Source: a virus
IMG/VR virus record: IMGVR_UViG_3300028786_000006
Coordinates: 98,342-162,341 of that record
Direction: 5' to 3' (one strand)
Length of the DNA: 64,000 nt
Position 1 is the stretch's first letter, and the number at the start of each line of letters is the position of its first letter. The notes under the pieces are model-generated. The model made no database searches and was not told the origin of the DNA. It saw only the letters and a program-made list of their open reading frames with translations. A program made the translations under genes and the position numbers. Positions 1 through 64,000 of this stretch are shown one piece after another.

Positions 1-984
1 ATGGGCCTCCCAACGGATCTGAGCCTTATTACGACAAACATGACCCCAGCCAAGCTGGCCCGTGTTTGTGCCGCCCTTGACCGCGAGAGCCCCCACCGGG
101 CGGACATCAAGTGGAACGAAACCACTGAGCTGGCCGGCTACCTCCATGCCAAATTCACTCTTCATGGCGAGACGTACACGCTGGACGAAGAGTTTGAAAT
201 GGTCAAGAGCATGTACCTGGAACCGTGTCGCCGCCAGCCGGCGGGACCGTTCATGTCGGTTGTGCGCGGTACGTCAGGCACCGGCAAGGGCACCCGCGTT
301 TGCCAGGTGCTGGAATACCTGAAGACCAAGTTCGAACCAACCACTCTGAACTTCGAGTTCGAAGGGAAGACCAAGCAGTACGGTATCTGCTTCGAAGACC
401 TCAAACTGATCTTCATCGGCACCACGACCAAGTCCAACAAGTCAGGTCTGTCCAGCTGGTCGTCTATGGACTACATCCATAGCACCGTGAAGAAGGCAGA
501 AAACGCCCGGCCGATCGCCAAGTCATGGATCGAAAAGGGCTACAGCCTGGTCCTGGAAGGCGAGCCAATGATGCAGTCGGACAAGTTCCGACCGTTGTTC
601 ATGCAACCTTACTTCGGCGTCGCCCGCTTCCTGATGCCTCACTATTGGTACCAGAACCGTGAACAATATGACGAGCGCATCATGGGGCGGTCGGGTAAAC
701 TTGCTGGCGATAGTGGTTGGGGCCGCAACGAGTCGTATAAGCGAGAGTATGAACGCACCCTGGAAGAGCTTCAGGAGCTGGAGCTGGATGCTACCGGTTG
801 CACACTGCTCCCTCACGACGCGCCCCTGGAGGGCTACGGTGCCTCACTGCTGGCATACCTTGGGCGTGCTGACCTCATTGACGAATTCGTCCGATGGACA
901 GCTGAGAACCCAATGCTCCGGTCGATAGGCGGCGGCAACCCGCTGGCCACGACCAACAACGTCTTCGACATCTTCGGTGCATGA
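1..984 (+). CDS. P-loop kinase, probable 5-hydroxymethyl-dU DNA kinase (HMUDK)
   Basis: A 327-residue P-loop protein with a Walker A GTSGTGKGT at residues 90-98 and a GEPMMQSDKF segment further on, in a nucleotide-kinase-like fold. By family knowledge, P-loop kinases beside aGPT-Pplase/HMUDK-helical genes phosphorylate 5-hydroxymethyl-dU in phage DNA, which activates it for side-chain transfer. The next gene starts 1-2 nt after its stop, and three further genes follow in a tight operon containing two modification-type proteins. The reading frame begins with ATG at base 1, so an upstream start or ribosome site cannot be seen and the N-terminus could be incomplete. A second kinase at 21277 is the competing candidate for this activity. 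Kinase class is secure; the substrate is inferred from context. Confidence 0.72.
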   Translation: MGLPTDLSLITTNMTPAKLARVCAALDRESPHRADIKWNETTELAGYLHAKFTLHGETYTLDEEFEMVKSMYLEPCRRQPAGPFMSVVRGTSGTGKGTRVCQVLEYLKTKFEPTTLNFEFEGKTKQYGICFEDLKLIFIGTTTKSNKSGLSSWSSMDYIHSTVKKAENARPIAKSWIEKGYSLVLEGEPMMQSDKFRPLFMQPYFGVARFLMPHYWYQNREQYDERIMGRSGKLAGDSGWGRNESYKREYERTLEELQELELDATGCTLLPHDAPLEGYGASLLAYLGRADLIDEFVRWTAENPMLRSIGGGNPLATTNNVFDIFGA

Positions 985-985
985 C

Positions 986-2209
986 ATGATAGTTGAAAAG
1001 CAGTACAAACACCCGGCCCTGTCGGAGTTCATCTACCCCATCGAAAAGGGCGTGGACTACCGGCTGAAAGAAAACCGGGCGCACCTCGCCTTTGCCTGGC
1101 AAGAAACCCTCTGCTACACCGAGGAGCACAACCAGCAGCTTCGGTTGATGCTTTGGGCCATCGACAACCAGGACATCAGCGCCGTGCGCGCCCTGGAACA
1201 GAAGCTGTGGTGTGCGTTCCTGTGGGGTTGCTGCTACAACCTGATCGGCCCGTGGGCCATCATGCAAGAGTACCCTGAGCCCCCACGCGGTAAGGACGGC
1301 CTGCAGCGATTCGCTGACTGGTACAACAAGAATTTCGACCGGATGCGCTTCGATACCGACTGCCGCTACCGCAAGTCGAAAATGATCGCATGCGTGACCA
1401 GCTATGTCGAATGGCTGGAGGGTAAGGACCAGTTCGCGGCCTTCGCCCCGATCATTCAGCTGGGTAACAAGAAAGAGCAGTTCCAGCAACTATGGGACGC
1501 TTGTAACAGCTGGAAGTTCTTCGGTCGACTGAGCAACTGGAACACCATCGAGGCGATCGAGCTCGCCACCGACCACCATTACAAGATCGACATCCCATCG
1601 TTCATGTTGACGGACGTCAGTGGTTCTGAGTCCAATCGCAACGGCGCGGCCTTCCTGGCTGGTCACGACGAGCTTGTCACTAAGCACGGCAAGCGCAAGG
1701 ACACTGGTGAGACCATCAGCCAGGCGGACTGTGAGAAGCTCGAAGTTTTGGCTGAAATGTACTTCCAGCAGGCCAAAGCCGACCTGGGCCACCTCAGCTT
1801 CATCAACCGTCTGAACGCCGAGACCAGCATCTTCTGTTGGTTCAAGAAGTTCTTCCGTCTGAAGTCCACCCGTTATGTGGGCTGGGATGGCGAGCGGACT
1901 TACGAAGAGCTGCAGTACATGCATCGGGAATGGCCTGAAGCCAACCTGGAGCCTCTGTGGGAAGCGCGGTATGCCCTGCTCCCAGACTTCCTGCTATGTG
2001 AACAGGCGCCCGAGGGCGAGCAGCGCGGCGTGAACAAAGCCAAGATGCCGCTGTTCTACGAGACCGGCTTCCCCGAGCACATCTACAAGTTCCAGCGCGG
2101 TGAACGTTGGTCGTTCCCCGAAGTAATCACCACCCCGGCCCGCAAACCAGCCCTAAACAAACCGACTGTCGCGGATACCACCCACAGCCTCAACGACTTC
2201 TTCGGATAA
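986..2209 (+). CDS. aGPT-Pplase2 / amino acid:DNA transferase-like protein
   Basis: A 407-residue, mainly helical protein. Two stretches look like the alpha-glutamyl/putrescinyl-thymine pyrophosphorylase clade 2 (now called amino acid:DNA transferase, AADT): DVSGSESNRNG near the middle and ETSIFCWFKKFFR followed by TRYVGW in the C-terminal half. Proteins of this family displace pyrophosphate from activated 5-hmdU in DNA and attach an amino acid or amine. It lies directly after a P-loop kinase. ATG at 986 is preferred; an in-frame GTG at 977 would overlap the kinase by 8 nt. The assignment rests on motif memory, not a search. The amino acid used cannot be told from the sequence. Confidence 0.68.
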   Translation: MIVEKQYKHPALSEFIYPIEKGVDYRLKENRAHLAFAWQETLCYTEEHNQQLRLMLWAIDNQDISAVRALEQKLWCAFLWGCCYNLIGPWAIMQEYPEPPRGKDGLQRFADWYNKNFDRMRFDTDCRYRKSKMIACVTSYVEWLEGKDQFAAFAPIIQLGNKKEQFQQLWDACNSWKFFGRLSNWNTIEAIELATDHHYKIDIPSFMLTDVSGSESNRNGAAFLAGHDELVTKHGKRKDTGETISQADCEKLEVLAEMYFQQAKADLGHLSFINRLNAETSIFCWFKKFFRLKSTRYVGWDGERTYEELQYMHREWPEANLEPLWEARYALLPDFLLCEQAPEGEQRGVNKAKMPLFYETGFPEHIYKFQRGERWSFPEVITTPARKPALNKPTVADTTHSLNDFFG

Positions 2210-2212
2210 CCC

Positions 2213-2389
2213 ATGATCTACAAGAAAGACGACCGCCCGGATTGCCCGGCCTGCGGTGACCCCCTTGACGAGACCTGCAAAGAGCTTGCCAAGGCCGGCG
2301 GTACGCACAACCACTACTGTGGTGCTGTGTACACAGTTCGTAAACTCAACAACGGTCAATATGACGTTGCCTATGACGGGAATGCGTAA
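2213..2389 (+). CDS. Small zinc-ribbon-like protein
   Basis: A 58-residue protein starting 3 nt after the preceding stop. It carries CPAC near residues 11-14 and a second group HNHYC near 32-36, so a single zinc site of the C-x2-C/H-x3-C kind is likely. Its stop overlaps the ATG of the next gene (TAATG). Being translationally coupled within the modification operon suggests a helper role with the DNA-modifying enzymes, but no function can be assigned. Confidence 0.7.
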   Translation: MIYKKDDRPDCPACGDPLDETCKELAKAGGTHNHYCGAVYTVRKLNNGQYDVAYDGNA

Positions 2390-2952
2390 TGAGCAAGAAG
2401 ATGAAGGCGCAGCACGCGCTTATCACTGAACACTTTTCGAAGCTGGACGGTGTCCACTACCTGCGTCTGACCGATGCGACCCTGGTCGCCAAAATGACCG
2501 ATGACCAGATCCTGTCGTTCTGTGGGCATCACCTGTCTAAGCAGACAGGGCTGCCGGTGCGTGGCCTGGCGGTTGCCCCCGGCTTCCACCTGACCGCCAA
2601 GAGCATGATGTACTTCAACTTCAACTTCTTCAACACCGACGACTCGATCTCGGCAGTTGAGCTGCGCGGTAAGCTGCGTTCGAAGTTGGAACCACACCAG
2701 GCCGGCCACTACCCCGAGCTGTTCCGCTTCGGCGTGGGTAAGGCTGACTTCTTCTGGGTGGTGGGTGAAGTTGACCGCAGCACCCAGATCGTGCGCTTCT
2801 CGTACGTTGGTCACGTCGACCGCCCGGCAACCTTCTTCCGACGCATCCGGGTCAGCCGCGAAATGGCTCCTGGGCAGCTGACCAACGTACGCCAGTCGAC
2901 TCACTACATCGACCCGGAATACAAGAAGCAGTATGTGTCGGAGCTGGCATAA
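2389..2952 (+). CDS. Hypothetical protein in modification operon
   Basis: A 187-residue soluble protein I do not recognise. It has a basic, tyrosine-rich C-terminus and a central aromatic-rich stretch (MMYFNFNFFN). It overlaps its neighbours by TAATG at both ends, so it is made together with the zinc-ribbon protein and the HMUDK-helical protein. Position alone suggests a part in base hypermodification or in control of it. Confidence 0.8.
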   Translation: MSKKMKAQHALITEHFSKLDGVHYLRLTDATLVAKMTDDQILSFCGHHLSKQTGLPVRGLAVAPGFHLTAKSMMYFNFNFFNTDDSISAVELRGKLRSKLEPHQAGHYPELFRFGVGKADFFWVVGEVDRSTQIVRFSYVGHVDRPATFFRRIRVSREMAPGQLTNVRQSTHYIDPEYKKQYVSELA

Positions 2953-4130
2953 TGCAAGGGCGCCCGGCTGATATTCGTTACAATGGCGTCCGCCCTGACA
3001 AGATCGACAACGCCAATCCGAAGCTTAACCAAAAGAACCTGGGCCGGTGCTTGGATTGGATCGTCGAGCGCTACAAGATCCACGTGAAGAAAGACGTCCT
3101 GGGCCTACCCTCGCCCTGGACGGAAGACCCGGTACTACGGGACCACAAGTTCACGAACGTCCGGAGAGAGCACGACAGGGAGTCCAAGCACGTCATTCGT
3201 GGCATCTGCGAGAACCCATCCCTGTCGATGGAACAGAAGGTCCAAAACCTGATCATGTTCCGAATGTTCAATGTTTGGTCCACGGTCGAATTGATCGGCG
3301 GCCCCTTCACCAACTTCGGGTCGATTGACCTGGACGCGGTGCGGGCAAAGCTGAAGGTGGTTGATGGTGAGCGAGTGTTCACCAACGCCTTCAACTGCGG
3401 TGGCCTGAAGCAATGCCTGGCCTTTCCTGATCTCGATTATGTCAACCATGCGCACCAGCGCCGGGGTGGCATGATGGTCAAGGTGATGGACCTCCCGAAC
3501 ATGGCTGAGTCGGAAATGGACTACAAGGTAGCCCGTGACCTGGCGCAAGCTGAGCCCGATCGGTACTCCATCGAAGGGTGGGAACCGAACATGGCGATGC
3601 GGGTGGTTCGTTACCTGAACACCTTCTTCAAGAACAACCCAAACTGGGTGTCTGAGTTCTTGATGTCGAGCACTCAGAAGGCGGCGTTCCTGAAGCTGAA
3701 TGAAGTGCGAGGCATCAGCGAGTTCCTGGGTTACCAGATCTTCGTCGACTGCACGTACTGCCCGGAGTACCCGTTCAGCGAGAACGAGTTCACCATCGCC
3801 GGGCCGGGTTGTAAGATGGGCCTGGACTTCATCTTCGATGATCGCGACGGAATGACGTACGAGGAGTGCATCTTCTGGCTCCGCGATCATCAGGAAGAGT
3901 TGCTCTGGGACTTGAAGAGTGTTCACCACTCCGAGTTCATGGACGACCAATACGTCGAAGAGCAAACGTTCAGTGTCATGTCGTGGGAAAACGTCATGTG
4001 CGAGACGAGCAAGTACATCCGCTGTATGGATGCCCTGGAACGCGGTGACAAGCCTCGCACCAGGGTTAAGTTCAACGGCGGCGCAAGCAAAGCACCGTCA
4101 ACCACCAAATCAGTGCTGGACCTCTTCTGA
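2952..4130 (+). CDS. HMUDK helical-domain / aGPT-Pplase-like protein
   Basis: A 392-residue protein with the motif EDPVLRDHKFTNVRREHDR around residues 55-75. I recognise this as the signature of the 5-hmdU DNA kinase helical domain, an all-helical fold of the DNA-glycosylase-like type described with phage thymine hypermodification. In other phages this domain is often fused to the P-loop kinase; here kinase and helical domain are separate genes 2 kb apart. The ATG overlaps the previous stop (TAATG). A short acidic C-terminal tail ends in a hydrophobic SVLDLF, similar in style to the NDFFG end of the 986 gene and the VFDIFGA end of the kinase. These tails could be docking peptides for the sliding clamp or another partner. 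Family assignment is from memory of the motif. Confidence 0.65.
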   Translation: MQGRPADIRYNGVRPDKIDNANPKLNQKNLGRCLDWIVERYKIHVKKDVLGLPSPWTEDPVLRDHKFTNVRREHDRESKHVIRGICENPSLSMEQKVQNLIMFRMFNVWSTVELIGGPFTNFGSIDLDAVRAKLKVVDGERVFTNAFNCGGLKQCLAFPDLDYVNHAHQRRGGMMVKVMDLPNMAESEMDYKVARDLAQAEPDRYSIEGWEPNMAMRVVRYLNTFFKNNPNWVSEFLMSSTQKAAFLKLNEVRGISEFLGYQIFVDCTYCPEYPFSENEFTIAGPGCKMGLDFIFDDRDGMTYEECIFWLRDHQEELLWDLKSVHHSEFMDDQYVEEQTFSVMSWENVMCETSKYIRCMDALERGDKPRTRVKFNGGASKAPSTTKSVLDLF

Positions 4131-4150
4131 GACCAGCTCTAGGAGTTTGA

Positions 4151-4513
4151 ATGATCAACCGCCTGAAACGGCTATTCGGGCGCAAGCCCAACCCGTCTCT
4201 ACAGCTCCAACAGCAACAATCCCGCGCCGGTCGTATACCACCTCCCACACCGGAGTTGGTCAAATACAACGATGAATTCCCCCTGAGTGCGTTCAATACG
4301 CCCAGGCAATCCAGAATCGTTGATACCATCCGTGATGTACCGGCTGAACGCGACCCAAGCCCGCCTCATGTACCTCGGGTCGCCTACGTTGAACGTGACG
4401 TGAGTGCATATGAAGCCCCGGTTCACCACCAAAGCGATAGCCATAGCCGTTGTGGCGGCGGGGATAGCCCTACGAGTGGCGATAGCGGTTCTCCTTGCGG
4501 GGGTACTGACTAA
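4151..4513 (+). CDS. Hypothetical protein, low-complexity
   Basis: A 120-residue protein with a good ribosome site (AGGAG, 7 nt before ATG). The N-terminus is basic (MINRLKRLFGRK), followed by a Gln run and Pro-rich segments. The last 25 residues are Ser/Gly/Cys-rich and lie over a second reading frame that encodes a convincing membrane segment (4410-4526). The C-terminus may therefore be the less constrained of the two frames. The stop overlaps the next ATG. No function recognised. Confidence 0.6.
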   Translation: MINRLKRLFGRKPNPSLQLQQQQSRAGRIPPPTPELVKYNDEFPLSAFNTPRQSRIVDTIRDVPAERDPSPPHVPRVAYVERDVSAYEAPVHHQSDSHSRCGGGDSPTSGDSGSPCGGTD

Positions 4514-4526
4514 TGGCAGCCCTTAG
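4410..4526 (+). CDS. Possible overlapping small membrane protein
   Basis: A 38-residue frame nested out of phase inside the previous gene and running 13 nt into the next. It has a basic start (MKPRFTTK) and about 22 hydrophobic residues (AIAIAVVAAGIALRVAIAVLLAGVL), like a single membrane-spanning peptide. The ribosome site is weak. It is listed because the alternative frame gives only low-complexity sequence here. Confidence 0.35.
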   Translation: MKPRFTTKAIAIAVVAAGIALRVAIAVLLAGVLTNGSP

Positions 4527-5034
4527 ACCTGTCCGCTACCTGGAAATTTCGCCACGCCAAACCGGCAAAACTGAACGTTTGGTTCAGGATGCGACCTACC
4601 AGCACGTCGTGAATAACAAGAAGATCGTCCTGGTTGGCATGAGAATGTCCTGGGCTCGCGACCTCATGCCATTCGTGTACGCCGCCGGTGAATCTGAAGA
4701 TGAGGTGCTTCGCCAAATCGGCGGCCGCGCCAAACCTGAAGAGCTCATGTGGTACTACGATGAGTTCGACCATATGCGTTCGCGATTCAGTATCCGCGAA
4801 AACGGCTATTACTGCACCACGGCCAAGTACGTGCGGACCTTCAGCAAGGAGCACCCTGAAGCGATCCTCACTGACCAGCTGTTGCAGCTCGTGGATGGGA
4901 ATGGTGGCGTGTATGCCACCTCGGCCCATAACCCGCTCAAACGGTCCAGCCTGGCTAAACACGTCCGCGACATCCACCCAGATGCCATCAAAACTGAGCT
5001 TAATGGCCAGCTGATCGCGTTTGAAGCAAGCTAA
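4513..5034 (+). CDS. P-loop ATPase of unknown role
   Basis: A 173-residue single-domain NTPase. Walker A is SPRQTGKT at residues 13-20 and a Walker B-like WYYDEFD sits around residue 79. The arrangement resembles the ATPase core of terminases and helicases, but it is too short for either and has no visible nuclease domain. It precedes the sliding-clamp gene by about 95 nt and overlaps the gene before it by TAATG. It could be a helper ATPase for replication or DNA modification. Confidence 0.72.
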   Translation: MAALRPVRYLEISPRQTGKTERLVQDATYQHVVNNKKIVLVGMRMSWARDLMPFVYAAGESEDEVLRQIGGRAKPEELMWYYDEFDHMRSRFSIRENGYYCTTAKYVRTFSKEHPEAILTDQLLQLVDGNGGVYATSAHNPLKRSSLAKHVRDIHPDAIKTELNGQLIAFEAS

Positions 5035-5044
5035 ACCCCGTTTG

Positions 5045-5094
5045 AAGGCGTAACGCCTTTCTATCAACCTGGAGGCCATGTACAATAAGGCCTC
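5045..5094. other. Two inverted repeats before the clamp gene
   Basis: AAGGCG/CGCCTT (5045-5059, 3-nt loop) is followed by GAGGCC/GGCCTC (5072-5094) flanking TACAATAA. The first could be a weak terminator or RNA-processing hairpin; the second could hold a promoter -10 or an operator. No clear -35 is visible. Confidence 0.35.
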
Positions 5095-5128
5095 TTAACG
5101 AATCAACACCCACATCCGAGGCATTTGA

Positions 5129-5812
5129 ATGACCCAGCAAGTAAAACTCTCCAAGGATACTCTTGAAGTCCTCAAGATGTTCAGCACCATCAACGGTAGC
5201 CTGGCATTCAAAGCCGGCAATAAGCTGCGCACCATCTCCCCAGGCGGCGGCGCGGTCTTTGCAGAAGTTGAGATCCCGGAAGAGTTCCCGATCCCTTTCA
5301 ACATCTACGAGCTGAACCGCTTCTTGAGCGTGTTGAGCCTGGCGACCATGAAAGAAGCCGTGCTCGAATTCAGCGACGACAAAAAGGTCGTGATCAAAGG
5401 CACCGGCGGCACCAAGATCAATTACTACTTCACCAGCGACTCCTTCGTCACGGCGCCGGACCGCGAGCTGAAGCTGCCAAGTGTTGACCTCGACGTCACC
5501 CTGACCCCGGAAGTGATCGACGGTTTCATGCGTGCTGCCAGCGCCCTGGGCCACAAGATCATGGCTTTCACCGTTCGCGGCGACGAAGCGTTCCTGGTCG
5601 GCACCAGCCCTGAGCTGGGCGATGCGTCCAACGACTACGAAGTCAGCCTGGGTACGGTTGAAGGCGCTTCTGAAGGCACCTACCGCCTGAAGATCGAGAA
5701 CATCAAGCTGTTGGCCGGCGACTACCGCGTCCAAGTCTGTGCTCGCGGCATGGTGGCCTTCTCCAACGAACAGCGCAAGCTCAAGGTGTTCGTCGGTCTG
5801 GAAATGGTCTAA
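5129..5812 (+). CDS. 45: DNA polymerase sliding clamp (T4 gp45 type)
   Basis: A 227-residue clamp protein. The N-terminus VKLSKDTLEVLKMFSTINGS aligns with T4 gp45 (MKLSKDTTALLKNFATINS) and the pattern continues through the two clamp domains. In T4 the trimeric ring tethers the polymerase to DNA and, as a mobile enhancer, activates late transcription. GAGG lies 8 nt before ATG. It is followed by both clamp-loader genes and regA, the T4 order 45-44-62-regA. That matters because 45, 44 and 62 are RegA-repressed in T4. No degradation or fusion is seen. Confidence 0.95.
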   Translation: MTQQVKLSKDTLEVLKMFSTINGSLAFKAGNKLRTISPGGGAVFAEVEIPEEFPIPFNIYELNRFLSVLSLATMKEAVLEFSDDKKVVIKGTGGTKINYYFTSDSFVTAPDRELKLPSVDLDVTLTPEVIDGFMRAASALGHKIMAFTVRGDEAFLVGTSPELGDASNDYEVSLGTVEGASEGTYRLKIENIKLLAGDYRVQVCARGMVAFSNEQRKLKVFVGLEMV

Positions 5813-5882
5813 TCGGCCACCCCGCTTGAAATCAGGTTGACCAACGGTTGACCTGATACACCCCGCTAACTTGAGGTTAAAC

Positions 5883-6833
5883 ATGTCGCAGCAAGAACAC
5901 ATCTGGGCTCAAAAGTACCGTCCCACCACCATCAGCGATATCATCCTGCCGGCCGGCCTGGTTAACGAACTGGCCAACTACGTCAAGGATGGCAAAGCGC
6001 CTCACCTGCTCCTCGCCAGCCGCTTGCCGGGCACCGGTAAGACCACCCTGGCCCTGGCCCTGTGTGCTGACCTGGGTGCAAACCCTCTGGTGATCAACGC
6101 CAGCCTGAACAACAGCATCGACGACATCCGCTCCAATGTGACCCAGTACGCTACCGGCGTATCCGTCATGGGCGGCCCGAAGATCGTTGTCCTGGACGAA
6201 GCCGAGCGTCTGTCCCAGGCCGCCCAAGAAGCCCTCAAAGGCATCCTCGAGGCTGTCTCCAAGAACTGCACGTTCATCCTTACGACCAACAACCCTCAGC
6301 GTATCATTGAGCCGCTGCGCGATCGTTGCATCGTCAAGGAATTCGTCTGGTCGGCCGAAGACACCACCGCCATGCGTGCCAAGATGATGCGCCGCTGCGC
6401 TGAAATCCTGACTGCTGAAGGCGTGACCTTCAAGCCGGCGGCCCTGGCCGGTGTTGTCAAGAAGCACTTCCCGAGCAACCGCCGTATCCTGAACACCCTT
6501 CAGGAATACTCGAACCAGTTCGACAAGAACATCGACGAAGGCATCCTGGGTATGCTCAACGTGGGTGACGTTGACAACCTGCTCGAAGCCCTGGTCAAGA
6601 AGGACTTCCAGGCCGTCAAAGAGTGGTGCTCCACCAACGCAGACCAGTTGTCTGACGGCATCTACCTCAAGCTGTTCGAAACCCTCAAGGACAGGCTGCA
6701 CCCTCAATCGGTGCCGCAGTTGATCTTGACCCTGGGCGACTTCCAGCGTTTCCACGCAACGGTCCCTGATCTGTTCATCCACAGCCTTGCGCTGATGACT
6801 ACCATCATGGCCGACTGCACCTTCACCAAGTAA
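5883..6833 (+). CDS. 44: Clamp loader large subunit (T4 gp44 type)
   Basis: A 316-residue AAA+ ATPase. Walker A is LPGTGKTT at residues 48-55, Walker B is VVLDEAER near 102-109, sensor 1 is TTNN, and an arginine-finger region DRC follows EPL. In T4 four gp44 and one gp62 open the gp45 ring at the primer end. The N-terminus HIWAQKYRPTTISDIILP is the typical clamp-loader start. ATG at 5883 has GAGG 6 nt upstream; a TTG at 5871 is in frame but lies at the ribosome site itself. The usual SRC motif reads DRC here, a small deviation. Confidence 0.95.
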   Translation: MSQQEHIWAQKYRPTTISDIILPAGLVNELANYVKDGKAPHLLLASRLPGTGKTTLALALCADLGANPLVINASLNNSIDDIRSNVTQYATGVSVMGGPKIVVLDEAERLSQAAQEALKGILEAVSKNCTFILTTNNPQRIIEPLRDRCIVKEFVWSAEDTTAMRAKMMRRCAEILTAEGVTFKPAALAGVVKKHFPSNRRILNTLQEYSNQFDKNIDEGILGMLNVGDVDNLLEALVKKDFQAVKEWCSTNADQLSDGIYLKLFETLKDRLHPQSVPQLILTLGDFQRFHATVPDLFIHSLALMTTIMADCTFTK

Positions 6834-6845
6834 GGGGCGACTGCT

Positions 6846-7262
6846 ATGGCTGACGATGGTAAAATTGGACTGTTTGATTGGCTCAACGCCTTGAACAGCT
6901 CCAAAACCGAGCTGATGGTAGACGAGGCGAGTGAGAAGTCGTTCGACCCGTTCATTATCCGCCGGGGCGTTGCCCAGAACATGGACACCGTCCTCCTCGC
7001 GCAAGAGATGAACAAACTCCACGCCCTGCCAAAGCGGATGGTGCATGACTTCTTTATGAAGGCCATCACCAGGAAGAAGCGGTACGGGAAGTGGGCAAAG
7101 AAAGAGGTGGTGGACTCGGGTATTACCGTGATCTCCGCCTACTATAAGGTCTCCATCCGGGAGGCCACCGAATACGCCAAGCTGATGACCCCAGAGCAGA
7201 TCAAAGAGCTCGAAGGTCGGATGGACCAAGGCGGCCGCAAGGGCGAAAAGAGCGGCAAGTGA
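6846..7262 (+). CDS. 62: Clamp loader small subunit (T4 gp62 type)
   Basis: A 138-residue protein recognised by KKRYGKWAKKEVVDSGITVISAYY, which matches the gp62 core (RGKRYGKWAK...), and by position between gp44 and RegA. It is shorter than T4 gp62 (187 residues), mainly at the N-terminus and C-terminus. It has no ATPase motif, as expected for the non-catalytic clasp subunit. It starts 12 nt after the gp44 stop with an AGGGG upstream. Confidence 0.9.
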   Translation: MADDGKIGLFDWLNALNSSKTELMVDEASEKSFDPFIIRRGVAQNMDTVLLAQEMNKLHALPKRMVHDFFMKAITRKKRYGKWAKKEVVDSGITVISAYYKVSIREATEYAKLMTPEQIKELEGRMDQGGRKGEKSGK

Positions 7263-7282
7263 TTTCTGGAGTAAGGCGTAAC

Positions 7283-7768
7283 ATGAGCATCAAAGCAGTT
7301 GATTTGGTTAATTCGCCGTTGAGTGGCGATGAAATTTTGCCGTACATGGTCGAGGTTAGTTTGCCGACCGCCATCCAGGATGAGCGTGATGCTTTCCTGA
7401 AGATTCGTGAAACACTGACCCGCATTGGCATTGCCTCCCGTCGCGACGTCAACACCCTGTACCAAACTTGCCACATCCTGAGCAAGCGCGGCAAGTTCTA
7501 CATCTGCCACTTCAAGAGCATGTTCGTGCTCGACGGTCGCGAGAACAATCTGAGCGTGAGCGACATTGCCCGCCAGAACCGCATTGCCCGCCTGTTACAA
7601 GAATGGGGCCTGCTGACCATCCTGGACCCATCCATCTGCGACGAACCCGTTGCGAGCATGGGTAACCTGAAGGTCATCCCACACCGCGAGCGCTCTGAGT
7701 GGATTTTATCGCCAAAATATCAGATAGGCAAGAAAGGCGGCCCTAACACGCCCGGTGCAACTTTGTAA
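7283..7768 (+). CDS. regA: RegA translational repressor
   Basis: A 161-residue protein with a clear match to T4 RegA: FLKIRETLTRIGIASRRD, LYQTCHILSKRGKFYICHFKSM, LLQEWGLLTI and EWILSPKYQIG. RegA binds the start region of early phage mRNAs, including those of the clamp and loader genes, and blocks ribosomes. The start at 7283 has GGAG and AAGG upstream and gives about 21 residues before the T4-like start. An internal ATG at 7346 would match the T4 N-terminus but lacks a ribosome site. The C-terminal tail (KKGGPNTPGATL) overlaps the end of the convergent endonuclease gene by 26 nt. Confidence 0.93.
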   Translation: MSIKAVDLVNSPLSGDEILPYMVEVSLPTAIQDERDAFLKIRETLTRIGIASRRDVNTLYQTCHILSKRGKFYICHFKSMFVLDGRENNLSVSDIARQNRIARLLQEWGLLTILDPSICDEPVASMGNLKVIPHRERSEWILSPKYQIGKKGGPNTPGATL

Positions 7769-8660
7769 AATTGCACACGTCGATCTCCTTTCGACAGAAC
7801 GAACAGCACACCCTGGGCCGCGAAGTAGCGGCCTGTTTCATCCGGTCTTTGGTCGCATCGCTCGCCCGCTTACCGACGAACTTCTGAATATGAGCTTCTG
7901 TCATCTTCCGGCCTTTGGCCCAACCGTCTAACCGGTATTTTTGAAGATGGCTAGCATCAATCCTCAGATGGTCGTCACCCCGGTTAACCCAGATGGTGCC
8001 CTTGACAGCATCGGAAATATCAGACTTTGATGCAGGGTTGGATTTGATCCACCCATCGGCGAGTAGGGCATCAACTTCTTCGGGGCGTACCATGCGGCGT
8101 TCGCCAGTGGGTGATAAGACCCACACGGTGCCTTTTGCATTTGTGTTACCCATGAGACCTGGTGGTGTGCCTATTACCCAACTGTCGTCCAGGTAGGGTT
8201 GGAGGTTTTCGATCTTCACCCTCTTGGTAACCCCTCCCCTGGTTATGAACTTGCGGCCCTTGGCGGCTTCTGATAAATGGGAGAAGTCGCTGTTGCGGTG
8301 TTCGATTCTGAGCTTCTCGAACATCCTGGAATTGATCTTGTACGTGCGACCATCGCGTGTACCGGTACACATGGCCCAGAACCCGAACCGAGTGTCTCGG
8401 TTACCAGGTAACGCCCTCCACAGTATGGCGTGCGCGATGTAGTGTGCACGCGGCGACAGAGGGGCTGTGTTCCAAGGGTGTTTGGCTAAGCTGGTGAACT
8501 GAGGAAACAAGCCAGGGGCTTTGGGAAGGATGTGGTGGTTCTCTACAACGGAGGCCGCCGGCTGGGACAGGACGAACTTCAGGTAACGAATAAGGTGATG
8601 CTGATTCACTGGTACGTTGAGATCGTTGAATTGCTTGATAAAGAAATTGATGGTTTTCAT
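7743..8660 (-). CDS. HNH homing endonuclease with repeated DNA-binding modules
   Basis: A 305-residue protein on the reverse strand, alone among forward genes. The HNH core is ENHHILPKAP at residues 40-49 with WNTAPLSPRAHYIAHAILWRALPG after it. Three related modules follow (each about 40 residues, pattern GTxWVxxxGxxxRV...LxxxLxDGWxxG), as in NUMOD-type DNA-binding repeats. The end has CCSFCRKEIDVC...HRAC, a possible zinc site. It is a free-standing mobile endonuclease placed between regA and the next gene, overlapping the 3' end of regA. Such enzymes spread by cutting genomes that lack them. The ribosome site is weak. Confidence 0.88.
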   Translation of the reverse strand: MKTINFFIKQFNDLNVPVNQHHLIRYLKFVLSQPAASVVENHHILPKAPGLFPQFTSLAKHPWNTAPLSPRAHYIAHAILWRALPGNRDTRFGFWAMCTGTRDGRTYKINSRMFEKLRIEHRNSDFSHLSEAAKGRKFITRGGVTKRVKIENLQPYLDDSWVIGTPPGLMGNTNAKGTVWVLSPTGERRMVRPEEVDALLADGWIKSNPASKSDISDAVKGTIWVNRGDDHLRIDASHLQKYRLDGWAKGRKMTEAHIQKFVGKRASDATKDRMKQAATSRPRVCCSFCRKEIDVCNFTKLHRAC

Positions 8661-8755
8661 TTCGGTTTCACTAATTGGCTATGAAGTAGTTAGCGAACCG
8701 TGTAAGAACCGAAGTATGCCATTGGCGCGACGCCATGAATTTAGAGGATTTACCG

Positions 8756-9292
8756 TTGAACACCACTGCAAATGTAATTCCAACCAACACCGAAGCCTGC
8801 CTGGTTCAGACCACGTTCCAAAAGAACACCATCATGAACCTGGCCTTCGGTAACCCCAAGGGCGACAAGCATAACCCGGACTGGGCTGCCATCGAGCGTC
8901 AGTACAAGATCAGCCTGTCGGAAATGCTGGAAATTGGTAAGGCGATCGAGGATCGCAATTTCAAGGAAGTGATCGACGGCATCGCCGACGTGACCACCAC
9001 CAACGACGGCCTGGCGCACATTGCCGGTGTCAACGGTGACGTGGCACTGGACTGCGTGTATCGCAGCAACATGTCCAAGTTCTGCGCAGATGGTGCTGAA
9101 GTGGACGCCACCCTGGCCAAGTACGCAGCCAAGGGCGTGGAACTGACAGTTCACGGCGTTTACCCGGCCGCGTTCGTTCGCTCAGCCAAAGAGCAGCTGC
9201 TCGACGGCGAAATCATTCCTGCAGGCAAGTTCCTGAAGGGTATCAACTACAACCGCCCGGACTTCTCCGCGGTGATGGCGACGGCAGACTGA
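8756..9292 (+). CDS. MazG-like NTP pyrophosphohydrolase
   Basis: About 178 residues. The core VIDGIADVTTTNDGLAHIAG...VYRSNMSKF...AKYAAKGVEL matches phage all-alpha NTP pyrophosphohydrolases (MazG/HisE-like), which hydrolyse non-canonical or excess NTPs. The start is uncertain: TTG at 8756 has AGAGGA 7 nt upstream, ATG at 8735 has none, and ATG at 8834 would give a shorter protein beginning MNLAFGNPKGD. The gene lies just downstream of the endonuclease insertion, which may have altered its leader. It probably works with the dUTPase-like enzyme to clean the nucleotide pool. Confidence 0.78.
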   Translation: MNTTANVIPTNTEACLVQTTFQKNTIMNLAFGNPKGDKHNPDWAAIERQYKISLSEMLEIGKAIEDRNFKEVIDGIADVTTTNDGLAHIAGVNGDVALDCVYRSNMSKFCADGAEVDATLAKYAAKGVELTVHGVYPAAFVRSAKEQLLDGEIIPAGKFLKGINYNRPDFSAVMATAD

Positions 9293-9294
9293 AC

Positions 9295-9699
9295 ATGAGC
9301 CTCATTACGAAACTGAAAGCGGCCTGGGCTCTCCTGGTCGCGAAGGAAACCATCACGGCCCAGATGATCCGTGGGTTCGGGGATCCGAAAGCTGAAGCTA
9401 GCCTTCAGTGCCCAGTGGAACTGGCCCAGGGCGCGCTGAGCGTCTTCCGCACTGCACTGTCTAGCGCTGAAGACGCGCTCGATACTCTGAACAAGCAACG
9501 GTCCAGGCATTCGGCCGACGTACAGGTTCTGGTGGATTCGCTGTCGTCACACGATGCTGAAATCGCTTCCCTGGAAAACGCGGCGGACCAGATCCGTGGC
9601 CTGCTCGGTCTGAAAGTGGAGGCTATCCAGCCCCTGGCGCACGTGAACGTAGCCGGTACTCAGCAACCAATCCTCCCACCTGGTTACATCCCAGGCTGA
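9295..9699 (+). CDS. Hypothetical protein with helical middle
   Basis: 134 residues, starting 2 nt after the MazG-like gene. A long helical stretch (about residues 45-105) has heptad-like Leu/Ala spacing and may form a coiled coil. The C-terminus is Pro-rich (QPILPPGYIPG). No family recognised; co-transcribed with the pyrophosphohydrolase. Confidence 0.8.
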   Translation: MSLITKLKAAWALLVAKETITAQMIRGFGDPKAEASLQCPVELAQGALSVFRTALSSAEDALDTLNKQRSRHSADVQVLVDSLSSHDAEIASLENAADQIRGLLGLKVEAIQPLAHVNVAGTQQPILPPGYIPG

Positions 9700-9749
9700 G
9701 GAACATGATCTAGCCTTGAAATGTTGAACTATGAATAAAGGTCTTCGTG

Positions 9750-9777
9750 TTGCGCGGCCGCTCGGGTCGCGTATACT
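9750..9777 (+). promoter_or_regulatory. Sigma-70-like promoter
   Basis: TTGCGC (9750-9755), 16-bp spacer, TATACT (9772-9777), followed by GAGCTCAT as in the repeated early-promoter cassette. It serves the gene at 9870 and leaves a leader of about 85 nt with GTTACC/GGTAAC inverted repeats. Confidence 0.65.
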
Positions 9778-9869
9778 GAGCTCATCGAAGGCGTTACCGA
9801 CGAGGCAAACCCCTGCGATGGTAACACCCTAAATCATGGAGACCAATAGCTCATTGAGAGGCTTAGATT

Positions 9870-10547
9870 ATGAAGATCCTTCAGCATTCCGAAAAGAAAC
9901 TGATGATTCTCATCAACGATGGAATCACCCAGTCCCAGCTGCGCGCCCAGGCCGTTGACCTTGGTGCGCCGGTAGGGAAACAGAAACTGTCCAACCTGTT
10001 GGGTGGTCGTGTTGGTGAAGCCGATGGCTGGTCCCTGGCCCTGGCCAAACTGGACGTGGCCCCACAGCCGGCCCCACCTGCCAAGACCAAGCCAAACGCG
10101 GTGAATCCGTCTGGTACAGGCCATCCGAAACCGGAAAAGCCTTTCGCCAAGACCACTCCGGCCGGCGCGAAGCAAGACCTGAAGCTGGCGAAGACTGTCG
10201 TTTTAGGTGGGCAACAAATGCCTGAATACGACAAGGACGACACTGTTAAGGTTCTCCTGGCCATTAAAGGGTATGATATCACCCCCAAGATTGCGGCGTC
10301 TGAGACGTACGTGACCTTCCGGTTGGATACTGCCCGTGTTCAGGCGACAGTTGGTATTCGCGGCGTAACGCTGATGATCTTCCCTCTCAAGGGTCTGGAC
10401 CTGAAGCACATCGACGCGGCTGAAACCGGCTGGGAAGTAAAGGCGCAATATATCAAGGTTGGTGTATTCGCCCCAGAGCAGGTTGCCTCGCAGCTTGCGT
10501 ATATCAAGACTGAAGTAGAGCGGGCATCCGCTCAGACTGCAGCCTGA
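9870..10547 (+). CDS. HTH-like/Pro-linker two-domain protein, paralogue A
   Basis: 225 residues. The N-terminal 50 residues ([27 protein letters not shown]) look like a small helical nucleic-acid-binding domain. A Pro/Ala/Lys linker (about 65-105) follows, then a C-terminal domain ([32 protein letters not shown]). The next gene is a clear paralogue with the same layout. Own promoter upstream and terminator downstream. Function unknown. Confidence 0.82.
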
Positions 10548-10565
10548 GAGTAACATTTACACCAA

Positions 10566-10599
10566 AAGGGCCGAACCGATGAGTTGCGGCCCTTTTTTA
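10566..10599 (+). terminator. Intrinsic terminator
   Basis: GGGCCG/CGGCCC stem (10568-10592) followed by TTTTTT, just after paralogue A. Confidence 0.85.
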
Positions 10600-10683
10600 T
10601 TGTCTCAACGTGGTTCGAAGTATCGGGTTAGAGACCTCGGTTCAAGAATAATAAAAAAGATTCAAAAAAGTTGAATAAAGGGG

Positions 10684-10711
10684 TTGCCTGCCTTGATTAA
10701 TCGGGTATAAT
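10684..10711 (+). promoter_or_regulatory. Sigma-70-like promoter
   Basis: TTGCCT (10684-10689), 16 bp, TATAAT (10706-10711), then GGCAACCAT. An AT-rich stretch (about 10648-10680) lies upstream like an UP element. Drives paralogue B. Confidence 0.8.
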
Positions 10712-10781
10712 GGCAACCATCGAAAGGCAAACGCCAATCGAAACAAACAGCCCCACCCCTTATAGAAGCCAAGGATTTATC

Positions 10782-11501
10782 ATGACCAACTCCAAACTCG
10801 TACATGCTGACCAAAACCTCGTTATCGAATTCAACGAGACTGTTACACAGTCGGAACTGCGCGCCAAGAGCATCGAGTTGGGCGCTCCGATTGGTAAGAC
10901 CAGCCTCAGCAACCTGCTGAACGGTAAAGTGGAACAAACCGGCGGCTGGTCCCTGGTTGCCGCTGTGGCCGCTAAAGAAGGTCACGCTGACACCGCCAAA
11001 ACCACGCCAGATGCCCCTTCGGCCCCGATCAACGATGCCCCGGCGCTTACCCTGGTGGTTACCCCGACCGTCGCTCCTGTCGTCGAAGAAGCCCCGGTCG
11101 TTGTCACCGCCCCTGTAGCGGCACCTGCGCCGGCTGCAGCCGCCCCGGTGGTTCAACCAAAGCCAGCCGCAGCCGCCAAGGCCTCCGCTGTTCGCTTTGA
11201 GAAAGACGCTTCCATCAAAGCCCTCATGGAACTGAACTCCTACGAGCCGGTGTTGAAAGAAGCCCCGACCGAGACCTACGTCACCCTCAAACTGGCCAAG
11301 GCCCGCATCCAGGCAACCATCGGTGTCCGTGGTGTCACCCTGATGCTCTTCCCGCTCAAAGGTCTGGTGCTTCAAGAGATCGACGCCGTCGCTACCGGTT
11401 GGAACGTCAAATCCCAGTACGCCAAGGTCGGTGTGTTCGCCCCAGAAGCTGTGGCAGCACAACTGGTCGTCATCGAAGAAGTCATCGCCAAGTTGGTCTA
11501 A
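10782..11501 (+). CDS. HTH-like/Ala-Pro-linker two-domain protein, paralogue B
   Basis: 239 residues. N-terminal domain VTQSELRAKSIELGAPIGKT parallels paralogue A; the C-terminal domain ETYVTLKLAKARIQATIGVR also matches, followed by GVTLMLFPLKGL. The two domains are joined by about 90 residues of Ala/Pro/Val-rich linker, much longer than in A. ATG at 10782 is chosen because AAGGA lies 8-12 nt before it and the promoter -10 overlaps the upstream alternative. The pair probably arose by tandem duplication. Function unknown; an abundant DNA-associated protein is one possibility. Confidence 0.85.
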   Translation: MTNSKLVHADQNLVIEFNETVTQSELRAKSIELGAPIGKTSLSNLLNGKVEQTGGWSLVAAVAAKEGHADTAKTTPDAPSAPINDAPALTLVVTPTVAPVVEEAPVVVTAPVAAPAPAAAAPVVQPKPAAAAKASAVRFEKDASIKALMELNSYEPVLKEAPTETYVTLKLAKARIQATIGVRGVTLMLFPLKGLVLQEIDAVATGWNVKSQYAKVGVFAPEAVAAQLVVIEEVIAKLV

Positions 11502-11514
11502 GTGGTCACCGCAT

Positions 11515-11541
11515 AGGGGCTGGGGGCAACCTCAGCCCCTT
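11515..11541 (+). terminator. Hairpin after paralogue B
   Basis: GGGGCTG/CAGCCCC stem with little T-run (TTCG), so termination may be partial and primase may be reached by read-through. Confidence 0.45.
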
Positions 11542-11560
11542 CGTGCGTTTAGGAGAATAG

Positions 11561-12607
11561 ATGTCCGTATACCTTGACAGAATGTTCATTGATCGGATGG
11601 CCTTCACCCTCCTCCGTTTCAAGTGGATCAAGCCCAACGTAGCACGCTGCCGTTGCCCGTTCTGTGGTGACAGTAGGACCAGCACCATCAAGGCCCGTGG
11701 TTACTTCTTTCTTTCCGACACGGGTGACGGATACACCTTCAGCTGCAAGAACTGCGGCGTCGGTCGTAACGTGTACAGCTTCCTGGAAGAGCAAGACCAA
11801 CTGCTCTGGAAGGAATACATCCTCGAGCGCCTACGTGAACGAGGCGGCGGCATTACACAGCCCCGCCAGCAGGTAGCGGCCAGACCCGAAAACGGGTTCA
11901 TGGCCAAGCTCGTGGAAGCCACCATGGCCTACGTGGATCCCCTGGAAGGCCTCCCTCGCTTGTCCTCTCTGCCCGACGACCACCCGGCCGTGCGGTATAT
12001 GGTAGACGAGCGCAAGTTCCATCCAGCCATGCTGGAGCGCCTCTTCTACGCCGCTGATTTCAACCTAGTGGCCAGGGTGGTCGACAAGACCCTGGAAGAG
12101 ACCCAGGTGCCTCACGACAAGCGCATCATCATCCCCTTCTACTTCCCTGATGGCAAGCTGAAATGCATCCAGGGCCGGGCGCTTGACCCCAAGGCCATGC
12201 GATACATCACTGTCAAAACTGCAGACGAGGTAGACAAGATCTTCGGCCTGGAGCGAATCGATGACACCCGCGTGAAGCTGGTGTTCGAAGGGCCGTTCGA
12301 CAGCATGTTCTTCCCCAACGCGGTAGCCACCTGTGACAGCTCACTGACCAAGTACACGGCTGACAACGTCATCTATGTCTGGGACAATCAGCCTCGCAAC
12401 AAGGAGGTGATGAACAACATCGCCAAGGCTGTGGCTGCTGGGTTCAGAGTGTGTATCTGGGCCGACAACTGCCCTTTCATCGGCAAAGACGCCAATGAGA
12501 TGATCAAAAACGGCGCAACCCCGCGTGAGATACTTGCCTGGATCGCAGGCCACACGTATAATGGCCTGAGAGCCAACCTTGAACTAAGCAAGTGGCGTAA
12601 GGTTTAA
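11561..12607 (+). CDS. 61: DNA primase (T4 gp61 type)
   Basis: 348 residues. An N-terminal zinc ribbon (CPFC at residues 32-35 and CKNC at 62-65) is followed by a DnaG-like catalytic core with a TOPRIM segment (KLVFEGPFDSMF, then the acidic ADN...GKDANEM). T4 gp61 makes RNA primers for Okazaki fragments and works with the gp41 helicase, found here at 27695. ATG has AGGAG 7 nt upstream. Length fits the family. It lies far from the helicase gene, unlike a compact primosome operon. Confidence 0.92.
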   Translation: MSVYLDRMFIDRMAFTLLRFKWIKPNVARCRCPFCGDSRTSTIKARGYFFLSDTGDGYTFSCKNCGVGRNVYSFLEEQDQLLWKEYILERLRERGGGITQPRQQVAARPENGFMAKLVEATMAYVDPLEGLPRLSSLPDDHPAVRYMVDERKFHPAMLERLFYAADFNLVARVVDKTLEETQVPHDKRIIIPFYFPDGKLKCIQGRALDPKAMRYITVKTADEVDKIFGLERIDDTRVKLVFEGPFDSMFFPNAVATCDSSLTKYTADNVIYVWDNQPRNKEVMNNIAKAVAAGFRVCIWADNCPFIGKDANEMIKNGATPREILAWIAGHTYNGLRANLELSKWRKV

Positions 12608-12623
12608 TTGATGGAACTTCGAT

Positions 12624-12875
12624 ATGAAAATGCTCAGCATTATTGACCCGACATCCAAAACCAATTTTCATGGTTTCATGATCCCTGTACTTCCGGACGA
12701 TGAGTTCCTGGCAGCGGACCCTGACGGCGTGGTGTATGCCTACATCGGCGAGCCACCACAGCAGCGGGTCCATTACTGGGACGGCGCCCGCGCCCGCCGG
12801 GTTGGCATTGTTGACCTTGATGGTTTCGACTGGCGCCAGACGCTCGTTGAAGTTGACCCTGTAATTGGAGCTTAA
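12624..12875 (+). CDS. Hypothetical protein
   Basis: 83 residues, beta-rich in appearance (FMIPVLPDDEFLAADPDGVVYAYIG). It starts 16 nt after the primase stop. No family recognised. Confidence 0.75.
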   Translation: MKMLSIIDPTSKTNFHGFMIPVLPDDEFLAADPDGVVYAYIGEPPQQRVHYWDGARARRVGIVDLDGFDWRQTLVEVDPVIGA

Positions 12876-12877
12876 TC

Positions 12878-13144
12878 ATGGCCTTAGCAGCTACTGTATT
12901 CTTCATGTTGATCCAAACATCGAGCGAACCTGGCGTGGCGTTCAATAACACCAGTGCGATGCCGGCTGCTCATACCTTTCAAATCACCCGCGTTGATGGG
13001 TTTGGAAGTTTGGACGGCTGTAACATCGTAGCCCAGGAAGTTGTAAAGAATCAGATGGTTTCGACCAAGGCGGTAACCCGCTATACCAAGGCGGATTGCT
13101 ACCCATTTATTGAACTTCAGGAGCCGGCTAATGGCGAAGAGTAA
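12878..13144 (+). CDS. Hypothetical protein, possible secretion signal
   Basis: 88 residues with a short hydrophobic N-terminus (MALAATVFFMLIQTSS) that could be a signal or membrane anchor, but it lacks a basic n-region. Two Cys residues lie in the rest. It overlaps the next gene by 14 nt. Confidence 0.7.
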   Translation: MALAATVFFMLIQTSSEPGVAFNNTSAMPAAHTFQITRVDGFGSLDGCNIVAQEVVKNQMVSTKAVTRYTKADCYPFIELQEPANGEE

Positions 13145-13565
13145 AAGGGTTGTCATCGAAGTCGGTGACATGATCGTATACGCCAACAACCACCGCGATC
13201 TGGTCCAGGGCCTTCCAAAGATCAATGGCAGGCCGGGTTTGCTCGTCCAGCCGTTGGACTCCCAGATCATGTTGGCGTCTGACCAATTCAAAGACCTCGA
13301 GTGGGTCCAGAAGTTCGTCGAAGTTGGGGTGTTCAATATCGTCAAGGGTATGCCCGGCGTCAACCCGATCACCGGTGAGCTCAATTCTGAGCATATCAAA
13401 CTGAGCATCTTCGAAATGGCTCGTGTAGAAGCCAGCGCGCTACTCGACGCGGCCAAGGGTAAGCACGGCACCGAAGACCTGAAGATGTTCCGTGATGAAT
13501 GGGAACTCGAACGCCGTCTGGGTTCGATTGTCGGCACTTTACGACGTCAGGTTTCGGGGCTATAA
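13131..13565 (+). CDS. Hypothetical protein
   Basis: 144 residues with a basic start (MAKSKRVVIEVGDMIVYANN) and a helical C-terminal half. CAGGAG lies 8 nt before the ATG. Unknown function. Confidence 0.78.
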   Translation: MAKSKRVVIEVGDMIVYANNHRDLVQGLPKINGRPGLLVQPLDSQIMLASDQFKDLEWVQKFVEVGVFNIVKGMPGVNPITGELNSEHIKLSIFEMARVEASALLDAAKGKHGTEDLKMFRDEWELERRLGSIVGTLRRQVSGL

Positions 13566-13567
13566 TC

Positions 13568-13768
13568 ATGTCCAGTACTGAACAGCTATTCATGTGGGGC
13601 TACTGGAAGGAGGACAAGGGGTTAACCCGCGCCCTGGTCGACTACTTCCCCGAAACCCTGGCCAATGATATCCGGCTTCAGCAAGCCCTGGCATCTATCC
13701 GCAACGCTGAGGCCGCAATCGACCAAAGAATGTCTGAGCTTGCTGAGCTGGAACCAGACGAAGAATGA
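13568..13768 (+). CDS. Hypothetical small protein
   Basis: 66 residues, acidic helical C-terminus (MSELAELEPDEE). ATG at 13568 follows the previous stop by 2 nt; earlier in-frame starts would lie inside the previous gene. Confidence 0.7.
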   Translation: MSSTEQLFMWGYWKEDKGLTRALVDYFPETLANDIRLQQALASIRNAEAAIDQRMSELAELEPDEE

Positions 13769-13781
13769 AGGAACTTTCATT

Positions 13782-14207
13782 ATGAAGGCAATGGCAACGC
13801 ATCAACCCACGGGCCAGGCCCTGGCCCTACGCGAAATGATCGACCCTGAGCAGGCTATGTACGGCCGCATGCAGCCGGCGGTCAACGCGTTGTGCCGGGA
13901 ACTGGAAGCCCATCCTGAAGACTGGCACTTTGCTACCTTCGTGTTCTACCACAAGAAAGTCCCGGTAAATTACTGGTATGAGGGTAGCGAACCAGTGATC
14001 AACACGTGGGATGGTCACAGCCGCACCCAGGTGTTCAGCGTAGCCCAGGGGAACCAGATTCGCCGGTCCGTCGAGGCTGCCCTCAAGGCCCTCAATGGGA
14101 AGATCGACGCTGTGATGAACGACACGTACGACCACACAGACGAAGATGTCGACAACCGGCCCTGGTATAAGCGCTGGTGGCATGCCTTCAGGGTTGCCGT
14201 TTGGTGA
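13782..14207 (+). CDS. Hypothetical protein
   Basis: 141 residues. AAGGA lies 8 nt upstream of ATG 13782. Trp-rich C-terminus (RPWYKRWWHAFRVAVW) suggests membrane or partner contact. No family recognised. Confidence 0.78.
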   Translation: MKAMATHQPTGQALALREMIDPEQAMYGRMQPAVNALCRELEAHPEDWHFATFVFYHKKVPVNYWYEGSEPVINTWDGHSRTQVFSVAQGNQIRRSVEAALKALNGKIDAVMNDTYDHTDEDVDNRPWYKRWWHAFRVAVW

Positions 14208-14214
14208 CCGAGGC

Positions 14215-14255
14215 GGCTCCGATTGCTATGTAGTAACACTATTATGCGATCGGAG
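14215..14255. promoter_or_regulatory. Inverted repeat before HTH-phosphoesterase gene
   Basis: GCTCCGAT and ATCGGAGC (inner GC/GC also pair) flank about 21 nt including TATTAT, and the right arm contains the GGAG ribosome site of the next gene. It could be an operator for the HTH protein it precedes or a hairpin that hides the ribosome site. Confidence 0.45.
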
Positions 14256-14263
14256 CAGTCCCC

Positions 14264-15523
14264 GTGTCCAACGCCAAGCCAAGTCTTGTTGAACGCGATA
14301 CCTCGATGTATGCTGAATTCCTCCAGACCCAGGACATTGCGGAAGTTGCCAAACTTCACAGTGTCAGCGAGTCGACCGTCCGCCGCGCATTGAAGCGAGC
14401 CCGCGAAATACTGGAAGTCCACGCCGATGGGGAGCTCGTTGATGAGAACCTCCGCCTGGGCGCCAGCAAGCAATACCTGCAAGACCGCAACCGCATCGAG
14501 CGGAAATCCTGGCGTGAACACATTCGCATTCAGAATGCAATCGAAGGCCTGAGCCATAACCTCGAGGCCGCCCTGATCGGTTTCGAATTCCAGCGCCCGG
14601 TTGACACCCCTGTCCCAGCTGTGGGCTTGCCTACCGACCCGGTGGGCGTCATCCAGTTCAGTGACATTCACATCAATGAGATCATCCGGGGCCTGACAGG
14701 CAACTCGTATGACATCGACATCGCCTCCCGCCGCATTCACAAGCATGTCCACAAGAGCCTGAATATATTCAAAGCCCAGGGCGTGAAGAACGTGTTGGTG
14801 GCTTTCACCGGTGACATTCTGAACAGCGACCGCCGCCTGGACGAGCTCCTCAATGCCGCCGCGCCGCGTGCCAACGCTGTCCTGTTAGCCGTTGACATCT
14901 TCCAGCAGGCCATCCAGGAAGTGGCGAGAGAGCACCGAGTGACCGTTGCCAGCATCACCGGTAACGAATCGCGCCTCGGCGAGCACATCCACTACGACGA
15001 CTTCCTGGCGATGGACTCTTTCGACATTACGATCCACAACATCCTGGCCCGCCTGTTTGCCGGCTATCCAGGTGTTGAGTTCGCGAAGGTCAGCAACCCT
15101 CTCGAGCAAGTGGTGTCCATCAACGGCTTCAACCTGTTGCTGGTTCACGGTCACTGCCATAAAGGCCTGGCCCGCAACCCTGAAAACGAAGTGTCCCACA
15201 TCAAGTCGCGGTATGCTGCACACGGCATGGTGATCGACTACGTCATCTGTGGCCACATCCACTCGGCTTACGTGTCTGACATGTTCAGTCGATCGTCTGG
15301 GTTGCCTGGCTCCAACGCCTACTCCGACCGGGCGCTGAACCTCAACGGTAAGGCCAGCCAGAACTCGTACGTGATCTGGGCAGACAAGTCCATCGATGCG
15401 TACAAGATCGACCTACAGACCTGGGCTGATGTTGAACCATACGCCTACGACAAGGGCCTCGATATGACCGACCGCAACAGCAAGCTGAAGCCGACGGTCC
15501 TCATCAACTCCATCACTATCTGA
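14264..15523 (+). CDS. HTH-domain metallophosphoesterase
   Basis: 419 residues, GTG start with GGAG 9 nt upstream. Residues 20-45 (IAEVAKLHSVSESTVRRALKRA) form a helix-turn-helix. The C-terminal two thirds is a calcineurin-like metallophosphoesterase: SDIH at 133-136, GD at 183-184, GNE at 233-235, then HGH and GHIH. These residues bind two metal ions in nucleases and phosphatases such as SbcD/Mre11. The HTH suggests recruitment to DNA. No SbcC partner is in the window. It could be a DNA nuclease or a DNA 3'-end phosphatase; substrate unknown. Confidence 0.85.
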   Translation: MSNAKPSLVERDTSMYAEFLQTQDIAEVAKLHSVSESTVRRALKRAREILEVHADGELVDENLRLGASKQYLQDRNRIERKSWREHIRIQNAIEGLSHNLEAALIGFEFQRPVDTPVPAVGLPTDPVGVIQFSDIHINEIIRGLTGNSYDIDIASRRIHKHVHKSLNIFKAQGVKNVLVAFTGDILNSDRRLDELLNAAAPRANAVLLAVDIFQQAIQEVAREHRVTVASITGNESRLGEHIHYDDFLAMDSFDITIHNILARLFAGYPGVEFAKVSNPLEQVVSINGFNLLLVHGHCHKGLARNPENEVSHIKSRYAAHGMVIDYVICGHIHSAYVSDMFSRSSGLPGSNAYSDRALNLNGKASQNSYVIWADKSIDAYKIDLQTWADVEPYAYDKGLDMTDRNSKLKPTVLINSITI

Positions 15524-15526
15524 CCC

Positions 15527-15562
15527 AAAACCCGGTTGCCGCAAGGCGCCGGGTTTTTTATT
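15527..15562 (+). terminator. Intrinsic terminator
   Basis: AACCCGG/CCGGGTT stem followed by TTTTATT, directly after the phosphoesterase gene. Confidence 0.85.
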
Positions 15563-15572
15563 GTCTGAGGGG

Positions 15573-15600
15573 TTGTATTGGTTCAAAGTTAGAGTATAAT
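15573..15600 (+). promoter_or_regulatory. Sigma-70-like promoter
   Basis: TTGTAT (15573-15578), 16 bp, TATAAT (15595-15600); leader ends in CACTGAGG before the next ATG. Confidence 0.82.
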
Positions 15601-15636
15601 GAACACATACCAACCAGTTCACTGAGGAACGCAGCC

Positions 15637-15939
15637 ATGACCATGATCACCCTGATCGAATCTGCTAAAGAAGCCGCCAAGACCGTAGCCCCAGGCTACT
15701 CCGACGGCTTCAGCGAAACTCTGAAGGACGGTTCCGTGGTCACCTGCATCGGCGTCCGCAGCTCCAACGCCTTCGAAACCGTGGTCGGTCACATCAAGAC
15801 CACCTGGAAGTTGAACGGCAAGCGCGCCAGCGCCGCTGTTATCGAAACCCTGTATCTGGGCCAGGCCACCGACGAAGAAAAGGCCGAGATCACCAAGCAC
15901 AAAGAAATGCAGAAGTGGCTGGCCAAGTTCGGTCTCTGA
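15637..15939 (+). CDS. Hypothetical protein
   Basis: 100 residues, lysine/alanine-rich, with its own promoter and the ribosome site GAGG of the repeated leader. C-terminal helix KAEITKHKEMQKWLAKFGL. Function unknown; likely strongly expressed early. Confidence 0.82.
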   Translation: MTMITLIESAKEAAKTVAPGYSDGFSETLKDGSVVTCIGVRSSNAFETVVGHIKTTWKLNGKRASAAVIETLYLGQATDEEKAEITKHKEMQKWLAKFGL

Positions 15940-15948
15940 GATAAAATA

Positions 15949-15979
15949 TTTTGAACCAGCCACTTGCGCTGGTTCAAAA
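15949..15979. repeat. 12-bp inverted repeat overlapping a -35 box
   Basis: TTTTGAACCAGC and GCTGGTTCAAAA are perfect arms around a 7-nt loop that contains the TTGC of the next promoter. Acts as hairpin terminator, operator, or both. Confidence 0.75.
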
Positions 15980-15992
15980 ACCTGAGTATAAT
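15964..15992 (+). promoter_or_regulatory. Sigma-70-like promoter
   Basis: TTGCGC (15964-15969), 17 bp, TATAAT (15987-15992). The -35 sits in an inverted repeat. Confidence 0.8.
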
Positions 15993-16036
15993 GGTCTGAC
16001 TGGCCCACTAAGGGGTCAGCTAAACGGAGATACATC

Positions 16037-16300
16037 ATGCAAAACGACCTCGCTGTGTTCATTGCAGAAAACGCTGGCGACTTCAACGTTGACGTCCGCC
16101 TGTATTCCAACTACTCCGGTCGGGGTATGATGGGCGAAACTACCACCGGCCTGGTTGTCCCAAGCCCGATGGTGTTCGCCACCTTGTTGCTGCAAATGAA
16201 CGAGGCGATCCACGAAGCTGTGGAAAGTGGGGAAATCGGCCTGTATGTGATACAAACGCTGCGGTCTGACAACCTCGGCCACGACACCATCATTTACTGA
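16037..16300 (+). CDS. Hypothetical protein
   Basis: 87 residues, single-gene unit with its own promoter and a GC-rich hairpin after it. No recognised motif. Confidence 0.8.
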   Translation: MQNDLAVFIAENAGDFNVDVRLYSNYSGRGMMGETTTGLVVPSPMVFATLLLQMNEAIHEAVESGEIGLYVIQTLRSDNLGHDTIIY

Positions 16301-16307
16301 TGGCCCC

Positions 16308-16330
16308 GGCCCCGGTAAACTACCGGGGCC
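16308..16330 (+). terminator. GC-rich hairpin, possible terminator
   Basis: GGCCCCGG/CCGGGGCC stem with a 7-nt loop but no T-run. Confidence 0.4.
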
Positions 16331-16370
16331 ACCTCCCCTTCTTCCCCTGAACTTTATTTTGGTTCGGGGC

Positions 16371-16399
16371 TTGCGTTATGTTGAATGCTGGTCTATACT
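16371..16399 (+). promoter_or_regulatory. Sigma-70-like promoter
   Basis: TTGCGT (16371-16376), 17 bp, TATACT (16394-16399), upstream of the gene at 16435. Confidence 0.75.
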
Positions 16400-16434
16400 C
16401 CCTTCATGTTCACACAACAACGGAATTCTTTATC

Positions 16435-16821
16435 ATGGCAACTAAGCGTAAATTCAAGGTCACCATCACCGTTCGCAAGAAAGGGTCTAGTGATGCGTAC
16501 GTCGTCCGCATCCGCACGGTGGAAGCCCTGAATGCGCTGGAAGCCGAATATCTGGTGACCAAGGCGATGCGCCGAACGGGCTTTGACGTCGGCATCGTCC
16601 TGGAAATCAACTCCGGGCTGTTCAGGTTCAGTTGCATGCTTCGTCCGAAGGGGAACGTCGACGATAAGTTCGTTGAATTCAGCGCCCCCGTCAAAGCGGT
16701 CGACATGATGGCAGTGCCAAAGGCCGCCCGGGACATGATGGAAGGTAAAGGCTACGAAGTTGGAGCTATATTCAACATTTATGACAACGGAGATGCCAAG
16801 CGCGGCTTCTCGAAGGAGTGA
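16435..16821 (+). CDS. Hypothetical basic protein
   Basis: 128 residues, N-terminus MATKRKFKVTITVRKKGSSD, beta-rich start then mixed. ATG at 16435 lies just after the promoter leader. Unknown function. Confidence 0.8.
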   Translation: MATKRKFKVTITVRKKGSSDAYVVRIRTVEALNALEAEYLVTKAMRRTGFDVGIVLEINSGLFRFSCMLRPKGNVDDKFVEFSAPVKAVDMMAVPKAARDMMEGKGYEVGAIFNIYDNGDAKRGFSKE

Positions 16822-16824
16822 TCC

Positions 16825-16956
16825 ATGAACGAGTTAGACAGCACACTATTCATATTTCTTCTGGGATGCGCCGCGTTCCTGTTCGCCATATTTGGCGTGG
16901 GTTTGTGGGCACTGAAGAAGTTCCTCAGGATGGTGGGGAGAGCATTCCGGAGCTGA
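16825..16956 (+). CDS. Small membrane protein
   Basis: 43 residues: short acidic start, one hydrophobic span (FIFLLGCAAFLFAIFGVGLW), then a basic tail (KKFLRMVGRAFRS), predicting N-out/C-in topology. AAGGAG lies 7 nt before ATG. Role unknown; inner-membrane effectors such as superinfection exclusion proteins have this form. Confidence 0.72.
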   Translation: MNELDSTLFIFLLGCAAFLFAIFGVGLWALKKFLRMVGRAFRS

Positions 16957-17011
16957 GGCTCCGGTTTTGCGTTAAGTATGGTCACATCCTCATTCACGCA
17001 TCGAGATCAGC

Positions 17012-18646
17012 ATGACAGACCTCTCCAAACGACTTGATGAGTCGTTCGACACCGAGCCATACCCGACCCACCTGGTGCGGAAGGATGGCTCCTTCAACTA
17101 CGAATTCACCGCAGACAGCGGCGAGGTCTACCGCGTTCAGTTTTACCCGTCCAATGGGTTGGGAACCAACGTACGCCGGGTGTACCTGGGGCACAAGAAG
17201 GGCTCCATCTTCAAAGATGTGATGACCAAGTTCCAAGACCCGATGCGCATCATTTCGACCATGCTGGCATCGTTCGCTGAATTCCAGGCGACGCCACTGG
17301 GCAAGGCCACCGATGGTTTCGTGATTGATGCCACCGCCAAGGCGTTCGGCCCCACCATCCGTCTGTTGAAGCGCCTGGCCGCCCGCAACCCGGCGATCAG
17401 GGCCAAATTCAACATCCTGGATACCACTTACACCTGGGATACCGCCCGTTCGCCGATCTGGATCTACCGTAAGGGCACTGACCCTATGGAAGTATTCAAT
17501 GGCAAGAATGTCGACACCCCGATGTTGGTTGATAGCAAGGCCAAGCCGACGCAACCACGCATCTCCCCTGTGGCGCCGACTGCCCCGGCCCCGGCCCCTT
17601 CTCCGACGGCGGCACCAACAAGCGCCCCGGCCAACACTCTCGGTCACGTAGAGCTCACTTCTCCGATTGGTAATCTCGTCGTCCTTCCCGAAGGGAAAGG
17701 CGTGAAGATCGTTAAGGTCAGCTCTGGCACAACCATTGCGGTGGCAGACAACGCAGGGTCCGCGGAGAAGATTATCGACGCGTTGTTCAATGTTATCGAC
17801 CTCGGTAGCGGGGTGATTTCATATGGCAACAAGGTATTATGGTCTAAGACCAAAGACAATTACTATCAGATCATTGCAGGCATCGGCACCTACCGGGTTC
17901 TTATGAACGGTAGGGTGGACATCGGCGAGCGGGAGAGCGTTGGTAGCGCCATCGCCATGATCAGGAAAATCATGGGCGTCGACTCACAGGAACAGAAAAC
18001 GCTCCGCCAGCTCAGAACCATCCTCATGAAGACGGATGACTCGTTGATTGTCACTGCGAAGGTTGGTGCCCGGACGATCGTCGGCTCCCCTGACGAGGTT
18101 AGACATACACTGTCTGACATGAACGACCAGGACGCCCTGGGGCGTATCGTTTCAACTAGACTCGCCCCCGCCCCCAAGCCAACTATCAAGGCCTCCGTTC
18201 CAAAGACCGCAGCGGTTGCTCCTAAAGCTGCCCCTCCGGTGGCGGGGCCAGTGCCCAATGTGGCCCCGAAACCTACCCCTTTGGAGTCACTCACTACCCT
18301 CCAGGCCAAGTGGAAGGAGCGCTACGACGGTGTGAATTATGGTCAGATTTACATTCAGGTGAACGGCGTCTACAATGACAACCAGTTCAGTGTAAGCTGG
18401 GATATCACCGAGCGCCGGACAACCCCTCGTGAGATCTACACCCAGAACAAGTATGACATCGGCTCAGCCAACAGTGTTATCACCCAGCTGGAAGGTATTG
18501 CCCGCACCATGGGCTTCGATACCCAAGCGGCGTACTGTACCTTCGATACTATCGTGGACGATGAGCGCCGGATCGAGTCGAACGGCGACAGCCTCTACAG
18601 TGAATATGAACAGTCGATCGGTGGCCACCTCGACGTGAAACTGTAA
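17012..18646 (+). CDS. Large multidomain protein with Ala-Pro linkers
   Basis: 544 residues. Three apparently folded parts are joined by Ala/Pro-rich linkers near residues 175-215 and 385-430. No catalytic motif recognised. The layout echoes the paralogues at 9870 and 10782, which also use Ala-Pro linkers, though I see no sequence match. It could be a scaffold or structural component. A terminator follows. Confidence 0.85.
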   Translation: MTDLSKRLDESFDTEPYPTHLVRKDGSFNYEFTADSGEVYRVQFYPSNGLGTNVRRVYLGHKKGSIFKDVMTKFQDPMRIISTMLASFAEFQATPLGKATDGFVIDATAKAFGPTIRLLKRLAARNPAIRAKFNILDTTYTWDTARSPIWIYRKGTDPMEVFNGKNVDTPMLVDSKAKPTQPRISPVAPTAPAPAPSPTAAPTSAPANTLGHVELTSPIGNLVVLPEGKGVKIVKVSSGTTIAVADNAGSAEKIIDALFNVIDLGSGVISYGNKVLWSKTKDNYYQIIAGIGTYRVLMNGRVDIGERESVGSAIAMIRKIMGVDSQEQKTLRQLRTILMKTDDSLIVTAKVGARTIVGSPDEVRHTLSDMNDQDALGRIVSTRLAPAPKPTIKASVPKTAAVAPKAAPPVAGPVPNVAPKPTPLESLTTLQAKWKERYDGVNYGQIYIQVNGVYNDNQFSVSWDITERRTTPREIYTQNKYDIGSANSVITQLEGIARTMGFDTQAAYCTFDTIVDDERRIESNGDSLYSEYEQSIGGHLDVKL

Positions 18647-18660
18647 CACTACGTTACACC

Positions 18661-18693
18661 AAAAGACGCACCGGGCAACCGGGGCGTCTTTTT
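18661..18693 (+). terminator. Intrinsic terminator
   Basis: AAAAGACGC/GCGTCTTTTT hairpin just after the 544-residue gene. Confidence 0.87.
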
Positions 18694-18706
18694 ATTGTCT
18701 GAGGGG

Positions 18707-18734
18707 TTTACAAGTTCAAGAAACCAAGTATACT
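18707..18734 (+). promoter_or_regulatory. Sigma-70-like promoter
   Basis: TTTACA (18707-18712), 16 bp, TATACT (18729-18734), then GAGCTCACTG and the CACTGAGG leader. Confidence 0.82.
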
Positions 18735-18770
18735 GAGCTCACTGAAACACAAACCACTGAGGGTTTAACC

Positions 18771-19169
18771 ATGAAACACCAACACACCATCACCGCAGAA
18801 TACCCAGCTTACGACGTCCTGACCCGCGCTGAAGTCGATGGCGTCCTCTGGATCTCGGTTGACGACAAGCTTTGCTTGGTCGGTGACCACATGCGTCACT
18901 ACCAGGCTGGCAGCGTGGTGCGCTACGCCCAGCAGTACGACGAGTGCCCAATCAAGGCCGTCAAGCGTGCCACCGATAACGGCCACGACCTGCACTGGAT
19001 CAACCAGCTGTCCGCTTCGATCACCAGCCACCAGCGCCCTCGTGAAACCTACATCTGCGTCGCCATCGGCCAGACCGTCCGCTTCGAGGGCCTCTACTTC
19101 CTGGTCACCCTCGAGGGCAACAATAACCTGGGCCTGAAGCCTCACAGCCTCCTGAAAGAACACAACTAA
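18771..19169 (+). CDS. Hypothetical protein
   Basis: 132 residues, His-rich start (MKHQHTITAEY). Cassette promoter and ribosome site. No recognised family. Confidence 0.82.
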   Translation: MKHQHTITAEYPAYDVLTRAEVDGVLWISVDDKLCLVGDHMRHYQAGSVVRYAQQYDECPIKAVKRATDNGHDLHWINQLSASITSHQRPRETYICVAIGQTVRFEGLYFLVTLEGNNNLGLKPHSLLKEHN

Positions 19170-19212
19170 ACTGAACCAGGCCCCTCCGGGGGCCGCCCCT
19201 TGGAGATACATC

Positions 19213-19497
19213 ATGCTGAAGTTTTTGCTTGGGTTGTTCGCTGGCCTCATTATCGCCCTGAATTTCCCCCAGGCCCCGGCCGCAGCCAACGCGATGGCCC
19301 GTGCCGGTGGGGCCGCCCTCTGTCGCTTTGCCGAGTCTGAGAAGTGCTCCACCATGGTTCTGCGTATGTTCTCGCCGGCTGACGAGATGGTTGGCCTGTC
19401 CCCAGAAGAGATGGTAGCGGCCCCAACAGGAACCCTCAGTCGCATCGTGAGCAACGCAATGCGCCCGGCGCCGGTACGTGGCACCCCGGTGGAATAA
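19213..19497 (+). CDS. Exported or membrane-anchored small protein
   Basis: 94 residues with a signal-like N-terminus (MLKFLLGLFAGLIIALNFPQAPAAA) and a likely cleavage site after PAAA near residue 25. Two Cys residues in the mature part could form a disulfide. GGAG precedes the ATG. Probably acts in the periplasm or inner membrane. Confidence 0.75.
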   Translation: MLKFLLGLFAGLIIALNFPQAPAAANAMARAGGAALCRFAESEKCSTMVLRMFSPADEMVGLSPEEMVAAPTGTLSRIVSNAMRPAPVRGTPVE

Positions 19498-19570
19498 CCG
19501 GTTGAACCCCAAACGCATACCCTGGGCCTTGAGCTTGGGGTATGATGGGCACCTACCAATGGAGGCTGCC

Positions 19571-19813
19571 ATGAAAACTCTGTACAGCATCACCGGCCGG
19601 GAACAGGATGTGCGCATTCTGACTAGCTTAACTGAAGTCCGGGAAGAGGTCGTCGCTTTCAGCGGCACCGGCCCAGAAGCTTGCTGGATCAGTGCTGACC
19701 CGCTGAGTAACCTGAACCAGCGCGACGGCAAACTGAAAATTCGACAGCTGGACGGTTGCGGTGTGTTCGAACACAACATCGTTGTTATCCAGCGCCACGA
19801 CGTCAACATCTAA
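19571..19813 (+). CDS. Hypothetical protein
   Basis: 80 residues, GGAGG 5 nt before ATG 19571. Mixed alpha/beta composition (VVAFSGTGPEACWIS). Unknown. Confidence 0.75.
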   Translation: MKTLYSITGREQDVRILTSLTEVREEVVAFSGTGPEACWISADPLSNLNQRDGKLKIRQLDGCGVFEHNIVVIQRHDVNI

Positions 19814-19838
19814 ACAAGCTCTCACTGAGGAGAACACC

Positions 19839-20996
19839 ATGCAACCTGCGATCAATAGTACCATCTTCGACACCCTGTCCATCAACCGTGCCAAGTCCCG
19901 TTGGGACGAGCACCTGTTCGACATGGTGCCTGTGCAAGAACTGGCCAACCCGGTAACCGGTCAAACCATGAAGTTCAAGCGTGGCGACTACTTCGCCCCC
20001 CTGGGCTACGGTGGCATCAACGGCGACAAGCTACGAGTGGCTATCCACATCCTGAGCGAGCACGCCAAGCGCGGCGGTGCCAAGTTGCTGGCCCACGGTA
20101 CAGTCATGGGCTCCCCACAGTCCCCGATGGCCGCTGCAGTTGCCCGCCACTTCGACTACAAGACCATCACCGTCCTGGGCGGCACCAAGCCTGAGACCTG
20201 CATCAAGAAAGACACCATTCAGATGGCCGCCTGGTTCGGCAGCGAGTTCGCCTTCGTGGGCAACGGCTACAACAACGTCATCCAGCCTCGTGTTCAGAAG
20301 ATCCTGGCTGAGCGAGCGCCGACCGGCTTGTACCTCGAGTACGGCATCACCCTGGACCACAACAAACACCCGGCGGCCGACATCGCAGCCTTCCATGGCA
20401 TCGGTGCTGAGCAAGTACAGAACATCCCTGACGACGTCGACACCCTGGTCATCCCGTTCGGCTCGGCGAACTCCGGCACCTCCATCCTGCTGGGCCTGTG
20501 CAAGTATCCCAAGCCCAACATCAAGGAAGTGGTCCTGGTAGGCATCGGCCCCAACCGCGTACGCTTCATGCAAGAGCGCCTGGCGGTTATCGGTAAGCAT
20601 CTGGGCATCGACACCGACATGTTCGACCTGACCGAGACTGACAAGGTCGAAGTGAACAAGACGGCAGACATCGCCAACTTCTTCGACGGCGGGCCGACCA
20701 CGCGGGCCAAGTATTACCGCATGACCCACTATGACCTGCACTCCACCAAGTACGTTGAGTACAATGACCTGATGGAATACAACTGGAACGGCCTGGAGCT
20801 GCACCCTCGATACGAAGGCAAGGTGATGACCTACCTCCAGGAAAAGCATCCTGAACTGATCCGCCCAACCGCGCTGTTCTGGATCGTCGGCAGCAAGCCG
20901 CGCATCGAGCCGATGCTGGCCAGTATGGGCCACGAGATCAGCGAGGAAGCCCCGACTGCAGTCGACCTGCTGACTCCGGTACAAGCGGCGGCGTAA
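19839..20996 (+). CDS. PLP-dependent enzyme, fold type II (ACC-deaminase/desulfhydrase-like)
   Basis: 385 residues. KRGDYFAPLGYGGINGDKLR has the PLP-lysine context of the tryptophan-synthase-beta superfamily (GGxNxDKLR; Lys at about 64). AHGTVMGSPQSPMAAAVA follows, as does a Gly-rich phosphate loop GSANSGTS. Family members deaminate or beta-eliminate small amino acids, or decarboxylate them. PLP enzymes are known partners in thymidine hypermodification of phages ViI and M6, where they trim the attached amino acid. The gene directly precedes a P-loop kinase and the hydroxymethylase. The leader contains CACTGAGG. The C-terminus is about 40 residues longer than a minimal type II enzyme. Confidence 0.8.
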   Translation: MQPAINSTIFDTLSINRAKSRWDEHLFDMVPVQELANPVTGQTMKFKRGDYFAPLGYGGINGDKLRVAIHILSEHAKRGGAKLLAHGTVMGSPQSPMAAAVARHFDYKTITVLGGTKPETCIKKDTIQMAAWFGSEFAFVGNGYNNVIQPRVQKILAERAPTGLYLEYGITLDHNKHPAADIAAFHGIGAEQVQNIPDDVDTLVIPFGSANSGTSILLGLCKYPKPNIKEVVLVGIGPNRVRFMQERLAVIGKHLGIDTDMFDLTETDKVEVNKTADIANFFDGGPTTRAKYYRMTHYDLHSTKYVEYNDLMEYNWNGLELHPRYEGKVMTYLQEKHPELIRPTALFWIVGSKPRIEPMLASMGHEISEEAPTAVDLLTPVQAAA

Positions 20997-21034
20997 AGTC
21001 GTAACGGCACAGAGACGGCACTCGAGGAGGCCTG

Positions 21035-21268
21035 ATGTTCAGTAACAAGCGAATTCGCTGCCATATCCTAGACCGGACAGACCAGGTCGCTATGGGTAAG
21101 GAGCACCTGGCGTATATGGTGAAGCGTACCCCTGGCTTGGAGAAGGCCATCACGGATGCTCAGAAAGCTCTAGACGACCACCGTGCGGCCATTGCCGATC
21201 AGGAAAAGTTCATCAAGGACGTCGAGGCCACTCTGGGCATCCACTGGCTGGAAAACCCACCATACTGA
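21035..21268 (+). CDS. Small coiled-coil protein
   Basis: 77 residues, mostly one helix (LEKAITDAQKALDDHRAAIADQEKFIKDVEATLG). GAGGAGG lies 5-11 nt upstream. Lies between the PLP enzyme and the kinase; could be an adaptor. Confidence 0.75.
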   Translation: MFSNKRIRCHILDRTDQVAMGKEHLAYMVKRTPGLEKAITDAQKALDDHRAAIADQEKFIKDVEATLGIHWLENPPY

Positions 21269-21276
21269 GGACACAT

Positions 21277-22002
21277 ATGAGCACGTTATTCCGTAAGGAT
21301 GCTGTACACCACCACATGTTCGACGAGCCGGACTACAGCCAGGTGGAAGCATTCATGAACCGGGCCGGGGCTCACAAGGCCCCAATCTTGTTGTACCTGA
21401 AAGGCACCAATGGTTCAGGGAAGTCGACAATTCCGACCCTGCTCCGCGACTATGATCCTGATGCTTTTTTCGCGGTGGTGAATAACCGCAAGCTGCTGAC
21501 CGTGTTCCCGTCCTTTCGCATCGTTGCCTGTGGCAAGTATGACGACAGCAACAGCAAGGGGTGCGATGCCCTGAAGGATACGGAGGAGATGATTGAGGCC
21601 CTGAAACTGGCGGCTGAACACTTCCCTGCGTACGACCTGATATTCGAGGGTATCATCCCTGCGACGATTGAAGGTCCATGGGTGCCCCGGTTACTGGAAC
21701 ATGCAGGGCCGTACCGGACACTGGTGCTGGGGTACATCAACATCCCAGTGGAAACCTGCATCGAGCGTATCAAAGGCCGCAACGCGCCGGGTAAAGAGTT
21801 CAAAGAAGACCTGGTGCGCGGCAAGTACGAAGGCATGATGAAGTCGATGGAGCGCCATCATGAGGTGTTCCCGGACATCTTGATGTACCACATCGACACC
21901 GACAAACCCAAGAACGATATGCTCTGGGACTTCTTGAACCGTTCATGGTTTGTCGGCCACCAACCAGGCGAGGCATTGAGCCTTGCGGAGCTTGCCTCGT
22001 AA
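21277..22002 (+). CDS. P-loop kinase, candidate 5-hmdU DNA kinase
   Basis: 241 residues with Walker A GTNGSGKST at 43-51, a later IFEG, and a lid-like CIERIKGRN. This is the small-molecule/nucleic-acid kinase form seen with hypermodification genes. It lies between the PLP enzyme and the hydroxymethylase. Two kinases (this and 1-984) may act in sequence, since ViI-type chemistry uses a 5-pyrophosphoryl intermediate, or on different substrates. A terminator follows. Confidence 0.72.
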   Translation: MSTLFRKDAVHHHMFDEPDYSQVEAFMNRAGAHKAPILLYLKGTNGSGKSTIPTLLRDYDPDAFFAVVNNRKLLTVFPSFRIVACGKYDDSNSKGCDALKDTEEMIEALKLAAEHFPAYDLIFEGIIPATIEGPWVPRLLEHAGPYRTLVLGYINIPVETCIERIKGRNAPGKEFKEDLVRGKYEGMMKSMERHHEVFPDILMYHIDTDKPKNDMLWDFLNRSWFVGHQPGEALSLAELAS

Positions 22003-22053
22003 CACTGTTCGCACTACTATACACCCAGCTACACATCTCTGGCGTTTCCCTTT

Positions 22054-22091
22054 GAGCCCCGGCGTCTAACCCCGCGCCGGGGCTCCTTTTT
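22054..22091 (+). terminator. Intrinsic terminator
   Basis: GAGCCCCGGCG/CGCCGGGGCTC stem with TTTTT tail, after the kinase. Confidence 0.88.
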
Positions 22092-22103
22092 GATGGAGCA
22101 TGT

Positions 22104-22433
22104 ATGACCCGCCACGACCCTTTGATTATGGAAGACCAACAGAAGCACGACAACAGACGCGGTAAGATCGCTCTGTCTCTCGCAGCTGCTCTAGCCATGG
22201 TAGGCGGCCCAACATCAGGGATCCCCTTCTTTGGCCCGGCACCCCGGTCCTTCCGCCCACGCCCCCAAGCCACGCCAGAACAGATCGCGGCTGGTTTGAA
22301 GGCAAGCGCTGAAGCCAAGCTCAAGCGAGAAAAACGTCGTCTTCGTAATGTTCGCCATTCCGGAGCCTCCCCAACGCATGTCAATCCACCAATCCCTCGA
22401 CTTCAATGTGATTCAGGGCAAGTCGACCTCTGA
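22104..22433 (+). CDS. Hypothetical protein
   Basis: 109 residues, basic (KLKREKRRLRN), Pro-rich middle, and a weakly hydrophobic segment (ALSLAAALAMVGG). Its end overlaps the following gene by about 56 nt, so its last 18 residues may not be constrained. GGAG precedes ATG. Confidence 0.55.
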   Translation: MTRHDPLIMEDQQKHDNRRGKIALSLAAALAMVGGPTSGIPFFGPAPRSFRPRPQATPEQIAAGLKASAEAKLKREKRRLRNVRHSGASPTHVNPPIPRLQCDSGQVDL

Positions 22434-23532
22434 TACCATCTACCAGGCGTATGACGCCATCTTGACCCGAGGCGTTGATGTTCAGACCCGCAATGGGGCC
22501 GCTCGAACAATCTTCAACGCTTTGATGTTCACCGAAAACCCACGCCACCGCCACCTGGCCCTTGAAGGCCGCAGCTCCAACATCTTCCAAATGATGGCGG
22601 AAACCCTCTGGGTGCTGTCTGGTAGCGGCCGCGTCACCGGGTTCCTTGAGTACTTCTTGCCTCGCGCTTTGAACTATTCCGACGACGGCGTAAGCTGGCG
22701 CGGCGCCTACGGCCCACGTCTGCTGCGTAACAACCAGCTCGACGCAGCGGTTGAAGCCTTCGTACAGGATGGTCTGCAAACCCGCCGGGCAATCGTGTCG
22801 ATCTTCGACCCTTCCCTGGACACCCAGGACGCCCTGAAAGAAGTCTATGGTCTGGACAACACCAAGGACTTGCCGTGCAACCTTCTGCTGAACTTCTACA
22901 CCGACGCCCTGGGCCGCTTCTGTGTGAAGCTGGTTCAACGTTCTGGTGACGTGTTGTTCGGCGCCGGTAGCATCAACCCGTTTGAGTTCACGCTCATTCA
23001 AGAGCTGGTCTATCAGAAGGTTCGCCAACACTACCCAGGCCTCCAGCTCGGCCCGTTCGTTCATGACGTGACCAACCTCCACGTCTACGAGCAGTTCAAA
23101 CCCCAGGCCCAAAAGGCTTGCGGTACGCCCCAGGTCGCATTGGGCCACAACACCGATCTGGCCTGCCAGGAAGCCTGGAACGTCTGCTCATTTGAAGAGC
23201 TGGCCTATACCCTGGAAGCGTTCGTTGATGCCGCCGAGGACTTCATTCGGTCCCCGAGCCGCGATACCAGCGACGCCTTTGAACGCCAGTTCGCCCTGAC
23301 TGCTCAAAAGATCAACCACTCGATGGATAGCGCTGACAATCTTCTGATTGACTACGCCTTCATCACCATGCGTTACCTGCAGGCTAAATTGTTGCCTAGC
23401 GTCCTTGAACATAAGCGCATCGGCCTCTGCAAGCATGCGCCGGAAGACTTGATTTTGGCTATCAAACAATCCAAATTCAACCCTTTCGACCGAGTTATCA
23501 TCTATGACGGCAGCTTCGCCTCTCTGCAGTAA
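22378..23532 (+). CDS. Thymidylate-synthase family dUMP hydroxymethylase
   Basis: 384 residues. TS-superfamily hallmarks: Y111 G112 xR, catalytic Cys in PCN at 166-168, RSGDVLFG at 188-195 and the pyrimidine-selecting Asn at about 200 (SINPFEF). Asn rather than Asp at this place fits dUMP rather than dCMP as substrate. The usual PPCH reads LPCN. In phages with modified thymine this enzyme makes 5-hydroxymethyl-dUMP from dUMP with methylene-tetrahydrofolate. ATG at 22378 has CGGAG upstream; ATG at 22348 is possible. The dNMP kinase follows with a 29-nt overlap. Confidence 0.82.
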   Translation: MSIHQSLDFNVIQGKSTSDTIYQAYDAILTRGVDVQTRNGAARTIFNALMFTENPRHRHLALEGRSSNIFQMMAETLWVLSGSGRVTGFLEYFLPRALNYSDDGVSWRGAYGPRLLRNNQLDAAVEAFVQDGLQTRRAIVSIFDPSLDTQDALKEVYGLDNTKDLPCNLLLNFYTDALGRFCVKLVQRSGDVLFGAGSINPFEFTLIQELVYQKVRQHYPGLQLGPFVHDVTNLHVYEQFKPQAQKACGTPQVALGHNTDLACQEAWNVCSFEELAYTLEAFVDAAEDFIRSPSRDTSDAFERQFALTAQKINHSMDSADNLLIDYAFITMRYLQAKLLPSVLEHKRIGLCKHAPEDLILAIKQSKFNPFDRVIIYDGSFASLQ

Positions 23533-24145
23533 CATCGTAGCTCTCGTGGCGCGCAAGCGCTGCGGGAAGGACACCCTGGCCGATGTACTGGGCCACGAGT
23601 ACGGGGCTCACAAGCTGAGCTTCAGCGACGGGGTACGGGCCATCACCAGCGACCTGTTCCCCTGGGTCCCTTCTGAGGTTCCCGACTCCATCAAGGACAA
23701 CGTGGTAGACCACCCGGCAAACGTCCGGGGTCTGACCTACCGCGAAGTCTGGCGCACTGTAGACCACCTGCGAGCCAACGTCGACCCCCACCTGTTCATC
23801 AACTGGTTCCGTGACAACCAGCTGGATATGGCCGTCAAGAACCCAACCCTGTGCTTCGTTATTGCGCGGGTCAGTACTGCGGAAGAGTTCGCTCTCCTCA
23901 AGGCCCTGGGTATCAAGACCGTCCGCATCATCCGCAAGGACATGACGGGGGTCGACCTTGACCCGTTTGAAGACTATCTCAGCCAGGCTGAGGTTGATCA
24001 TGAATATCTGTTCGACATTAATGACGGCACCGCGCCGTTTCTTGACTTTTTTCGCGAGGAAGTGCTTTGGAAATCCAATCAAGTGTGGCAACAACGGTCA
24101 GCCCTGACGTCGTCCTTGGGTATATGCGACGGTCGGACTACCTGA
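23504..24145 (+). CDS. Deoxynucleoside monophosphate kinase (T4 gp1 type)
   Basis: 213 residues. The N-terminus NIVALVARKRCGKDTLADVL carries the Walker-like ARKRCGKDT (16-24), typical of phage dNMP kinases (GxKRSGKDT). It raises modified and normal dNMPs to diphosphates. Overlaps the hydroxymethylase by 29 nt and the dUTPase-like gene by 79 nt, an unusually long overlap. Confidence 0.82.
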   Translation: MTAASPLCSNIVALVARKRCGKDTLADVLGHEYGAHKLSFSDGVRAITSDLFPWVPSEVPDSIKDNVVDHPANVRGLTYREVWRTVDHLRANVDPHLFINWFRDNQLDMAVKNPTLCFVIARVSTAEEFALLKALGIKTVRIIRKDMTGVDLDPFEDYLSQAEVDHEYLFDINDGTAPFLDFFREEVLWKSNQVWQQRSALTSSLGICDGRTT

Positions 24146-24693
24146 ACACCCGCTACACCGGGCCGGACTGGATCGATATCGGCTGGGACAAGTTCACGGC
24201 CGCCGCCGAGACCGAATTCGTTGAGTTTCTCTCCGAAATGACCGGTGAATGGAAGTGGTACAGCAACAACCCACGCATTCAGCGGAACAAGGCGCTGTTC
24301 GAGCTGGTTGACTGGTTCCTGTTCACCGCTTCAGCGATCCACTGCGCAAACCGCTATATCGGCCTCGACGGCGTTGAGGATGCCCTGGTCAGCTACCAGG
24401 CGTTCGGTACTGACCCGTCTTGGTGGCCACCGAAGGACATCGGCGTCGGTAAGGTGATGGTTTGGAAGTCTGAACTGGTCGTACTGTCGGAATACGCCTC
24501 GATCTCGGTCAGCATCCAAAAGCTGGCTGTTACCCTCGACATCATGCTGGGTTACATCGGTGCCACCCCGGCCGACTTTGACCAGGCGTACGAGGAGAAA
24601 TATGCGATGTGCTTGAAGCGGGTTGAGGCCGGCATCATGCGCGGCGTACCGTACGACAAGACCAAAGAAGTGTACTCGGAGATCTTGGTATGA
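24067..24693 (+). CDS. dUTPase/dCTPase-like all-alpha NTP pyrophosphatase
   Basis: 208 residues. EFVEFLSEMTGEWKW followed by LFELVDWFLFTASAIH fits the E-xx-E ... E-xx-D metal site of dimeric dUTPases. It converts dUTP to dUMP, the substrate of the hydroxymethylase two genes upstream, and keeps uracil out of the DNA. TTG start at 24067 has GAGGA 6 nt upstream; ATG at 24124 is an alternative that shortens the overlap. Confidence 0.78.
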   Translation: MEIQSSVATTVSPDVVLGYMRRSDYLNTRYTGPDWIDIGWDKFTAAAETEFVEFLSEMTGEWKWYSNNPRIQRNKALFELVDWFLFTASAIHCANRYIGLDGVEDALVSYQAFGTDPSWWPPKDIGVGKVMVWKSELVVLSEYASISVSIQKLAVTLDIMLGYIGATPADFDQAYEEKYAMCLKRVEAGIMRGVPYDKTKEVYSEILV

Positions 24694-25604
24694 CCTTTAC
24701 CGTGAAAGAAGGCGTGAGCATCGCCACGCTCACTTCGAACACCACCCACCGGGCTGCTGTCAATATCAACCCGATGGACCCCCAGGGCGGCCTGGGTATG
24801 GAGTTCTTCCTGACCGGTCACCTGGCCCACCGCTTCCCGTTTGCTGAGCTCATTGAATGTGCGAAGGACGTGCGCGCTGAAATCGTAGCCGAGGGTGAAA
24901 AGCTGAAGGCTTGGGTTGCCGGCCTGACCAAGATGGGACGTAAAGACGACCCTCAACTGGTGCCTTCTGTACTGACCTCGATCCGAGAGGCAAACAGCGA
25001 AGCCTTCAAGCAGATCAACCGGCGCGTCGTCCGTATGGACAGCATGATCAAGGTGGTCACTGCCGCATGCAGCCACGGATGCCTGTTCCCACTGGACAAC
25101 CCGGCCAGCGCCCGCGACCTCCTGACTTGTCCGTGCTGTAAGGCTCAGGTTTTGTCTGGCGAGGTTGTTCGCCTGAACTCCATGACCACCGCCAAGCAAC
25201 TCAAAGAAGCCTGGGTGAACATGGTTCAGTCGCCAGCCAACGAAAGCCGGGCCATTATGGACCGGTTGAACTCTCTTACACAGATGTTCCCTGGTAACGG
25301 TTGGAGCGAATACGACGGGATCGACCCAGCACTCACCCCAGCCCTTCGGGTGGTGGTAGATGAGTCCAAGGCCCGCCTGGAAGCCCAGCTGAAGAAAGCC
25401 CGTGAGGTCAACGAGGCCTTCTACGTCGACAGCGACTCGTTCCTGGGGATGGTCTTCCTGTCCCAAACGCTCCACATGACCAACATCACCGGCGGTAATG
25501 GGTTGGACAACTTGCGGGCCATGGTCGGGGCGTACGCTGACCAATCTTCCAACCTGCGCAAGTGGGCTCGCCAACAAACGGTTGCATGCCAGTTCGGGGG
25601 TTGA
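24690..25604 (+). CDS. Hypothetical protein with Cys cluster
   Basis: 304 residues with ATGA overlap to the dUTPase gene. A Cys pattern CSHGC...CPCC near residues 128-152 suggests one zinc site, and long helices flank it. Function unknown; operon membership suggests nucleotide or replication work. Confidence 0.8.
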   Translation: MTFTVKEGVSIATLTSNTTHRAAVNINPMDPQGGLGMEFFLTGHLAHRFPFAELIECAKDVRAEIVAEGEKLKAWVAGLTKMGRKDDPQLVPSVLTSIREANSEAFKQINRRVVRMDSMIKVVTAACSHGCLFPLDNPASARDLLTCPCCKAQVLSGEVVRLNSMTTAKQLKEAWVNMVQSPANESRAIMDRLNSLTQMFPGNGWSEYDGIDPALTPALRVVVDESKARLEAQLKKAREVNEAFYVDSDSFLGMVFLSQTLHMTNITGGNGLDNLRAMVGAYADQSSNLRKWARQQTVACQFGG

Positions 25605-25605
25605 T

Positions 25606-26166
25606 ATGCCCAATGAAGTCCTGTTACAGTTCCGATGCGAAACCCAGGCGGCCTTCGACGAAGTAGTCGCCAACATCAGCGAAGCGCGGGCCGGTAATCT
25701 GCGGGTCAACGTCACCTTCGAACAACAGGAAGGCGACCGCTGCGAGGTGTATGTTCCAGTGCTCGCCGAGCCGTTCCTGGCTGAACAACTTGTGACGCTC
25801 GAAAACCACGCTTTGAGTGCCGAAGGTGTTGTGCCAGAGCTTGTTCGGGCTATACTTGCCGCTCCTCCCGAAAACCCGATACTCATCGGGGAATACGTGG
25901 ATTTCCTTGAGCGCAAGATAGACCACTTGATGGTCAGGTCTCTCAATCAACACACAGAGATTCAGGACGCGCTCAACTCCACCGCTCTGTCCCTCGCCGA
26001 AATGCAAGAAGCCAACAAGCGATGCGAGGGCCTGTATGCCCACCTTGAACAACTCGGGGTCATTTGCCACTTCGATATGATCTCCAAGCTGGGCGAAGCC
26101 ATGCGCCTTCACTCCGGGGAAAACCCCCTTGAAGGCTACGAAGGCCTGAATTTCAAACTCCACTGA
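25606..26166 (+). CDS. Hypothetical protein
   Basis: 186 residues, helical C-terminal half (HTEIQDALNSTALSLAEMQEANKR). It starts at ATG 25606 straight after the previous stop and ends 20 nt before uvsX. No family recognised. Confidence 0.78.
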   Translation: MPNEVLLQFRCETQAAFDEVVANISEARAGNLRVNVTFEQQEGDRCEVYVPVLAEPFLAEQLVTLENHALSAEGVVPELVRAILAAPPENPILIGEYVDFLERKIDHLMVRSLNQHTEIQDALNSTALSLAEMQEANKRCEGLYAHLEQLGVICHFDMISKLGEAMRLHSGENPLEGYEGLNFKLH

Positions 26167-26186
26167 TACAGCACCAGGAATCCTGA

Positions 26187-27296
26187 ATGTCTGACCTGAT
26201 GAAACGAATGCTGGCCGTCACCAAAAAGGACGGCCGCGTCACCACCCTGGATGAGTCGCAGTATGCTGACAAATCCGTCGTGGCGTCAACCGATGTACCG
26301 ATGTTGAACGTCGCCATGAGCTCCAAGGTTGACGGCGGTCTGATCCCCGGCCTCACTATGGTGGTAGGTGAAAGCCGTACCTTCAAAAGTAACTTCTGCG
26401 TCAAGGCCATGGCGGCCTACCTGCGCAAGTTCCAGGACGCGATCGCCATCTTCGCTGACTGTGAGTTCGGCGCCGCCAAGAAGCTGTTCACCAAGTACGG
26501 CATCGATCCGAAGCGCGTCATCCACATGCCTTTCGAGGACGTGGAAGAGATGAAGATCAAGCTGACCAAATCGATCAATGCGATCGAAGAAGGCGACCAC
26601 GTCTTCATTATGGTCGACTCGGTCAGCCAGGTGGCATCCCGCAAGGAGTCGGAAGACGCCGAGAACGAGAAAGTCACCCAGGACATGACCCGCGCCCGCG
26701 CCCTGAACAGTTTCTGGCGTATCATTACGCCGAAGCTGACCCTGCGCGGCATCCCGATGTTCGCGATCAACAGCTTCTACGAGGACATCGGCAACAAGTA
26801 CGCCGACCCGATCATCAAGGGCGGTAAGCAGGGCTTCCTGAGCTGCGACCAGGTGTGGTTCATTAGCCGTCGCCAGATCAAGGACGAAGCGAGCAAGGCC
26901 CTCCAGGGCTGGGACTTCGTGATCAACATCATGAAAGGCCGGTTTGTCAAGGAAAAGGCCAAGATCGTTATCACCGTGCTGTTCGACGGCGGTATCTCGC
27001 GCTGCTCCGGTCTGCTGGAAATCGCCCGCCTGGGTGGGTTCGTTGAGATGTACGCTGGGTCGCGCTACCGCCGCACGGCGTTGTGTGGGTTCAAGTCGGA
27101 CCCTGGCCTCTTCAAGAAAGAGATCGCCGACAACTGGGAGTGGTGGGAGCCTGTGGTTGAGAACCCGGCGTTTGCTGCGTACGTTGAGCGCTTCTATGGC
27201 ATCAACGAAAGCATGGTGATGCTGGACGAGATCGATTTCGACGAAGAAACCGGCCTGGTCAAGTCTGTCGCTGGTGTTGCTACGGCAGCTGAGTAA
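26187..27296 (+). CDS. uvsX: UvsX RecA-like recombinase
   Basis: 369 residues. Walker A GESRTFKSN at 61-69 matches the UvsX form GPSKSFKSN, and IMVDSVSQVASRKESEDAEN is the Walker B/L1 area. UvsX drives strand exchange for recombination-dependent replication and repair. Ribosome site AGGAA. No UvsY was found in the window. Confidence 0.94.
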   Translation: MSDLMKRMLAVTKKDGRVTTLDESQYADKSVVASTDVPMLNVAMSSKVDGGLIPGLTMVVGESRTFKSNFCVKAMAAYLRKFQDAIAIFADCEFGAAKKLFTKYGIDPKRVIHMPFEDVEEMKIKLTKSINAIEEGDHVFIMVDSVSQVASRKESEDAENEKVTQDMTRARALNSFWRIITPKLTLRGIPMFAINSFYEDIGNKYADPIIKGGKQGFLSCDQVWFISRRQIKDEASKALQGWDFVINIMKGRFVKEKAKIVITVLFDGGISRCSGLLEIARLGGFVEMYAGSRYRRTALCGFKSDPGLFKKEIADNWEWWEPVVENPAFAAYVERFYGINESMVMLDEIDFDEETGLVKSVAGVATAAE

Positions 27297-27342
27297 CACG
27301 AACCGGGGGTTGGTTGCCGGCCCCCGGCCTCTGGAGTAGCGT

Positions 27343-27663
27343 ATGTCCTCGCCTCAAGCCCTCCACAAGTTCTTCGTTGACCCAGACGAAGTTGATTGTC
27401 CGACGTTGGTTGTCACGCGTGGCCCGCTTGCCGGGCGAACGATCAAGGTGACCAACATCGACGGAGCCCAGGAAGCTGCTGGGCAACACATCGAATTAAC
27501 GTTCTACTACGATCTGCTCAGCAATGACAGCTCGGAGAGCATCCGTGAGTTCAGGAAAGGTGATACCCCGACCCTTGACGACACCCATAAGGCTGTCAAC
27601 GAGGTCATCGTGGCTTACATCCTGAGCATCACCGGGGACGACGATGGCGATCCGCCATCTTAG
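27343..27663 (+). CDS. Hypothetical protein between uvsX and helicase
   Basis: 106 residues; GGAG lies 6-9 nt before ATG. Acidic Asp-rich C-terminus (SITGDDDGDPPS). Similar length genes sit between uvsX and 41 in other T4-like genomes, but no family match is claimed. Confidence 0.8.
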   Translation: MSSPQALHKFFVDPDEVDCPTLVVTRGPLAGRTIKVTNIDGAQEAAGQHIELTFYYDLLSNDSSESIREFRKGDTPTLDDTHKAVNEVIVAYILSITGDDDGDPPS

Positions 27664-27694
27664 GTAGTACCCCGACCCCCTGTTGGAGAATTGA

Positions 27695-29143
27695 GTGTTT
27701 ATCGAGAAGACCTGCATTTCAAGTCTGCTGTTTGACAAAGATTACAGCCGGAAGGTTCTACCCTACCTGAAGGACGAATACTTCTCGGATGAATCCAACC
27801 GGGTGCTCTTTGGGCACATTCGTTCATTTAACGCCCGGTACAACTGCGCCCCCACGAAGGAGGCTCTCGTCCTGCTCCTGGAGGATTCAACCCTCAACGA
27901 GAAGCTATATGAGGGGTGCATTGAGACGGTCGCCGAGGTAGAGGCAAGCGCCACCCCCACGGAATTTATGGTGGATAGCACCGAGAAGTGGGTGAAAGAC
28001 CGGGCCGTGTTCTTGGCCCTGACGGAATGTGTGCAGATCGCCGAGGGTATGTCAAAGGGCATGACCAAGGAGTGTATCCCTGATATCCTCCAGCAAGCGC
28101 TCGCGGTTCACTTTGACACCTACCTCGGCCACGATTACTTCGAACATGCGTCCCAGCACTATGACGCAATGCACGAGGACGTGATCAAGTTCAAGTTTGC
28201 CCAGGACATCCTCAACAAAGCAACCCGTGGGGGTATCCCCAACAAGACTCTGAACATCGTCCAGGCCGGCATCAACGTCGGCAAGACGACCTTCATGATC
28301 GACCAAGCGGCGCATTGGGTTAGCCAGGGCAAGAACGTGATCTACTTCTCGGCCGAGGTTGCTGAGAACGTTATCCGCCACCGGGCGGACGTAAACTTCT
28401 TCGACATCTCGTTCGACGAGCTTGAAAAGCTGGACAAGCAGACGTACCTGAACCGGGTCACGTCGCTCAAGCAGAAGACGAGCGGTAAGCTGATTATCAA
28501 GGAGTATCCATCGGGTTCGGCCAGCGCGGCGAACTTCATGCACGACATCCAAGAAATCAAGATGAAGACGGGTATTGAGTTTGACATGGTTTGCGTCGAC
28601 TACCTCGGCGAGATCATTTCTAGTACCCTACCCATGTCCGCGATGAGCAACACCAACACGTACTACACACAGATTGCGCGTGAGCTACGGGCCATGGCCT
28701 TCCGCTTAGACTTGCCTGTGTGGACCGCAGCACAGTTTGGTCGGTTGGGCCAGGCCAGCAAAGACGTTGACATGACGGACATCGCCGATGCAATCGGTAT
28801 TGCCCGCGTGGCCGACTTCATGATCGCTCTGTTACAACCAGACGAGCTTGCTGAGCTGAACCAGGTGATCGGGAAGATCCTCAAGAACCGGTATGCCAAC
28901 AAGGCCAAGCTGCGTCGCTTCCTTATGGGGGTTGACAACGACCGCCAGAAGTTCTACGATGTTGACCAAGCGAACGTCAAGGAAGAGTTCAAGAAGCTGC
29001 CACCTGAAGCCCAGGCCGTACTGGAAGGACTTGAGGTCGGGTTGAAGACCCAGGCTGACGATGATGCTGAATTACCGCGCCTGACCCCTGTGGGTAACCG
29101 CTCCGGTAAGCCAGCTCGCACCTTTGAAGGGTTCAAGGTATAG
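27695..29143 (+). CDS. 41: Replicative DNA helicase (T4 gp41, DnaB type)
   Basis: 482 residues, GTG start with GGAG upstream. N-terminal helical domain, then Walker A AGINVGKTT at 191-199, Walker B VCVDYLG, and a DnaB-type H4 region. The hexameric ring unwinds DNA at the fork and works with the gp61 primase. C-terminal tail ends GNRSGKPARTFEGFKV. Last gene before the non-coding RNA region. Confidence 0.94.
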   Translation: MFIEKTCISSLLFDKDYSRKVLPYLKDEYFSDESNRVLFGHIRSFNARYNCAPTKEALVLLLEDSTLNEKLYEGCIETVAEVEASATPTEFMVDSTEKWVKDRAVFLALTECVQIAEGMSKGMTKECIPDILQQALAVHFDTYLGHDYFEHASQHYDAMHEDVIKFKFAQDILNKATRGGIPNKTLNIVQAGINVGKTTFMIDQAAHWVSQGKNVIYFSAEVAENVIRHRADVNFFDISFDELEKLDKQTYLNRVTSLKQKTSGKLIIKEYPSGSASAANFMHDIQEIKMKTGIEFDMVCVDYLGEIISSTLPMSAMSNTNTYYTQIARELRAMAFRLDLPVWTAAQFGRLGQASKDVDMTDIADAIGIARVADFMIALLQPDELAELNQVIGKILKNRYANKAKLRRFLMGVDNDRQKFYDVDQANVKEEFKKLPPEAQAVLEGLEVGLKTQADDDAELPRLTPVGNRSGKPARTFEGFKV

Positions 29144-29169
29144 TTTGAACTCTTTGAACAATCTAATGG

Positions 29170-29197
29170 TTGCCTGGTACGACGAAAGCTGTATAAT
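29170..29197 (+). promoter_or_regulatory. Strong sigma-70-like promoter for the non-coding RNA
   Basis: TTGCCT (29170-29175), 16 bp, TATAAT (29192-29197), like the promoter at 10684 (both continue GGCAACCA). No gene starts within 400 nt downstream. Confidence 0.83.
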
Positions 29198-29203
29198 GGC
29201 AAC

Positions 29204-29502
29204 CAGGACGACAAGCCGAACCGGGTTTACCGGGTTGACTCGAGTCCTTGTTAGGGGTTAGACAAGAGGGGCCATTGATACACTACCCCTTGAGTCGCAG
29301 GAAACGTGATTGTTTGGGCCGGTTCCTGTAGGGTGATGTACCTCGGCCAACGCTAGGTGCTATCAACACCCCGAGAACACCAGTAGACCCTGGGATACCC
29401 CGCCCTGGACTACACCACTTCGTTGGTGTTGCTGGTACACATTAGACGGTCGGAGACCCAACCCCGGTCGTTTTAGTCCCCTGGTTACCCCAGGGGGTTT
29501 TT
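29204..29502 (+). ncRNA. Candidate structured non-coding RNA, about 300 nt
   Basis: Lies between a strong promoter and an intrinsic terminator, without a plausible reading frame. Arms that can pair include GACTCGAG/CTTGAGTC (29237-29296) enclosing CTTGT/ACAAG; CAGGAA/TTCCTG (29298-29328); CTCGG/CCGAG with GGTG/CACC inside (29342-29375); and ACACCA/TGGTGT with a CUUCGU loop (29412-29429). It does not look like tmRNA, RNase P, SRP or 6S RNA. Function unknown. Confidence 0.6.
29478..29502 (+). terminator. Intrinsic terminator of the non-coding RNA
   Basis: CCCCTGG/CCAGGGG with a 5-nt loop and TTTTT. Confidence 0.88.
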
Positions 29503-29569
29503 GAAAGGGTCAACAGGATTACACCCTGGACCGCTTGGTTCGGCTGCAGTAGCCTGATGACCCTTTCAA
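29501..29569 (+). other. Branched inverted-repeat element before dsbA
   Basis: A perfect 12-bp closing stem (TTGAAAGGGTCA at 29501-29512 with TGACCCTTTCAA at 29558-29569) encloses two short hairpins: CAGG/CCTG and GGCT/AGCC. It follows the terminator at once and ends 33 nt before the next start codon. It could be an RNA processing site or a leader element. Confidence 0.6.
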
Positions 29570-29602
29570 AACACCCCTCATTAACGCAACAGGAGCATTG
29601 AC

Positions 29603-29902
29603 TTGAGCAACGTTGAAATCGCGATCCCAAGTGGTACGGCCGATCGTTTGAAGTTGAAGGCAGCCTTCAAAGAGTTCTCTGACTCGAAGGTTCGTCAGCG
29701 TGCCGAAGGCGACAAGCAAACCGCTATCGCTAACGCCATGAAGGAGCAGCTGGGTGTTCGCCCAGAAGACTTCCGCACCCTGGCCAACATCTACCACAAC
29801 GGCAACCGCGACACCGTTGAAGCCAAGGCTGACAACATGCTGGCCGCGTATGACAACATCGTCAACGCCAAGCCTGAACACCTGGCTGACCAGCCCGAGT
29901 AA
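29603..29902 (+). CDS. dsbA: DsbA-like double-stranded DNA-binding protein
   Basis: 99 residues. The C-terminal half (MKEQLGVRPEDFRTLANIYHNGNRDTVEAKADNMLAAYDNIV) matches T4 DsbA (ELGVDGKMFNRLLALYHKDNRDVFE...). In T4 DsbA binds dsDNA and helps late transcription. TTG start with AGGAG 7 nt upstream. Here it follows the non-coding RNA region, with no promoter seen directly before it. Confidence 0.8.
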   Translation: MSNVEIAIPSGTADRLKLKAAFKEFSDSKVRQRAEGDKQTAIANAMKEQLGVRPEDFRTLANIYHNGNRDTVEAKADNMLAAYDNIVNAKPEHLADQPE

Positions 29903-29963
29903 TACACCGCCGGCCATAAGGCCAGCGTCATGAGTTTCATCTCCATTGATAAGAGGATTCACC

Positions 29964-30395
29964 ATGTTCGGTTTGAAAAAGATGTTCGGTAACGGTAAAG
30001 TCGCTGCCAAGAAAATGGAAAATCGCGACCTGATGCAAGCGGTTGTTGGCGGTTGCCTGTTGGTTGCTGCTGCCGATGGTAGCATCAGCAACGACGAGTC
30101 GAATCAAATCGACAAACAGCTGCGTGCCAACAAGAACCTGGAGCATTTCGGCTCGGAAATCACCGAGACCGTTAACCGCTTCACTGAACAGTTGCAGGCG
30201 GGCTTCCTGCTGGGCAAGACGTTCATCTTGCGCGAAATCCGCGACGTCAAGAACAACCAGGCTGATGCCGAGGAAGTGTTCGTCAACATGATCGTGGTTG
30301 CGCAGTCCGACGGCGACGTCAGCCCGAAAGAGCTGGAAGTCCTGACCCAAATCGGTAACGAACTGGGCCTGCGCCTGAAAGACTACGGTCTGTAA
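29964..30395 (+). CDS. TerB-family protein
   Basis: 143 residues. AVVGGCLLVAAADGSISNDESNQID and VFVNMIVVAQSDGDVSPKELEVLTQIG form the paired acidic, metal-binding helices of the TerB/DjlA-like domain. Chromosomal TerB belongs to tellurite/stress and phage-defence linked Ter systems. In a lytic phage it may act as a counter-defence or membrane-stress protein. ATG at 29964 with AGAGG upstream. No other ter gene nearby. Confidence 0.8.
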   Translation: MFGLKKMFGNGKVAAKKMENRDLMQAVVGGCLLVAAADGSISNDESNQIDKQLRANKNLEHFGSEITETVNRFTEQLQAGFLLGKTFILREIRDVKNNQADAEEVFVNMIVVAQSDGDVSPKELEVLTQIGNELGLRLKDYGL

Positions 30396-30405
30396 GGGGC
30401 AAGCC

Positions 30406-30873
30406 ATGCGCAAGACCCAACGCCTGCACCGGGTACAGCATGCCATGTTGATGATGGAGCTGACCCTGAACGCCCACCTGGTTCGAAACCCGTTGAAGGG
30501 GACGTTCACTTCGCACGGCGTTAGTACCACCGTCATGAGCTCTTTTGCTCTTGGCGAGGGTAGCAAGGGGCCGGTGCTGTACATTGACGGTAAGCGTGGG
30601 AGAAGCTTCCCTTGCCAACGGCAAAACAGCGCTGGCTGGAATGGGTTCGTTGGCGGTACACCTTGGCGGAGCTTCATTGAGGCCATCGCCGAGTACATCA
30701 CCACCGGACTTCAGATGCTGGACCCGCGCTTCTTCGGGACGAACCAGCATGTTCGTGCCCCGCTTACGGGTTGCGACGCTGAATGCCGTAACGAACTGAA
30801 GGCCATCTTTCGGTTCGTCATGGCCAAACCCTCTCCTGGCCTAGAAACTCCTGCAGGGCGCGCTGAGCGCTAA
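30406..30873 (+). CDS. Hypothetical protein
   Basis: 155 residues, basic, with AAGGGG before ATG. No recognised family. A hairpin and then a strong terminator follow. Confidence 0.8.
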   Translation: MRKTQRLHRVQHAMLMMELTLNAHLVRNPLKGTFTSHGVSTTVMSSFALGEGSKGPVLYIDGKRGRSFPCQRQNSAGWNGFVGGTPWRSFIEAIAEYITTGLQMLDPRFFGTNQHVRAPLTGCDAECRNELKAIFRFVMAKPSPGLETPAGRAER

Positions 30874-30919
30874 CAGGCCAGCAGAGGATACCGCCCGGCT
30901 GACGGGCGGACCCAAACCA

Positions 30920-30959
30920 GAAAGACCCCCTCGGCTTGCGCCCTGGGGGTCTTTCTTTT
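30920..30959 (+). terminator. Strong intrinsic terminator
   Basis: AGAAAGACCCCC/GGGGGTCTTTCT stem followed by TTT, separating replication-type genes from the SGNH/lysin group. Confidence 0.9.
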
Positions 30960-31007
30960 GGTGAACGATAAGTACTGCTGAACCTCAAACCATCAAAAGG
31001 TCAGCAT

Positions 31008-32312
31008 ATGTCTACCAGTTTCAGCGGCGCCCTCGGCTACGTCACCGCAACCTCAGTATCGACGCCAGCAGTGGTAACGATGCCCACCAACGACCGCGTC
31101 GCCATCTTCGGTGATAGCCGGACAGCACAGTGCTCTACCGCTAACGGTGGTAGCGAAAACTATGGTTACCTCTTCTGGTCTCTGTTCTTCGCTCGACAGC
31201 GTTGCCGGTATGACCTGATCGACAACTATGGCGTTGGTGGTGACACCACTACCATGATGCTTGCGCGTATCGGTCAGGTAATCGCGAGCGCGGCCAGCGT
31301 AGTCATCGTACTCGGTAGCACCAACGATCGCGGTGCCGCCAACATGACCGCCCAGGCTACCATCACCAACCTGACCGCCATCCGGGACAAGTTGCGAGCG
31401 GCCGGCAAGATCGTGGTGTTCGTTGCAGAGACCCCACGCGGCGATACCACCTTCACGACCAACCGACTCAGCGGTCAGCAGTTGGCCTACCACGTCAAGG
31501 TTCGTCAGTGGATCCTGAGCCAAGTAGCCCAACCGGGCGTCTTCGTTGCCGACCCTTGGTCCTACATGGGCGACCCGGCCAGCACCACCGGCGATGCGCG
31601 GGTTGGCTATACCCACGACGGCCTGCACATGAACACCACCGGCGCCTTCTACTTGGGCACTGCCATCGCCAAAGTGTTGAACTTCCTCTTCCCTGAACCG
31701 AACATCCTCCCGGTATCGAACGTTGACCAATACTCCGTGGACAACCCACAGGGCTGCGTTAACCTCAACCCGATGATGACTGGTACAGCCGGTACTGCTG
31801 CCACCGGTGGTTCGGGTCAATTGGCGGACAGTTGGTCCGGTACGAACGCGGCCGGGGCATCTGGCGCAACGCGGACCTACACCAAGGTCACCAAGAACGG
31901 TCAGGAATGGCAACAGTGCGTCCTGGGCGGCACCGCCTCGGGTACTGCAGCGGCCCTTGACATCGCCCGCCAGATCGGTTTGCAGGCCAAGGTCATCCCT
32001 GGGCAGTACCTGGAAGCCATCGCCGATATCGAGTTCGACGCCGGCTTGGTCAACGTCATGTCCATCCAGCTGGGTATCACAATCACCGACCCGGTAAACG
32101 GGACTGTGTCCATCTGGGACGGCGACCGATACACAGGCCTCAGTGTTATCCCAGGCGTGGCCGGTGCAGGCATCCTCAGGGTTCCACGCATGTTGGTCCC
32201 GGCCGGCGCGACTGATGTCCGCTTGCGTCTCACAGCTTACGCGGTCGATGCTTCGGCTGTATCTGGCACCATCCGTTGCCGGGCATTGGCACTGCGTCAC
32301 CTGGCCAGCTGA
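31008..32312 (+). CDS. SGNH/GDSL esterase-like protein, possible tail component
   Basis: 434 residues. SGNH blocks are GDS at 35-37 (Ser37 nucleophile), Gly in GVGGDTT near 78, GSTND at 103-107 and DGLH at 204-207. The C-terminal 200 residues look beta-rich (about 240-434) and may be a separate sheet domain. Such enzymes deacetylate or deacylate surface sugars; in phages they sit on tail fibres or spikes. It starts MSTSFSGALGYVTA, a tail-protein-like N-terminus. No other tail genes are in the window, so placement on the virion is inferred. Confidence 0.8.
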   Translation: MSTSFSGALGYVTATSVSTPAVVTMPTNDRVAIFGDSRTAQCSTANGGSENYGYLFWSLFFARQRCRYDLIDNYGVGGDTTTMMLARIGQVIASAASVVIVLGSTNDRGAANMTAQATITNLTAIRDKLRAAGKIVVFVAETPRGDTTFTTNRLSGQQLAYHVKVRQWILSQVAQPGVFVADPWSYMGDPASTTGDARVGYTHDGLHMNTTGAFYLGTAIAKVLNFLFPEPNILPVSNVDQYSVDNPQGCVNLNPMMTGTAGTAATGGSGQLADSWSGTNAAGASGATRTYTKVTKNGQEWQQCVLGGTASGTAAALDIARQIGLQAKVIPGQYLEAIADIEFDAGLVNVMSIQLGITITDPVNGTVSIWDGDRYTGLSVIPGVAGAGILRVPRMLVPAGATDVRLRLTAYAVDASAVSGTIRCRALALRHLAS

Positions 32313-32318
32313 TGTAAA

Positions 32319-32352
32319 TAGAACACCACCAGCCACTACCCCAGGTGTTCTA
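32319..32352 (+). promoter_or_regulatory. Hairpin ending at a start codon
   Basis: TAGAACACC and GGTGTTCTA (the last A is the first base of ATG) can pair around 16 nt, burying the weak AGG ribosome site of the DUF1353 gene. Confidence 0.5.
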
Positions 32353-32753
32353 TGAGTACGTTCACCCAATTCAGCGCGGAACTCGATCTGCGCTTCGATG
32401 TTCAGTCTGCCAACTGGCAAGTGCTGACACCCTTCACCTACGCCGTCGGAAGCCTTGATTCAGGGATCATTGTCGTTGTCGAGAAAGGCTTCATGACTGA
32501 CGGCGCAAGCGTACCACGACCGTTCTGGAACATCATCCCGCCTTGGGGCCAGTACGGCCAGGCGGCTGTTGTCCATGACCGCATGTACACCGACCTGTAT
32601 GTCGTCCACAACGGCGTGCGGGAAACCATTACCCACAAACGGGCAGACGAGATCTTCCTGGAAGCCATGGGAGTGCTCGGTGTCCCGGCCTGGAAGCGCT
32701 ACAGCATGTTCTACGCGCTGCGCCTCTTCGGTACACTTATCGGGAGAAAGTGA
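32352..32753 (+). CDS. DUF1353 family protein
   Basis: 133 residues. GFMTDGASVPRPFWNIIPPWGQYGQAAVVHDRMY is the DUF1353 hallmark, followed by ADEIFLEAMGVLGVPAWKRYSMFYALRLFG. DUF1353 proteins often occur beside tail or lysis genes in phages, with unknown activity. The conserved Asp and His (VVHD) suggest a metal or catalytic site. The stop overlaps the lysin ATG. Confidence 0.85.
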   Translation: MSTFTQFSAELDLRFDVQSANWQVLTPFTYAVGSLDSGIIVVVEKGFMTDGASVPRPFWNIIPPWGQYGQAAVVHDRMYTDLYVVHNGVRETITHKRADEIFLEAMGVLGVPAWKRYSMFYALRLFGTLIGRK

Positions 32754-33175
32754 TGTCTTACACCAAAGACGATGTTGATGTTTTGACCAGGACCATCTGG
32801 GGCGAAGCCCGTGGGGAGACAGAGGTCGGCCGCATCGCGGTAGGCTGTACCATCCGCAATCGAGTCAATGATGGTAAGACCCGCTCATGGTGGGGCGAAG
32901 GCTTCCGTGGTGTTTGTACCGCCAAGTGGCAGTACAGCTGCTGGAACTCTGAAGACCCAAACAGCGCCTACCTTCGCGGTGACAAGCCGATCCCATCGAA
33001 GGAGTACGCCATGTGCGAACAGGCCGCGCTGTTGGTGCTGGGTGGTATGGTTGACCCAACCCTGGGCGCCACGCACTACTACAGCGCAAGCATGAAGACC
33101 CCGCCGAAGTGGGCCAAGGGCGCCAAGCAGACCGCAGTCATCGGTGCTCACACTTTCTTCAAGGACGTACCTTGA
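32753..33175 (+). CDS. Cell-wall hydrolase, SleB type (endolysin)
   Basis: 140 residues with VLTRTIWGEARGETEVGRIAVGCTIRNRV, the SleB/Hydrolase_2 catalytic core with its Glu in WGEARGE, and the ATHYYSASMKTPPKWAKG end. It cleaves peptidoglycan as a lytic transglycosylase. ATG at 32753 overlaps DUF1353. No cell-wall-binding domain and no signal peptide, so a holin is needed; none is obvious next to it. Confidence 0.87.
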   Translation: MSYTKDDVDVLTRTIWGEARGETEVGRIAVGCTIRNRVNDGKTRSWWGEGFRGVCTAKWQYSCWNSEDPNSAYLRGDKPIPSKEYAMCEQAALLVLGGMVDPTLGATHYYSASMKTPPKWAKGAKQTAVIGAHTFFKDVP

Positions 33176-33218
33176 ACAAAGAACACTGAGTTAGAGCGGT
33201 TTTTGAACCTTGAAGTGG

Positions 33219-33246
33219 TTGTCAAGAATCTATTGAAGTTTATACT
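33219..33246 (+). promoter_or_regulatory. Sigma-70-like promoter
   Basis: TTGTCA (33219-33224), 16 bp, TATACT (33241-33246). Confidence 0.8.
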
Positions 33247-33284
33247 CATATTCATATTGATTAACCACTCAGGTAAGCTAAATC

Positions 33285-33491
33285 ATGGAACAGATCCACG
33301 CTCTTAACCCGAATGAAATCCGCGCAATCGTAATCCAGTTCATGAACCGCAAGCTGGGCAAACTGCCGACTGGTCTCACCGACCTCGACACCGCCCACGG
33401 GATTATCACCCACGACATGTACTGTGATATGGACCGGAAGATGAAGGACTGGGCCTGGACTACCATCCAAGGTGACCTCGAAGCCGCCTGA
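33285..33491 (+). CDS. Hypothetical protein
   Basis: 68 residues, single-gene unit with promoter and terminator. No recognised motif. Confidence 0.8.
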   Translation: MEQIHALNPNEIRAIVIQFMNRKLGKLPTGLTDLDTAHGIITHDMYCDMDRKMKDWAWTTIQGDLEAA

Positions 33492-33511
33492 GTTGTTGAT
33501 ACACCAAACCT

Positions 33512-33546
33512 AATCCCCTGGCCATTTAGAGCACAGGGGATTTTTT
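33512..33546 (+). terminator. Intrinsic terminator
   Basis: AATCCCCTG/CAGGGGATT stem with TTTTT. Confidence 0.88.
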
Positions 33547-33559
33547 ATGCTCGAACGGT

Positions 33560-33587
33560 TTTACTGAGAGCGGTTACCGGCTATACT
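33560..33587 (+). promoter_or_regulatory. Sigma-70-like promoter
   Basis: TTTACT (33560-33565), 16 bp, TATACT (33582-33587), leader ends CACTGAGG. Confidence 0.75.
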
Positions 33588-33624
33588 CGCTCAAAGCCAT
33601 TTCCTACCACTGAGGGTGTCTGCG

Positions 33625-34338
33625 TTGAATAAGCTAAAGTTGCACAAGGCATTGTCGTTCAAATCAACCCGCCGACCAGGGCAGTTCCACACGTTCCCGG
33701 CCGGGTTTACCGTCAACGTGCAGCGTAAAACCAAGAAGTCCAAGGAAACCTATTGGGCGCTGTTCGAAGGCGTTCGCTACGTGTTAGACGCCGATGAGGT
33801 ACAAGTTCAACTCTACCAAAAGGACTGGTTGATGCCCAGACGGGGGTTCTTCCGCGACGAGTTCCGCCAAATCGCACCATCGATTTGGGAAGCGGTGCGC
33901 GACTTCCGGTATGCCATGGAAGGGTGTTTGGTTGTACCCAGAGACAAACCAAAACCGGTTGTCAACGTCGGCACCGTTGGCCATTGTGATCACGGACGTC
34001 AGCCCGGTGTCCAGCCGTTCAACTCATACGACCCCGACTTTTTTAAGTCCGACCGCCTGGGTCGGTCGGGCCCAGTCTGGCCAAGCCTGGGTCAAGCCAA
34101 CCTTGAATGTGGTGGGCTCAGGCACGGGGAGCTCAGCATGTTGACTTCCCGGTTGGTGCGTCAATCGCGTCGGGTTGAACCGCTTGAGGATTTACCTCTG
34201 GGCCACGCACGGCATATGGTATTGATCGTTGACACCGAAGGCCACACCCCAGAAGACGATTCCCGCATGGAAGTGCTGGCCAAGAGCATGGCATCCATTG
34301 CTGACGTCTACATTCTCGATCGTTCAAAGGTAAACTGA
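33625..34338 (+). CDS. Hypothetical protein with EF-Tu-like G1 fragment
   Basis: 237 residues from TTG 33625, placed 9 nt after GAGG as in other cassette genes (GTG at 33616 is too near). Around residue 112 the stretch VVNVGTVGHCDHGRQ resembles the EF-Tu nucleotide loop (NVGTIGHVDHGKT), but the key Lys-Thr pair is replaced by Arg-Gln. GTP binding is therefore doubtful. First gene of a four-gene overlapping operon. Confidence 0.65.
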   Translation: MNKLKLHKALSFKSTRRPGQFHTFPAGFTVNVQRKTKKSKETYWALFEGVRYVLDADEVQVQLYQKDWLMPRRGFFRDEFRQIAPSIWEAVRDFRYAMEGCLVVPRDKPKPVVNVGTVGHCDHGRQPGVQPFNSYDPDFFKSDRLGRSGPVWPSLGQANLECGGLRHGELSMLTSRLVRQSRRVEPLEDLPLGHARHMVLIVDTEGHTPEDDSRMEVLAKSMASIADVYILDRSKVN

Positions 34339-34874
34339 TGGGCCGTACAAGACAAGGCGTTGCGCCGCCCGGCGTGGTAGTCGGACCAAAGACCAAGAAG
34401 CGGGTGCCCAAGGTGGAAGACCCAATCAAGAAGTTCCTGTTCTTGAACCCGCGACCAAAGGGCCTGGGTACGCCCAAGGCACCATACACCCGGAACCAGA
34501 ACCGTGGCCACAAGAAGCCGGCGCCAAAGCCACCCAAGGGCCTGGTGTTGCACAAGATCAAGGTGACGGTACGCGTTGACCTGGGGCCTGAGCTGCTCGC
34601 CAAGCGTGAGCCCGGTAACACCCAGACGTTCAAAGCGTTCAATATCCACACCACGGCGGTCACCCGTCGCGGGAAGTTTTACCTGTGTGTGGCCGATCCC
34701 CGGGTGATACAGCAGCTGCGCGACAAGGGATACAAGGTGCCCAACACCGACCTCTTGCGCATCGTACAGCTGGACAACCCGTTGGTGTGGCTACCGACGC
34801 TTGAGAAGTACACCTGGTGGTATCCGCAACCGCGTACCAACCCTACTGACCCAACTCCCTCCCCCGAGGTTTGA
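34338..34874 (+). CDS. Hypothetical very basic protein
   Basis: 178 residues. The first 75 are Lys/Arg/Pro-rich (KPAPKPPKG), likely disordered and nucleic-acid-binding; the rest looks folded. TGATG overlap with the gene before. Confidence 0.75.
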   Translation: MGRTRQGVAPPGVVVGPKTKKRVPKVEDPIKKFLFLNPRPKGLGTPKAPYTRNQNRGHKKPAPKPPKGLVLHKIKVTVRVDLGPELLAKREPGNTQTFKAFNIHTTAVTRRGKFYLCVADPRVIQQLRDKGYKVPNTDLLRIVQLDNPLVWLPTLEKYTWWYPQPRTNPTDPTPSPEV

Positions 34875-34876
34875 TA

Positions 34877-35938
34877 ATGAGCATCGTCTTCTACACCCCG
34901 CCATACGGTAACCTGATCATTGACGCCGCCACCAAGCAGCTGCGAAAGATCCCCATGTCGCTCAAGGGGCTGCAATGGTTGATCCGTACCAACGCTCCCC
35001 TGGGCAAAGCCTACCTCAGCATGCACCTCCCGTCCGGTAGTCGGCTGGACCCAGAGACGCTCGCCAAGGAATTGCTCAGTGTTCAACCTATGGCTACCCA
35101 GTCGCGCCCTATCAGCCCGGAAGAAGCGTGGAAGCGCGCCCAACCAGTCCTCAGACAAATGGGCGCGACAGGGTACTGTACCAACAAGCTGTGGGGGAAG
35201 GCTATGACAACCGAAAAGGTCTGTGAATTGATACTCGATGACGTTAAACGCTGGGTGGGTGCTGAACTTGACGATCGCGCTTACAATGGCGAGTGGCCAG
35301 CAGTCAAGGAACAGCGGGAGGCGTTCGGCATCCACAAACGTATCCAGGCCCACACCGCTTTTGAACGTCGACGGATCGGCTTGGACGTTGAACCCATTAA
35401 GCTCAATGCTGAGCAGATGGCGGTAGCACTGCAACACTGCAGCATCAATACCCCAGAGCAAGGGGAGATGGCCCGCGTACGCCAGGCAACCATTATGGCT
35501 TACGGCCAGGCCCCGGTAGAAGCCAAGGAACCGATCGTCAGCCCAGACAAGCGTATCCGCATAGGCCGCAACGCCACCACGGCCGGTCGCTTCCTGCGCC
35601 GCTGCCTACACACCCAACCGCGCATGTGTACCATTGAGACCGACCCAAAGACCGGGGTAGGGCGCCTCCTGTACCGTACGACCGACACTCCTGACGCCAT
35701 CTTGCGTAAGATCAAAGTCGCGGCTGGTCACCTGGTAATGCGCCACGGGCGTATGCCGACGTTCAAAGAGCTTGACCAGCTAATGTTGAACGATTATCAG
35801 ATTTGTATCAACGTTCGCGAGGTTCCTCAGGTTGTGATGTACTGTAGCCCAGGCGAGCCTAACGCCTTCTACGCCACTGACCGCGTTGAATACTTCCAGA
35901 CCAACGGCGTGTGGCCAAAGGAAGAGGTGGATGTATGA
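34877..35938 (+). CDS. Hypothetical protein
   Basis: 353 residues. Helical and basic. RIGRNATTAGRFLRRCL and MPTFKELDQLMLNDYQ might be DNA contacts. GAGG precedes ATG 34877. No family recognised. Confidence 0.82.
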   Translation: MSIVFYTPPYGNLIIDAATKQLRKIPMSLKGLQWLIRTNAPLGKAYLSMHLPSGSRLDPETLAKELLSVQPMATQSRPISPEEAWKRAQPVLRQMGATGYCTNKLWGKAMTTEKVCELILDDVKRWVGAELDDRAYNGEWPAVKEQREAFGIHKRIQAHTAFERRRIGLDVEPIKLNAEQMAVALQHCSINTPEQGEMARVRQATIMAYGQAPVEAKEPIVSPDKRIRIGRNATTAGRFLRRCLHTQPRMCTIETDPKTGVGRLLYRTTDTPDAILRKIKVAAGHLVMRHGRMPTFKELDQLMLNDYQICINVREVPQVVMYCSPGEPNAFYATDRVEYFQTNGVWPKEEVDV

Positions 35939-36942
35939 TCAACCGTCCACGCATGCGTAACTACCCCCAACTCAATCTATGGTTCTGTTCCTGTGGTTGG
36001 GCCGGCGGCGTAGGCAAGTCAATGGAGGCCGCGTTCAATAGCTGGGTGTCCGATTGTCAGCTGTCGGGTATGGGTAAGGCCGTCCAGGTGTTCCTCGACT
36101 TCCATCGCAAGCCCAAGCCCAAGGTCATCCCGGCTCCAAGACGCGCCGCTGCCGATAGTTTGAACCCTTACGACATTGAGGAGTCCAAGCGGGATCGCCT
36201 GGGTGTATGGCTATTGTCTGAACCAGCCACCGACCAGGTAAGCGCGAATGGCACCAAGCCGTGGGTAGCCACCTACCAAACAGACCCTGGCATGTTTGCC
36301 CGGTTGATAGGCAACGACCGCTTCATACAGTCACCAGAAGAGCTCACGTACTACCCTCGCGACCAGTGGTATGAAGCGGCCCTCAATGCAGTCCGGGGTC
36401 GCGAAGAACAGATCTTCAAGGCAAACCGGGGCCGGGGCACAGATGTTCAGATTCTTCCCGATGGCAACGTAGACCTCACTCACATCGTAGACCTGTTCAA
36501 ACTTCCCAAGGGTTACAACGAGCCCCCACCGGCAGGACACTTCATACGCCGGCCAATGTCTTGTGAAGACTACGGTATGGACACCAAAAGCTGCTTCGAC
36601 CAAGAGGTAGAAGACGCATTCCTGGACGAACTCAATAGCATCGCCAAGCCTCAGCAACCAGAGCCACCCATAGGCCCATTAGGCAACACCGGAACCTGGG
36701 GGAGCCGCCTGTATACACGTGAAGTCATACAAGAGGACATCGCTCACCGTAACGCTCAAGAGGAACGGGTACGCCTCCAAGACGGCCTGCAGTGCTTCCT
36801 GAGCCTGGACCGCTCTCCTAAAGGGGATATTCACCGTTTCTTCCGTGGGCGCGTAGCCCGTCCCGGTGACGTGGTGGAGTTTGTCTGTAGCTTCGTAGCA
36901 GATAACCAATTGGGCCTCTCTATGCGCGTTAGAGAGCACTAG
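35935..36942 (+). CDS. Hypothetical protein with N-terminal Cys motif
   Basis: 335 residues, ATGA overlap. CSC near residues 18-20 and a CQ follow, a possible partial zinc site. Hydrophilic, Pro-rich; no family recognised. Last gene of this operon. Confidence 0.8.
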   Translation: MINRPRMRNYPQLNLWFCSCGWAGGVGKSMEAAFNSWVSDCQLSGMGKAVQVFLDFHRKPKPKVIPAPRRAAADSLNPYDIEESKRDRLGVWLLSEPATDQVSANGTKPWVATYQTDPGMFARLIGNDRFIQSPEELTYYPRDQWYEAALNAVRGREEQIFKANRGRGTDVQILPDGNVDLTHIVDLFKLPKGYNEPPPAGHFIRRPMSCEDYGMDTKSCFDQEVEDAFLDELNSIAKPQQPEPPIGPLGNTGTWGSRLYTREVIQEDIAHRNAQEERVRLQDGLQCFLSLDRSPKGDIHRFFRGRVARPGDVVEFVCSFVADNQLGLSMRVREH

Positions 36943-37238
36943 AACGCCACTCTCGTCGCCCAGGCCTCACGCTCCTCCCTGGATACGCCAGACGGGGTGG
37001 CTCTATAGGTTTATAGGCCCTAGCGCTGACTCTGAGGAAAGGTTCAAGATTCACAAAGATTCACCAAAATTACGACTTTTTCCTCAGAAAGTAGCCCCAG
37101 AAGATCGAAAGGTTTATAATTTACGCCATAAACGCTCACAAAACGCCTCAAACGCTCCGAACCTCGCTCTAGAAGTTCGAATGTCTGAGCATCCAGCACA
37201 CTGAGCATCTTGAACATTGAACCACAGGAGTTCGAACA
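36943..37238. other. Non-coding gap with long inverted repeat
   Basis: About 296 nt without a supported gene. It holds TCTGAGGAAA/TTTCCTCAGA arms (37031-37088) with a 37-nt loop and a TATAAT at 37115 without a clear -35. Repeats of AACATTGAACCACA begin near 37213. It may contain a leader or a promoter for the gene at 37239. Confidence 0.5.
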
Positions 37239-37338
37239 TTGAACATTGAACCACAACAGACGGCGAGGACCGTGGTGATCCAGGACGAGGTCGGTCAGCC
37301 CCGTACCCCTAACATTGAACCACAACAGACGGCGAGGA
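37238..37338 (+). repeat. Direct repeat, two copies
   Basis: ATTGAACCACAACAGACGGC, continuing into GAGGA, occurs near 37245 and again near 37315, about 73 nt apart. A shorter AACATTGAACCACA copy lies just upstream. Confidence 0.75.
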
Positions 37339-37592
37339 TCGCAGTGATCGGGGCCGACGGCTTCCCCTCCGAGGCGTTCATGGAGGCGCTCAAGGCCAGG
37401 CACCCAGGGTATGAGGTGGTCTGTATTGATAGTCTGAGCGACCTGGGACCCGAGGTAATAGTCCACGATGGCCTCCACCCTTGCCCCATGCCAGTCAAGG
37501 AACAGTTCTATGGCCGTGAGCGCATCGGTAAGGGCGAACGTAAGGCCGGGCGCCGCGATCGCTGGAACGGTAACGGGAGGCCTGGACGATGA
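37239..37592 (+). CDS. Hypothetical protein with N-terminal duplication
   Basis: 117 residues, TTG start with AGGAG 8 nt upstream. The N-terminus repeats NIEPQQTAR twice, reflecting a 73-bp-spaced direct repeat of the DNA. The core RIAVIGADGFPSEAFMEALKARHPGYEVV could be a nucleotide-binding fold. C-terminus basic. The first repeat may be a copied start region. Confidence 0.6.
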   Translation: MNIEPQQTARTVVIQDEVGQPRTPNIEPQQTARIAVIGADGFPSEAFMEALKARHPGYEVVCIDSLSDLGPEVIVHDGLHPCPMPVKEQFYGRERIGKGERKAGRRDRWNGNGRPGR

Positions 37593-37720
37593 TCTGGATT
37601 ACTGCTCACCCCGTCGCGACCACCTTCATTGTTCTGGGCGTCGTGGCCTTGATTGTCGTAATTTGCCGTAAGGGTGGCGCTGGGGCTATCCTTGAGGCCA
37701 TTGTCGATGCACTCACATAA
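37589..37720 (+). CDS. Small membrane protein
   Basis: 43 residues: MIWITAHPVATTFIVLGVVA, then LIVVIC, is a single hydrophobic span, followed by RKGGAGAILEAIVDALT. ATGA overlap with the previous gene; GGGAGG 8 nt before ATG. Confidence 0.68.
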   Translation: MIWITAHPVATTFIVLGVVALIVVICRKGGAGAILEAIVDALT

Positions 37721-37730
37721 GGTTTGAACC

Positions 37731-38285
37731 ATGACCACGCCCACTCAAGCGGTACTCAACGCCCTGCTCCACATTGAACTCCTGGCTTCAACCCCCGAAG
37801 GCCTCGTGGAACTGAATCGACCATCCCTGGGCCTCTGCTCAACCATGATCGATGTTCTGCATCTACAGCTCGACAACCAGGACACCGTACTCCCTGAGTT
37901 TGAAGCTGCCATCGCCCTGTGGGATAACACTCAGAAGCATCTGTTCATGTGTTGGCCCGAGTTCAGCGGGAATGAGACCTACCCTATCAAGGTTGAACCA
38001 TTCACCACACCGATGAGCGAGGACATGTTGATCGACCCGGTTGATCAGTTCAACATGTCAGTGACCATGTACGGCCACAACGCCTATGGGGAAGCCCGGT
38101 TGCGCCTGGTGTCCTACATGGTCAAGAACTTCAGGATGGCACTGACCGAATACCAGGTCATCTGTGACAGGTCGAACAACCCAGAAGTCACCGTGTCCCC
38201 TACTCTGGTCGAGTGTGATTCTTGCCCTACCTCATCGGGTTGTGTGAACACTTGCATGAAGGCCCCGACAGGAGGTGCTGCATGA
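37731..38285 (+). CDS. Hypothetical protein (paralogue of the 45688 gene)
   Basis: 184 residues. CWPEFSGNETYPI...DPVDQ...YGEARLRLVSYM parallels WGEFSGDITFPV...GPFDQ...AYAEARWRLLDYL in the gene at 45688, so both belong to one phage family. A C-terminal Cys cluster (CDSCPTSSGCVNTC) is unique to this copy. It overlaps the next gene by 4 nt. Confidence 0.8.
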   Translation: MTTPTQAVLNALLHIELLASTPEGLVELNRPSLGLCSTMIDVLHLQLDNQDTVLPEFEAAIALWDNTQKHLFMCWPEFSGNETYPIKVEPFTTPMSEDMLIDPVDQFNMSVTMYGHNAYGEARLRLVSYMVKNFRMALTEYQVICDRSNNPEVTVSPTLVECDSCPTSSGCVNTCMKAPTGGAA

Positions 38286-38722
38286 TCACCTGGGCCTACT
38301 CCAAGACCGCCAACGGGGGTTATCAGGTATCCACCAAGGGCGACACCCGCTTCAGTGCCCTGCTCGCCAAGATGCCAGATGGTCGAACTATCGAGGAATG
38401 GTATCAGTGTGACATCAAGGGTTACGATGTAGGTGGCACTGACTGGAAGCTGGGCAAGGGCAAACCACCCCTCCACGGCATCCCTCGGGAGCACCTCTGG
38501 GAGATGTACCTGGGCCTGTGGCGTATATGGGCGGTACACAACCACCTCCATATGCAGGACCTCCTGCTCCGTGCACGCCAGCATAACAACGTGTTGGTGG
38601 ACAGCTTTGCCTCAGGGAACATCAACCAGGCCCGCGCCCTGGCTCAGATACTGAACGACTGGTTCATCAGTGCCCCTGAGCGTACGCCCTCACTGTCCAT
38701 GTTCGAACTTTGCCACGAATAA
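38282..38722 (+). CDS. Hypothetical protein
   Basis: 146 residues, Trp-rich and helical (LWEMYLGLWRIWAVHNHLHMQDLLLRAR). GGAGG precedes ATG 38282. Unknown. Confidence 0.8.
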   Translation: MITWAYSKTANGGYQVSTKGDTRFSALLAKMPDGRTIEEWYQCDIKGYDVGGTDWKLGKGKPPLHGIPREHLWEMYLGLWRIWAVHNHLHMQDLLLRARQHNNVLVDSFASGNINQARALAQILNDWFISAPERTPSLSMFELCHE

Positions 38723-38742
38723 AAATAGTTTGAACTTGGGGG

Positions 38743-38771
38743 TTGCGTTGACCAATAGTCTGAAGTATACT
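38743..38771 (+). promoter_or_regulatory. Sigma-70-like promoter
   Basis: TTGCGT (38743-38748), 17 bp, TATACT (38766-38771); upstream AAAATAGTTTGAAC and downstream CACTGAGG match the cassette. Confidence 0.82.
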
Positions 38772-38808
38772 GACCTCATTGAACAGCACATCCACTGAGG
38801 GATAGATC

Positions 38809-39099
38809 ATGACTCGCATCACCACCAACAGCCCAGCTGAGACCATCCACTCGTCCATGCGCCACACCGCCAGCATCGCCTGTGTCAGCACCCACCACTT
38901 CGACAAGGCAACCGCTGGCCTGATCCTCGCCGAAGAGATCGAAGCGCTGATGTCGTACGACCACCTGTCCGCCGAAGAGCTTCGTGAGGAGCTGGGGAAG
39001 AAGATCGAACAGTACCACGCCACCAAGGCCGAAGCCAAGAAGCGCTTCCTGACCCGTGGCGCCAAGATCGATGCCACCATCTACACCGATGCATCGTAA
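38809..39099 (+). CDS. Hypothetical protein
   Basis: 96 residues, helical with charged coiled-coil-like end (AEELREELGKKIEQYHATKAEAKK). First gene of a six-gene small-protein operon. Confidence 0.8.
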   Translation: MTRITTNSPAETIHSSMRHTASIACVSTHHFDKATAGLILAEEIEALMSYDHLSAEELREELGKKIEQYHATKAEAKKRFLTRGAKIDATIYTDAS

Positions 39100-39111
39100 G
39101 GGAGTCTGAAC

Positions 39112-39225
39112 ATGAAAGCTCGCAAGATGATCGCGGTACTGGTGTTCGGTGAATGGGTCATCGTTGACCGTGAGTGCTTCCGTGAACACGGCCCACTGAA
39201 CGTATGCGCCCGCTGCGTCGCCTAA
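39112..39225 (+). CDS. Tiny Cys-containing protein
   Basis: 37 residues (MKARKMIAVLVFGEWVIVDR...NVCARCVA) with CARC and an upstream Cys, a possible zinc knuckle. AAGGGAG lies 8 nt upstream of ATG. Confidence 0.62.
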   Translation: MKARKMIAVLVFGEWVIVDRECFREHGPLNVCARCVA

Positions 39226-39241
39226 CCCGGAGGATCTGAAC

Positions 39242-39439
39242 ATGAACATCAAATTGACGGGCGGCCTGGGTAACACCGGGTTCACCCATGGGCACCATCA
39301 GGCGACCCACCGCATCTGGCTCGAAGCCAACCAAGGGGCGACCGTGGCCGCCACCCGCCATAACATGAACTACTACGCCATCGCTGAAGGTGAGGCCAAG
39401 GGCGAACTGGTTCATGTCTACGAAGCACGGGTGGTCTGA
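39242..39439 (+). CDS. Hypothetical small protein
   Basis: 65 residues, His/Gly-rich (GGLGNTGFTHGHHQATH). Good ribosome site (GGAGG). Confidence 0.72.
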   Translation: MNIKLTGGLGNTGFTHGHHQATHRIWLEANQGATVAATRHNMNYYAIAEGEAKGELVHVYEARVV

Positions 39440-39441
39440 AC

Positions 39442-39636
39442 ATGTCTGACCAACTGAAGGCCAAGCTCCTCAGCGAGAACGCTGGCAACAAGAACGTGTA
39501 TGTGGTGGCTATCCAGCTCCGAGATCCCCGAGGCGCCCCGATCTGGTGCGATGTGTACCGTAACGCCAACCGTGAGGCTGCGGAGCGCTTCGTAGGCCAG
39601 AACGGCTTCATGCTGGTATCCCGGGAGTGTCGCTGA
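39442..39636 (+). CDS. Hypothetical small protein
   Basis: 64 residues, alpha/beta (NVYVVAIQLRDPRGAPIWCDVY). Overlaps the next start by TGATG. Confidence 0.72.
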   Translation: MSDQLKAKLLSENAGNKNVYVVAIQLRDPRGAPIWCDVYRNANREAAERFVGQNGFMLVSRECR

Positions 39637-39848
39637 TGACCACTGTGACGTTCGAAAGGGTCAAACGCGAAGAGGCCGGCCGCGCCTGGGCTGTAATGAA
39701 GGATGGCGTCATGACCAACCTTCAGGTGACCTCCCACCAGCGCGTCTACTGGGTTCGTGAGTATAGCGGCGACAGCTGGAAGACCCTGACCGCCCATGAC
39801 TCGCTCGATAAGGCCAAGGCCGCTGCCAAGCGCAAGGTGTCCCAGTGA
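39636..39848 (+). CDS. Hypothetical small protein
   Basis: 70 residues, basic C-terminal helix (LDKAKAAAKRKVSQ). ATG overlaps the previous stop. Confidence 0.72.
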   Translation: MTTVTFERVKREEAGRAWAVMKDGVMTNLQVTSHQRVYWVREYSGDSWKTLTAHDSLDKAKAAAKRKVSQ

Positions 39849-40057
39849 GCCAGGCCCTCCCTGTGGAGAACACCGTCCGGGGTTGGCACTTGGTGTTCGC
39901 TCATACCCGGTCACACTACTACGTGGACAGCCATAGCCTGTGTGGTCGCCTCACCGTGACCCTGGGCACCAAGCTGTTCAATGAATTACACCAGTCTGGA
40001 TTCAACTGTGCCATCTGCGCGAAGAAGCGTGAGCGCCTGTTTCCCAACGAAGTCTGA
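39845..40057 (+). CDS. Small zinc-binding protein (paralogue of the 61905 gene)
   Basis: 70 residues, GTG start with GTGA overlap. HYYVDSHSLCGR...NCAICAKKRERL has the same spacing as the protein at 61905 (HYFVNGQSLCNR...NCASCQAKREKL). The C/C-x2-C set suggests a zinc site. Confidence 0.75.
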   Translation: MSQALPVENTVRGWHLVFAHTRSHYYVDSHSLCGRLTVTLGTKLFNELHQSGFNCAICAKKRERLFPNEV

Positions 40058-40075
40058 ACACAAGGAGTACATCAT

Positions 40076-40255
40076 ATGACCATCATCACCGCTGAAGAGT
40101 TCGAGAAGCGCACTGGCCGCCCGCCGATCGAGGACGACCTGGAGCGCTCCAACTGCCCCAAGGCCGGGCAACCGGGCCACTCGAGCTGCGGATGGAACGC
40201 CGAGCGTGACCTGCCAATGTTCATGGGTCGTGGCGCGACCAACCCACAGTCCTGA
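40076..40255 (+). CDS. Hypothetical small protein
   Basis: 59 residues (MTIITAEEFEKRTGRPPIEDDLER...), hydrophilic, with two Cys. CAAGGAG 9 nt before ATG. Last gene before a terminator. Confidence 0.7.
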   Translation: MTIITAEEFEKRTGRPPIEDDLERSNCPKAGQPGHSSCGWNAERDLPMFMGRGATNPQS

Positions 40256-40267
40256 ACACATCCACCC

Positions 40268-40299
40268 CGCGCCCTGGCCTAACGGTCGGGGCGTTTTTA
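40268..40299 (+). terminator. Intrinsic terminator
   Basis: CGCCC/GGGCG stem and TTTTTATT. Confidence 0.8.
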
Positions 40300-40312
40300 T
40301 TTGAACCAGGGG

Positions 40313-40341
40313 TTGTATGTTCAGAGTCTTGGTTGTATCAT
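40313..40341 (+). promoter_or_regulatory. Sigma-70-like promoter
   Basis: TTGTAT (40313-40318), 17 bp, TATCAT (40336-40341), then GGGCTCATTGAAC. Confidence 0.7.
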
Positions 40342-40375
40342 GGGCTCATTGAACACCTACCCCGGAGTACACGAC

Positions 40376-40606
40376 ATGACCTACGCAGAAGAACTTTCCA
40401 AGCTCAGCCGTGACGACTTCTTCACACGTATCGATCGCGATATGCGCGACGCCGACCTGGAGTTTGCAGAGGTCTGCACTAAGCGCTCCGATGAGGAATT
40501 GGTTGACACCCTCAACTATTGGAAAGATCGCGAAGGTCGTTTCGCCGCTAGCCGCGCAGCCATTGTGAAGGCCGAGATCAACGACCGGATACATGGTAAG
40601 ATCTAA
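40376..40606 (+). CDS. Hypothetical protein
   Basis: 76 residues, acidic helical (EELSKLSRDDFFTRIDRDMRDADLEF). CGGAG before ATG 40376; earlier in-frame starts fall inside the promoter. Confidence 0.78.
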   Translation: MTYAEELSKLSRDDFFTRIDRDMRDADLEFAEVCTKRSDEELVDTLNYWKDREGRFAASRAAIVKAEINDRIHGKI

Positions 40607-40677
40607 CCATCCACCAAACCCCGAGCCCCTTCACTGGGGCTTTGTGCTACCTGACGATCCACTATGAGGAACTCTGA

Positions 40678-41169
40678 ATGTCTGTAACACTCGCTCAACT
40701 GCGTGAACTGAAGCCCATGACCCGAGCCGAAGAGTTTGAATTGCGTGAGGCTGAGTCCAGGCGCCGCTTCCCCCTCAAGTGGGAGCTCCAGGTTGGTGAC
40801 CAGATCATCGCCACTGAAGACGCCCGCTACGAGAAGCACATCAGCGCTGAGCAGCATTACTCCCAGCGCGTGGGCCACATCATCCGTGTGAACAACCCCA
40901 AGATGAATGGGATCACTGGTGGTCACGGGATCTACGGCATGTCCCACACCGGGCGATCCATCCTGGGCTATGGCTCAAGCCTGAATGATGGCACCTACCG
41001 CCGGGCAACCCATGATGACGTAGGCTACATGGACACTCGTGAGGGCTGGATCAAGGTGCTCGGTGATGAAGCCAAGTCTGAGCGAATCCAGAGCTTCTGT
41101 TACGGCGTGGTTGCCTTGCTGGCTCTGGGTGCGTTAGCCTTGTCTCACCTCCAACACATCGGACTTTGA
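40678..41169 (+). CDS. Hypothetical tail-anchored protein
   Basis: 163 residues. Soluble N-terminal part and a C-terminal hydrophobic span (GVVALLALGALALSHL, about 143-158), so probably anchored at the inner membrane by its end. Confidence 0.77.
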   Translation: MSVTLAQLRELKPMTRAEEFELREAESRRRFPLKWELQVGDQIIATEDARYEKHISAEQHYSQRVGHIIRVNNPKMNGITGGHGIYGMSHTGRSILGYGSSLNDGTYRRATHDDVGYMDTREGWIKVLGDEAKSERIQSFCYGVVALLALGALALSHLQHIGL

Positions 41170-41217
41170 ACCAACATGAATGCACTTGCGCTGTTCAAGA
41201 ATCAACAGGAGGCGACC

Positions 41218-41544
41218 ATGACCCGCCTTCGCCAAGCCACGCACCTCTTCAATGAGCTGGCCCCGGCTACCCGTGAGCGCTTGATGCCGTTGATCCTGGC
41301 CGGTAGTAAGGGCGTCCCATTGAGCACCCTGACCAGCTATGAAGGTGAGTCCTTCGCCCGCTGGAAGGATGAACATGGCCTGATGCTTGAGGGGATGGGC
41401 TACCACCTACACCTGTCGGGGTTCACCAACGTCCGCCCGGCCCAGGTCTTCTGTACCATCGATGTCGGCTTCGTCCAGGACTTGGCCCTCTTTCAACAGC
41501 TGGTGGTGGAAGGCCGCCGTGACCGAGACCCACTATGGTGCTGA
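41218..41544 (+). CDS. Hypothetical protein
   Basis: 108 residues. AGGAGG lies 5 nt before ATG 41218 and decides the start over ATG 41176. Overlaps the next frame by 10 nt. Confidence 0.72.
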   Translation: MTRLRQATHLFNELAPATRERLMPLILAGSKGVPLSTLTSYEGESFARWKDEHGLMLEGMGYHLHLSGFTNVRPAQVFCTIDVGFVQDLALFQQLVVEGRRDRDPLWC

Positions 41545-41681
41545 TCAAACTGTGGAACCGATTGACCGGGCGCGACAAGCTGCTCGCACGAATCGATGAA
41601 CTGGAATCCCAGGTGTATGCCATGGAAGACCAGATCATCGGCCTTCAAGAGATTATGGAAGAACACGGAGAACCCGTATGA
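41535..41681 (+). CDS. Small coiled-coil protein
   Basis: 48 residues (RIDELESQVYAMEDQIIGLQ), heptad-like helix. Stop overlaps the next ATG (ATGA). Confidence 0.6.
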   Translation: MVLIKLWNRLTGRDKLLARIDELESQVYAMEDQIIGLQEIMEEHGEPV

Positions 41682-42637
41682 CGCATTCGAATATGCCCAA
41701 GCAGTGGAAGCGCTGGTTCAAGAAAGCCGGCCTGAAGTCTGAATACAGCTCCAAGCTGGCCCGCAACTATGGTATCACGTACCTCAAGGGTCATGGACGC
41801 TACTGGCGCCTGGATGACGGCGGTTACCTTGACATGAGCGAGCGCTTCGAACAGTTTGATCGCTGGGCCAACAGCCTTGAGGCCAGTGTGCCAATGGATG
41901 CCAAGAACGAAGCTGGGTTCAGTAAGCTGGTCGAGCGCTTGCTCCCACCCTATGAGCGCCTGATGTTCCAGTACCGACACCGTGTCCTACGCATCAACGC
42001 GAAGGCCCTCGTGAAACAGTTGAAGAAGGTCAACTTGAACCAGGCTTTCGGGCGGATGGGGCGAGGTGCCGACGTCCTGTTGTACCTGGACTCCATCCCA
42101 GCCGAGCGCGCCGCTTCCCCTGCACAGATCGGCACCATCTGTTACGACGACTCTGATCTGTTCCACCCGCTGAGCGATGAAGCTGAGCAAGCCAGCCGCG
42201 CCAACATGCGTGTTCTGAAGCCCCGCCCCAAGGGTGAGATCGAACTGATCACCTGCGGTGTTGACAAAGGCCGCTCCATCTTCTTCGGCAACCCCCTCCC
42301 TCAGCACCTGAAGGGCCTGGTGGCGTTGCCTCCAATGTACCGTGGTGAACCCGGTCCGTCCGTCCAGGAGCAGATGGAAGAGCTGAAGCTGTGCATGGCC
42401 ACGACCCCTACCATCCAGCAGATCGCCGACGCCTGTAATGCTGGTATCATTCCTGAGGACCATGAACTGATGTTCACTGGGTCAGCCCCAGGTGTATCTG
42501 GTCGATGCGAACGCGACCGCCCACTGAGCGACCCAGTGCCAGACTCTGAACGTTTCAACCTTCGCCGTGAGTACCGCGACGCCCCGCTGGATGTCACGAC
42601 CCTGGGTTCCCGTGTCCGTGAGTACTTCCGCCCATGA
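41678..42637 (+). CDS. Hypothetical protein
   Basis: 319 residues, basic N-terminus (KQWKRWFKKAGLKSEYSSKLARNYG), helical middle, Pro/Arg-rich end. No family recognised. ATGA overlaps at both ends. Confidence 0.82.
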   Translation: MTHSNMPKQWKRWFKKAGLKSEYSSKLARNYGITYLKGHGRYWRLDDGGYLDMSERFEQFDRWANSLEASVPMDAKNEAGFSKLVERLLPPYERLMFQYRHRVLRINAKALVKQLKKVNLNQAFGRMGRGADVLLYLDSIPAERAASPAQIGTICYDDSDLFHPLSDEAEQASRANMRVLKPRPKGEIELITCGVDKGRSIFFGNPLPQHLKGLVALPPMYRGEPGPSVQEQMEELKLCMATTPTIQQIADACNAGIIPEDHELMFTGSAPGVSGRCERDRPLSDPVPDSERFNLRREYRDAPLDVTTLGSRVREYFRP

Positions 42638-42831
42638 GCCGTCAGATCTGGGTATGGGATGAGGGGCATTGCGGTGCCCTGGTATGTGTTGCCTCTGACC
42701 GCCAGGAAGCCGTGGACAAGTTCACTGAACAGAAGCCTGACTGGGACTTCAGCCTACCGAAGCAACGTGGCCAGCGCATGAAGTCCTATGAGCTCGATGA
42801 AGTCGCCGTGACCCGAGGGTATGAACCATGA
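42634..42831 (+). CDS. Hypothetical small protein
   Basis: 65 residues beginning MSRQIWVWDEGHCGALVCVASD. ATGA overlaps on both sides show tight co-translation. Confidence 0.72.
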   Translation: MSRQIWVWDEGHCGALVCVASDRQEAVDKFTEQKPDWDFSLPKQRGQRMKSYELDEVAVTRGYEP

Positions 42832-43142
42832 ACCATCCACCGATCGTCCTCCCTGACCCCGACTGGGTAGAGCTGGCCCGTATCGCCTCAGCTGACCCTA
42901 CGCATGCCTCTGCTGCCCCTGGAGCTGGCTTCGCGTCGTCGGCATTGTATATCAGCTGCCATCGTGGGCACCACATCTACGCGGCAACCGGCTCCGGCCC
43001 GTTCGTGTTTGGTGCTCACACTGTCAAGGCCCCCAACGACCTGGCCATCCATCTGAGCTCAGCCCTGTACTACTGTGATGGGCGCTGGTTCAACACTGCC
43101 TGGTCTGCCACCTGCTACATTGATGAGAAACTGTCGCCATGA
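42828..43142 (+). CDS. Hypothetical protein
   Basis: 104 residues, several Cys and His (ISCHRGHHIYAATG). Overlapping start and stop. Unknown. Confidence 0.75.
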   Translation: MNHPPIVLPDPDWVELARIASADPTHASAAPGAGFASSALYISCHRGHHIYAATGSGPFVFGAHTVKAPNDLAIHLSSALYYCDGRWFNTAWSATCYIDEKLSP

Positions 43143-43624
43143 ACCCAACCAATCGCCAACTCGCTGAACGCATCGACTCCCTGCTGGCCCTGGATGAACG
43201 GGGTGCGCTTGTGCCCCACGGCTTGGGCGGCCTTGCCCGCTCGCTGCTGATCCAGTCCTCGTGTGCTCTGAAGGGCCTCCGCAAGATTAGTGCTGACATC
43301 CCAGCCGACCTGTTCATGCTGATCCAGGCCGAAGCAGATCAGCGAGGCGCCACCACTGACCAGACCTGTCGTGAGCTGTACTGTGAAGGCACCCTGATGT
43401 ACCAGCGGAAGTCTGAGCATTATGACCCCAACGAGTTCATGGAGCACTGGTACACCCGCTTCGCCCAGTACACCGGGGCTCCAGGCACCATCTACCTGGA
43501 GGTCAACGCCAAGCGCGCTCAGGCCGTCCATGGCATCGCCAACGCGATGTGCCGTGTGACCCCATCCATGAACACCATGATGATCGCTGCTGGCCTGTGG
43601 GCATCCAACGGAGTACGGCTATGA
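43139..43624 (+). CDS. Hypothetical protein with possible ribbon-helix-helix
   Basis: 161 residues. ISADIPADLFMLIQAEADQRG, running on into ATTDQTCRELYCEG (about 49-85), has the strand-helix-helix look of Arc/MetJ-type regulators. This is a weak guess. ATGA overlaps. Confidence 0.72.
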   Translation: MNPTNRQLAERIDSLLALDERGALVPHGLGGLARSLLIQSSCALKGLRKISADIPADLFMLIQAEADQRGATTDQTCRELYCEGTLMYQRKSEHYDPNEFMEHWYTRFAQYTGAPGTIYLEVNAKRAQAVHGIANAMCRVTPSMNTMMIAAGLWASNGVRL

Positions 43625-43908
43625 TCTCCGTCGACTTTCTGTGTAATCGCATTCACATTGGTGAAATGTTCGACATCTATCTCATGGACCAGGTCATGAA
43701 GGCGCAACCTGTGCCCCAGGCGGGCTATGGGTACTTCGTGGCCAACATCACTGAAGGGTTCGCCCGGATGGCAGGCATGAAGCATCAGGAACTGAAGTCT
43801 TGGTACTTCTCGGCTCCTGATGGTGATGTAGCCGACGCCCTGCGTGAGCGGCTCCTGGGCGTTGACGGCGTGAGCGGAGTGGGGGTTATCGATGATCAAG
43901 TTCGATGA
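43621..43908 (+). CDS. Hypothetical protein
   Basis: 95 residues, start ATG 43621 overlapping the previous stop; overlaps the next gene by 17 nt. No motif recognised. Confidence 0.7.
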   Translation: MISVDFLCNRIHIGEMFDIYLMDQVMKAQPVPQAGYGYFVANITEGFARMAGMKHQELKSWYFSAPDGDVADALRERLLGVDGVSGVGVIDDQVR

Positions 43909-44281
43909 ACACCTGGGCGTCCGCTACATGATTGACGATCAACACGATGGCCTGGGGCTGGTGCAGTGTCGCCACCTGCCACCGTTCAAGTTCGATAGCA
44001 TCGAGGAGTGCCACGCCGCCATTGAGGCCCGCGCTGCCCTGCCCACCCTTGAGCACACTGTTCATCTGGGTCAATGCGAACAGTTCGTGTACACCCGCTG
44101 GGCCAAGGACATGTTCGAACTTCAATGTCAGCTGGCCTCGCAGTTCAGCTCGTTCAAGGGGGAATGGACTGAGGTGGATGTTGAGCCCGGCTACCCTACT
44201 GGCTCAAGGAAGTTTCAGGTACGATGGCCCAACGAACGTTATGCACCGAGCCCAGTGCTCGTGATCACCAGAGGAGTTTGA
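43892..44281 (+). CDS. Hypothetical protein
   Basis: 129 residues, mixed alpha/beta (MIKFDEHLGVRYMIDDQHDGLG). GGAG-like site in the upstream gene. Unknown. Confidence 0.75.
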   Translation: MIKFDEHLGVRYMIDDQHDGLGLVQCRHLPPFKFDSIEECHAAIEARAALPTLEHTVHLGQCEQFVYTRWAKDMFELQCQLASQFSSFKGEWTEVDVEPGYPTGSRKFQVRWPNERYAPSPVLVITRGV

Positions 44282-44283
44282 AG

Positions 44284-44751
44284 ATGTCCCACATATTGAT
44301 CCCTACCCACACGGCGACGGCGATGTCCCACCTATGGCCTGACGACATGGGCGACGACGGCTCTGGTCGCATGGGCTTCCTTCCCACGGTGCGGAACACT
44401 GTCAATGCCTTCAGGGAGTTCCTGGGCCGCCCCTTTACATGCGATGCCCCAGTCATCGCCTACGCTGACAAGGACGCCGCTCTGTGTGCCCCTGAGTTCG
44501 TCGAAGGCCAATGCGCGGAGCGCTTCAACCGGCCCCTGGTAGAGCTCGTTCACGTGGCCCGTTATAAGGCGATGTATGAGCGGTGTTCCAAGGAGAGCAT
44601 TGAGGAGGCTCGGAAGTATTACACGGCGTATCTTCGAGTCAGAGCCCTTGAGGACGCAGTGGCCAGTATTCTTGAAGACTCTGAACTGTGCGACAAGATG
44701 AACCCTATCCGTAGGGAAGCCCTGGAACTATTGATGACCAAGGAAGTCTGA
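44284..44751 (+). CDS. Hypothetical protein
   Basis: 155 residues, AGAGGAG before ATG 44284. His-rich start (MSHILIPTHTATAMSHLW), helical end. Unknown. Confidence 0.77.
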   Translation: MSHILIPTHTATAMSHLWPDDMGDDGSGRMGFLPTVRNTVNAFREFLGRPFTCDAPVIAYADKDAALCAPEFVEGQCAERFNRPLVELVHVARYKAMYERCSKESIEEARKYYTAYLRVRALEDAVASILEDSELCDKMNPIRREALELLMTKEV

Positions 44752-44754
44752 ACC

Positions 44755-45075
44755 ATGAGCACTATCATAAAGGCGAAACAGCTGCACCAGCTGTCCATTG
44801 AATATGCCCGGAACACTGGGGTCGACCCGGTACGCCACGCCACCTTCCTGTTTGATGAGAAGCCTAGCCCTGAACAGATCACGGCCTTCCTTGAACAGAA
44901 CCTGAACACCTCGTACGTGGTTATGGACACCGCCAAGTGGGACACCGTGGATGTCTATGGGATACAGGCCCCTCCCCAATCCCGTTGCTGCTGTCCTCCC
45001 CAGGGCTTCACTGGTGCTTGGGGCGCTGGCCCTTGCCCTGTCCACCACGGTCTCCGCGCACGGGGGAATCTATAA
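44755..45075 (+). CDS. Hypothetical protein
   Basis: 106 residues. The last 35 (PPQSRCCCPPQGFTGAWGAG...) are low-complexity and lie over another frame that encodes a signal peptide (44957-45106). Stop overlaps the next ATG. Confidence 0.65.
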   Translation: MSTIIKAKQLHQLSIEYARNTGVDPVRHATFLFDEKPSPEQITAFLEQNLNTSYVVMDTAKWDTVDVYGIQAPPQSRCCCPPQGFTGAWGAGPCPVHHGLRARGNL

Positions 45076-45106
45076 TGCCGAGCATCAATGGCGGTTCACA
45101 GTTTGA
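44957..45106 (+). CDS. Possible overlapping secreted peptide
   Basis: 49 residues: MGYRPLPNPVAAVLPRASLV, then a hydrophobic core LGALALALSTTVSA with a canonical AxA-like cleavage site, then HGGIYNAEHQWRFTV. It overlaps two annotated genes out of frame. No clear ribosome site. Confidence 0.35.
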   Translation: MGYRPLPNPVAAVLPRASLVLGALALALSTTVSAHGGIYNAEHQWRFTV

Positions 45107-45698
45107 TGACGACTACGCCCCGGCTTCGTGGGGTGATGAACCCAAGGCCCCGGTCACCCCGCCCGCCCCAGAAGTCGACCCAGATGAACTGGCCGGCTTC
45201 ATCAAGGTCGCCCAGGAACAGGGCCATGACTGCGAGCGCCGCTCCAATGGGGAGTTCGCGAACATCTACCTGAATGGTGCATGGCTGGGCTGGCAACAGC
45301 GCGCTCAGTACGACAACCCGGCTCTAGAGGTTTGGGTTGGTGCCATGCCTGAGTCCAACGGGAAGACCAACCACACGGCCATCCTGAAGCGCAAGGGTTC
45401 CCAGCTGTGGGACGAAGACGTCGCCATCACCATTGATCGTTCAGAGTATCCGGGGCGTGTTCAGTATGAAGCTGACCGCATGCGCTACCTGATTGGTGAG
45501 ATCGACAAAGAACCGTGCATCATGGACTACGACCCTGATGAACACAGTGGGTACGTGAAGCCCCCTGCCCAGCCGACCCAGGCTGAGGTGTTGCTGAAGT
45601 CGCTGTGGGATGACACCGGGTTGCGCTGTCTCATGCGCCCTGACCAGGCGCGTCGCGTCGCCCAACTGTTGGGTGTGGGGTGCGAATATGACAACTGA
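45075..45698 (+). CDS. Hypothetical protein
   Basis: 207 residues with an acidic, Pro-rich start, then HDCERRSNGEFANIYLNGAWLGWQQRA, a pattern (Y-x-N..GAWLGWQxR) shared with other phage proteins such as the one at 62099. Unknown function. Confidence 0.78.
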   Translation: MPSINGGSQFDDDYAPASWGDEPKAPVTPPAPEVDPDELAGFIKVAQEQGHDCERRSNGEFANIYLNGAWLGWQQRAQYDNPALEVWVGAMPESNGKTNHTAILKRKGSQLWDEDVAITIDRSEYPGRVQYEADRMRYLIGEIDKEPCIMDYDPDEHSGYVKPPAQPTQAEVLLKSLWDDTGLRCLMRPDQARRVAQLLGVGCEYDN

Positions 45699-46056
45699 AT
45701 CGAAAGCCAAGATCCTGAGCATCCTTCAGAACCTGAAGGTCGTTGGCGAGGAGACTGACTTCCTGGATCGCGTTGGCCAGGGCATCTGCTACTACGTGAA
45801 GGAGAAGTTGGGCGGGAATAGCCGCATTGCCTCTGCCGATGTCAAGTATTGGGAACAAAGTCGGGAAGAGGCATTCATCGCCTGGGGGGAGTTCAGTGGC
45901 GACATCACCTTCCCTGTGGGCACCGCGCAAGACATCGGGTTGGGTCCGTTCGACCAATGGGTACGCCCGAAGGATTACCCTCGCTGGTCTGGTGGGGCCT
46001 ATGCTGAGGCGCGCTGGCGTCTTCTCGACTACCTCATTGAGTGGTATTCGAAATGA
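45688..46056 (+). CDS. Hypothetical protein (paralogue of the 37731 gene)
   Basis: 122 residues; WGEFSGDITFPV...PFDQW...AYAEARWRLLDYLIEWY is shared with the protein at 37731. Overlaps both neighbours. Confidence 0.78.
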   Translation: MTTESKAKILSILQNLKVVGEETDFLDRVGQGICYYVKEKLGGNSRIASADVKYWEQSREEAFIAWGEFSGDITFPVGTAQDIGLGPFDQWVRPKDYPRWSGGAYAEARWRLLDYLIEWYSK

Positions 46057-46769
46057 TCACACCCGAGATGCGTGCAGAGTTCGAACGCACCAACGGCCGA
46101 GACCACCGACGCGTCCCTCCAAAGGGCAACAACTACACCGACCCTATGGCACAGGCAGACTGGGAATCGTTCCAGAGGGGATGGGAGGGAGCACTGAGGC
46201 TACACCCCCGCCAGGTGGAGACACCTGGGGCGAGAGAAGTATCTGGGGAATGGCCTGGACAACGAGTGTCGCCCAGGCTGAGGATGTTACTCGATGCGGA
46301 CGGTGATGTAGGACGACTCGTACCCGCGATCCATACGGCGGCCTGGGGTGTAGGATGGGAAGCGCTTGAGCATCAGACCAACTTCGAACTCTTTCTTGGT
46401 GCCTACGTTGAACTTCACCAGGGTGAAGCCTGCGTCCCGGTCGACCAGTTCAGCACCCGGCATGTTGAGGACAACAGCGGCGACTTCGCGGTACTTCTCA
46501 TATGCCTTGTTGGTGCCGATGTTGGTGACGTCCACCGGGCTGTGGCTCCAGGCGTAGATGGCAGGGAAGAACTGGTTCCCTGTGGTGCGCATCGGCTTGC
46601 CCCTGCCGGTGATGCTGATGTCTCTGTCCTGGCGCACCTTGTCGAAATCGAACTTGGTCTTCAACATCGCTTTCAGTTCAGTCTTGGTCATGCTGGTATC
46701 CCTCAGTGGATTTGTGTAACGTGGGCTCAGTATAGTCTGAACGTTGGGATCACGCAACCCCTTTCTTGA
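46053..46769 (+). CDS. Hypothetical protein whose frame runs antisense into the next gene
   Basis: The first 75 residues (MITPEMRAEFERTNGRDHRR...ADWESFQRGWEGAL) look like a normal phage protein; ATGA overlap with the gene before. There is no stop until 46769, so residues from about 80 on are the antisense of the reverse-strand gene at 46287. A lost stop codon or recent rearrangement at about 46280 is likely. Confidence 0.5.
   Translation: MITPEMRAEFERTNGRDHRRVPPKGNNYTDPMAQADWESFQRGWEGALRLHPRQVETPGAREVSGEWPGQRVSPRLRMLLDADGDVGRLVPAIHTAAWGVGWEALEHQTNFELFLGAYVELHQGEACVPVDQFSTRHVEDNSGDFAVLLICLVGADVGDVHRAVAPGVDGREELVPCGAHRLAPAGDADVSVLAHLVEIELGLQHRFQFSLGHAGIPQWICVTWAQYSLNVGITQPLS
46287..46691 (-). 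CDS. Hypothetical protein, reverse strand
   Basis: 134 residues, basic and Tyr/Lys-rich, start at 46691 with the CACTGAGG leader and cassette promoter on the reverse strand, which support it as real. A complete cassette unit (promoter plus gene) inserted in opposite direction. No family recognised. Confidence 0.82.
   Translation of the reverse strand: MTKTELKAMLKTKFDFDKVRQDRDISITGRGKPMRTTGNQFFPAIYAWSHSPVDVTNIGTNKAYEKYREVAAVVLNMPGAELVDRDAGFTLVKFNVGTKKEFEVGLMLKRFPSYTPGRRMDRGYESSYITVRIE
46729..46757 (-). promoter_or_regulatory. Sigma-70-like promoter, reverse strand
   Basis: On the reverse strand: TTGCGT (46757-46752), 17 bp, TATACT (46734-46729), then GAGCCC. Confidence 0.8.
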
Positions 46770-46789
46770 ACTTTCCGGTGGCTTGAAGT

Positions 46790-46924
46790 ATGTCGCCAGT
46801 ACTGACCCAAGGTCAAGGGCCTATATTGGATACCCACCCACGGTTGACCCAGGCCGAGACCATTGTCCATTTGATCATACAATTCCTGTATGGCGAAACC
46901 CAGCAATCGAAGGAAGCTGCCTAA
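46790..46924 (+). CDS. Hypothetical tiny protein
   Basis: 44 residues (MSPVLTQGQGPILDTHPRLT...LIIQFLYGETQQSKEAA). TAA overlaps the ATG of the next gene, which supports translation. Confidence 0.5.
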   Translation: MSPVLTQGQGPILDTHPRLTQAETIVHLIIQFLYGETQQSKEAA

Positions 46925-47088
46925 TGTACTATCAAGTTATCCCAATGCCTCTTGATCGCACTGACACCACTCACATGGTTGTTGATGTTCACTTCAAGCT
47001 GAGCGAGCCGTATGCAAATCAAGCCCTGGCGCAAGTGCGTGCCGATGAACTCAACGCGGAATACGATCGCGTTCTCGCTGTCCTGTAA
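46924..47088 (+). CDS. Hypothetical small protein
   Basis: 54 residues (MYYQVIPMPLDRTDTTHMVV...), beta then helix. AAGGAAG lies 9 nt before ATG 46924. Confidence 0.65.
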   Translation: MYYQVIPMPLDRTDTTHMVVDVHFKLSEPYANQALAQVRADELNAEYDRVLAVL

Positions 47089-47095
47089 GGAAGTA

Positions 47096-47530
47096 ATGAT
47101 GAGCAAGTGTACCTGTTGTTTTCCTTGTGGTGGTACAGAGTCATGTTGCCCTAGCTCGCATATGAATCGGGTGTCGGTGCTCCGTGATGATCACACCTCT
47201 AAGACCATCGTACTCCAAGCCCAACGCCGCAACCGGGTCTATATCGCCGGCCCAATGACCGGCCTCCCCGACTACAACTTCCCAGTGTTCAACGAAGCCG
47301 CCCAGACTTTCCGTCGTGAAGGCTGGGTTGTTGAGAACCCAGCTGAGCATGGCGTGGTTGATGGTGCTACCTGGGCTGACTACATGGCCTATGACCTGAC
47401 CCGCTTGGGGACTTGCGGGGCGATCTATATGCTCCCAGGCTGGAAGAACTCCAAGGGTGCGGTCATTGAGCACGTCCTGGCCGAGCAGCTGGGCTTCGTT
47501 ATCATGTACGCACCGGGGCAACACGAATGA
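47096..47530 (+). CDS. DUF4406 protein (nucleoside deoxyribosyltransferase-like)
   Basis: 144 residues. VYIAGPMTGLPDYNFPVFNEAAQTFRREGW and GCGAIYMLPGWKNSKGAVIEHVLAEQLG-type motifs (here GTCGAIYMLPGW...) define DUF4406, with the nucleoside 2-deoxyribosyltransferase fold. It may act on modified or signalling nucleotides. N-terminus has a Cys cluster (CTCCFPCGGTESCC) not typical of the family. Start 47096 or 47099. Confidence 0.82.
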   Translation: MMSKCTCCFPCGGTESCCPSSHMNRVSVLRDDHTSKTIVLQAQRRNRVYIAGPMTGLPDYNFPVFNEAAQTFRREGWVVENPAEHGVVDGATWADYMAYDLTRLGTCGAIYMLPGWKNSKGAVIEHVLAEQLGFVIMYAPGQHE

Positions 47531-47781
47531 GCGCTGTAGTCACCGAAGCCCAGCTCAAGCTCATGAAGCACGCCCTGGGGTATGCCGAGGATCGCCGTAC
47601 CATTCACCGCAACCGATACATCTCAGGCCCTGGACACTACGCCCTGGAAGACCTCCGTGAACTTGAGCGCCTGGGCTATATGGAAGAGCGGCGGCTCCCC
47701 CTGTTCGCTCACCCCGGGGACATCATGTTCGTCGTGACCCCGGCGGGTATCGAGTACCTGGAAGGGTTGATTCAAAAATAG
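47527..47781 (+). CDS. Winged-helix-like small protein
   Basis: 84 residues. ALEDLRELERLGYMEERRLP...GDIMFVVTPAGIEYLEGL resembles a winged-helix recognition helix and wing. Could be a transcription regulator. ATGA overlap. Confidence 0.65.
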   Translation: MSAVVTEAQLKLMKHALGYAEDRRTIHRNRYISGPGHYALEDLRELERLGYMEERRLPLFAHPGDIMFVVTPAGIEYLEGLIQK

Positions 47782-47795
47782 TTTGAACCTGGTGG

Positions 47796-47824
47796 TTGCG
47801 CGTTCAGAGTCTTTGGTTTACTAT
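47796..47824 (+). promoter_or_regulatory. Sigma-70-like promoter
   Basis: TTGCGC (47796-47801), 17 bp, TACTAT (47819-47824), cassette leader with CACTGAGG. Confidence 0.7.
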
Positions 47825-47860
47825 AAGCCTCATTGAACCAGCTCACTGAGGAGCAGCACC

Positions 47861-48265
47861 ATGGCACAGAAGACTGTCACCTTCGAAACTTGCCGTAAGG
47901 ACAACCACTGGGACAAACAGCGGTATCGTGTCGTCGTAACCGAAGTGCGGCCCAGCCATACCGGTAAGGGCGAATGGCCTCATATCGTGGACCTGGTCGA
48001 AGCATACGACCTCGACACTCTGGTAGAGTGGGCATCGAACCAGGACTTCCCCGAGGACACCATCATCAAGCACGTTCCTCTGAGCGACGAGGACAGCTAT
48101 GATACCGTGGAAGCCCGCCGCGCCTGGTACATCCTGAACTTCGGTTCCGTGCGCAGCTGGGCTATGTGGTCGGTGGCAACCAACTGGCGCATCCGTCGTC
48201 GCCTGCCCCGCATCACCAAGGCCGCCAAAGCCGCTGATTTGATGTTCACTCAGGAGGGCGTGTAA
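47861..48265 (+). CDS. Hypothetical protein
   Basis: 134 residues, basic C-terminus (RIRRRLPRITKAAKAA). First gene of a long small-protein operon to 51.9 kb. Confidence 0.8.
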   Translation: MAQKTVTFETCRKDNHWDKQRYRVVVTEVRPSHTGKGEWPHIVDLVEAYDLDTLVEWASNQDFPEDTIIKHVPLSDEDSYDTVEARRAWYILNFGSVRSWAMWSVATNWRIRRRLPRITKAAKAADLMFTQEGV

Positions 48266-48266
48266 C

Positions 48267-48617
48267 ATGGCCACAACCGTGTATTATGAATGGGGCCTGG
48301 AGGAGCGCTACAAGACCGCCAGTGATGATCACGAAGAAGACGAGATCATCGACACCCACCACCGTGACACCTACAAGGCGCTCATGGGCGACCTGGCCCG
48401 CTTTGGTGCTGACCCAGAAGGCGACACCTACCAGGTCGTGGTGCTCATCCGTAACAGTGACCGCCAGGGCCGCTCCTGGGCCTACATGGAGGACGGTAAG
48501 CTCCCCAGCCACTTCCTGGACGCCTACGATGTTGAAGTGTGCCCTGTCCCGCAGCGCTACGTCATTGACGTTGCCGTATACACCCCAAACACCCCGTACC
48601 AGAAGAAGGAATATTGA
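48267..48617 (+). CDS. Hypothetical protein
   Basis: 116 residues, acidic. Starts 1 nt after the previous stop. Unknown. Confidence 0.78.
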   Translation: MATTVYYEWGLEERYKTASDDHEEDEIIDTHHRDTYKALMGDLARFGADPEGDTYQVVVLIRNSDRQGRSWAYMEDGKLPSHFLDAYDVEVCPVPQRYVIDVAVYTPNTPYQKKEY

Positions 48618-48619
48618 TC

Positions 48620-48847
48620 ATGAAGCTGACCCTCCACCTGCAACACGTCGACGGCACCATCTCCACCGTTGAGATCGACCGCGACCGCCTGGACTTCGTC
48701 TCCATCATCAAGTATGAGGACAAGCTCTACATGTACCGTGGCCTGTCTGGTCCTCACTACAGCGTGGCCTGCTTCAGCCAGGTGCCCGCCCCCGTCGAAC
48801 TGTCAGCCATCACCTCAACTGAACCAACAAGGATCCGGCCTACATGA
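48620..48847 (+). CDS. Hypothetical small protein
   Basis: 75 residues, beta-rich start (MKLTLHLQHVDGTISTVEIDRDRLDFV). ATG 48620 with AAGGA upstream. Confidence 0.75.
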   Translation: MKLTLHLQHVDGTISTVEIDRDRLDFVSIIKYEDKLYMYRGLSGPHYSVACFSQVPAPVELSAITSTEPTRIRPT

Positions 48848-49170
48848 AACTCGCAACCCTGGGCCTGCTCATGACCCTTACGCTCCTTGCTGGTTGTGAG
48901 GAGCGTAAGCTACACTCTGAACAACGCATCACGATGGAAGTGGTGAAGATCAACCCTTCATCCAAGACCAACAGCACGGTCGACCTTCGTGAAGTGGCCA
49001 CCGGCTATGTGTACAAGCGCCAGCGCCTGGCATGCAGTAGCCAGAAGGCCAAGAACATCAAGATTGGCGGTCGCTGGGATATCACCGAGCAGACCTACCA
49101 TTACCCAGAGAGCAATCGGTTCACTTCTGAACTGGTCGGCACCCGCGCTATCTGCGATAAGAGCAACTGA
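48844..49170 (+). CDS. Lipoprotein
   Basis: 108 residues with a lipoprotein signal (MKLATLGLLMTLTLLAGC, lipobox LAGC at 15-18), so lipid-anchored in the envelope. ATGA overlap. Envelope lipoproteins in phages often exclude superinfecting phages or alter receptors; no direct evidence here. Confidence 0.82.
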   Translation: MKLATLGLLMTLTLLAGCEERKLHSEQRITMEVVKINPSSKTNSTVDLREVATGYVYKRQRLACSSQKAKNIKIGGRWDITEQTYHYPESNRFTSELVGTRAICDKSN

Positions 49171-49178
49171 GGCACCCC

Positions 49179-49640
49179 ATGACACACTGGTCCTGCTCCG
49201 TCTGTAATCAACCCATGGTCGAGGGCCAGGCCTTCAATGGTCTGAAGCGCTCCCATTGGGATTGCTCCCCGCACCCGGTATATGCTGAGCCGGCCAGGCG
49301 CCCGCTTCGCGAAGAACCTGAGCATGTAGATGTTGAATCATCAGCGCCCTCGGTGAACGATCGCCCGCCTGCCCGATTGTCAGAACCAGGCCCGACCTCG
49401 GCTGACGTTCGCAAGGCGGCCATGGACCCTGAAGCTCGTCAGATTGAGACGCGTCGTTGGGTAGAGGTATCTCGCAACGCTATCAATGGTCGGACCTCAA
49501 TAGGCCTGGAGTGCCCGTTCTGTTATGCTGTCGTGAAGGCGTACGTTTGGTCGCTCCCCAACGGTAAGCGTTGCCCCTGCGGCGCTTACCACGGTCGCCT
49601 CCTATCCACGCATTGGTCCCAAGGAACTCCTACATCATGA
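49179..49640 (+). CDS. Zinc-binding protein with two Cys sets
   Basis: 153 residues. CSVCNQP near residue 6, then CPFC and CPCG near residues 111-135. Pro-rich linker between. Could bind nucleic acid. Unknown. Confidence 0.75.
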   Translation: MTHWSCSVCNQPMVEGQAFNGLKRSHWDCSPHPVYAEPARRPLREEPEHVDVESSAPSVNDRPPARLSEPGPTSADVRKAAMDPEARQIETRRWVEVSRNAINGRTSIGLECPFCYAVVKAYVWSLPNGKRCPCGAYHGRLLSTHWSQGTPTS

Positions 49641-50014
49641 TCCGTTTCCTGTTGAGCCTGTTCGGCGTGTTCAGCGCCCCCGCCCGTAGCAGCTCCCAGC
49701 TGTTCAGGGCGGCCATCGCCAAGGTTGACATCAACGACCACCCAGAGACCAAGGACGCTGCTGTTGAAGCCCTGGTCAATCACATCAAGGGTGGCACCTT
49801 CAAGATGAAACAGGTGTGCTCGTTCACCAGCGTCAGCACATGTGGCTGTGTGGCTGTTGAGCGTGATGTCTACGGCCCTGAGATCAAGCTCATGGGCGGT
49901 TGGAAGATGCTGGACTGTGCCCCGGCATACTACAATCTGACCGCAGAACAGGCCTCATTGATATACGACGCCATCTGCGATCACATCTACAAACGAACCA
50001 TTGACGACGATTGA
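49637..50014 (+). CDS. Hypothetical protein
   Basis: 125 residues; hydrophobic N-terminus (MIRFLLSLFGVFSAPA) may be a signal or anchor, with AAGGAA before ATG. Several Cys in the rest (CSFTSVSTCGC). Confidence 0.7.
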   Translation: MIRFLLSLFGVFSAPARSSSQLFRAAIAKVDINDHPETKDAAVEALVNHIKGGTFKMKQVCSFTSVSTCGCVAVERDVYGPEIKLMGGWKMLDCAPAYYNLTAEQASLIYDAICDHIYKRTIDDD

Positions 50015-50069
50015 GCTTGCGCCGCCCGGCCCTACCGAGTACCCTGGCCCTACATTGAAGGAGAACATT

Positions 50070-50729
50070 ATGATCTTTGAACTGGACACCGATGAAACCG
50101 ACCGCGTACTGGGCGCCAAACGCCAGGACGAGTTTGAGAGCAGACGGGACATCATCGGCTCGTCCCTGTTACCCTATATCCCAGGTAACCTGCGTCGCAT
50201 GATGTACACCATTGCCCGCGAGCGCCGGGTCGACGTGGATGACCCAAGCTTCGTGCCCGCCCTCGTGATGCATGCCCGACCAGAGGGTCGCCAGCGGCCT
50301 ATCATATACCTGACTACCGAACTTTCCGATGTTTCGCGTGTTGGCGTTGAGCCGCCAAGCGTTGAGCCGCCAAGCGTTGAGCCTACCATCAAGGCGGTAA
50401 GCCGCGCAGAGCTACAGCATCGGTTTGAACAGAAAGCCCCGATCCCATCCACCAAGATAGAGCGCTTCGCAGGCACATACCGCTTCAAGCCCACATTATC
50501 CAGTTCGAATATTGGCTCCATTGAGATGTGGGAGCTGAAGACCTACGTTGGTATGTGGGAAGGCTTCCGGCTGGCGATGGACATCGTTACCCCGACCATC
50601 TTCTATCAATATGGGCTCCTGAACGAATGCCGCAAGGCTATCAAGGTAAACGCCCCGAGCGAAAAGGGCCTATTGGAGCGCCTGAAGATTGCAGTGAACA
50701 CCACCTACATGACCGCAGGAGCCGTGTAA
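50070..50729 (+). CDS. Hypothetical protein with small tandem repeat
   Basis: 219 residues, AAGGAG before ATG 50070. Contains VEPPSVEPPSVEP from a 15-bp unit repeated in tandem near 50345. TAATG overlap with the next gene. Confidence 0.78.
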   Translation: MIFELDTDETDRVLGAKRQDEFESRRDIIGSSLLPYIPGNLRRMMYTIARERRVDVDDPSFVPALVMHARPEGRQRPIIYLTTELSDVSRVGVEPPSVEPPSVEPTIKAVSRAELQHRFEQKAPIPSTKIERFAGTYRFKPTLSSSNIGSIEMWELKTYVGMWEGFRLAMDIVTPTIFYQYGLLNECRKAIKVNAPSEKGLLERLKIAVNTTYMTAGAV

Positions 50730-51175
50730 TGATTCACGAAAATGAACTGGAAGACCTGGCCCACAGCGCCCTTCAGGAAGCATTGATGGGTGGCGTGGGC
50801 CTGGATGTGTTCACCCGCTTCGGCAGCGCCATCGTCAACAAGATGGCAGACCCGAAGGCCAAGGTGCGATTCGAACGTGACGCCATCCGCCTGGACTGGT
50901 TCGAAGATGTACACCGGGAAGAGTTCACCGTCCCGCCCTATTTCGACGACGCCGACGGTAAGTGGCACGTCTACCAGGGCGAAGATGAACCCGTGCTGGA
51001 ATTCGTCGAGCTGCGCGACGCCATCGACGCGGCCCAGGGCGCCAGCAACGGTATCGAACCGGTGCCATCAGTAGAGCGCGATGAGCTGCTGGAGATCATT
51101 CGCGGCTACCGCCACGGCATCCCTCAGGAAGAGGCTGCTGGTTGGCTGGACAGAGTGGACGCGATTCTGAAATGA
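50729..51175 (+). CDS. Hypothetical acidic protein
   Basis: 148 residues; start overlaps the previous stop. Acidic, two helical halves. Unknown. Confidence 0.78.
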   Translation: MIHENELEDLAHSALQEALMGGVGLDVFTRFGSAIVNKMADPKAKVRFERDAIRLDWFEDVHREEFTVPPYFDDADGKWHVYQGEDEPVLEFVELRDAIDAAQGASNGIEPVPSVERDELLEIIRGYRHGIPQEEAAGWLDRVDAILK

Positions 51176-51218
51176 AGATCGCGGTCGATTACAACATTGA
51201 AGAGAGCGAGAGATTATC

Positions 51219-51548
51219 ATGACCGAAGTGAAACAACTGGTCGCGGTCGACGCCGGGGCAATGCATGCCATCCTGGCATCACTGTATGGGCCAGCACACC
51301 ACATCCGCGAGCTTCAGGCTTGCGCGGGGTTGCCTGGTAGCCCCGTGGCGCTGGTGTTGGATCAGTACAACGCACAGGCCCAGGATGCTGGTGCCCTGGA
51401 ACTTCAGACCCAGCTGCTGACCTTCTACTCAACGGACAACCTGAACTCCCTAATCAAGATGCTGTCTGACGATATCACCATGCTTCAGAAGCGCCTGGCC
51501 CCTTACCTGGATCTGCCCGCCAGCCTTCGCCCGCCACGGGAGGGTTGA
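51219..51548 (+). CDS. Hypothetical protein
   Basis: 109 residues, helical. GAGAG upstream of ATG. Unknown. Confidence 0.75.
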   Translation: MTEVKQLVAVDAGAMHAILASLYGPAHHIRELQACAGLPGSPVALVLDQYNAQAQDAGALELQTQLLTFYSTDNLNSLIKMLSDDITMLQKRLAPYLDLPASLRPPREG

Positions 51549-51550
51549 GC

Positions 51551-51895
51551 ATGATCAAACCATCGCATGTAGTGCTGCGCGAGAAGATCGCAACCAAGCT
51601 CCAGGCCCAAACCAGGGTTCAGGAAGAGATCGATAACGCCAGCCCGGAGACCCGTGAACTGTTGGTCAAGGTCGTCAAGCACACCCCAGGGGAATGTCTC
51701 ATGGAGAAAGACCTGGGCCTTACCCCCGCTGATAAATCCCGGCGCCTGAACCAGATCTATGGTTGGCTTGAGACCATGGGGTATAAGGTCGACTGGAGCC
51801 ACTCTTCGAACTTCTGTAATGAACGCCTGTACATCAAGATCGACAAGGACTGGGTGAAGGACATGGCGACATACAACGCCCTGGCCCCGGTGTAA
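51551..51895 (+). CDS. Hypothetical protein, possible winged helix
   Basis: 114 residues. ETRELLVKVVKHTPGECLMEKDLGLT...LNQIYGWLETMGYKVDWSH suggests an HTH/winged-helix fold. ATG 51551 with GGGAGGG upstream. Terminator follows. Confidence 0.75.
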   Translation: MIKPSHVVLREKIATKLQAQTRVQEEIDNASPETRELLVKVVKHTPGECLMEKDLGLTPADKSRRLNQIYGWLETMGYKVDWSHSSNFCNERLYIKIDKDWVKDMATYNALAPV

Positions 51896-51896
51896 C

Positions 51897-51932
51897 CAAA
51901 ACCCCCGTGGAGAAATCCACGGGGGTTTTTAT
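51897..51932 (+). terminator. Intrinsic terminator
   Basis: ACCCCCGTGG/CCACGGGGGT stem with TTTT. Confidence 0.9.
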
Positions 51933-51956
51933 TTTGAACTATTTTTAATCATGGGG

Positions 51957-51984
51957 TTGCAATGCTCAGGAAGTTGGGTATAAT
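51957..51984 (+). promoter_or_regulatory. Sigma-70-like promoter
   Basis: TTGCAA (51957-51962), 16 bp, TATAAT (51979-51984), CACTGAGG leader. Confidence 0.83.
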
Positions 51985-52021
51985 GGCCCTCATTGAAACG
52001 CAAACCACTGAGGGTTTAAAA

Positions 52022-52492
52022 ATGTTGACTATCTCGAACGTGAAACGCATCCCCGGTATGGAAAACACCGGCTGGGCATGCGCCCTGCTCTTGGACGGTA
52101 AGAAGGTCGGCACCGCCACCGAACGCGGTATGGGCGCTGGTGTCGATCTTGACATCCCGAAGCCTGCCGACCACAAGCGCATCCATGAACATTGCCTGGC
52201 TCTGTATAAGGCCGCCGGGGAACATCTGGAGCTGCTGGATACCGTTCCTCCCTTCGACGGTTACGCCTCGGACTTCCTGGTAGAATGCGCGGTGGCCCCG
52301 CTGCTGCGCCAGCACGACATCGATAAGATGATGAAGGGCTGGTGCAAGACCAAGATCATGTTCCAGGTGCCGGGCGAAAACCCGGACCAATGGCGCTCCA
52401 TCACCAAGAAGTACGTGCCTGAAACTGACCGCGCTGAAATGGTCAAGCGCTTCGGTAAAGACGTCGTCATCCTGAACGACCGCTTCCTGTAA
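52022..52492 (+). CDS. Hypothetical protein
   Basis: 156 residues, ATG 52022 after GAGGG. Own promoter and terminator. No family recognised. Confidence 0.83.
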   Translation: MLTISNVKRIPGMENTGWACALLLDGKKVGTATERGMGAGVDLDIPKPADHKRIHEHCLALYKAAGEHLELLDTVPPFDGYASDFLVECAVAPLLRQHDIDKMMKGWCKTKIMFQVPGENPDQWRSITKKYVPETDRAEMVKRFGKDVVILNDRFL

Positions 52493-52497
52493 TACCG

Positions 52498-52533
52498 GCG
52501 CCCTGGGGAGGAATCCTCGGGGCGTTTTATTTT
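52498..52533 (+). terminator. Intrinsic terminator
   Basis: CGCCC...GGGCG and inner GGGGA/TCCTC pairing, then TTTTATTTT. Confidence 0.78.
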
Positions 52534-52554
52534 GAACTATTTTGTTCTGAGGGG

Positions 52555-52582
52555 TTGCGTTGGTTCAAGAACAGAGTATACT
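52555..52582 (+). promoter_or_regulatory. Sigma-70-like promoter
   Basis: TTGCGT (52555-52560), 16 bp, TATACT (52577-52582), GAGCTCACAC leader and CACTGAGG. Confidence 0.85.
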
Positions 52583-52618
52583 GAGCTCACACCAACCCTC
52601 TCACTGAGGAGCAGCAAC

Positions 52619-52897
52619 ATGACAACATTAACCGAAACCGCAGTGGCCCGCGCATTCGCCCAGGCCGTATCGTCCCACGCCGTAACCGTCACTACCATGC
52701 AAGCCAGCATCTGGTTGTTCGGTGGCTGCGCATTGGAACCGGAAATCGATGCGTACCTGAACAGCATCGCGGGTGTTCACGGGTACATCCTCGGGGAAAG
52801 CGACTTCAATCGCGAGAAGTTTGTCGACTTCATGACCCCTCTCGTTGGCGACGAAGTTGCCGCCCGCGCCGCCGACATCGTCGAAGATCAATTCTAA
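52619..52897 (+). CDS. Hypothetical protein
   Basis: 92 residues, GAGGAG before ATG 52619. Unknown. Confidence 0.8.
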   Translation: MTTLTETAVARAFAQAVSSHAVTVTTMQASIWLFGGCALEPEIDAYLNSIAGVHGYILGESDFNREKFVDFMTPLVGDEVAARAADIVEDQF

Positions 52898-52942
52898 TCT
52901 GCTGGCGCCCTGGGTAACCGGGGCGCACCTTGGAGCGTCATC

Positions 52943-53377
52943 ATGGTCAAGAACAACCGCTGGATCCCAACTCAGGCAGAATGTAACCTGATCAAAGAGG
53001 CCGCCTCGAAAGAATCGGAGCCGGGTCTGCCCGTTTCTGGCCTGAGCCTGGAGCCGGGTCAACGCGTATGTGTCACCAACCAGGATCGCCCGGTTCACAT
53101 CAACGTCTGTCTGGTGTCGGAGAAGACTGATCCGAAGGAGATGTCCTCGGATACCGACCTACACGACACGATCAGCTGGACCTACTTCCGCAAAGGGGTG
53201 GAGCTGGACGCCAATGGCCGGGCCATCGTGGACTTCTACATTCGCGCCCGCTCCCCCTTGGCCGAGGAGGCTCATGGGTGCTCCATCTTCGGTAACGTGG
53301 TGGTGCACTTCCACGAAGGCAAGATCGCTGGCATCCACGGTGTTGGGTTCGGACACCACCCTTACCCTATCGTCTGA
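52943..53377 (+). CDS. Hypothetical protein
   Basis: 144 residues, beta-rich C-terminal half (GNVVVHFHEGKIAGIHGVGFGHH). Unknown. Confidence 0.8.
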   Translation: MVKNNRWIPTQAECNLIKEAASKESEPGLPVSGLSLEPGQRVCVTNQDRPVHINVCLVSEKTDPKEMSSDTDLHDTISWTYFRKGVELDANGRAIVDFYIRARSPLAEEAHGCSIFGNVVVHFHEGKIAGIHGVGFGHHPYPIV

Positions 53378-53382
53378 TGGGC

Positions 53383-53432
53383 GCAACCCCCTGGTTCAAA
53401 ATAATTTAAATTATTTTGAACCAGGGGGTTGC
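53383..53432. repeat. 50-bp perfect palindrome overlapping a promoter
   Basis: GCAACCCCCTGGTTCAAAAT and onward is mirrored exactly about 53407/53408. The right end is TTGC of the next -35 box; the left end presents the same TTGC on the other strand. The core is AT-rich. Could act as a terminator, a protein-binding site, or both. Confidence 0.88.
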
Positions 53433-53456
53433 TTCGTTCAAAATATTGAGTATAAT
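53429..53456 (+). promoter_or_regulatory. Sigma-70-like promoter
   Basis: TTGCTT (53429-53434), 16 bp, TATAAT (53451-53456), CACTGAGG leader. Confidence 0.83.
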
Positions 53457-53501
53457 GACCCTCACACCAAGCGAATAACGCTCACTGAGGAGCTTCATAT
53501 C

Positions 53502-53939
53502 ATGGCTAAAGAAATCAAACTCTCCGCGACCCTGCCAGACGGCACCATCGCAACCCGCACCACCGCCCGCGCCTACACCCACATCGTGGTTGGCCAATGG
53601 GATGTCGCCATGGCTCGCTCGCAAGCTCTGTCCCGCCTGGAAGACCTTGACGCCAGCAACCACAAGTTCTACCGCGACCAGATTGCCAAGGGCGAACGCG
53701 ACGTCAACACCTCGGAAGAAACCTGGGCACGCTACGCCGCGAATGCTGCCATGACCGTCGGCGAATACCGCGCTTACGAGATCGGGCGCCGCCTGGCCAA
53801 GATCGAAGCAGAGTATGGCACCGTCGACCTGAGCGGCTTCGCTTGCCTGCAGTGGTCCGGCTCCGAGAAGAACGCCCTCGCCTCGGTGGGTTCGTTCCGG
53901 AAGAACGGCTGGGTCAACGTGCAAGTCCTCGCCATCTAA
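53502..53939 (+). CDS. Hypothetical protein
   Basis: 145 residues. GAGGAG before ATG 53502. Helical centre. Unknown. Confidence 0.82.
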   Translation: MAKEIKLSATLPDGTIATRTTARAYTHIVVGQWDVAMARSQALSRLEDLDASNHKFYRDQIAKGERDVNTSEETWARYAANAAMTVGEYRAYEIGRRLAKIEAEYGTVDLSGFACLQWSGSEKNALASVGSFRKNGWVNVQVLAI

Positions 53940-53984
53940 ACCGCCCCGCCCCTGGGTAACCGGGGGCATACCAGGAGACCCGTC

Positions 53985-54260
53985 ATGGCCAAGGCTACCA
54001 ACACCGCCCAGATTATCAAGAAGATCGGCTGCCCGCACCTGAACCTGTATCGCGGCCAGGGGTATTACTACTTCAGCTTCGACGACGAGTCTCGTGGTCT
54101 CTACGACACCAAGTCCATCGCCGCCTGCTACCTGACCCAGCTGGAGCTGGACATGTGGGTGGAGGACGGCAAGGCGTTCGTCGAACAAATGGAAGCTGAG
54201 TACATCGAGCGCCAGGAGCTGGCCAAAGAACCGCAGTCTCGCTTCGCACCCAAATCCTGA
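53985..54260 (+). CDS. Hypothetical protein
   Basis: 91 residues with Tyr-rich centre (YRGQGYYYFSFDDESRGLYDTKSI). CAGGAG upstream. Unknown. Confidence 0.8.
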   Translation: MAKATNTAQIIKKIGCPHLNLYRGQGYYYFSFDDESRGLYDTKSIAACYLTQLELDMWVEDGKAFVEQMEAEYIERQELAKEPQSRFAPKS

Positions 54261-54271
54261 GGAGTAACATC

Positions 54272-54790
54272 ATGCCAAAAGTCCACTATGTCAAGGCCGC
54301 CCGCAAGGACAACCCGGCCGTCAAGAAAGGTCAGCCGTATTACCACTGGGCATTCTTCCGTGGCCCGACCCATTACAGCGCAACCTACCCGCGCCAGAGC
54401 CAGCTGACCGAGAACGAACACCTCTCCGCAGCCCACCTGGCAGCCGAAACGCTCCAGGACAACACCCCGGTCTTCCGCGTCTGCACCAACAAGGAGGAGC
54501 TGGAGGCCTTCATCGACGATATCAAGGGCCTACTGGATGATGCCGATGCTAGCGTCCAGGAGTGCTCACAGGGCTTCCAGGAGAAGGCCGACAACATCCG
54601 TGAGCACTTCAGCGAGTCTGAAATCGCCGACACGGCGGAAGAACAAGCTGGTGAGATGGACACCTGGTCCTCTGAGATTCAGGATGCCATCACAACGATC
54701 GAGGGTATCGACCTGGACACCGATGATTACGATAGCGCCGTGAACGAGGCTATCGATGCGTACAGCGGGGTGAGCAGCTGCCCGCTTTAA
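54272..54790 (+). CDS. Hypothetical acidic protein
   Basis: 172 residues. Basic start (MPKVHYVKAARKDN), then a strongly acidic helical half (DDIKGLLDDADASVQE...DLDTDDYDSAVNEAIDAY). Acidic proteins of this kind can mimic DNA and block host enzymes; speculative. Confidence 0.8.
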   Translation: MPKVHYVKAARKDNPAVKKGQPYYHWAFFRGPTHYSATYPRQSQLTENEHLSAAHLAAETLQDNTPVFRVCTNKEELEAFIDDIKGLLDDADASVQECSQGFQEKADNIREHFSESEIADTAEEQAGEMDTWSSEIQDAITTIEGIDLDTDDYDSAVNEAIDAYSGVSSCPL

Positions 54791-54809
54791 AATAGTTTGA
54801 ACTTGGGGG

Positions 54810-54837
54810 TTGCTATGCTCAGGAACTCGAGTATAAT
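54810..54837 (+). promoter_or_regulatory. Sigma-70-like promoter
   Basis: TTGCTA (54810-54815), 16 bp, TATAAT (54832-54837); AAAATAGTTTGAAC upstream. Confidence 0.82.
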
Positions 54838-54874
54838 GGCCCTCACACCAACCGAGCCACTGAGGGTTTACATC

Positions 54875-55198
54875 ATGCAACCGTCCCAACAGCGTATCCT
54901 GGCCCAGAAAGCGTACGAGCAACACAAAACCGCTATCACCAGCGCCATCATGGCCCTGGCTGAAGAAGCCCTGGTGAACCCAACCGTGTTCGAGTTCATC
55001 GTTGAAGGCGACCACATCTTCCAACCGTTCGATGTAAGCCAGGAGCTGTCCGACTACGACGCGGAAAACGGTAACGAAGACGACGAGTCCGAGTACATGG
55101 CCGCCGTCTGGATCAACGTCCTGCTGAACTCCGATGAGCCTGCGCTGTACCTGGAACTGATGCAGGGTATCTCCAACGTACAGATTAACGGCCTGTAA
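54875..55198 (+). CDS. Hypothetical acidic protein
   Basis: 107 residues, very acidic middle (DYDAENGNEDDESEYMAAVW). ATG 54875 after GAGGG. Possible DNA mimic, speculative. Confidence 0.82.
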   Translation: MQPSQQRILAQKAYEQHKTAITSAIMALAEEALVNPTVFEFIVEGDHIFQPFDVSQELSDYDAENGNEDDESEYMAAVWINVLLNSDEPALYLELMQGISNVQINGL

Positions 55199-55203
55199 CC
55201 ACC

Positions 55204-55242
55204 ACAACCCCTCATTCAAATTATTTTTGGGTGAGGGGTTGT
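55204..55242. repeat. Inverted repeat overlapping a -35 box
   Basis: ACAACCCCTCA and TGAGGGGTTGT arms around a T-rich loop; the right arm includes the TTG of the next promoter. Nearly the same element, reversed, occurs at 60929. Confidence 0.8.
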
Positions 55243-55266
55243 TTCGTTTAAAAGTTCAAGTATACT
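55239..55266 (+). promoter_or_regulatory. Sigma-70-like promoter
   Basis: TTGTTT (55239-55244), 16 bp, TATACT (55261-55266). Confidence 0.82.
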
Positions 55267-55301
55267 GAGCTCACACCAACCAGCTCACTGAGGAGCGAAT
55301 C

Positions 55302-55619
55302 ATGTCGATGCACAAACCCACCCCTGCCCTGCTGGAAGCGGAAAACAAGATGGTCGAGATCTGCACCGCTCTGACCATGGAAGGCTCCGCTGCAACCTAT
55401 CTGGAAACTGAAGCTATGGTCCTGATCGCTTGCGCCGCTGCCGGCGTCAAAGCTGCTCCGGCCCGTACCGAGTGTGGTGTGGTGGTGTACGTCCCTGTCG
55501 CCAATCAAGACGAGCCGTCCGAAGTCTGCTTCTTGATCCAAGAGCGTGACGGCGAGTTTCTTCCGGGCTACCCTGACGGTGCTGCCCTGAACATCTTCTC
55601 CCAGGCCCTCTCCGCGTAA
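55302..55619 (+). CDS. Hypothetical protein
   Basis: 105 residues, Ala-rich helical middle (MVLIACAAAGVKAAPA). GAGGAG before ATG. Unknown. Confidence 0.8.
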   Translation: MSMHKPTPALLEAENKMVEICTALTMEGSAATYLETEAMVLIACAAAGVKAAPARTECGVVVYVPVANQDEPSEVCFLIQERDGEFLPGYPDGAALNIFSQALSA

Positions 55620-55689
55620 TCCCCAGGGGTTGCCCGCAAGGGTGACCCCGCGTATCCTTGTGTGTACATTGACCCAGGACGCCTACATC

Positions 55690-56106
55690 ATGACCCTGTA
55701 CTACCACAACACCGACAAGGTGTTCGAATCCTTCTTGCCGCGCCCGTGCTTCTTCAACACGGACCTTGAGGAAAACCTCGGGTACATGCGCAGCCACCCC
55801 GGCTCTGTAACGATGGTGGCCGCCCCTATCGACCCGGACTGTATGGTGATCTCCCCGGTCAAGGTGACCGAAACCCTGGCCTGGGAGTTCTTCAACCGCC
55901 CGTTCATGTATTCGATGTTCGACTCTTCGGTTGGTGAGTTCCCCAAGGACCAGATCGCCCGTTTCGTTACCTGGATGGGCGTCAAGGGGTATCACGGATC
56001 CTTGTTGGTCGACTACGCCCCTGAACACCACAAGGATACCATCTCCCTGGTCGTGTTCCGCCCCGACCTTACCCTCAAGCTGACCCACATGGTCAAGGGG
56101 CTCTGA
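55690..56106 (+). CDS. Hypothetical protein
   Basis: 138 residues, aromatic-rich. ATG 55690; stop overlaps the next start. Unknown. Confidence 0.8.
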   Translation: MTLYYHNTDKVFESFLPRPCFFNTDLEENLGYMRSHPGSVTMVAAPIDPDCMVISPVKVTETLAWEFFNRPFMYSMFDSSVGEFPKDQIARFVTWMGVKGYHGSLLVDYAPEHHKDTISLVVFRPDLTLKLTHMVKGL

Positions 56107-56624
56107 TGGCCATTCCTGAACACGCTGACCCCCGCGCCCACCAATTCTTCGAACGCGGGTTCGTCGGTAAGTCCCACGGTGACGATGGTAGTGGATGGCG
56201 ATATAGCTGGCACAGCACCACGGAGGGCCTCCACCCTACCGCCATCCATACCTGTGCTCGCCTACGCCCCATCTGTGCCTACTGTGGCGAACATGCCCTG
56301 CCGATACAGAAAGACCTGGGTTACCAGTCTGAATTCAACAACCACCGCGACCGCTACATTCATAAGGGCTTTACCTGCTGCTGTTCTGGCGCGATGGATG
56401 AGCGCGACTACGTTGTCCTGAGGGAGACCATGTTGGAGCGACACGCCCAGGAGCTCGAACAGCTGGAGAGTGCCGCTCCTGTCCCACCCCTCCATATTGC
56501 CCAGGCGTATGGTCGGAAAGCGGCGGAGAAGGCACTAGAGGGGATCGACCGCTGGGGATGTCGAGACCTGAACGAAATTAACCTGAAGATGGGCGGGCCG
56601 CCCAAAGGGAACGTCTTCGAATGA
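56106..56624 (+). CDS. Cys-rich probable zinc-binding protein
   Basis: 172 residues. CAYCGEH near residue 58 and a CCCSG about 33 residues later, with His between, suggest a zinc site. TGATG overlap at the start and ATGA overlap at the end. Confidence 0.78.
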   Translation: MAIPEHADPRAHQFFERGFVGKSHGDDGSGWRYSWHSTTEGLHPTAIHTCARLRPICAYCGEHALPIQKDLGYQSEFNNHRDRYIHKGFTCCCSGAMDERDYVVLRETMLERHAQELEQLESAAPVPPLHIAQAYGRKAAEKALEGIDRWGCRDLNEINLKMGGPPKGNVFE

Positions 56625-56914
56625 AGCCATACCGCCGCTACAACCCGGCCGGCGATACCCGTGATGAGCGCTTGGCGAACCGCGTCGAAGCCGAGCATGG
56701 CATCTTCATCTTCCACAGCGACCACATCGAAATGATGCGCGAGCAGACCACCAAGATGATGGACGTGGTCCGTAAGAACGAGAAGCTGAAGCCTCTGGAG
56801 GGGTTGCTCAAGGAAGCATGCGAGCACCTCCAGGATGCCGTCCCGCTGGGTGACCATGTATACAACCGTTTCTGTGCCAAGGTCGAAGACTACTTGAGGG
56901 GCCTGAATCAATGA
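56621..56914 (+). CDS. Hypothetical protein
   Basis: 97 residues, helical (MREQTTKMMDVVRKNEKLKPLEGLLKEACEHL). ATGA overlaps both sides. Confidence 0.78.
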   Translation: MKPYRRYNPAGDTRDERLANRVEAEHGIFIFHSDHIEMMREQTTKMMDVVRKNEKLKPLEGLLKEACEHLQDAVPLGDHVYNRFCAKVEDYLRGLNQ

Positions 56915-57405
56915 ATAATCCATACCAACCCGGCTGCTCTGTACTGGGCCACAAGAACGTCCCACCCTTTGTCGAGTTCGGGGCGAAGTATACAGTATCT
57001 GAAGTCGAAGGTAACCTCTTGCGGTTGCGCTACTGTGACCATTGGTTCCACTTCGACAACTTCATGCCAGAGGATGCGCTCGCTGAACCTGCGCCGCCAC
57101 CGTTTGGCCCCCACTTGCTCAACGCCTTGTGCTGGGTAGTTCAGACCACTTTCCCGCTGGACCTGTTCAATGGGCTCCATATGATGGGATGCCCTGACGG
57201 TCTGGCGCGAGAGATCCACATCGCGTACAGCATGATGTCCAACCGTAACATCCTCGAGTTCTACGAGGATTACGCCTACGCCAACGACAACCTTGAATGG
57301 CAGAAGTGGCTGGCGATGTACTTGGAATACCGGTGCTCAGAGTATGTCACCCCAGACCCACATAACCCGGCCGTGTCGCCGATCGTAAAGGATACCCAAC
57401 TATGA
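56911..57405 (+). CDS. Hypothetical protein
   Basis: 164 residues, acidic and aromatic. ATGA overlaps at both ends. Unknown. Confidence 0.78.
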   Translation: MNNPYQPGCSVLGHKNVPPFVEFGAKYTVSEVEGNLLRLRYCDHWFHFDNFMPEDALAEPAPPPFGPHLLNALCWVVQTTFPLDLFNGLHMMGCPDGLAREIHIAYSMMSNRNILEFYEDYAYANDNLEWQKWLAMYLEYRCSEYVTPDPHNPAVSPIVKDTQL

Positions 57406-57827
57406 GAAGCCAGGGCTACCGCACAGCGCTGATCCGTATCGCCATTAGCGAGAACGCCACCGAGGAAGCTATCCAGGGGAGCCTCAAGGACCTCGGGTAT
57501 ACCGTGGTCCGTTGCTCCATCGACGAACCCCTCCGCGGGATGGACAGGGTCAATGCAATTCTGTGTGGTTTGACCTTCCCGACCCCGATGTCCTTGGACA
57601 GCGCGCAAGAGATTGTCGCACAGGTCTTCGCTGAAGATGTCGACCACTTCAGGAATCAACCCTACTCTGTGATTATTGAGACCATGGCTGGTCTGATCGA
57701 ACACGGTAAGCTGGTACCATCCATCAAGCTTCACCGCCTGATCGAAGGAACTGGGCTGATGGAAACCAAACGCCTGATGGACCACATCAAGGCGTACATT
57801 GGGTCGCGGCCACCGATGTTCTCTTGA
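57402..57827 (+). CDS. Hypothetical protein
   Basis: 141 residues, alpha/beta. Last gene of its operon. No family recognised. Confidence 0.78.
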   Translation: MRSQGYRTALIRIAISENATEEAIQGSLKDLGYTVVRCSIDEPLRGMDRVNAILCGLTFPTPMSLDSAQEIVAQVFAEDVDHFRNQPYSVIIETMAGLIEHGKLVPSIKLHRLIEGTGLMETKRLMDHIKAYIGSRPPMFS

Positions 57828-57840
57828 TACTATTGCCCGG

Positions 57841-57869
57841 TTACGGCCGGGCTGTAACCAAGGTATGAT
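57841..57869 (+). promoter_or_regulatory. Weak promoter candidate
   Basis: TTACGG (57841-57846), 17 bp, TATGAT (57864-57869), before the alginate lyase gene. Confidence 0.4.
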
Positions 57870-57902
57870 CGGCAACCTTCCCCAACACCAAACTGGACTC
57901 AA

Positions 57903-58616
57903 ATGATTAATCTTGACCTGCTGAACCTCACAACACCAGAACCGAAATCGCCGGGTAGTAACATTTGCATCATCTACCCACCTGGCTCGTTCCCACAGAA
58001 TGAATTCTTTTCGGTGCTCCCGACTGGCGACCTGGGTTTGTGGGCGCCCACAAAAGGTGTGTCGTCTAAATCGACCAGCCGCACACGCACTGAATTGCGT
58101 GAATGCCTCCCGTCTGGCACCGTCTACAATTGGCAGTTCCCGAGCCAACCCCACCACTGGCTGCGCGTAGCGATGACCATGGTGGAAATACCGAAGAAAG
58201 GCGAGACGGTCGTCGGCCAAATCCACGTGAGCGGGAACACGCGCCCGCCCGTAAAACTTTCGTTCGATAAAGCGACCGACGGCATCGGGCAACTCACTGT
58301 CGGTTTCCGCCAATCGTTCAATCAAGAAGACCCGGTCGATTCCGTGTTGCTGGATGGGATCCCAGTCGGTACGCGATTCACGTTCAACATTCACGTGACA
58401 GCATCAGGCGCGGTCCTGTTTTCTGCCAGCTTCATGGATAGCCTCGGTACGAAACGCTCTGGTAACCTCACGTTACAGCTCGATGAAAGTTGGGCTGAAC
58501 AGGGGCTGTATTTCAAAGCGGGCGTTTACAACCAAGAAGACCCGACACCGGAAACCCTCGATTATGAAGGTAGCTCCGCCCGGTTCCACAAGCTGGAAAT
58601 CACCCACGGCGTTTAA
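57903..58616 (+). CDS. Polysaccharide lyase family 7 alginate lyase
   Basis: 237 residues spanning one PL7 (alginate_lyase2) jelly-roll domain. All three family motifs are present: RTELRE at 62-67, QIH at 106-108 and YFKAGVYNQ at 203-211, with His108 and Tyr209 as the expected catalytic pair. It cleaves alginate by beta-elimination. QIH rather than QVH is often linked to polyguluronate or mixed preference in this family. No signal peptide and no tail-fibre fusion, so release may occur at lysis. Alginate is a Pseudomonas/Azotobacter exopolymer. Confidence 0.88.
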   Translation: MINLDLLNLTTPEPKSPGSNICIIYPPGSFPQNEFFSVLPTGDLGLWAPTKGVSSKSTSRTRTELRECLPSGTVYNWQFPSQPHHWLRVAMTMVEIPKKGETVVGQIHVSGNTRPPVKLSFDKATDGIGQLTVGFRQSFNQEDPVDSVLLDGIPVGTRFTFNIHVTASGAVLFSASFMDSLGTKRSGNLTLQLDESWAEQGLYFKAGVYNQEDPTPETLDYEGSSARFHKLEITHGV

Positions 58617-58631
58617 CTGGAGGGGCGAAGC

Positions 58632-59516
58632 ATGACACAAATGTACAGCGTCGCCAAGTCTCTAATTGAGCGCCTGGTCAGCTACGACGACAAGGTCCGC
58701 CTGGCCGCCGAACGGGAAGCCAGGGCTCTGATTGCCGCCCCGCCCCGCTCAACCTTGTTGGAAGAGCGCAACCAGCTGGACCAGGAATGGTCTGCCCTTC
58801 AGGATATGAAGCGATCAGAGAGTGTCGGGTGGACCAAAGTACCGACATCCTATCTCCAGGCGCTGTCCGATGAATGGGCGGCATGCCGGCAAATTGGCAT
58901 GGCTCGCGACGGGGACGACCTGGGCAAGAAGCTGATGCCAGTATTGGATTACCTGAAGCCAGGGTCAGCCGGCCAAGTGGTTCTGGTTCGTGAAGTTGTC
59001 CAGGACGCGGTTGCATGTATTCTCGGTAACGCCGAAAGCCCAGACCTCGTCCGCAATACTCTGATCAACCTGGAAGCCGCCCTCGGTAACGTTGACACGT
59101 CCAAGTGTAAGGTTGACGGGGGCGCATGTGGAGCGGGCGGGTACTGTTCCGATTGCCACTGGGCGGAAAAGAACGATTCTACCCTGGGAGGTTGGCCGGC
59201 GTACCGGGACCAGGAATCGACCAAGGTGATGATGGAGAACTACGGCGTCACTGAGGAACCGAACTACTGGTCCAACATCATCACCGGGGTAGACCTCTTG
59301 GTGTACGTTGGGAAGATCACGTACCTCCAGCTATTGGTTCATCACGGCGATACCAGGGCGTACACCAAGCGTATATCAGACTCAGCCGAGTTCGATATCT
59401 CCTTCATGGAGCTGAGAGGGTTGGCCAAAGGGCTTGGTGACCCATACCGACAACAGGCTGAGCTCTTCACATATGAGCGCCTGGCTAACATGGGTTGGCG
59501 CCGGAGTCTGCCGTGA
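58632..59516 (+). CDS. Hypothetical protein with Cys cluster
   Basis: 294 residues. CKVDGGACGAGGYCSDC (about 157-173) may bind zinc. GGAGGGG precedes ATG. Unknown; follows the lyase by 15 nt. Confidence 0.8.
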   Translation: MTQMYSVAKSLIERLVSYDDKVRLAAEREARALIAAPPRSTLLEERNQLDQEWSALQDMKRSESVGWTKVPTSYLQALSDEWAACRQIGMARDGDDLGKKLMPVLDYLKPGSAGQVVLVREVVQDAVACILGNAESPDLVRNTLINLEAALGNVDTSKCKVDGGACGAGGYCSDCHWAEKNDSTLGGWPAYRDQESTKVMMENYGVTEEPNYWSNIITGVDLLVYVGKITYLQLLVHHGDTRAYTKRISDSAEFDISFMELRGLAKGLGDPYRQQAELFTYERLANMGWRRSLP

Positions 59517-59662
59517 TGTGGTGGCGGTGTGACAAATTCGCCGCTCTCGTGTTGGCGTCCTGCGTAAATTCCCCAACCCTGGGCGAACTTGATCCATACC
59601 AGCGCCGCGTGCGCTCGAAGGGCCAGAAGGCCCGCAACCGCAAACACAGGAATCAGAAATGA
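59516..59662 (+). CDS. Small basic, possibly lipid-anchored protein
   Basis: 48 residues (MWWRCDKFAALVLASCVNSP...KHRNQK). LASC fits a lipobox after a short hydrophobic segment; the tail is very basic. TGATG/ATGA overlaps. Could be a short spanin-like lipoprotein, unproven. Confidence 0.5.
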   Translation: MWWRCDKFAALVLASCVNSPTLGELDPYQRRVRSKGQKARNRKHRNQK

Positions 59663-60102
59663 CTGTTTCACTCAAGCTTGAATTGAAGATCATCCCAGGC
59701 GCAAACCCTGGGCCGTCCATCTACTTGAGCGCGCCCGGCGGCGAGCCCCAGTTCGTGATTGACAAAGATGTTCTGACTGCCGTGCGCATCGGCGCCATCC
59801 CCGGTATGACCAAGGCGGACATCCCTGATTTCTGTGAGGTCGCTTTGATGCCGGCCTTGATCAAGGCCCTGGGGCTCGAAAGTGTTCTGAAAGCTCTTGC
59901 GGACGAACTCACCAAAGACTCGGTGAACGCCAACAACTCCATCATGGTCGAGTCGGAGCCTTACCTGGCCAAGCAAGAGCCGATCTGGTTGAGCCGGCCG
60001 TACCCTGAAGACAAGCCGTGGATGTACATCCAGGACGGCGATCGCGTGCCCTCCCCTTGCGCCCAGGCGTATGTCCGTGTTGAGGTAGAACGCCCAGTAT
60101 GA
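59659..60102 (+). CDS. Hypothetical protein
   Basis: 147 residues. Beta-type start (VSLKLELKIIPGANPGPSIYL). ATGA overlaps. Unknown. Confidence 0.78.
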   Translation: MTVSLKLELKIIPGANPGPSIYLSAPGGEPQFVIDKDVLTAVRIGAIPGMTKADIPDFCEVALMPALIKALGLESVLKALADELTKDSVNANNSIMVESEPYLAKQEPIWLSRPYPEDKPWMYIQDGDRVPSPCAQAYVRVEVERPV

Positions 60103-60455
60103 ATATCGAACAGCGGGTGCTGACGTCACCCAACGCATTGATCATCGACTATGCGCTGATCAAAACGAACCGTCGCCTGACCCTCGACATCATCAGCCAG
60201 TTTGAACCCACCCGGTGGCGCGGCGATGACGATGGCGACTTCCCAACCTTCAAGGCCAGCAACGGCTATGAGGTAATCTCGCGCAGCCGCATGGACATCC
60301 AAACGGAACGTCTGTGGTTGTTGGGTGCGTCCGAGAACGAGCGCTCGGGTACGATGGTGTTCTCTTCTAACGAGAAACGCGACAAAGCCTGCGAACAATT
60401 TCAGCTGGCTCTATCTGAATGGATCGACCACCAGGTAGCAACTGGTCTGGCCTGA
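60099..60455 (+). CDS. Hypothetical protein
   Basis: 118 residues, mixed. ATGA overlap; ends before a two-way terminator. Unknown. Confidence 0.78.
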   Translation: MNIEQRVLTSPNALIIDYALIKTNRRLTLDIISQFEPTRWRGDDDGDFPTFKASNGYEVISRSRMDIQTERLWLLGASENERSGTMVFSSNEKRDKACEQFQLALSEWIDHQVATGLA

Positions 60456-60465
60456 AGTGATCGGC

Positions 60466-60510
60466 AATAAAAAACCCCCTGACTTTGCGGTCAGGGGGTT
60501 TTTTATTATT
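60466..60510. terminator. Bidirectional terminator
   Basis: AATAAAAAACCCCCTGAC mirrored by GTCAGGGGGTTTTTTATT between convergent genes; T-run in both directions. Confidence 0.92.
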
Positions 60511-60871
60511 CGCCCTTTGCTTTGGCGGTGTAGGTTGCTGGGACGCCGTGGGCGCCCTCGGATTCGCGGCGATCATCAGCAGCCGCTTTGATCGCCAGGT
60601 TGTAGGTGCGGGCGTCCACTTCAACGTCGTATGCTCCGAAGGTGCAACCCGATGCGTAAGTGGTGATCTTCGGGGTGATGGTAACCACCCAGGTGCGAAT
60701 CGCCGGGCGGGCCTTGGCTTGTTCCTTGAGGGCCACAACTTCATCGCGCAGGCCGAGGGCGTATTCGATTTCTTCCAGCGTACCGGTAACTTCTGGTTTG
60801 TCATACCCGTTCACGAAAGCGTAGAACACGATGCGACCTTCTTTCATGAGTTGACCGATGCGCGGATCCAT
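60506..60871 (-). CDS. Hypothetical protein
   Basis: 121 residues on the reverse strand, cassette leader (CACTGAGGG) and promoter. Unknown. Confidence 0.83.
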   Translation of the reverse strand: MDPRIGQLMKEGRIVFYAFVNGYDKPEVTGTLEEIEYALGLRDEVVALKEQAKARPAIRTWVVTITPKITTYASGCTFGAYDVEVDARTYNLAIKAAADDRRESEGAHGVPATYTAKAKGE

Positions 60872-60904
60872 TTCGAAGCCCTCAGTGGCTGTAGTGATGG
60901 GCTC

Positions 60905-60932
60905 AGTATACCTGAACTTTTAAACGAAACAA
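60905..60932 (-). promoter_or_regulatory. Sigma-70-like promoter, reverse strand
   Basis: TTGTTT (60932-60927), 16 bp, TATACT (60910-60905). Confidence 0.82.
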
Positions 60933-60967
60933 CCCCTCATTCAAAAATAATTTGAATGAGGGGTTGT
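60929..60967. repeat. 17-bp-arm inverted repeat overlapping a -35 box
   Basis: ACAACCCCTCATTCAAA and TTTGAATGAGGGGTTGT around AATAA. It ends the upstream reverse gene and holds the -35 of the next. Confidence 0.88.
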
Positions 60968-60981
60968 GGTGCCATCAACCG

Positions 60982-61368
60982 TTAGAACTTCAGGCCTTTC
61001 TTCTCAAGGCGTGTCAGCATGTTCTGGTCGCCCCGGACGTTCCTGGTTATGTCCATATCGTTGGACGTCAGGTACATCCCGATGATGCGCCCACCCTTAT
61101 TGTGGGTGGCGTAGATGTTGTTCCCGGCCATCTTCATCTTGGTTACGATCGGCTGAGCCTTCGGAACCCGCGTACCTTTCTTGAATATCTTGGTGTGCCG
61201 GGCGCCGTCCAGCACCAGCACCATGCATACGTCAAAGTTGTGGGAGAGGGTGTTGGCCTCTACTACCAGACAGGCGGTCAACGTACCGAACCCCATGTCT
61301 ACCATGATTTCGTCACCACAAACAACCCGAGACACAAGCTCGGCATCCCACACAATCACTTTACCCAT
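60982..61368 (-). CDS. Hypothetical protein, reverse strand
   Basis: 128 residues. Start at 61368 (MGKVIVWD) with GAGGGGC upstream on that strand. Beta-rich. Unknown. Confidence 0.82.
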   Translation of the reverse strand: MGKVIVWDAELVSRVVCGDEIMVDMGFGTLTACLVVEANTLSHNFDVCMVLVLDGARHTKIFKKGTRVPKAQPIVTKMKMAGNNIYATHNKGGRIIGMYLTSNDMDITRNVRGDQNMLTRLEKKGLKF

Positions 61369-61403
61369 TTCTTGCCCCTCAGTGAGCATCTGTCGAGGGC
61401 GCC

Positions 61404-61432
61404 AGTATACCGGCCAACACAGAACGTTGCAA
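61404..61432 (-). promoter_or_regulatory. Sigma-70-like promoter, reverse strand
   Basis: TTGCAA (61432-61427), 17 bp, TATACT (61409-61404). Confidence 0.78.
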
Positions 61433-61445
61433 CCAGTCTTTGAAG

Positions 61446-61475
61446 TTGCGCACTGGCCCGCTTTGACCTTATACT
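61446..61475 (+). promoter_or_regulatory. Sigma-70-like promoter, divergent
   Basis: TTGCGC (61446-61451), 18 bp, TATACT (61470-61475); back to back with the reverse promoter at 61404. Confidence 0.65.
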
Positions 61476-61543
61476 GCTGGCTCTGGATACCTCGGACGTC
61501 GGCTGATATACGACCGCGAATTCATAATGTTAGGAGGGCTCAA

Positions 61544-61915
61544 ATGAAGCTCATGAAACTGATTTACCGAATCAACCGTCACATCCCCGTCGGCGGTTTG
61601 ACCATCGCCAAGCTCACCGAGGGTAATAACACGGTGACGCTGACCAACAACGGCTGGGTGATTACCTCTGACGGTAAGAGCAAAGACATGTTACCGGTTA
61701 CCCTGGTCAGCCAAGGGTTGGTCAATAAGTTCCAAAAGGAGCTCGGTATTCCTCACACAGAAGAGGGTCGCCGTACCCTGTTCGAAGCCTGGTGCCAACA
61801 CCCCGACCGCGCCCGCAGCTTCCCGGTTGATCCTCTGAAAGATGGTCTGTACCCGGACCGCCGTACCCAGTGTGCATGGGAAGGTTATAAAGAGGGCTGT
61901 GAGAATGGCGCATAA
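61544..61915 (+). CDS. Hypothetical protein
   Basis: 123 residues, AGGAGG 6 nt before ATG. Basic start (MKLMKLIYRINRHIP). Overlaps the next gene by 11 nt. Confidence 0.8.
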   Translation: MKLMKLIYRINRHIPVGGLTIAKLTEGNNTVTLTNNGWVITSDGKSKDMLPVTLVSQGLVNKFQKELGIPHTEEGRRTLFEAWCQHPDRARSFPVDPLKDGLYPDRRTQCAWEGYKEGCENGA

Positions 61916-62102
61916 ACCGAAAGGCTGGGGTATGCCTCAGCTCAGCAAGAAGGCGCACTACTTCGTCAACGGCCAGTCTTTGTGTAATCGCTGGATGTAC
62001 CTCGGTGAACTTGAAGACGCCCGCCATACTCATCCTCAGAACTGCGCGAGCTGCCAAGCTAAGCGCGAGAAATTGAACCCACCCAAAGGGGCTACGGTAT
62101 GA
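61905..62102 (+). CDS. Small zinc-binding protein (paralogue of the 39845 gene)
   Basis: 65 residues; HYFVNGQSLCNR...NCASCQAKREKLNP mirrors the protein at 39845. ATGA overlap to the next gene. Confidence 0.75.
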   Translation: MAHKPKGWGMPQLSKKAHYFVNGQSLCNRWMYLGELEDARHTHPQNCASCQAKREKLNPPKGATV

Positions 62103-62572
62103 CTCTCACTCTCCATTCGATCTTTGATGATCACCAGCAATACATCCTGGCAACCGATTTCCAGAAGTTCAACACGTACGTTGAAAGCGAGCAGCGCGCC
62201 CTTTATGAATCGATTGCGGTTGGCGAATTCGGTGACCACGATTACGCCCCGACCCTCGACCGCGACATGCACGGCAAGTACACCAACATCCTCCTAGAAG
62301 CCGGCTGGATGGCTTGGAGGCGCTGCTGTAAAATGCGCCAGGCCCTGGCCGGGGGCGATAAGCTCGTCAGTCACTGGACGGTGGACGGTAAGGGCGGCGA
62401 CTATGTGGACCTGGGCGTTGCTATCGGGGCCGGTACGTCCAAAGGTGATCTGGTCCAGGTCTATCGAGATACCACCAACGGCCAGATGTACTTCCGGGAA
62501 CCTGAAGACTTCATCGGTCGCCTGAAGCCGCTGGTTGCTGAAGCCTACATCCCTCTACCGTGCGGTGAGTGA
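62099..62572 (+). CDS. Hypothetical protein
   Basis: 157 residues; KYTNILLEAGWMAWRRCCKMR parallels NIYLNGAWLGWQQR in the 45075 protein. Unknown family shared within this phage. Confidence 0.8.
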   Translation: MTLTLHSIFDDHQQYILATDFQKFNTYVESEQRALYESIAVGEFGDHDYAPTLDRDMHGKYTNILLEAGWMAWRRCCKMRQALAGGDKLVSHWTVDGKGGDYVDLGVAIGAGTSKGDLVQVYRDTTNGQMYFREPEDFIGRLKPLVAEAYIPLPCGE

Positions 62573-62974
62573 ATGTTCAGATCATTGGAAGAAGAGAACA
62601 AGCGCTCCTGGCCTGAAGACCTCAACAAGCTCGACGGTCATTGGGGCCTCGTATGTAAGTGCTGCGAACGCACCTTCACTGGCCAGAAACACCGGAAGAA
62701 GTGTCGGGATTGCGATGGCGCGTGGGATGGCCTACCTGACCCACAGACACACAGCCTCCTACCACCGGTGGGTGCACGCGTCAAGATCGAACTGGCCCGC
62801 CCGCTGTGTTTGGTCGAGGTGAAAGTTACCGGGTACACCGTGTGGGCTGACCTCGGGGGTGACCCTCATTTGAACCGCGTGTTCGTAAACGTCTTGGACA
62901 ATGAGGGCTACCCTAACAGCCGTCTACTCAAAGACATCCACCCAATCATTATCACCAAGGCGTCTAAATCATGA
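62573..62974 (+). CDS. Zinc-ribbon protein
   Basis: 133 residues. CKCC...CRDC (about 28-49) is a four-Cys ribbon. The C-terminal part is beta-rich. Function unknown. Confidence 0.8.
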   Translation: MFRSLEEENKRSWPEDLNKLDGHWGLVCKCCERTFTGQKHRKKCRDCDGAWDGLPDPQTHSLLPPVGARVKIELARPLCLVEVKVTGYTVWADLGGDPHLNRVFVNVLDNEGYPNSRLLKDIHPIIITKASKS

Positions 62975-62983
62975 ACGATATCA

Positions 62984-63376
62984 ATGCCTGATCAACGCCT
63001 TCTGAAGTTCATCTCGGCCATCCGGGATAGCCACCCGGACATGGTCGAACTCTATACACAGGGCCAGTGCTACAACTTCTTCCTGATTATCCGGAGCTTG
63101 TGGCCGGCCGCTGTGGCGTACTATGATCACATCCAGGGGCATGTTTACACCGCCCTGGGTGGCCGGCTGTATGATATCAGGGGCGTACTGCCCCTCCCAC
63201 TGAAACGGTACGGCTACGATAAGCTGTCTCACGTTGATGGCCACCGACCTCATCGTTGGGCGAACGGAGAAACCCGCAGGCTCAAAGAGCAAGCGCGGAT
63301 CGTCTCCTCCAGTGGCCCTACGTCAGTTGATCCTGGCCGGGCTCACGGCGTTACCGAGCCCCTGCCCAGAACGTAG
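62984..63376 (+). CDS. Hypothetical phage protein with HVYTALGGRLYDI core
   Basis: 130 residues. YTQGQCYNFFLIIRSLWPAAVAYYD and GHVYTALGGRLYDIRG follow the Cys...His...Asp order of a common phage family that looks like a small papain/transglutaminase-like hydrolase. Catalytic role unproven. Pro-rich end. Confidence 0.77.
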   Translation: MPDQRLLKFISAIRDSHPDMVELYTQGQCYNFFLIIRSLWPAAVAYYDHIQGHVYTALGGRLYDIRGVLPLPLKRYGYDKLSHVDGHRPHRWANGETRRLKEQARIVSSSGPTSVDPGRAHGVTEPLPRT

Positions 63377-63388
63377 CCCCCAGGCACG

Positions 63389-63425
63389 AAAAAGCCCCCA
63401 TGGTTTGCGCCATGGGGGCTTTTTG
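63389..63425. terminator. Bidirectional terminator
   Basis: AAAAAGCCCCCATGG/CCATGGGGGCTTTTT between convergent genes. Confidence 0.92.
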
Positions 63426-63431
63426 TTGTGG

Positions 63432-63737
63432 TTAGAATTTGGGGGTGTAGAACTCAGTCTTCAATACGGCGGTCGGTGCCACTTGCAGATGGCCAAACCC
63501 GGTTGCCAGGCTCGGAGACCAAACCCAACGTTCCAGATCGATCTCACCTTTAGCCTTGATCGCCTTGACCAAACGTTCAGCTTCTTCGTGGCGCAGCAAA
63601 CCTTCGTGAAACAGTGAGTCCATGGCGTCGTCCAGCATCGGTTGGACGTACAACACCACGCGGTAACCTTTGTGTCCACCACCTGCGCCGGCGATGGTGT
63701 ACTGGACGTGGATGTGTTTCAGTTTCATCGTTGCCAT
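63432..63737 (-). CDS. Hypothetical protein, reverse strand
   Basis: 101 residues, start 63737 (MATMKLKHIHVQYT) after the CACTCAGGGG leader. Unknown. Confidence 0.82.
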   Translation of the reverse strand: MATMKLKHIHVQYTIAGAGGGHKGYRVVLYVQPMLDDAMDSLFHEGLLRHEEAERLVKAIKAKGEIDLERWVWSPSLATGFGHLQVAPTAVLKTEFYTPKF

Positions 63738-63771
63738 GTTGTGCCCCTGAGTGAGCTGTGTATGTGGGCTC

Positions 63772-63800
63772 AGTATATCTGATATGAACATCAAAGGCAA
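63772..63800 (-). promoter_or_regulatory. Sigma-70-like promoter, reverse strand
   Basis: TTGCCT (63800-63795), 17 bp, TATACT (63777-63772). Confidence 0.8.
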
Positions 63801-63831
63801 CCCTTTTTGAACTTTTTATTCTTACCAGAGC

Positions 63832-63860
63832 TTTACTGTACTTGAGCCGCCCGGTATAGT
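63832..63860 (+). promoter_or_regulatory. Sigma-70-like promoter
   Basis: TTTACT (63832-63837), 17 bp, TATAGT (63855-63860), divergent from the reverse promoter. Confidence 0.6.
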
Positions 63861-63887
63861 TGGCGAACCACATACAGAGATAGATTT

Positions 63888-63995
63888 GTGAAAGAGTATT
63901 TCCAGAAACGCCCGGCCCTTGTTGATGACTTGATAATGGTCGGGATGGTCGCCATTCTGGTCTTTGCGTATTGTTTCCGACACCGGCTTGCGTAA
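63888..63995 (+). CDS. Small membrane protein
   Basis: 35 residues, GTG start (MKEYFQKRPALVDDLIMVGM, then VAILVFAYCFRHRLA) with one hydrophobic span. Weak ribosome site. Complete within the window. Confidence 0.55.
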   Translation: MKEYFQKRPALVDDLIMVGMVAILVFAYCFRHRLA

Positions 63996-64000
63996 TCATA

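Follow-up and report, generated by a model that had tools for sequence, protein, structure and literature searches.

Thymidine hypermodification genes of a probable Pseudomonas phage and the C-terminal tails that three of their products share with its DNA polymerase

In the DNA of the phages ViI and CBA120, about 40% of T is replaced by 5-(2-aminoethoxy)methyl-dU (5-NeOmdU), and the genes for this base are said to be conserved across Ackermannviridae (PMC11721090, PMC6449724). In T4, gp43, gp33 and gp55 have interchangeable C-termini that bind the sliding clamp gp45 (PMC2988020). These proteins end in SLDFLFG (gp43), TLDFLL (gp33) and SLDFLYEAND (gp55). Furthermore, T4 alpha-glucosyltransferase (alpha-GT) binds gp45 in pull-downs, which was confirmed in 2026, and this binding does not set the alpha:beta ratio (PMC13216743). 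The sequence ends of T4 alpha-GT, beta-GT and gp42 carry no such C-terminal motif.

The DNA analysed here (hereafter, the window) is a stretch of 64,000 nucleotides that runs from base 98342 to the end (base 162341) of the virus record IMGVR_UViG_3300028786_000006. Its nearest annotated relative is Pseudomonas phage Cygsa01 (77% nucleotide identity, 84% of window 1-8000 covered), i.e. PP179332, a proposed Cygnusvirus isolated from P. syringae. Pseudomonas is therefore the probable host, in agreement with an earlier sequence-only reading of the window. More generally, relatives of AADT, HMUDK_hel, HMUD2, the PLP enzyme and 5-HMUDK are found in ~345-400 phage records, mostly from Ackermannviridae and their relatives.

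A hypermodification gene set of the ViI type

The left end of the window (1-4130) carries five tightly packed genes encoding HMUD2, AADT, a 58-aa Cys protein, a 187-aa orphan and HMUDK_hel (Table 1). All five had been listed by the sequence-only reading; their Cygsa01 counterparts are all annotated "hypothetical protein". The window begins exactly at the ATG of HMUD2, and alignment with Cygsa01 indicates that this gene is complete, including an N-terminal region of ~84 extra residues common to both phages. The HMUD2 stop codon (TGA, 982-984) is followed one base on by ATG 986, whereas GTG 977 would overlap it. Since alignment with Cygsa01 favours 986, the AADT start is more likely this ATG. 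AADT stops at 2209, the next gene starts at 2213, and TAATG overlaps are found at 2389 and 2952. The overlaps reported by the sequence-only reading are thus present and, together with the tight spacing, they make the translational coupling that it had claimed plausible.

Table 1. Features of the window (positions from its first base).
Feature	Position	Strand	Evidence
HMUD2, second 5-hmdU DNA kinase	1..984	+	Pfam PF18747 E 3.5e-83; P-loop GTSGTGKGT
HMUD2 clamp-binding-like motif NVFDIF (end NNVFDIFGA)	958..975	+	
AADT, amino acid:DNA transferase	977..2209	+	Pfam ADDT PF18724 E 3.2e-44
AADT clamp-binding-like motif SLNDFF (end HSLNDFFG)	2186..2203	+	after disordered linker, residues 382-405
58-aa Cys-rich ORF	2213..2389	+	Cygsa01 homologue at same place
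187-aa orphan	2389..2952	+	Cygsa01 homologue at same place, 61-62% identity
HMUDK_hel	2952..4130	+	Pfam PF18723 E 1.1e-58
HMUDK_hel clamp-binding-like motif SVLDLF (end KSVLDLF)	4110..4127	+	after disordered linker
gp45 sliding clamp, proposed docking partner of tails	5129..5812	+	phmmer to T4 gp45 1czd E 1.2e-17
Clamp loader gp44, gp62 and RegA	5871..7768	+	homology
PLP enzyme (PALP fold type II), proposed decarboxylase of transferred amino acid	19761..20996	+	ViI homology
5-HMUDK (HMUDK_HMUD1)	21277..22002	+	PF18748 E 3.4e-50; P-loop GTNGSGKST
Thymidylate-synthase homologue, probable dUMP hydroxymethylase	22348..23532	+	PF00303 E 1.6e-11
dNMP kinase, probable 5-hmdUMP kinase	23504..24145	+	PF21448 E 5e-6, just under cut-off
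dUTPase_2-like protein	24067..24693	+	PF08761 E 0.0023, under cut-off

The proposal that these genes belong to a thymidine hypermodification set is supported by the Pfam families HMUD2, AADT, HMUDK_hel and 5-HMUDK. In particular, the products starting at 986 and 2952, which had been placed within the AADT/HMUDK families, match AADT and HMUDK_hel in Pfam, so that the possible refutation named by that reading did not materialise; of the label "aGPT-Pplase2/AADT-like" given to the former, the AADT part is borne out by PF18724. Their ViI orthologues are Vi01_199 (orf00247; 53% identity) for AADT and Vi01_130c (orf00160; 49%) for HMUDK_hel, and alignment identifies Vi01_196 (orf00243) as the HMUD2 orthologue. 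The operon is the same in Cygsa01, where the genes for the 58-aa and 187-aa proteins are also found, with protein identities of 65-87% for the three large products (87% for AADT, 83% for HMUDK_hel). Moreover, the top PDB fold match of the AADT AF2 model (pLDDT 88.8) in Foldseek is 8z2n, a 5-PmdU glycinyltransferase of a Pseudomonas phage (probability 1.00, E 0.015, TM 0.54 of target), and this resemblance supports amino-acid transfer onto phosphorylated 5-hmdU. PUGT is also the first, weak match (probability 0.63) of the HMUDK_hel model (pLDDT 87). A possible distant kinship between HMUDK_hel and AADT was given 99% or 0.7% by hhalign, depending on the column setting.

The remaining pathway genes, located at 19761-24693, had been missed by the sequence-only reading. 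The PLP enzyme shares 50% identity over 394 aa with ViI Vi01_182 (orf00226); its Pfam PALP score (33.9) lies below the cut-off of 35, as does that of the ViI protein. 5-HMUDK is 43% identical to ViI Vi01_061c (orf00067), and the thymidylate-synthase homologue aligns with its homologues from ViI (orf00066), phiW-14 and M6. The dNMP kinase, whose ViI orthologue is orf00065, is 89% identical to that of Cygsa01 and 32% to ViI dnk. The alignments show conservation of the P-loops and of the PLP lysine region. Furthermore, dN/dS values of 0.13-0.19 against Cygsa01 indicate strong constraint on AADT, HMUDK_hel and PALP.

Among known systems, the set corresponds in content to that of ViI (Vi01, Kuttervirus, Ackermannviridae), in which all seven components matched here, i.e. 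AADT, HMUDK, HMUD2, HMUDK_hel, PLP enzyme, predicted dUMP hydroxymethylase and 5-hmdUMP kinase, have orthologues. However, HMUD2, AADT and HMUDK_hel are split in ViI, whereas here they form one operon with two extra genes, and HMUD2 has its extra N-terminal region. The 5-NedU pathway of Pseudomonas phage M6/PaMx11 shares the AADT fold (8z2n) and the HMUDK_hel, 5-HMUDK and PALP families. Unlike the phage studied here, M6 is a siphovirus with no Pfam match to HMUD2, no T4-type replisome and no tail common to its enzymes, and near its AADT lies a gene of the radical-SAM type, annotated as a DNA repair photolyase, none being noticed in the AADT neighbourhood here. Delftia phage phiW-14, which makes alpha-putrescinylthymine, has the AADT and HMUDK_hel families but neither HMUD2 nor the PLP enzyme according to Pfam, and uses another amine chemistry.

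Since the gene set is the same as that of ViI, whose base is known, we propose a ViI-type thymidine hypermodification system, for which 5-NeOmdU is the most parsimonious predicted base and our best guess. The amino acid used by AADT here cannot be read from its sequence. The suggestion of the sequence-only reading that the set may give a new base is unsupported, the main enzymes, PLP enzyme included, being orthologous to those of ViI and widespread in phages; it gives way to the specific prediction of 5-NeOmdU, which the 187-aa gene could break. A new base is conceivable only through this orphan, which, alone or with the 58-aa protein, might further decorate the side chain of 5-NeOmdU or lead AADT to accept a different amino acid. 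In its favour, the two extra genes separate AADT from HMUDK_hel within the operon, they are also present in Cygsa01, and their dN/dS values against that phage (0.44 for the 58-aa and 0.50 for the 187-aa ORF) suggest that they encode proteins; no ViI counterpart of them was found. However, neither matches a curated Pfam family above its cut-off, and nothing related in family models, PDB or IMG/VR indicates an enzyme: the sole homologue found for the 187-aa protein is that of Cygsa01, two scans of IMG/VR and searches of phages and PDB having given no other. Besides, at the corresponding place Vibrio phage K361 carries a pair of small genes that look unrelated, and this site may therefore be one that simply tolerates insertions; the alignment likeness of these two genes to the 187-aa protein is not convincing. 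As every gene needed for 5-NeOmdU is present, we regard a new base as quite unlikely. A pathway that stops early or is partly decayed, leaving 5-hmdU or an undecarboxylated amino-acid adduct in virion DNA, seems to us decidedly improbable: nothing specific points to it beyond the fact that catalytic function is not readable from sequence, whereas the conserved P-loops and PLP lysine region and the low dN/dS values argue against it.

C-terminal tails within and across genomes

Although HMUD2, AADT and HMUDK_hel belong to different families, alignments with their relatives show that their extreme C-termini are alike. In the same phage, the DNA polymerase ends in KASVMDFFS, gp33 ends in VSLTDLFGV and gp55 has SIFDEFF near its end, and the motif common to the enzymes and these proteins is [SN][VL]xD[FLI]F. 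This motif ends six of the 1332 six-frame ORFs of the genome, namely those of the polymerase, gp33, an 85-aa Cys protein adjoining DNA ligase and the three enzymes. In the AF2 models, AADT has a well-predicted core, low-confidence residues 382-405 and a short helix at 405-409, and HMUDK_hel has residues 373-392 below pLDDT 50 and a short helix at 388-391. As modelled, this succession, in both enzymes, of a well-predicted core, ~20-25 residues of very low confidence and a mini-helix is what would be expected of a tethered enzyme. The 187-aa orphan has no clamp-like tail.

A profile built exclusively from the tails of three proteins (polymerase, gp33 and gp55) in this phage and in Cygsa01 was used to score the 26 C-terminal residues encoded by each of 227 genes. 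The seven best were, in order, the polymerase, the ligase-neighbour protein, gp33, HMUDK_hel, gp55, AADT and HMUD2, with scores from 20.0 to 15.8 (rank 8, 13.5); random internal 12-mers reached a score of 15 at a rate of 0.0007. In Cygsa01, HMUDK_hel ranks 4, HMUD2 5 and AADT 15, its AADT tail being degenerate (NDLMGFF), unlike that of the phage studied here. Moreover, random gene sets equalled the match of the enzymes to the polymerase tail in 2 of 30000 draws in this phage, 5 in ViI, 0 in Vibrio K361 and 22 in phiW-14 (two enzymes). Random gene trios never reached the observed tail similarity in this phage, ViI or K361 (0/20000).

Tail sequence varies by lineage, but jointly within the set of each genome. 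As here, the three DNA-acting enzymes of ViI carry the tail of their own polymerase, which is of the VNLL type, in contrast to the T4-like VxDLF type of this phage; the ViI gp33 is without it. Vibrio K361 has KLW on the polymerase, HMUD2, AADT, HMUDK_hel and the ligase-neighbour protein, and on no other of its 930 ORFs. In phiW-14, tails of the LGxFF type are found on the polymerase, AADT and the M6-gp54-like kinase (gp36), HMUDK_hel being less exact; gp36 is called a kinase on the strength of a similarity to M6-type proteins noted in its record, and it has no match to Pfam PF18748. The metagenomic contigs L086, L098 and L101 have -EW[LIFM] tails. Enzyme and polymerase tails match in this phage, Cygsa01, ViI, K361, phiW-14 and L098, but not in Aeromonas phage phiA8-29 and contig L055, where KLW is found on all three enzymes, whereas the polymerase ends in VNVLKFFK or VNVFSFIKKKAE. 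Across five lineages, within-genome tail similarity between non-homologous families was 25.0 versus 12.0 when permuted (0/20000 permutations); polymerase-versus-enzyme tails alone also gave 0/20000, still so with phiA8-29 included. Since the lineages are few and related, these permutation figures are guides and not exact probabilities. In M6, which has related enzymes without a T4-type replisome, tail similarity is at background (mean 7.4).

Proposed tethering to the sliding clamp

The window carries gp45, gp44, gp62 and RegA at 5129-7768, in line with the T4-type replisome announced by the sequence-only reading; gp45 also matches RB69 gp45 (1b77/1b8h, E 7.3e-17). Because the tail of the three enzymes is that of the DNA polymerase, we suggest that they ride the replication clamp. 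The order of steps given here, like serine as the amino acid of the ViI AADT, follows background on the ViI family. The thymidylate-synthase homologue would produce 5-hmdUMP, which the dNMP kinase would take toward 5-hmdUTP, and the polymerase would incorporate 5-hmdU into DNA. HMUDK and HMUD2 would then phosphorylate a portion of it, and AADT, aided by HMUDK_hel, would swap the phosphate for an amino acid (for ViI, serine). Trimming of this amino acid by the PLP enzyme would then give 5-(2-aminoethoxy)methyl-dU. Through linker and motif, gp45 would tether HMUD2, AADT and HMUDK_hel to newly copied 5-hmdU DNA, so that modification would follow the fork. We give a probability of roughly 0.7 to this reading, i.e. 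a ViI-type post-replicative pathway in which the tails hold these three enzymes on gp45, with chemistry, substrate and clamp binding all predicted. Somewhat more cautiously, we consider it probable that in phages with a T4-type replisome generally, enzymes acting on 5-hmdU are recruited to the clamp by tails that change with the polymerase tail, as seen with five tail sequences in at least five lineages.

The closest precedent is T4, with which this phage shares the motif type of gp43, gp33 and gp55, its extreme C-terminal position and, if the predicted clamp link holds, a base-modifying enzyme linked to gp45 as alpha-GT is (PMC13216743). However, the modifying enzymes of T4 lack the C-terminal motif, which three separate enzymes carry here. 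Several observations count against tethering: the polymerase mismatch in phiA8-29 and L055, the ViI gp33 without the tail, the degenerate AADT tail of Cygsa01, the absence of a clamp-like tail from 5-HMUDK and the PLP enzyme here, and the case of T4 alpha-GT, which has no C-terminus of this kind yet binds gp45, and whose binding does not set the alpha:beta ratio.

The tails may also be real but dock on another hub of the replisome or of late transcription (clamp loader, gp32 or RNA polymerase) or on two different sites instead of gp45. The enzyme tails of phiA8-29 and L055, which differ from the polymerase tail, are consistent with this, as are the K361 KLW and the EWL tails, which are unlike the T4 motif. 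However, gp43, gp33 and gp55, the three known C-terminal gp45 binders of T4 (PMC2988020), all carry the motif in this phage, and we hold another hub to be unlikely. As the motif is merely six residues long, chance or low complexity could also be invoked for the likeness of the tails. It is contradicted by the permutation and profile statistics, no gene trio or cross-lineage permutation having reached the observed similarity, and by the independent recurrence of shared tails with five different sequences, which makes it extremely improbable. Docking on gp45 remains our preferred reading.

The operon and the pathway are already known in kind, and the surprising part is the shared replisome tail. 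No report of clamp-binding tails on thymidine-modifying enzymes was found in the part of the literature covered, and this novelty is provisional. If tethering is true, hypermodification is physically coupled to the fork. Clamp-riding enzymes would offer a concrete answer to why only some thymines are hypermodified and how modification matches replication, and would extend the link between T4 alpha-glucosyltransferase and gp45 to several steps of one pathway. Furthermore, such tails may provide a sequence-only route to clamp clients, unknown proteins included, in any T4-like phage.

Annotation and modelled folds of the modification enzymes

Homologues of the kinase 5-HMUDK are widely annotated in GenBank as 'terminase small subunit', those of Cygsa01 (the nearest annotated relative, a Pseudomonas phage) and SenALZ1 are labelled 'baseplate hub', and many records call HMUD2 'guanylate kinase'. 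For the models of both AADT and HMUDK_hel, the top fold match is 8z2n, a solved glycinyltransferase, the match of HMUDK_hel being weak. On these models, the two proteins may be distant relatives.

Other genes of the window

The sigma-70-like/phosphoesterase protein is 80% identical to the product of a Cygsa01 gene annotated cpdA. The replication cluster is split by an ORF resembling a phiW-14 gene annotated homing endonuclease (32% over 121 aa).

Features discussed in this section, with their locations
Feature	Location	Strand	Counterparts
AADT	window 977-2209
HMUDK_hel	window 2952-4130
305-aa ORF, opposite in strand to the replication cluster	window 7743-8660	-
Protein with N-terminal sigma-70 region-4-like helix-turn-helix and calcineurin-like phosphoesterase domain	window 14264-15523
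Cys-rich protein gene (outside the window)	G000:C1 (record of this phage) 18635-18892	-	Cygsa01 109399-109710; Vibrio K361 VPHK361_0077
569-aa ORF	ends at G000:C1 73877	+	Cygsa01 1-1710, annotated terminase large subunit

Clamp-like tails in other proteins

KLW tails are common to the modification enzymes of Aeromonas phiA8-29 and a related contig (L054, L055), whereas the polymerase there ends in VNVLKFFK or VNVFSFIKKKAE; therefore, the match between enzyme and polymerase tails is not universal. The C-termini of the 569-aa ORF and its Cygsa01 counterpart (GGSLDEFFQN in this phage, GGSLDDFFNN in Cygsa01) also resemble the clamp-binding tail, ranking 10 of 227 and 6 of 237, respectively, with the profile built from polymerase, gp33 and gp55 tails.

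Furthermore, a Cys-rich protein of 85-103 aa (CxCG...CxACG), encoded immediately upstream of DNA ligase, carries its own phage's clamp-like tail in both lineages: SLFDFF and SLLDFF in that of this phage, KTKKLW in Vibrio K361. This protein is possibly a clamp adaptor for the ligase.
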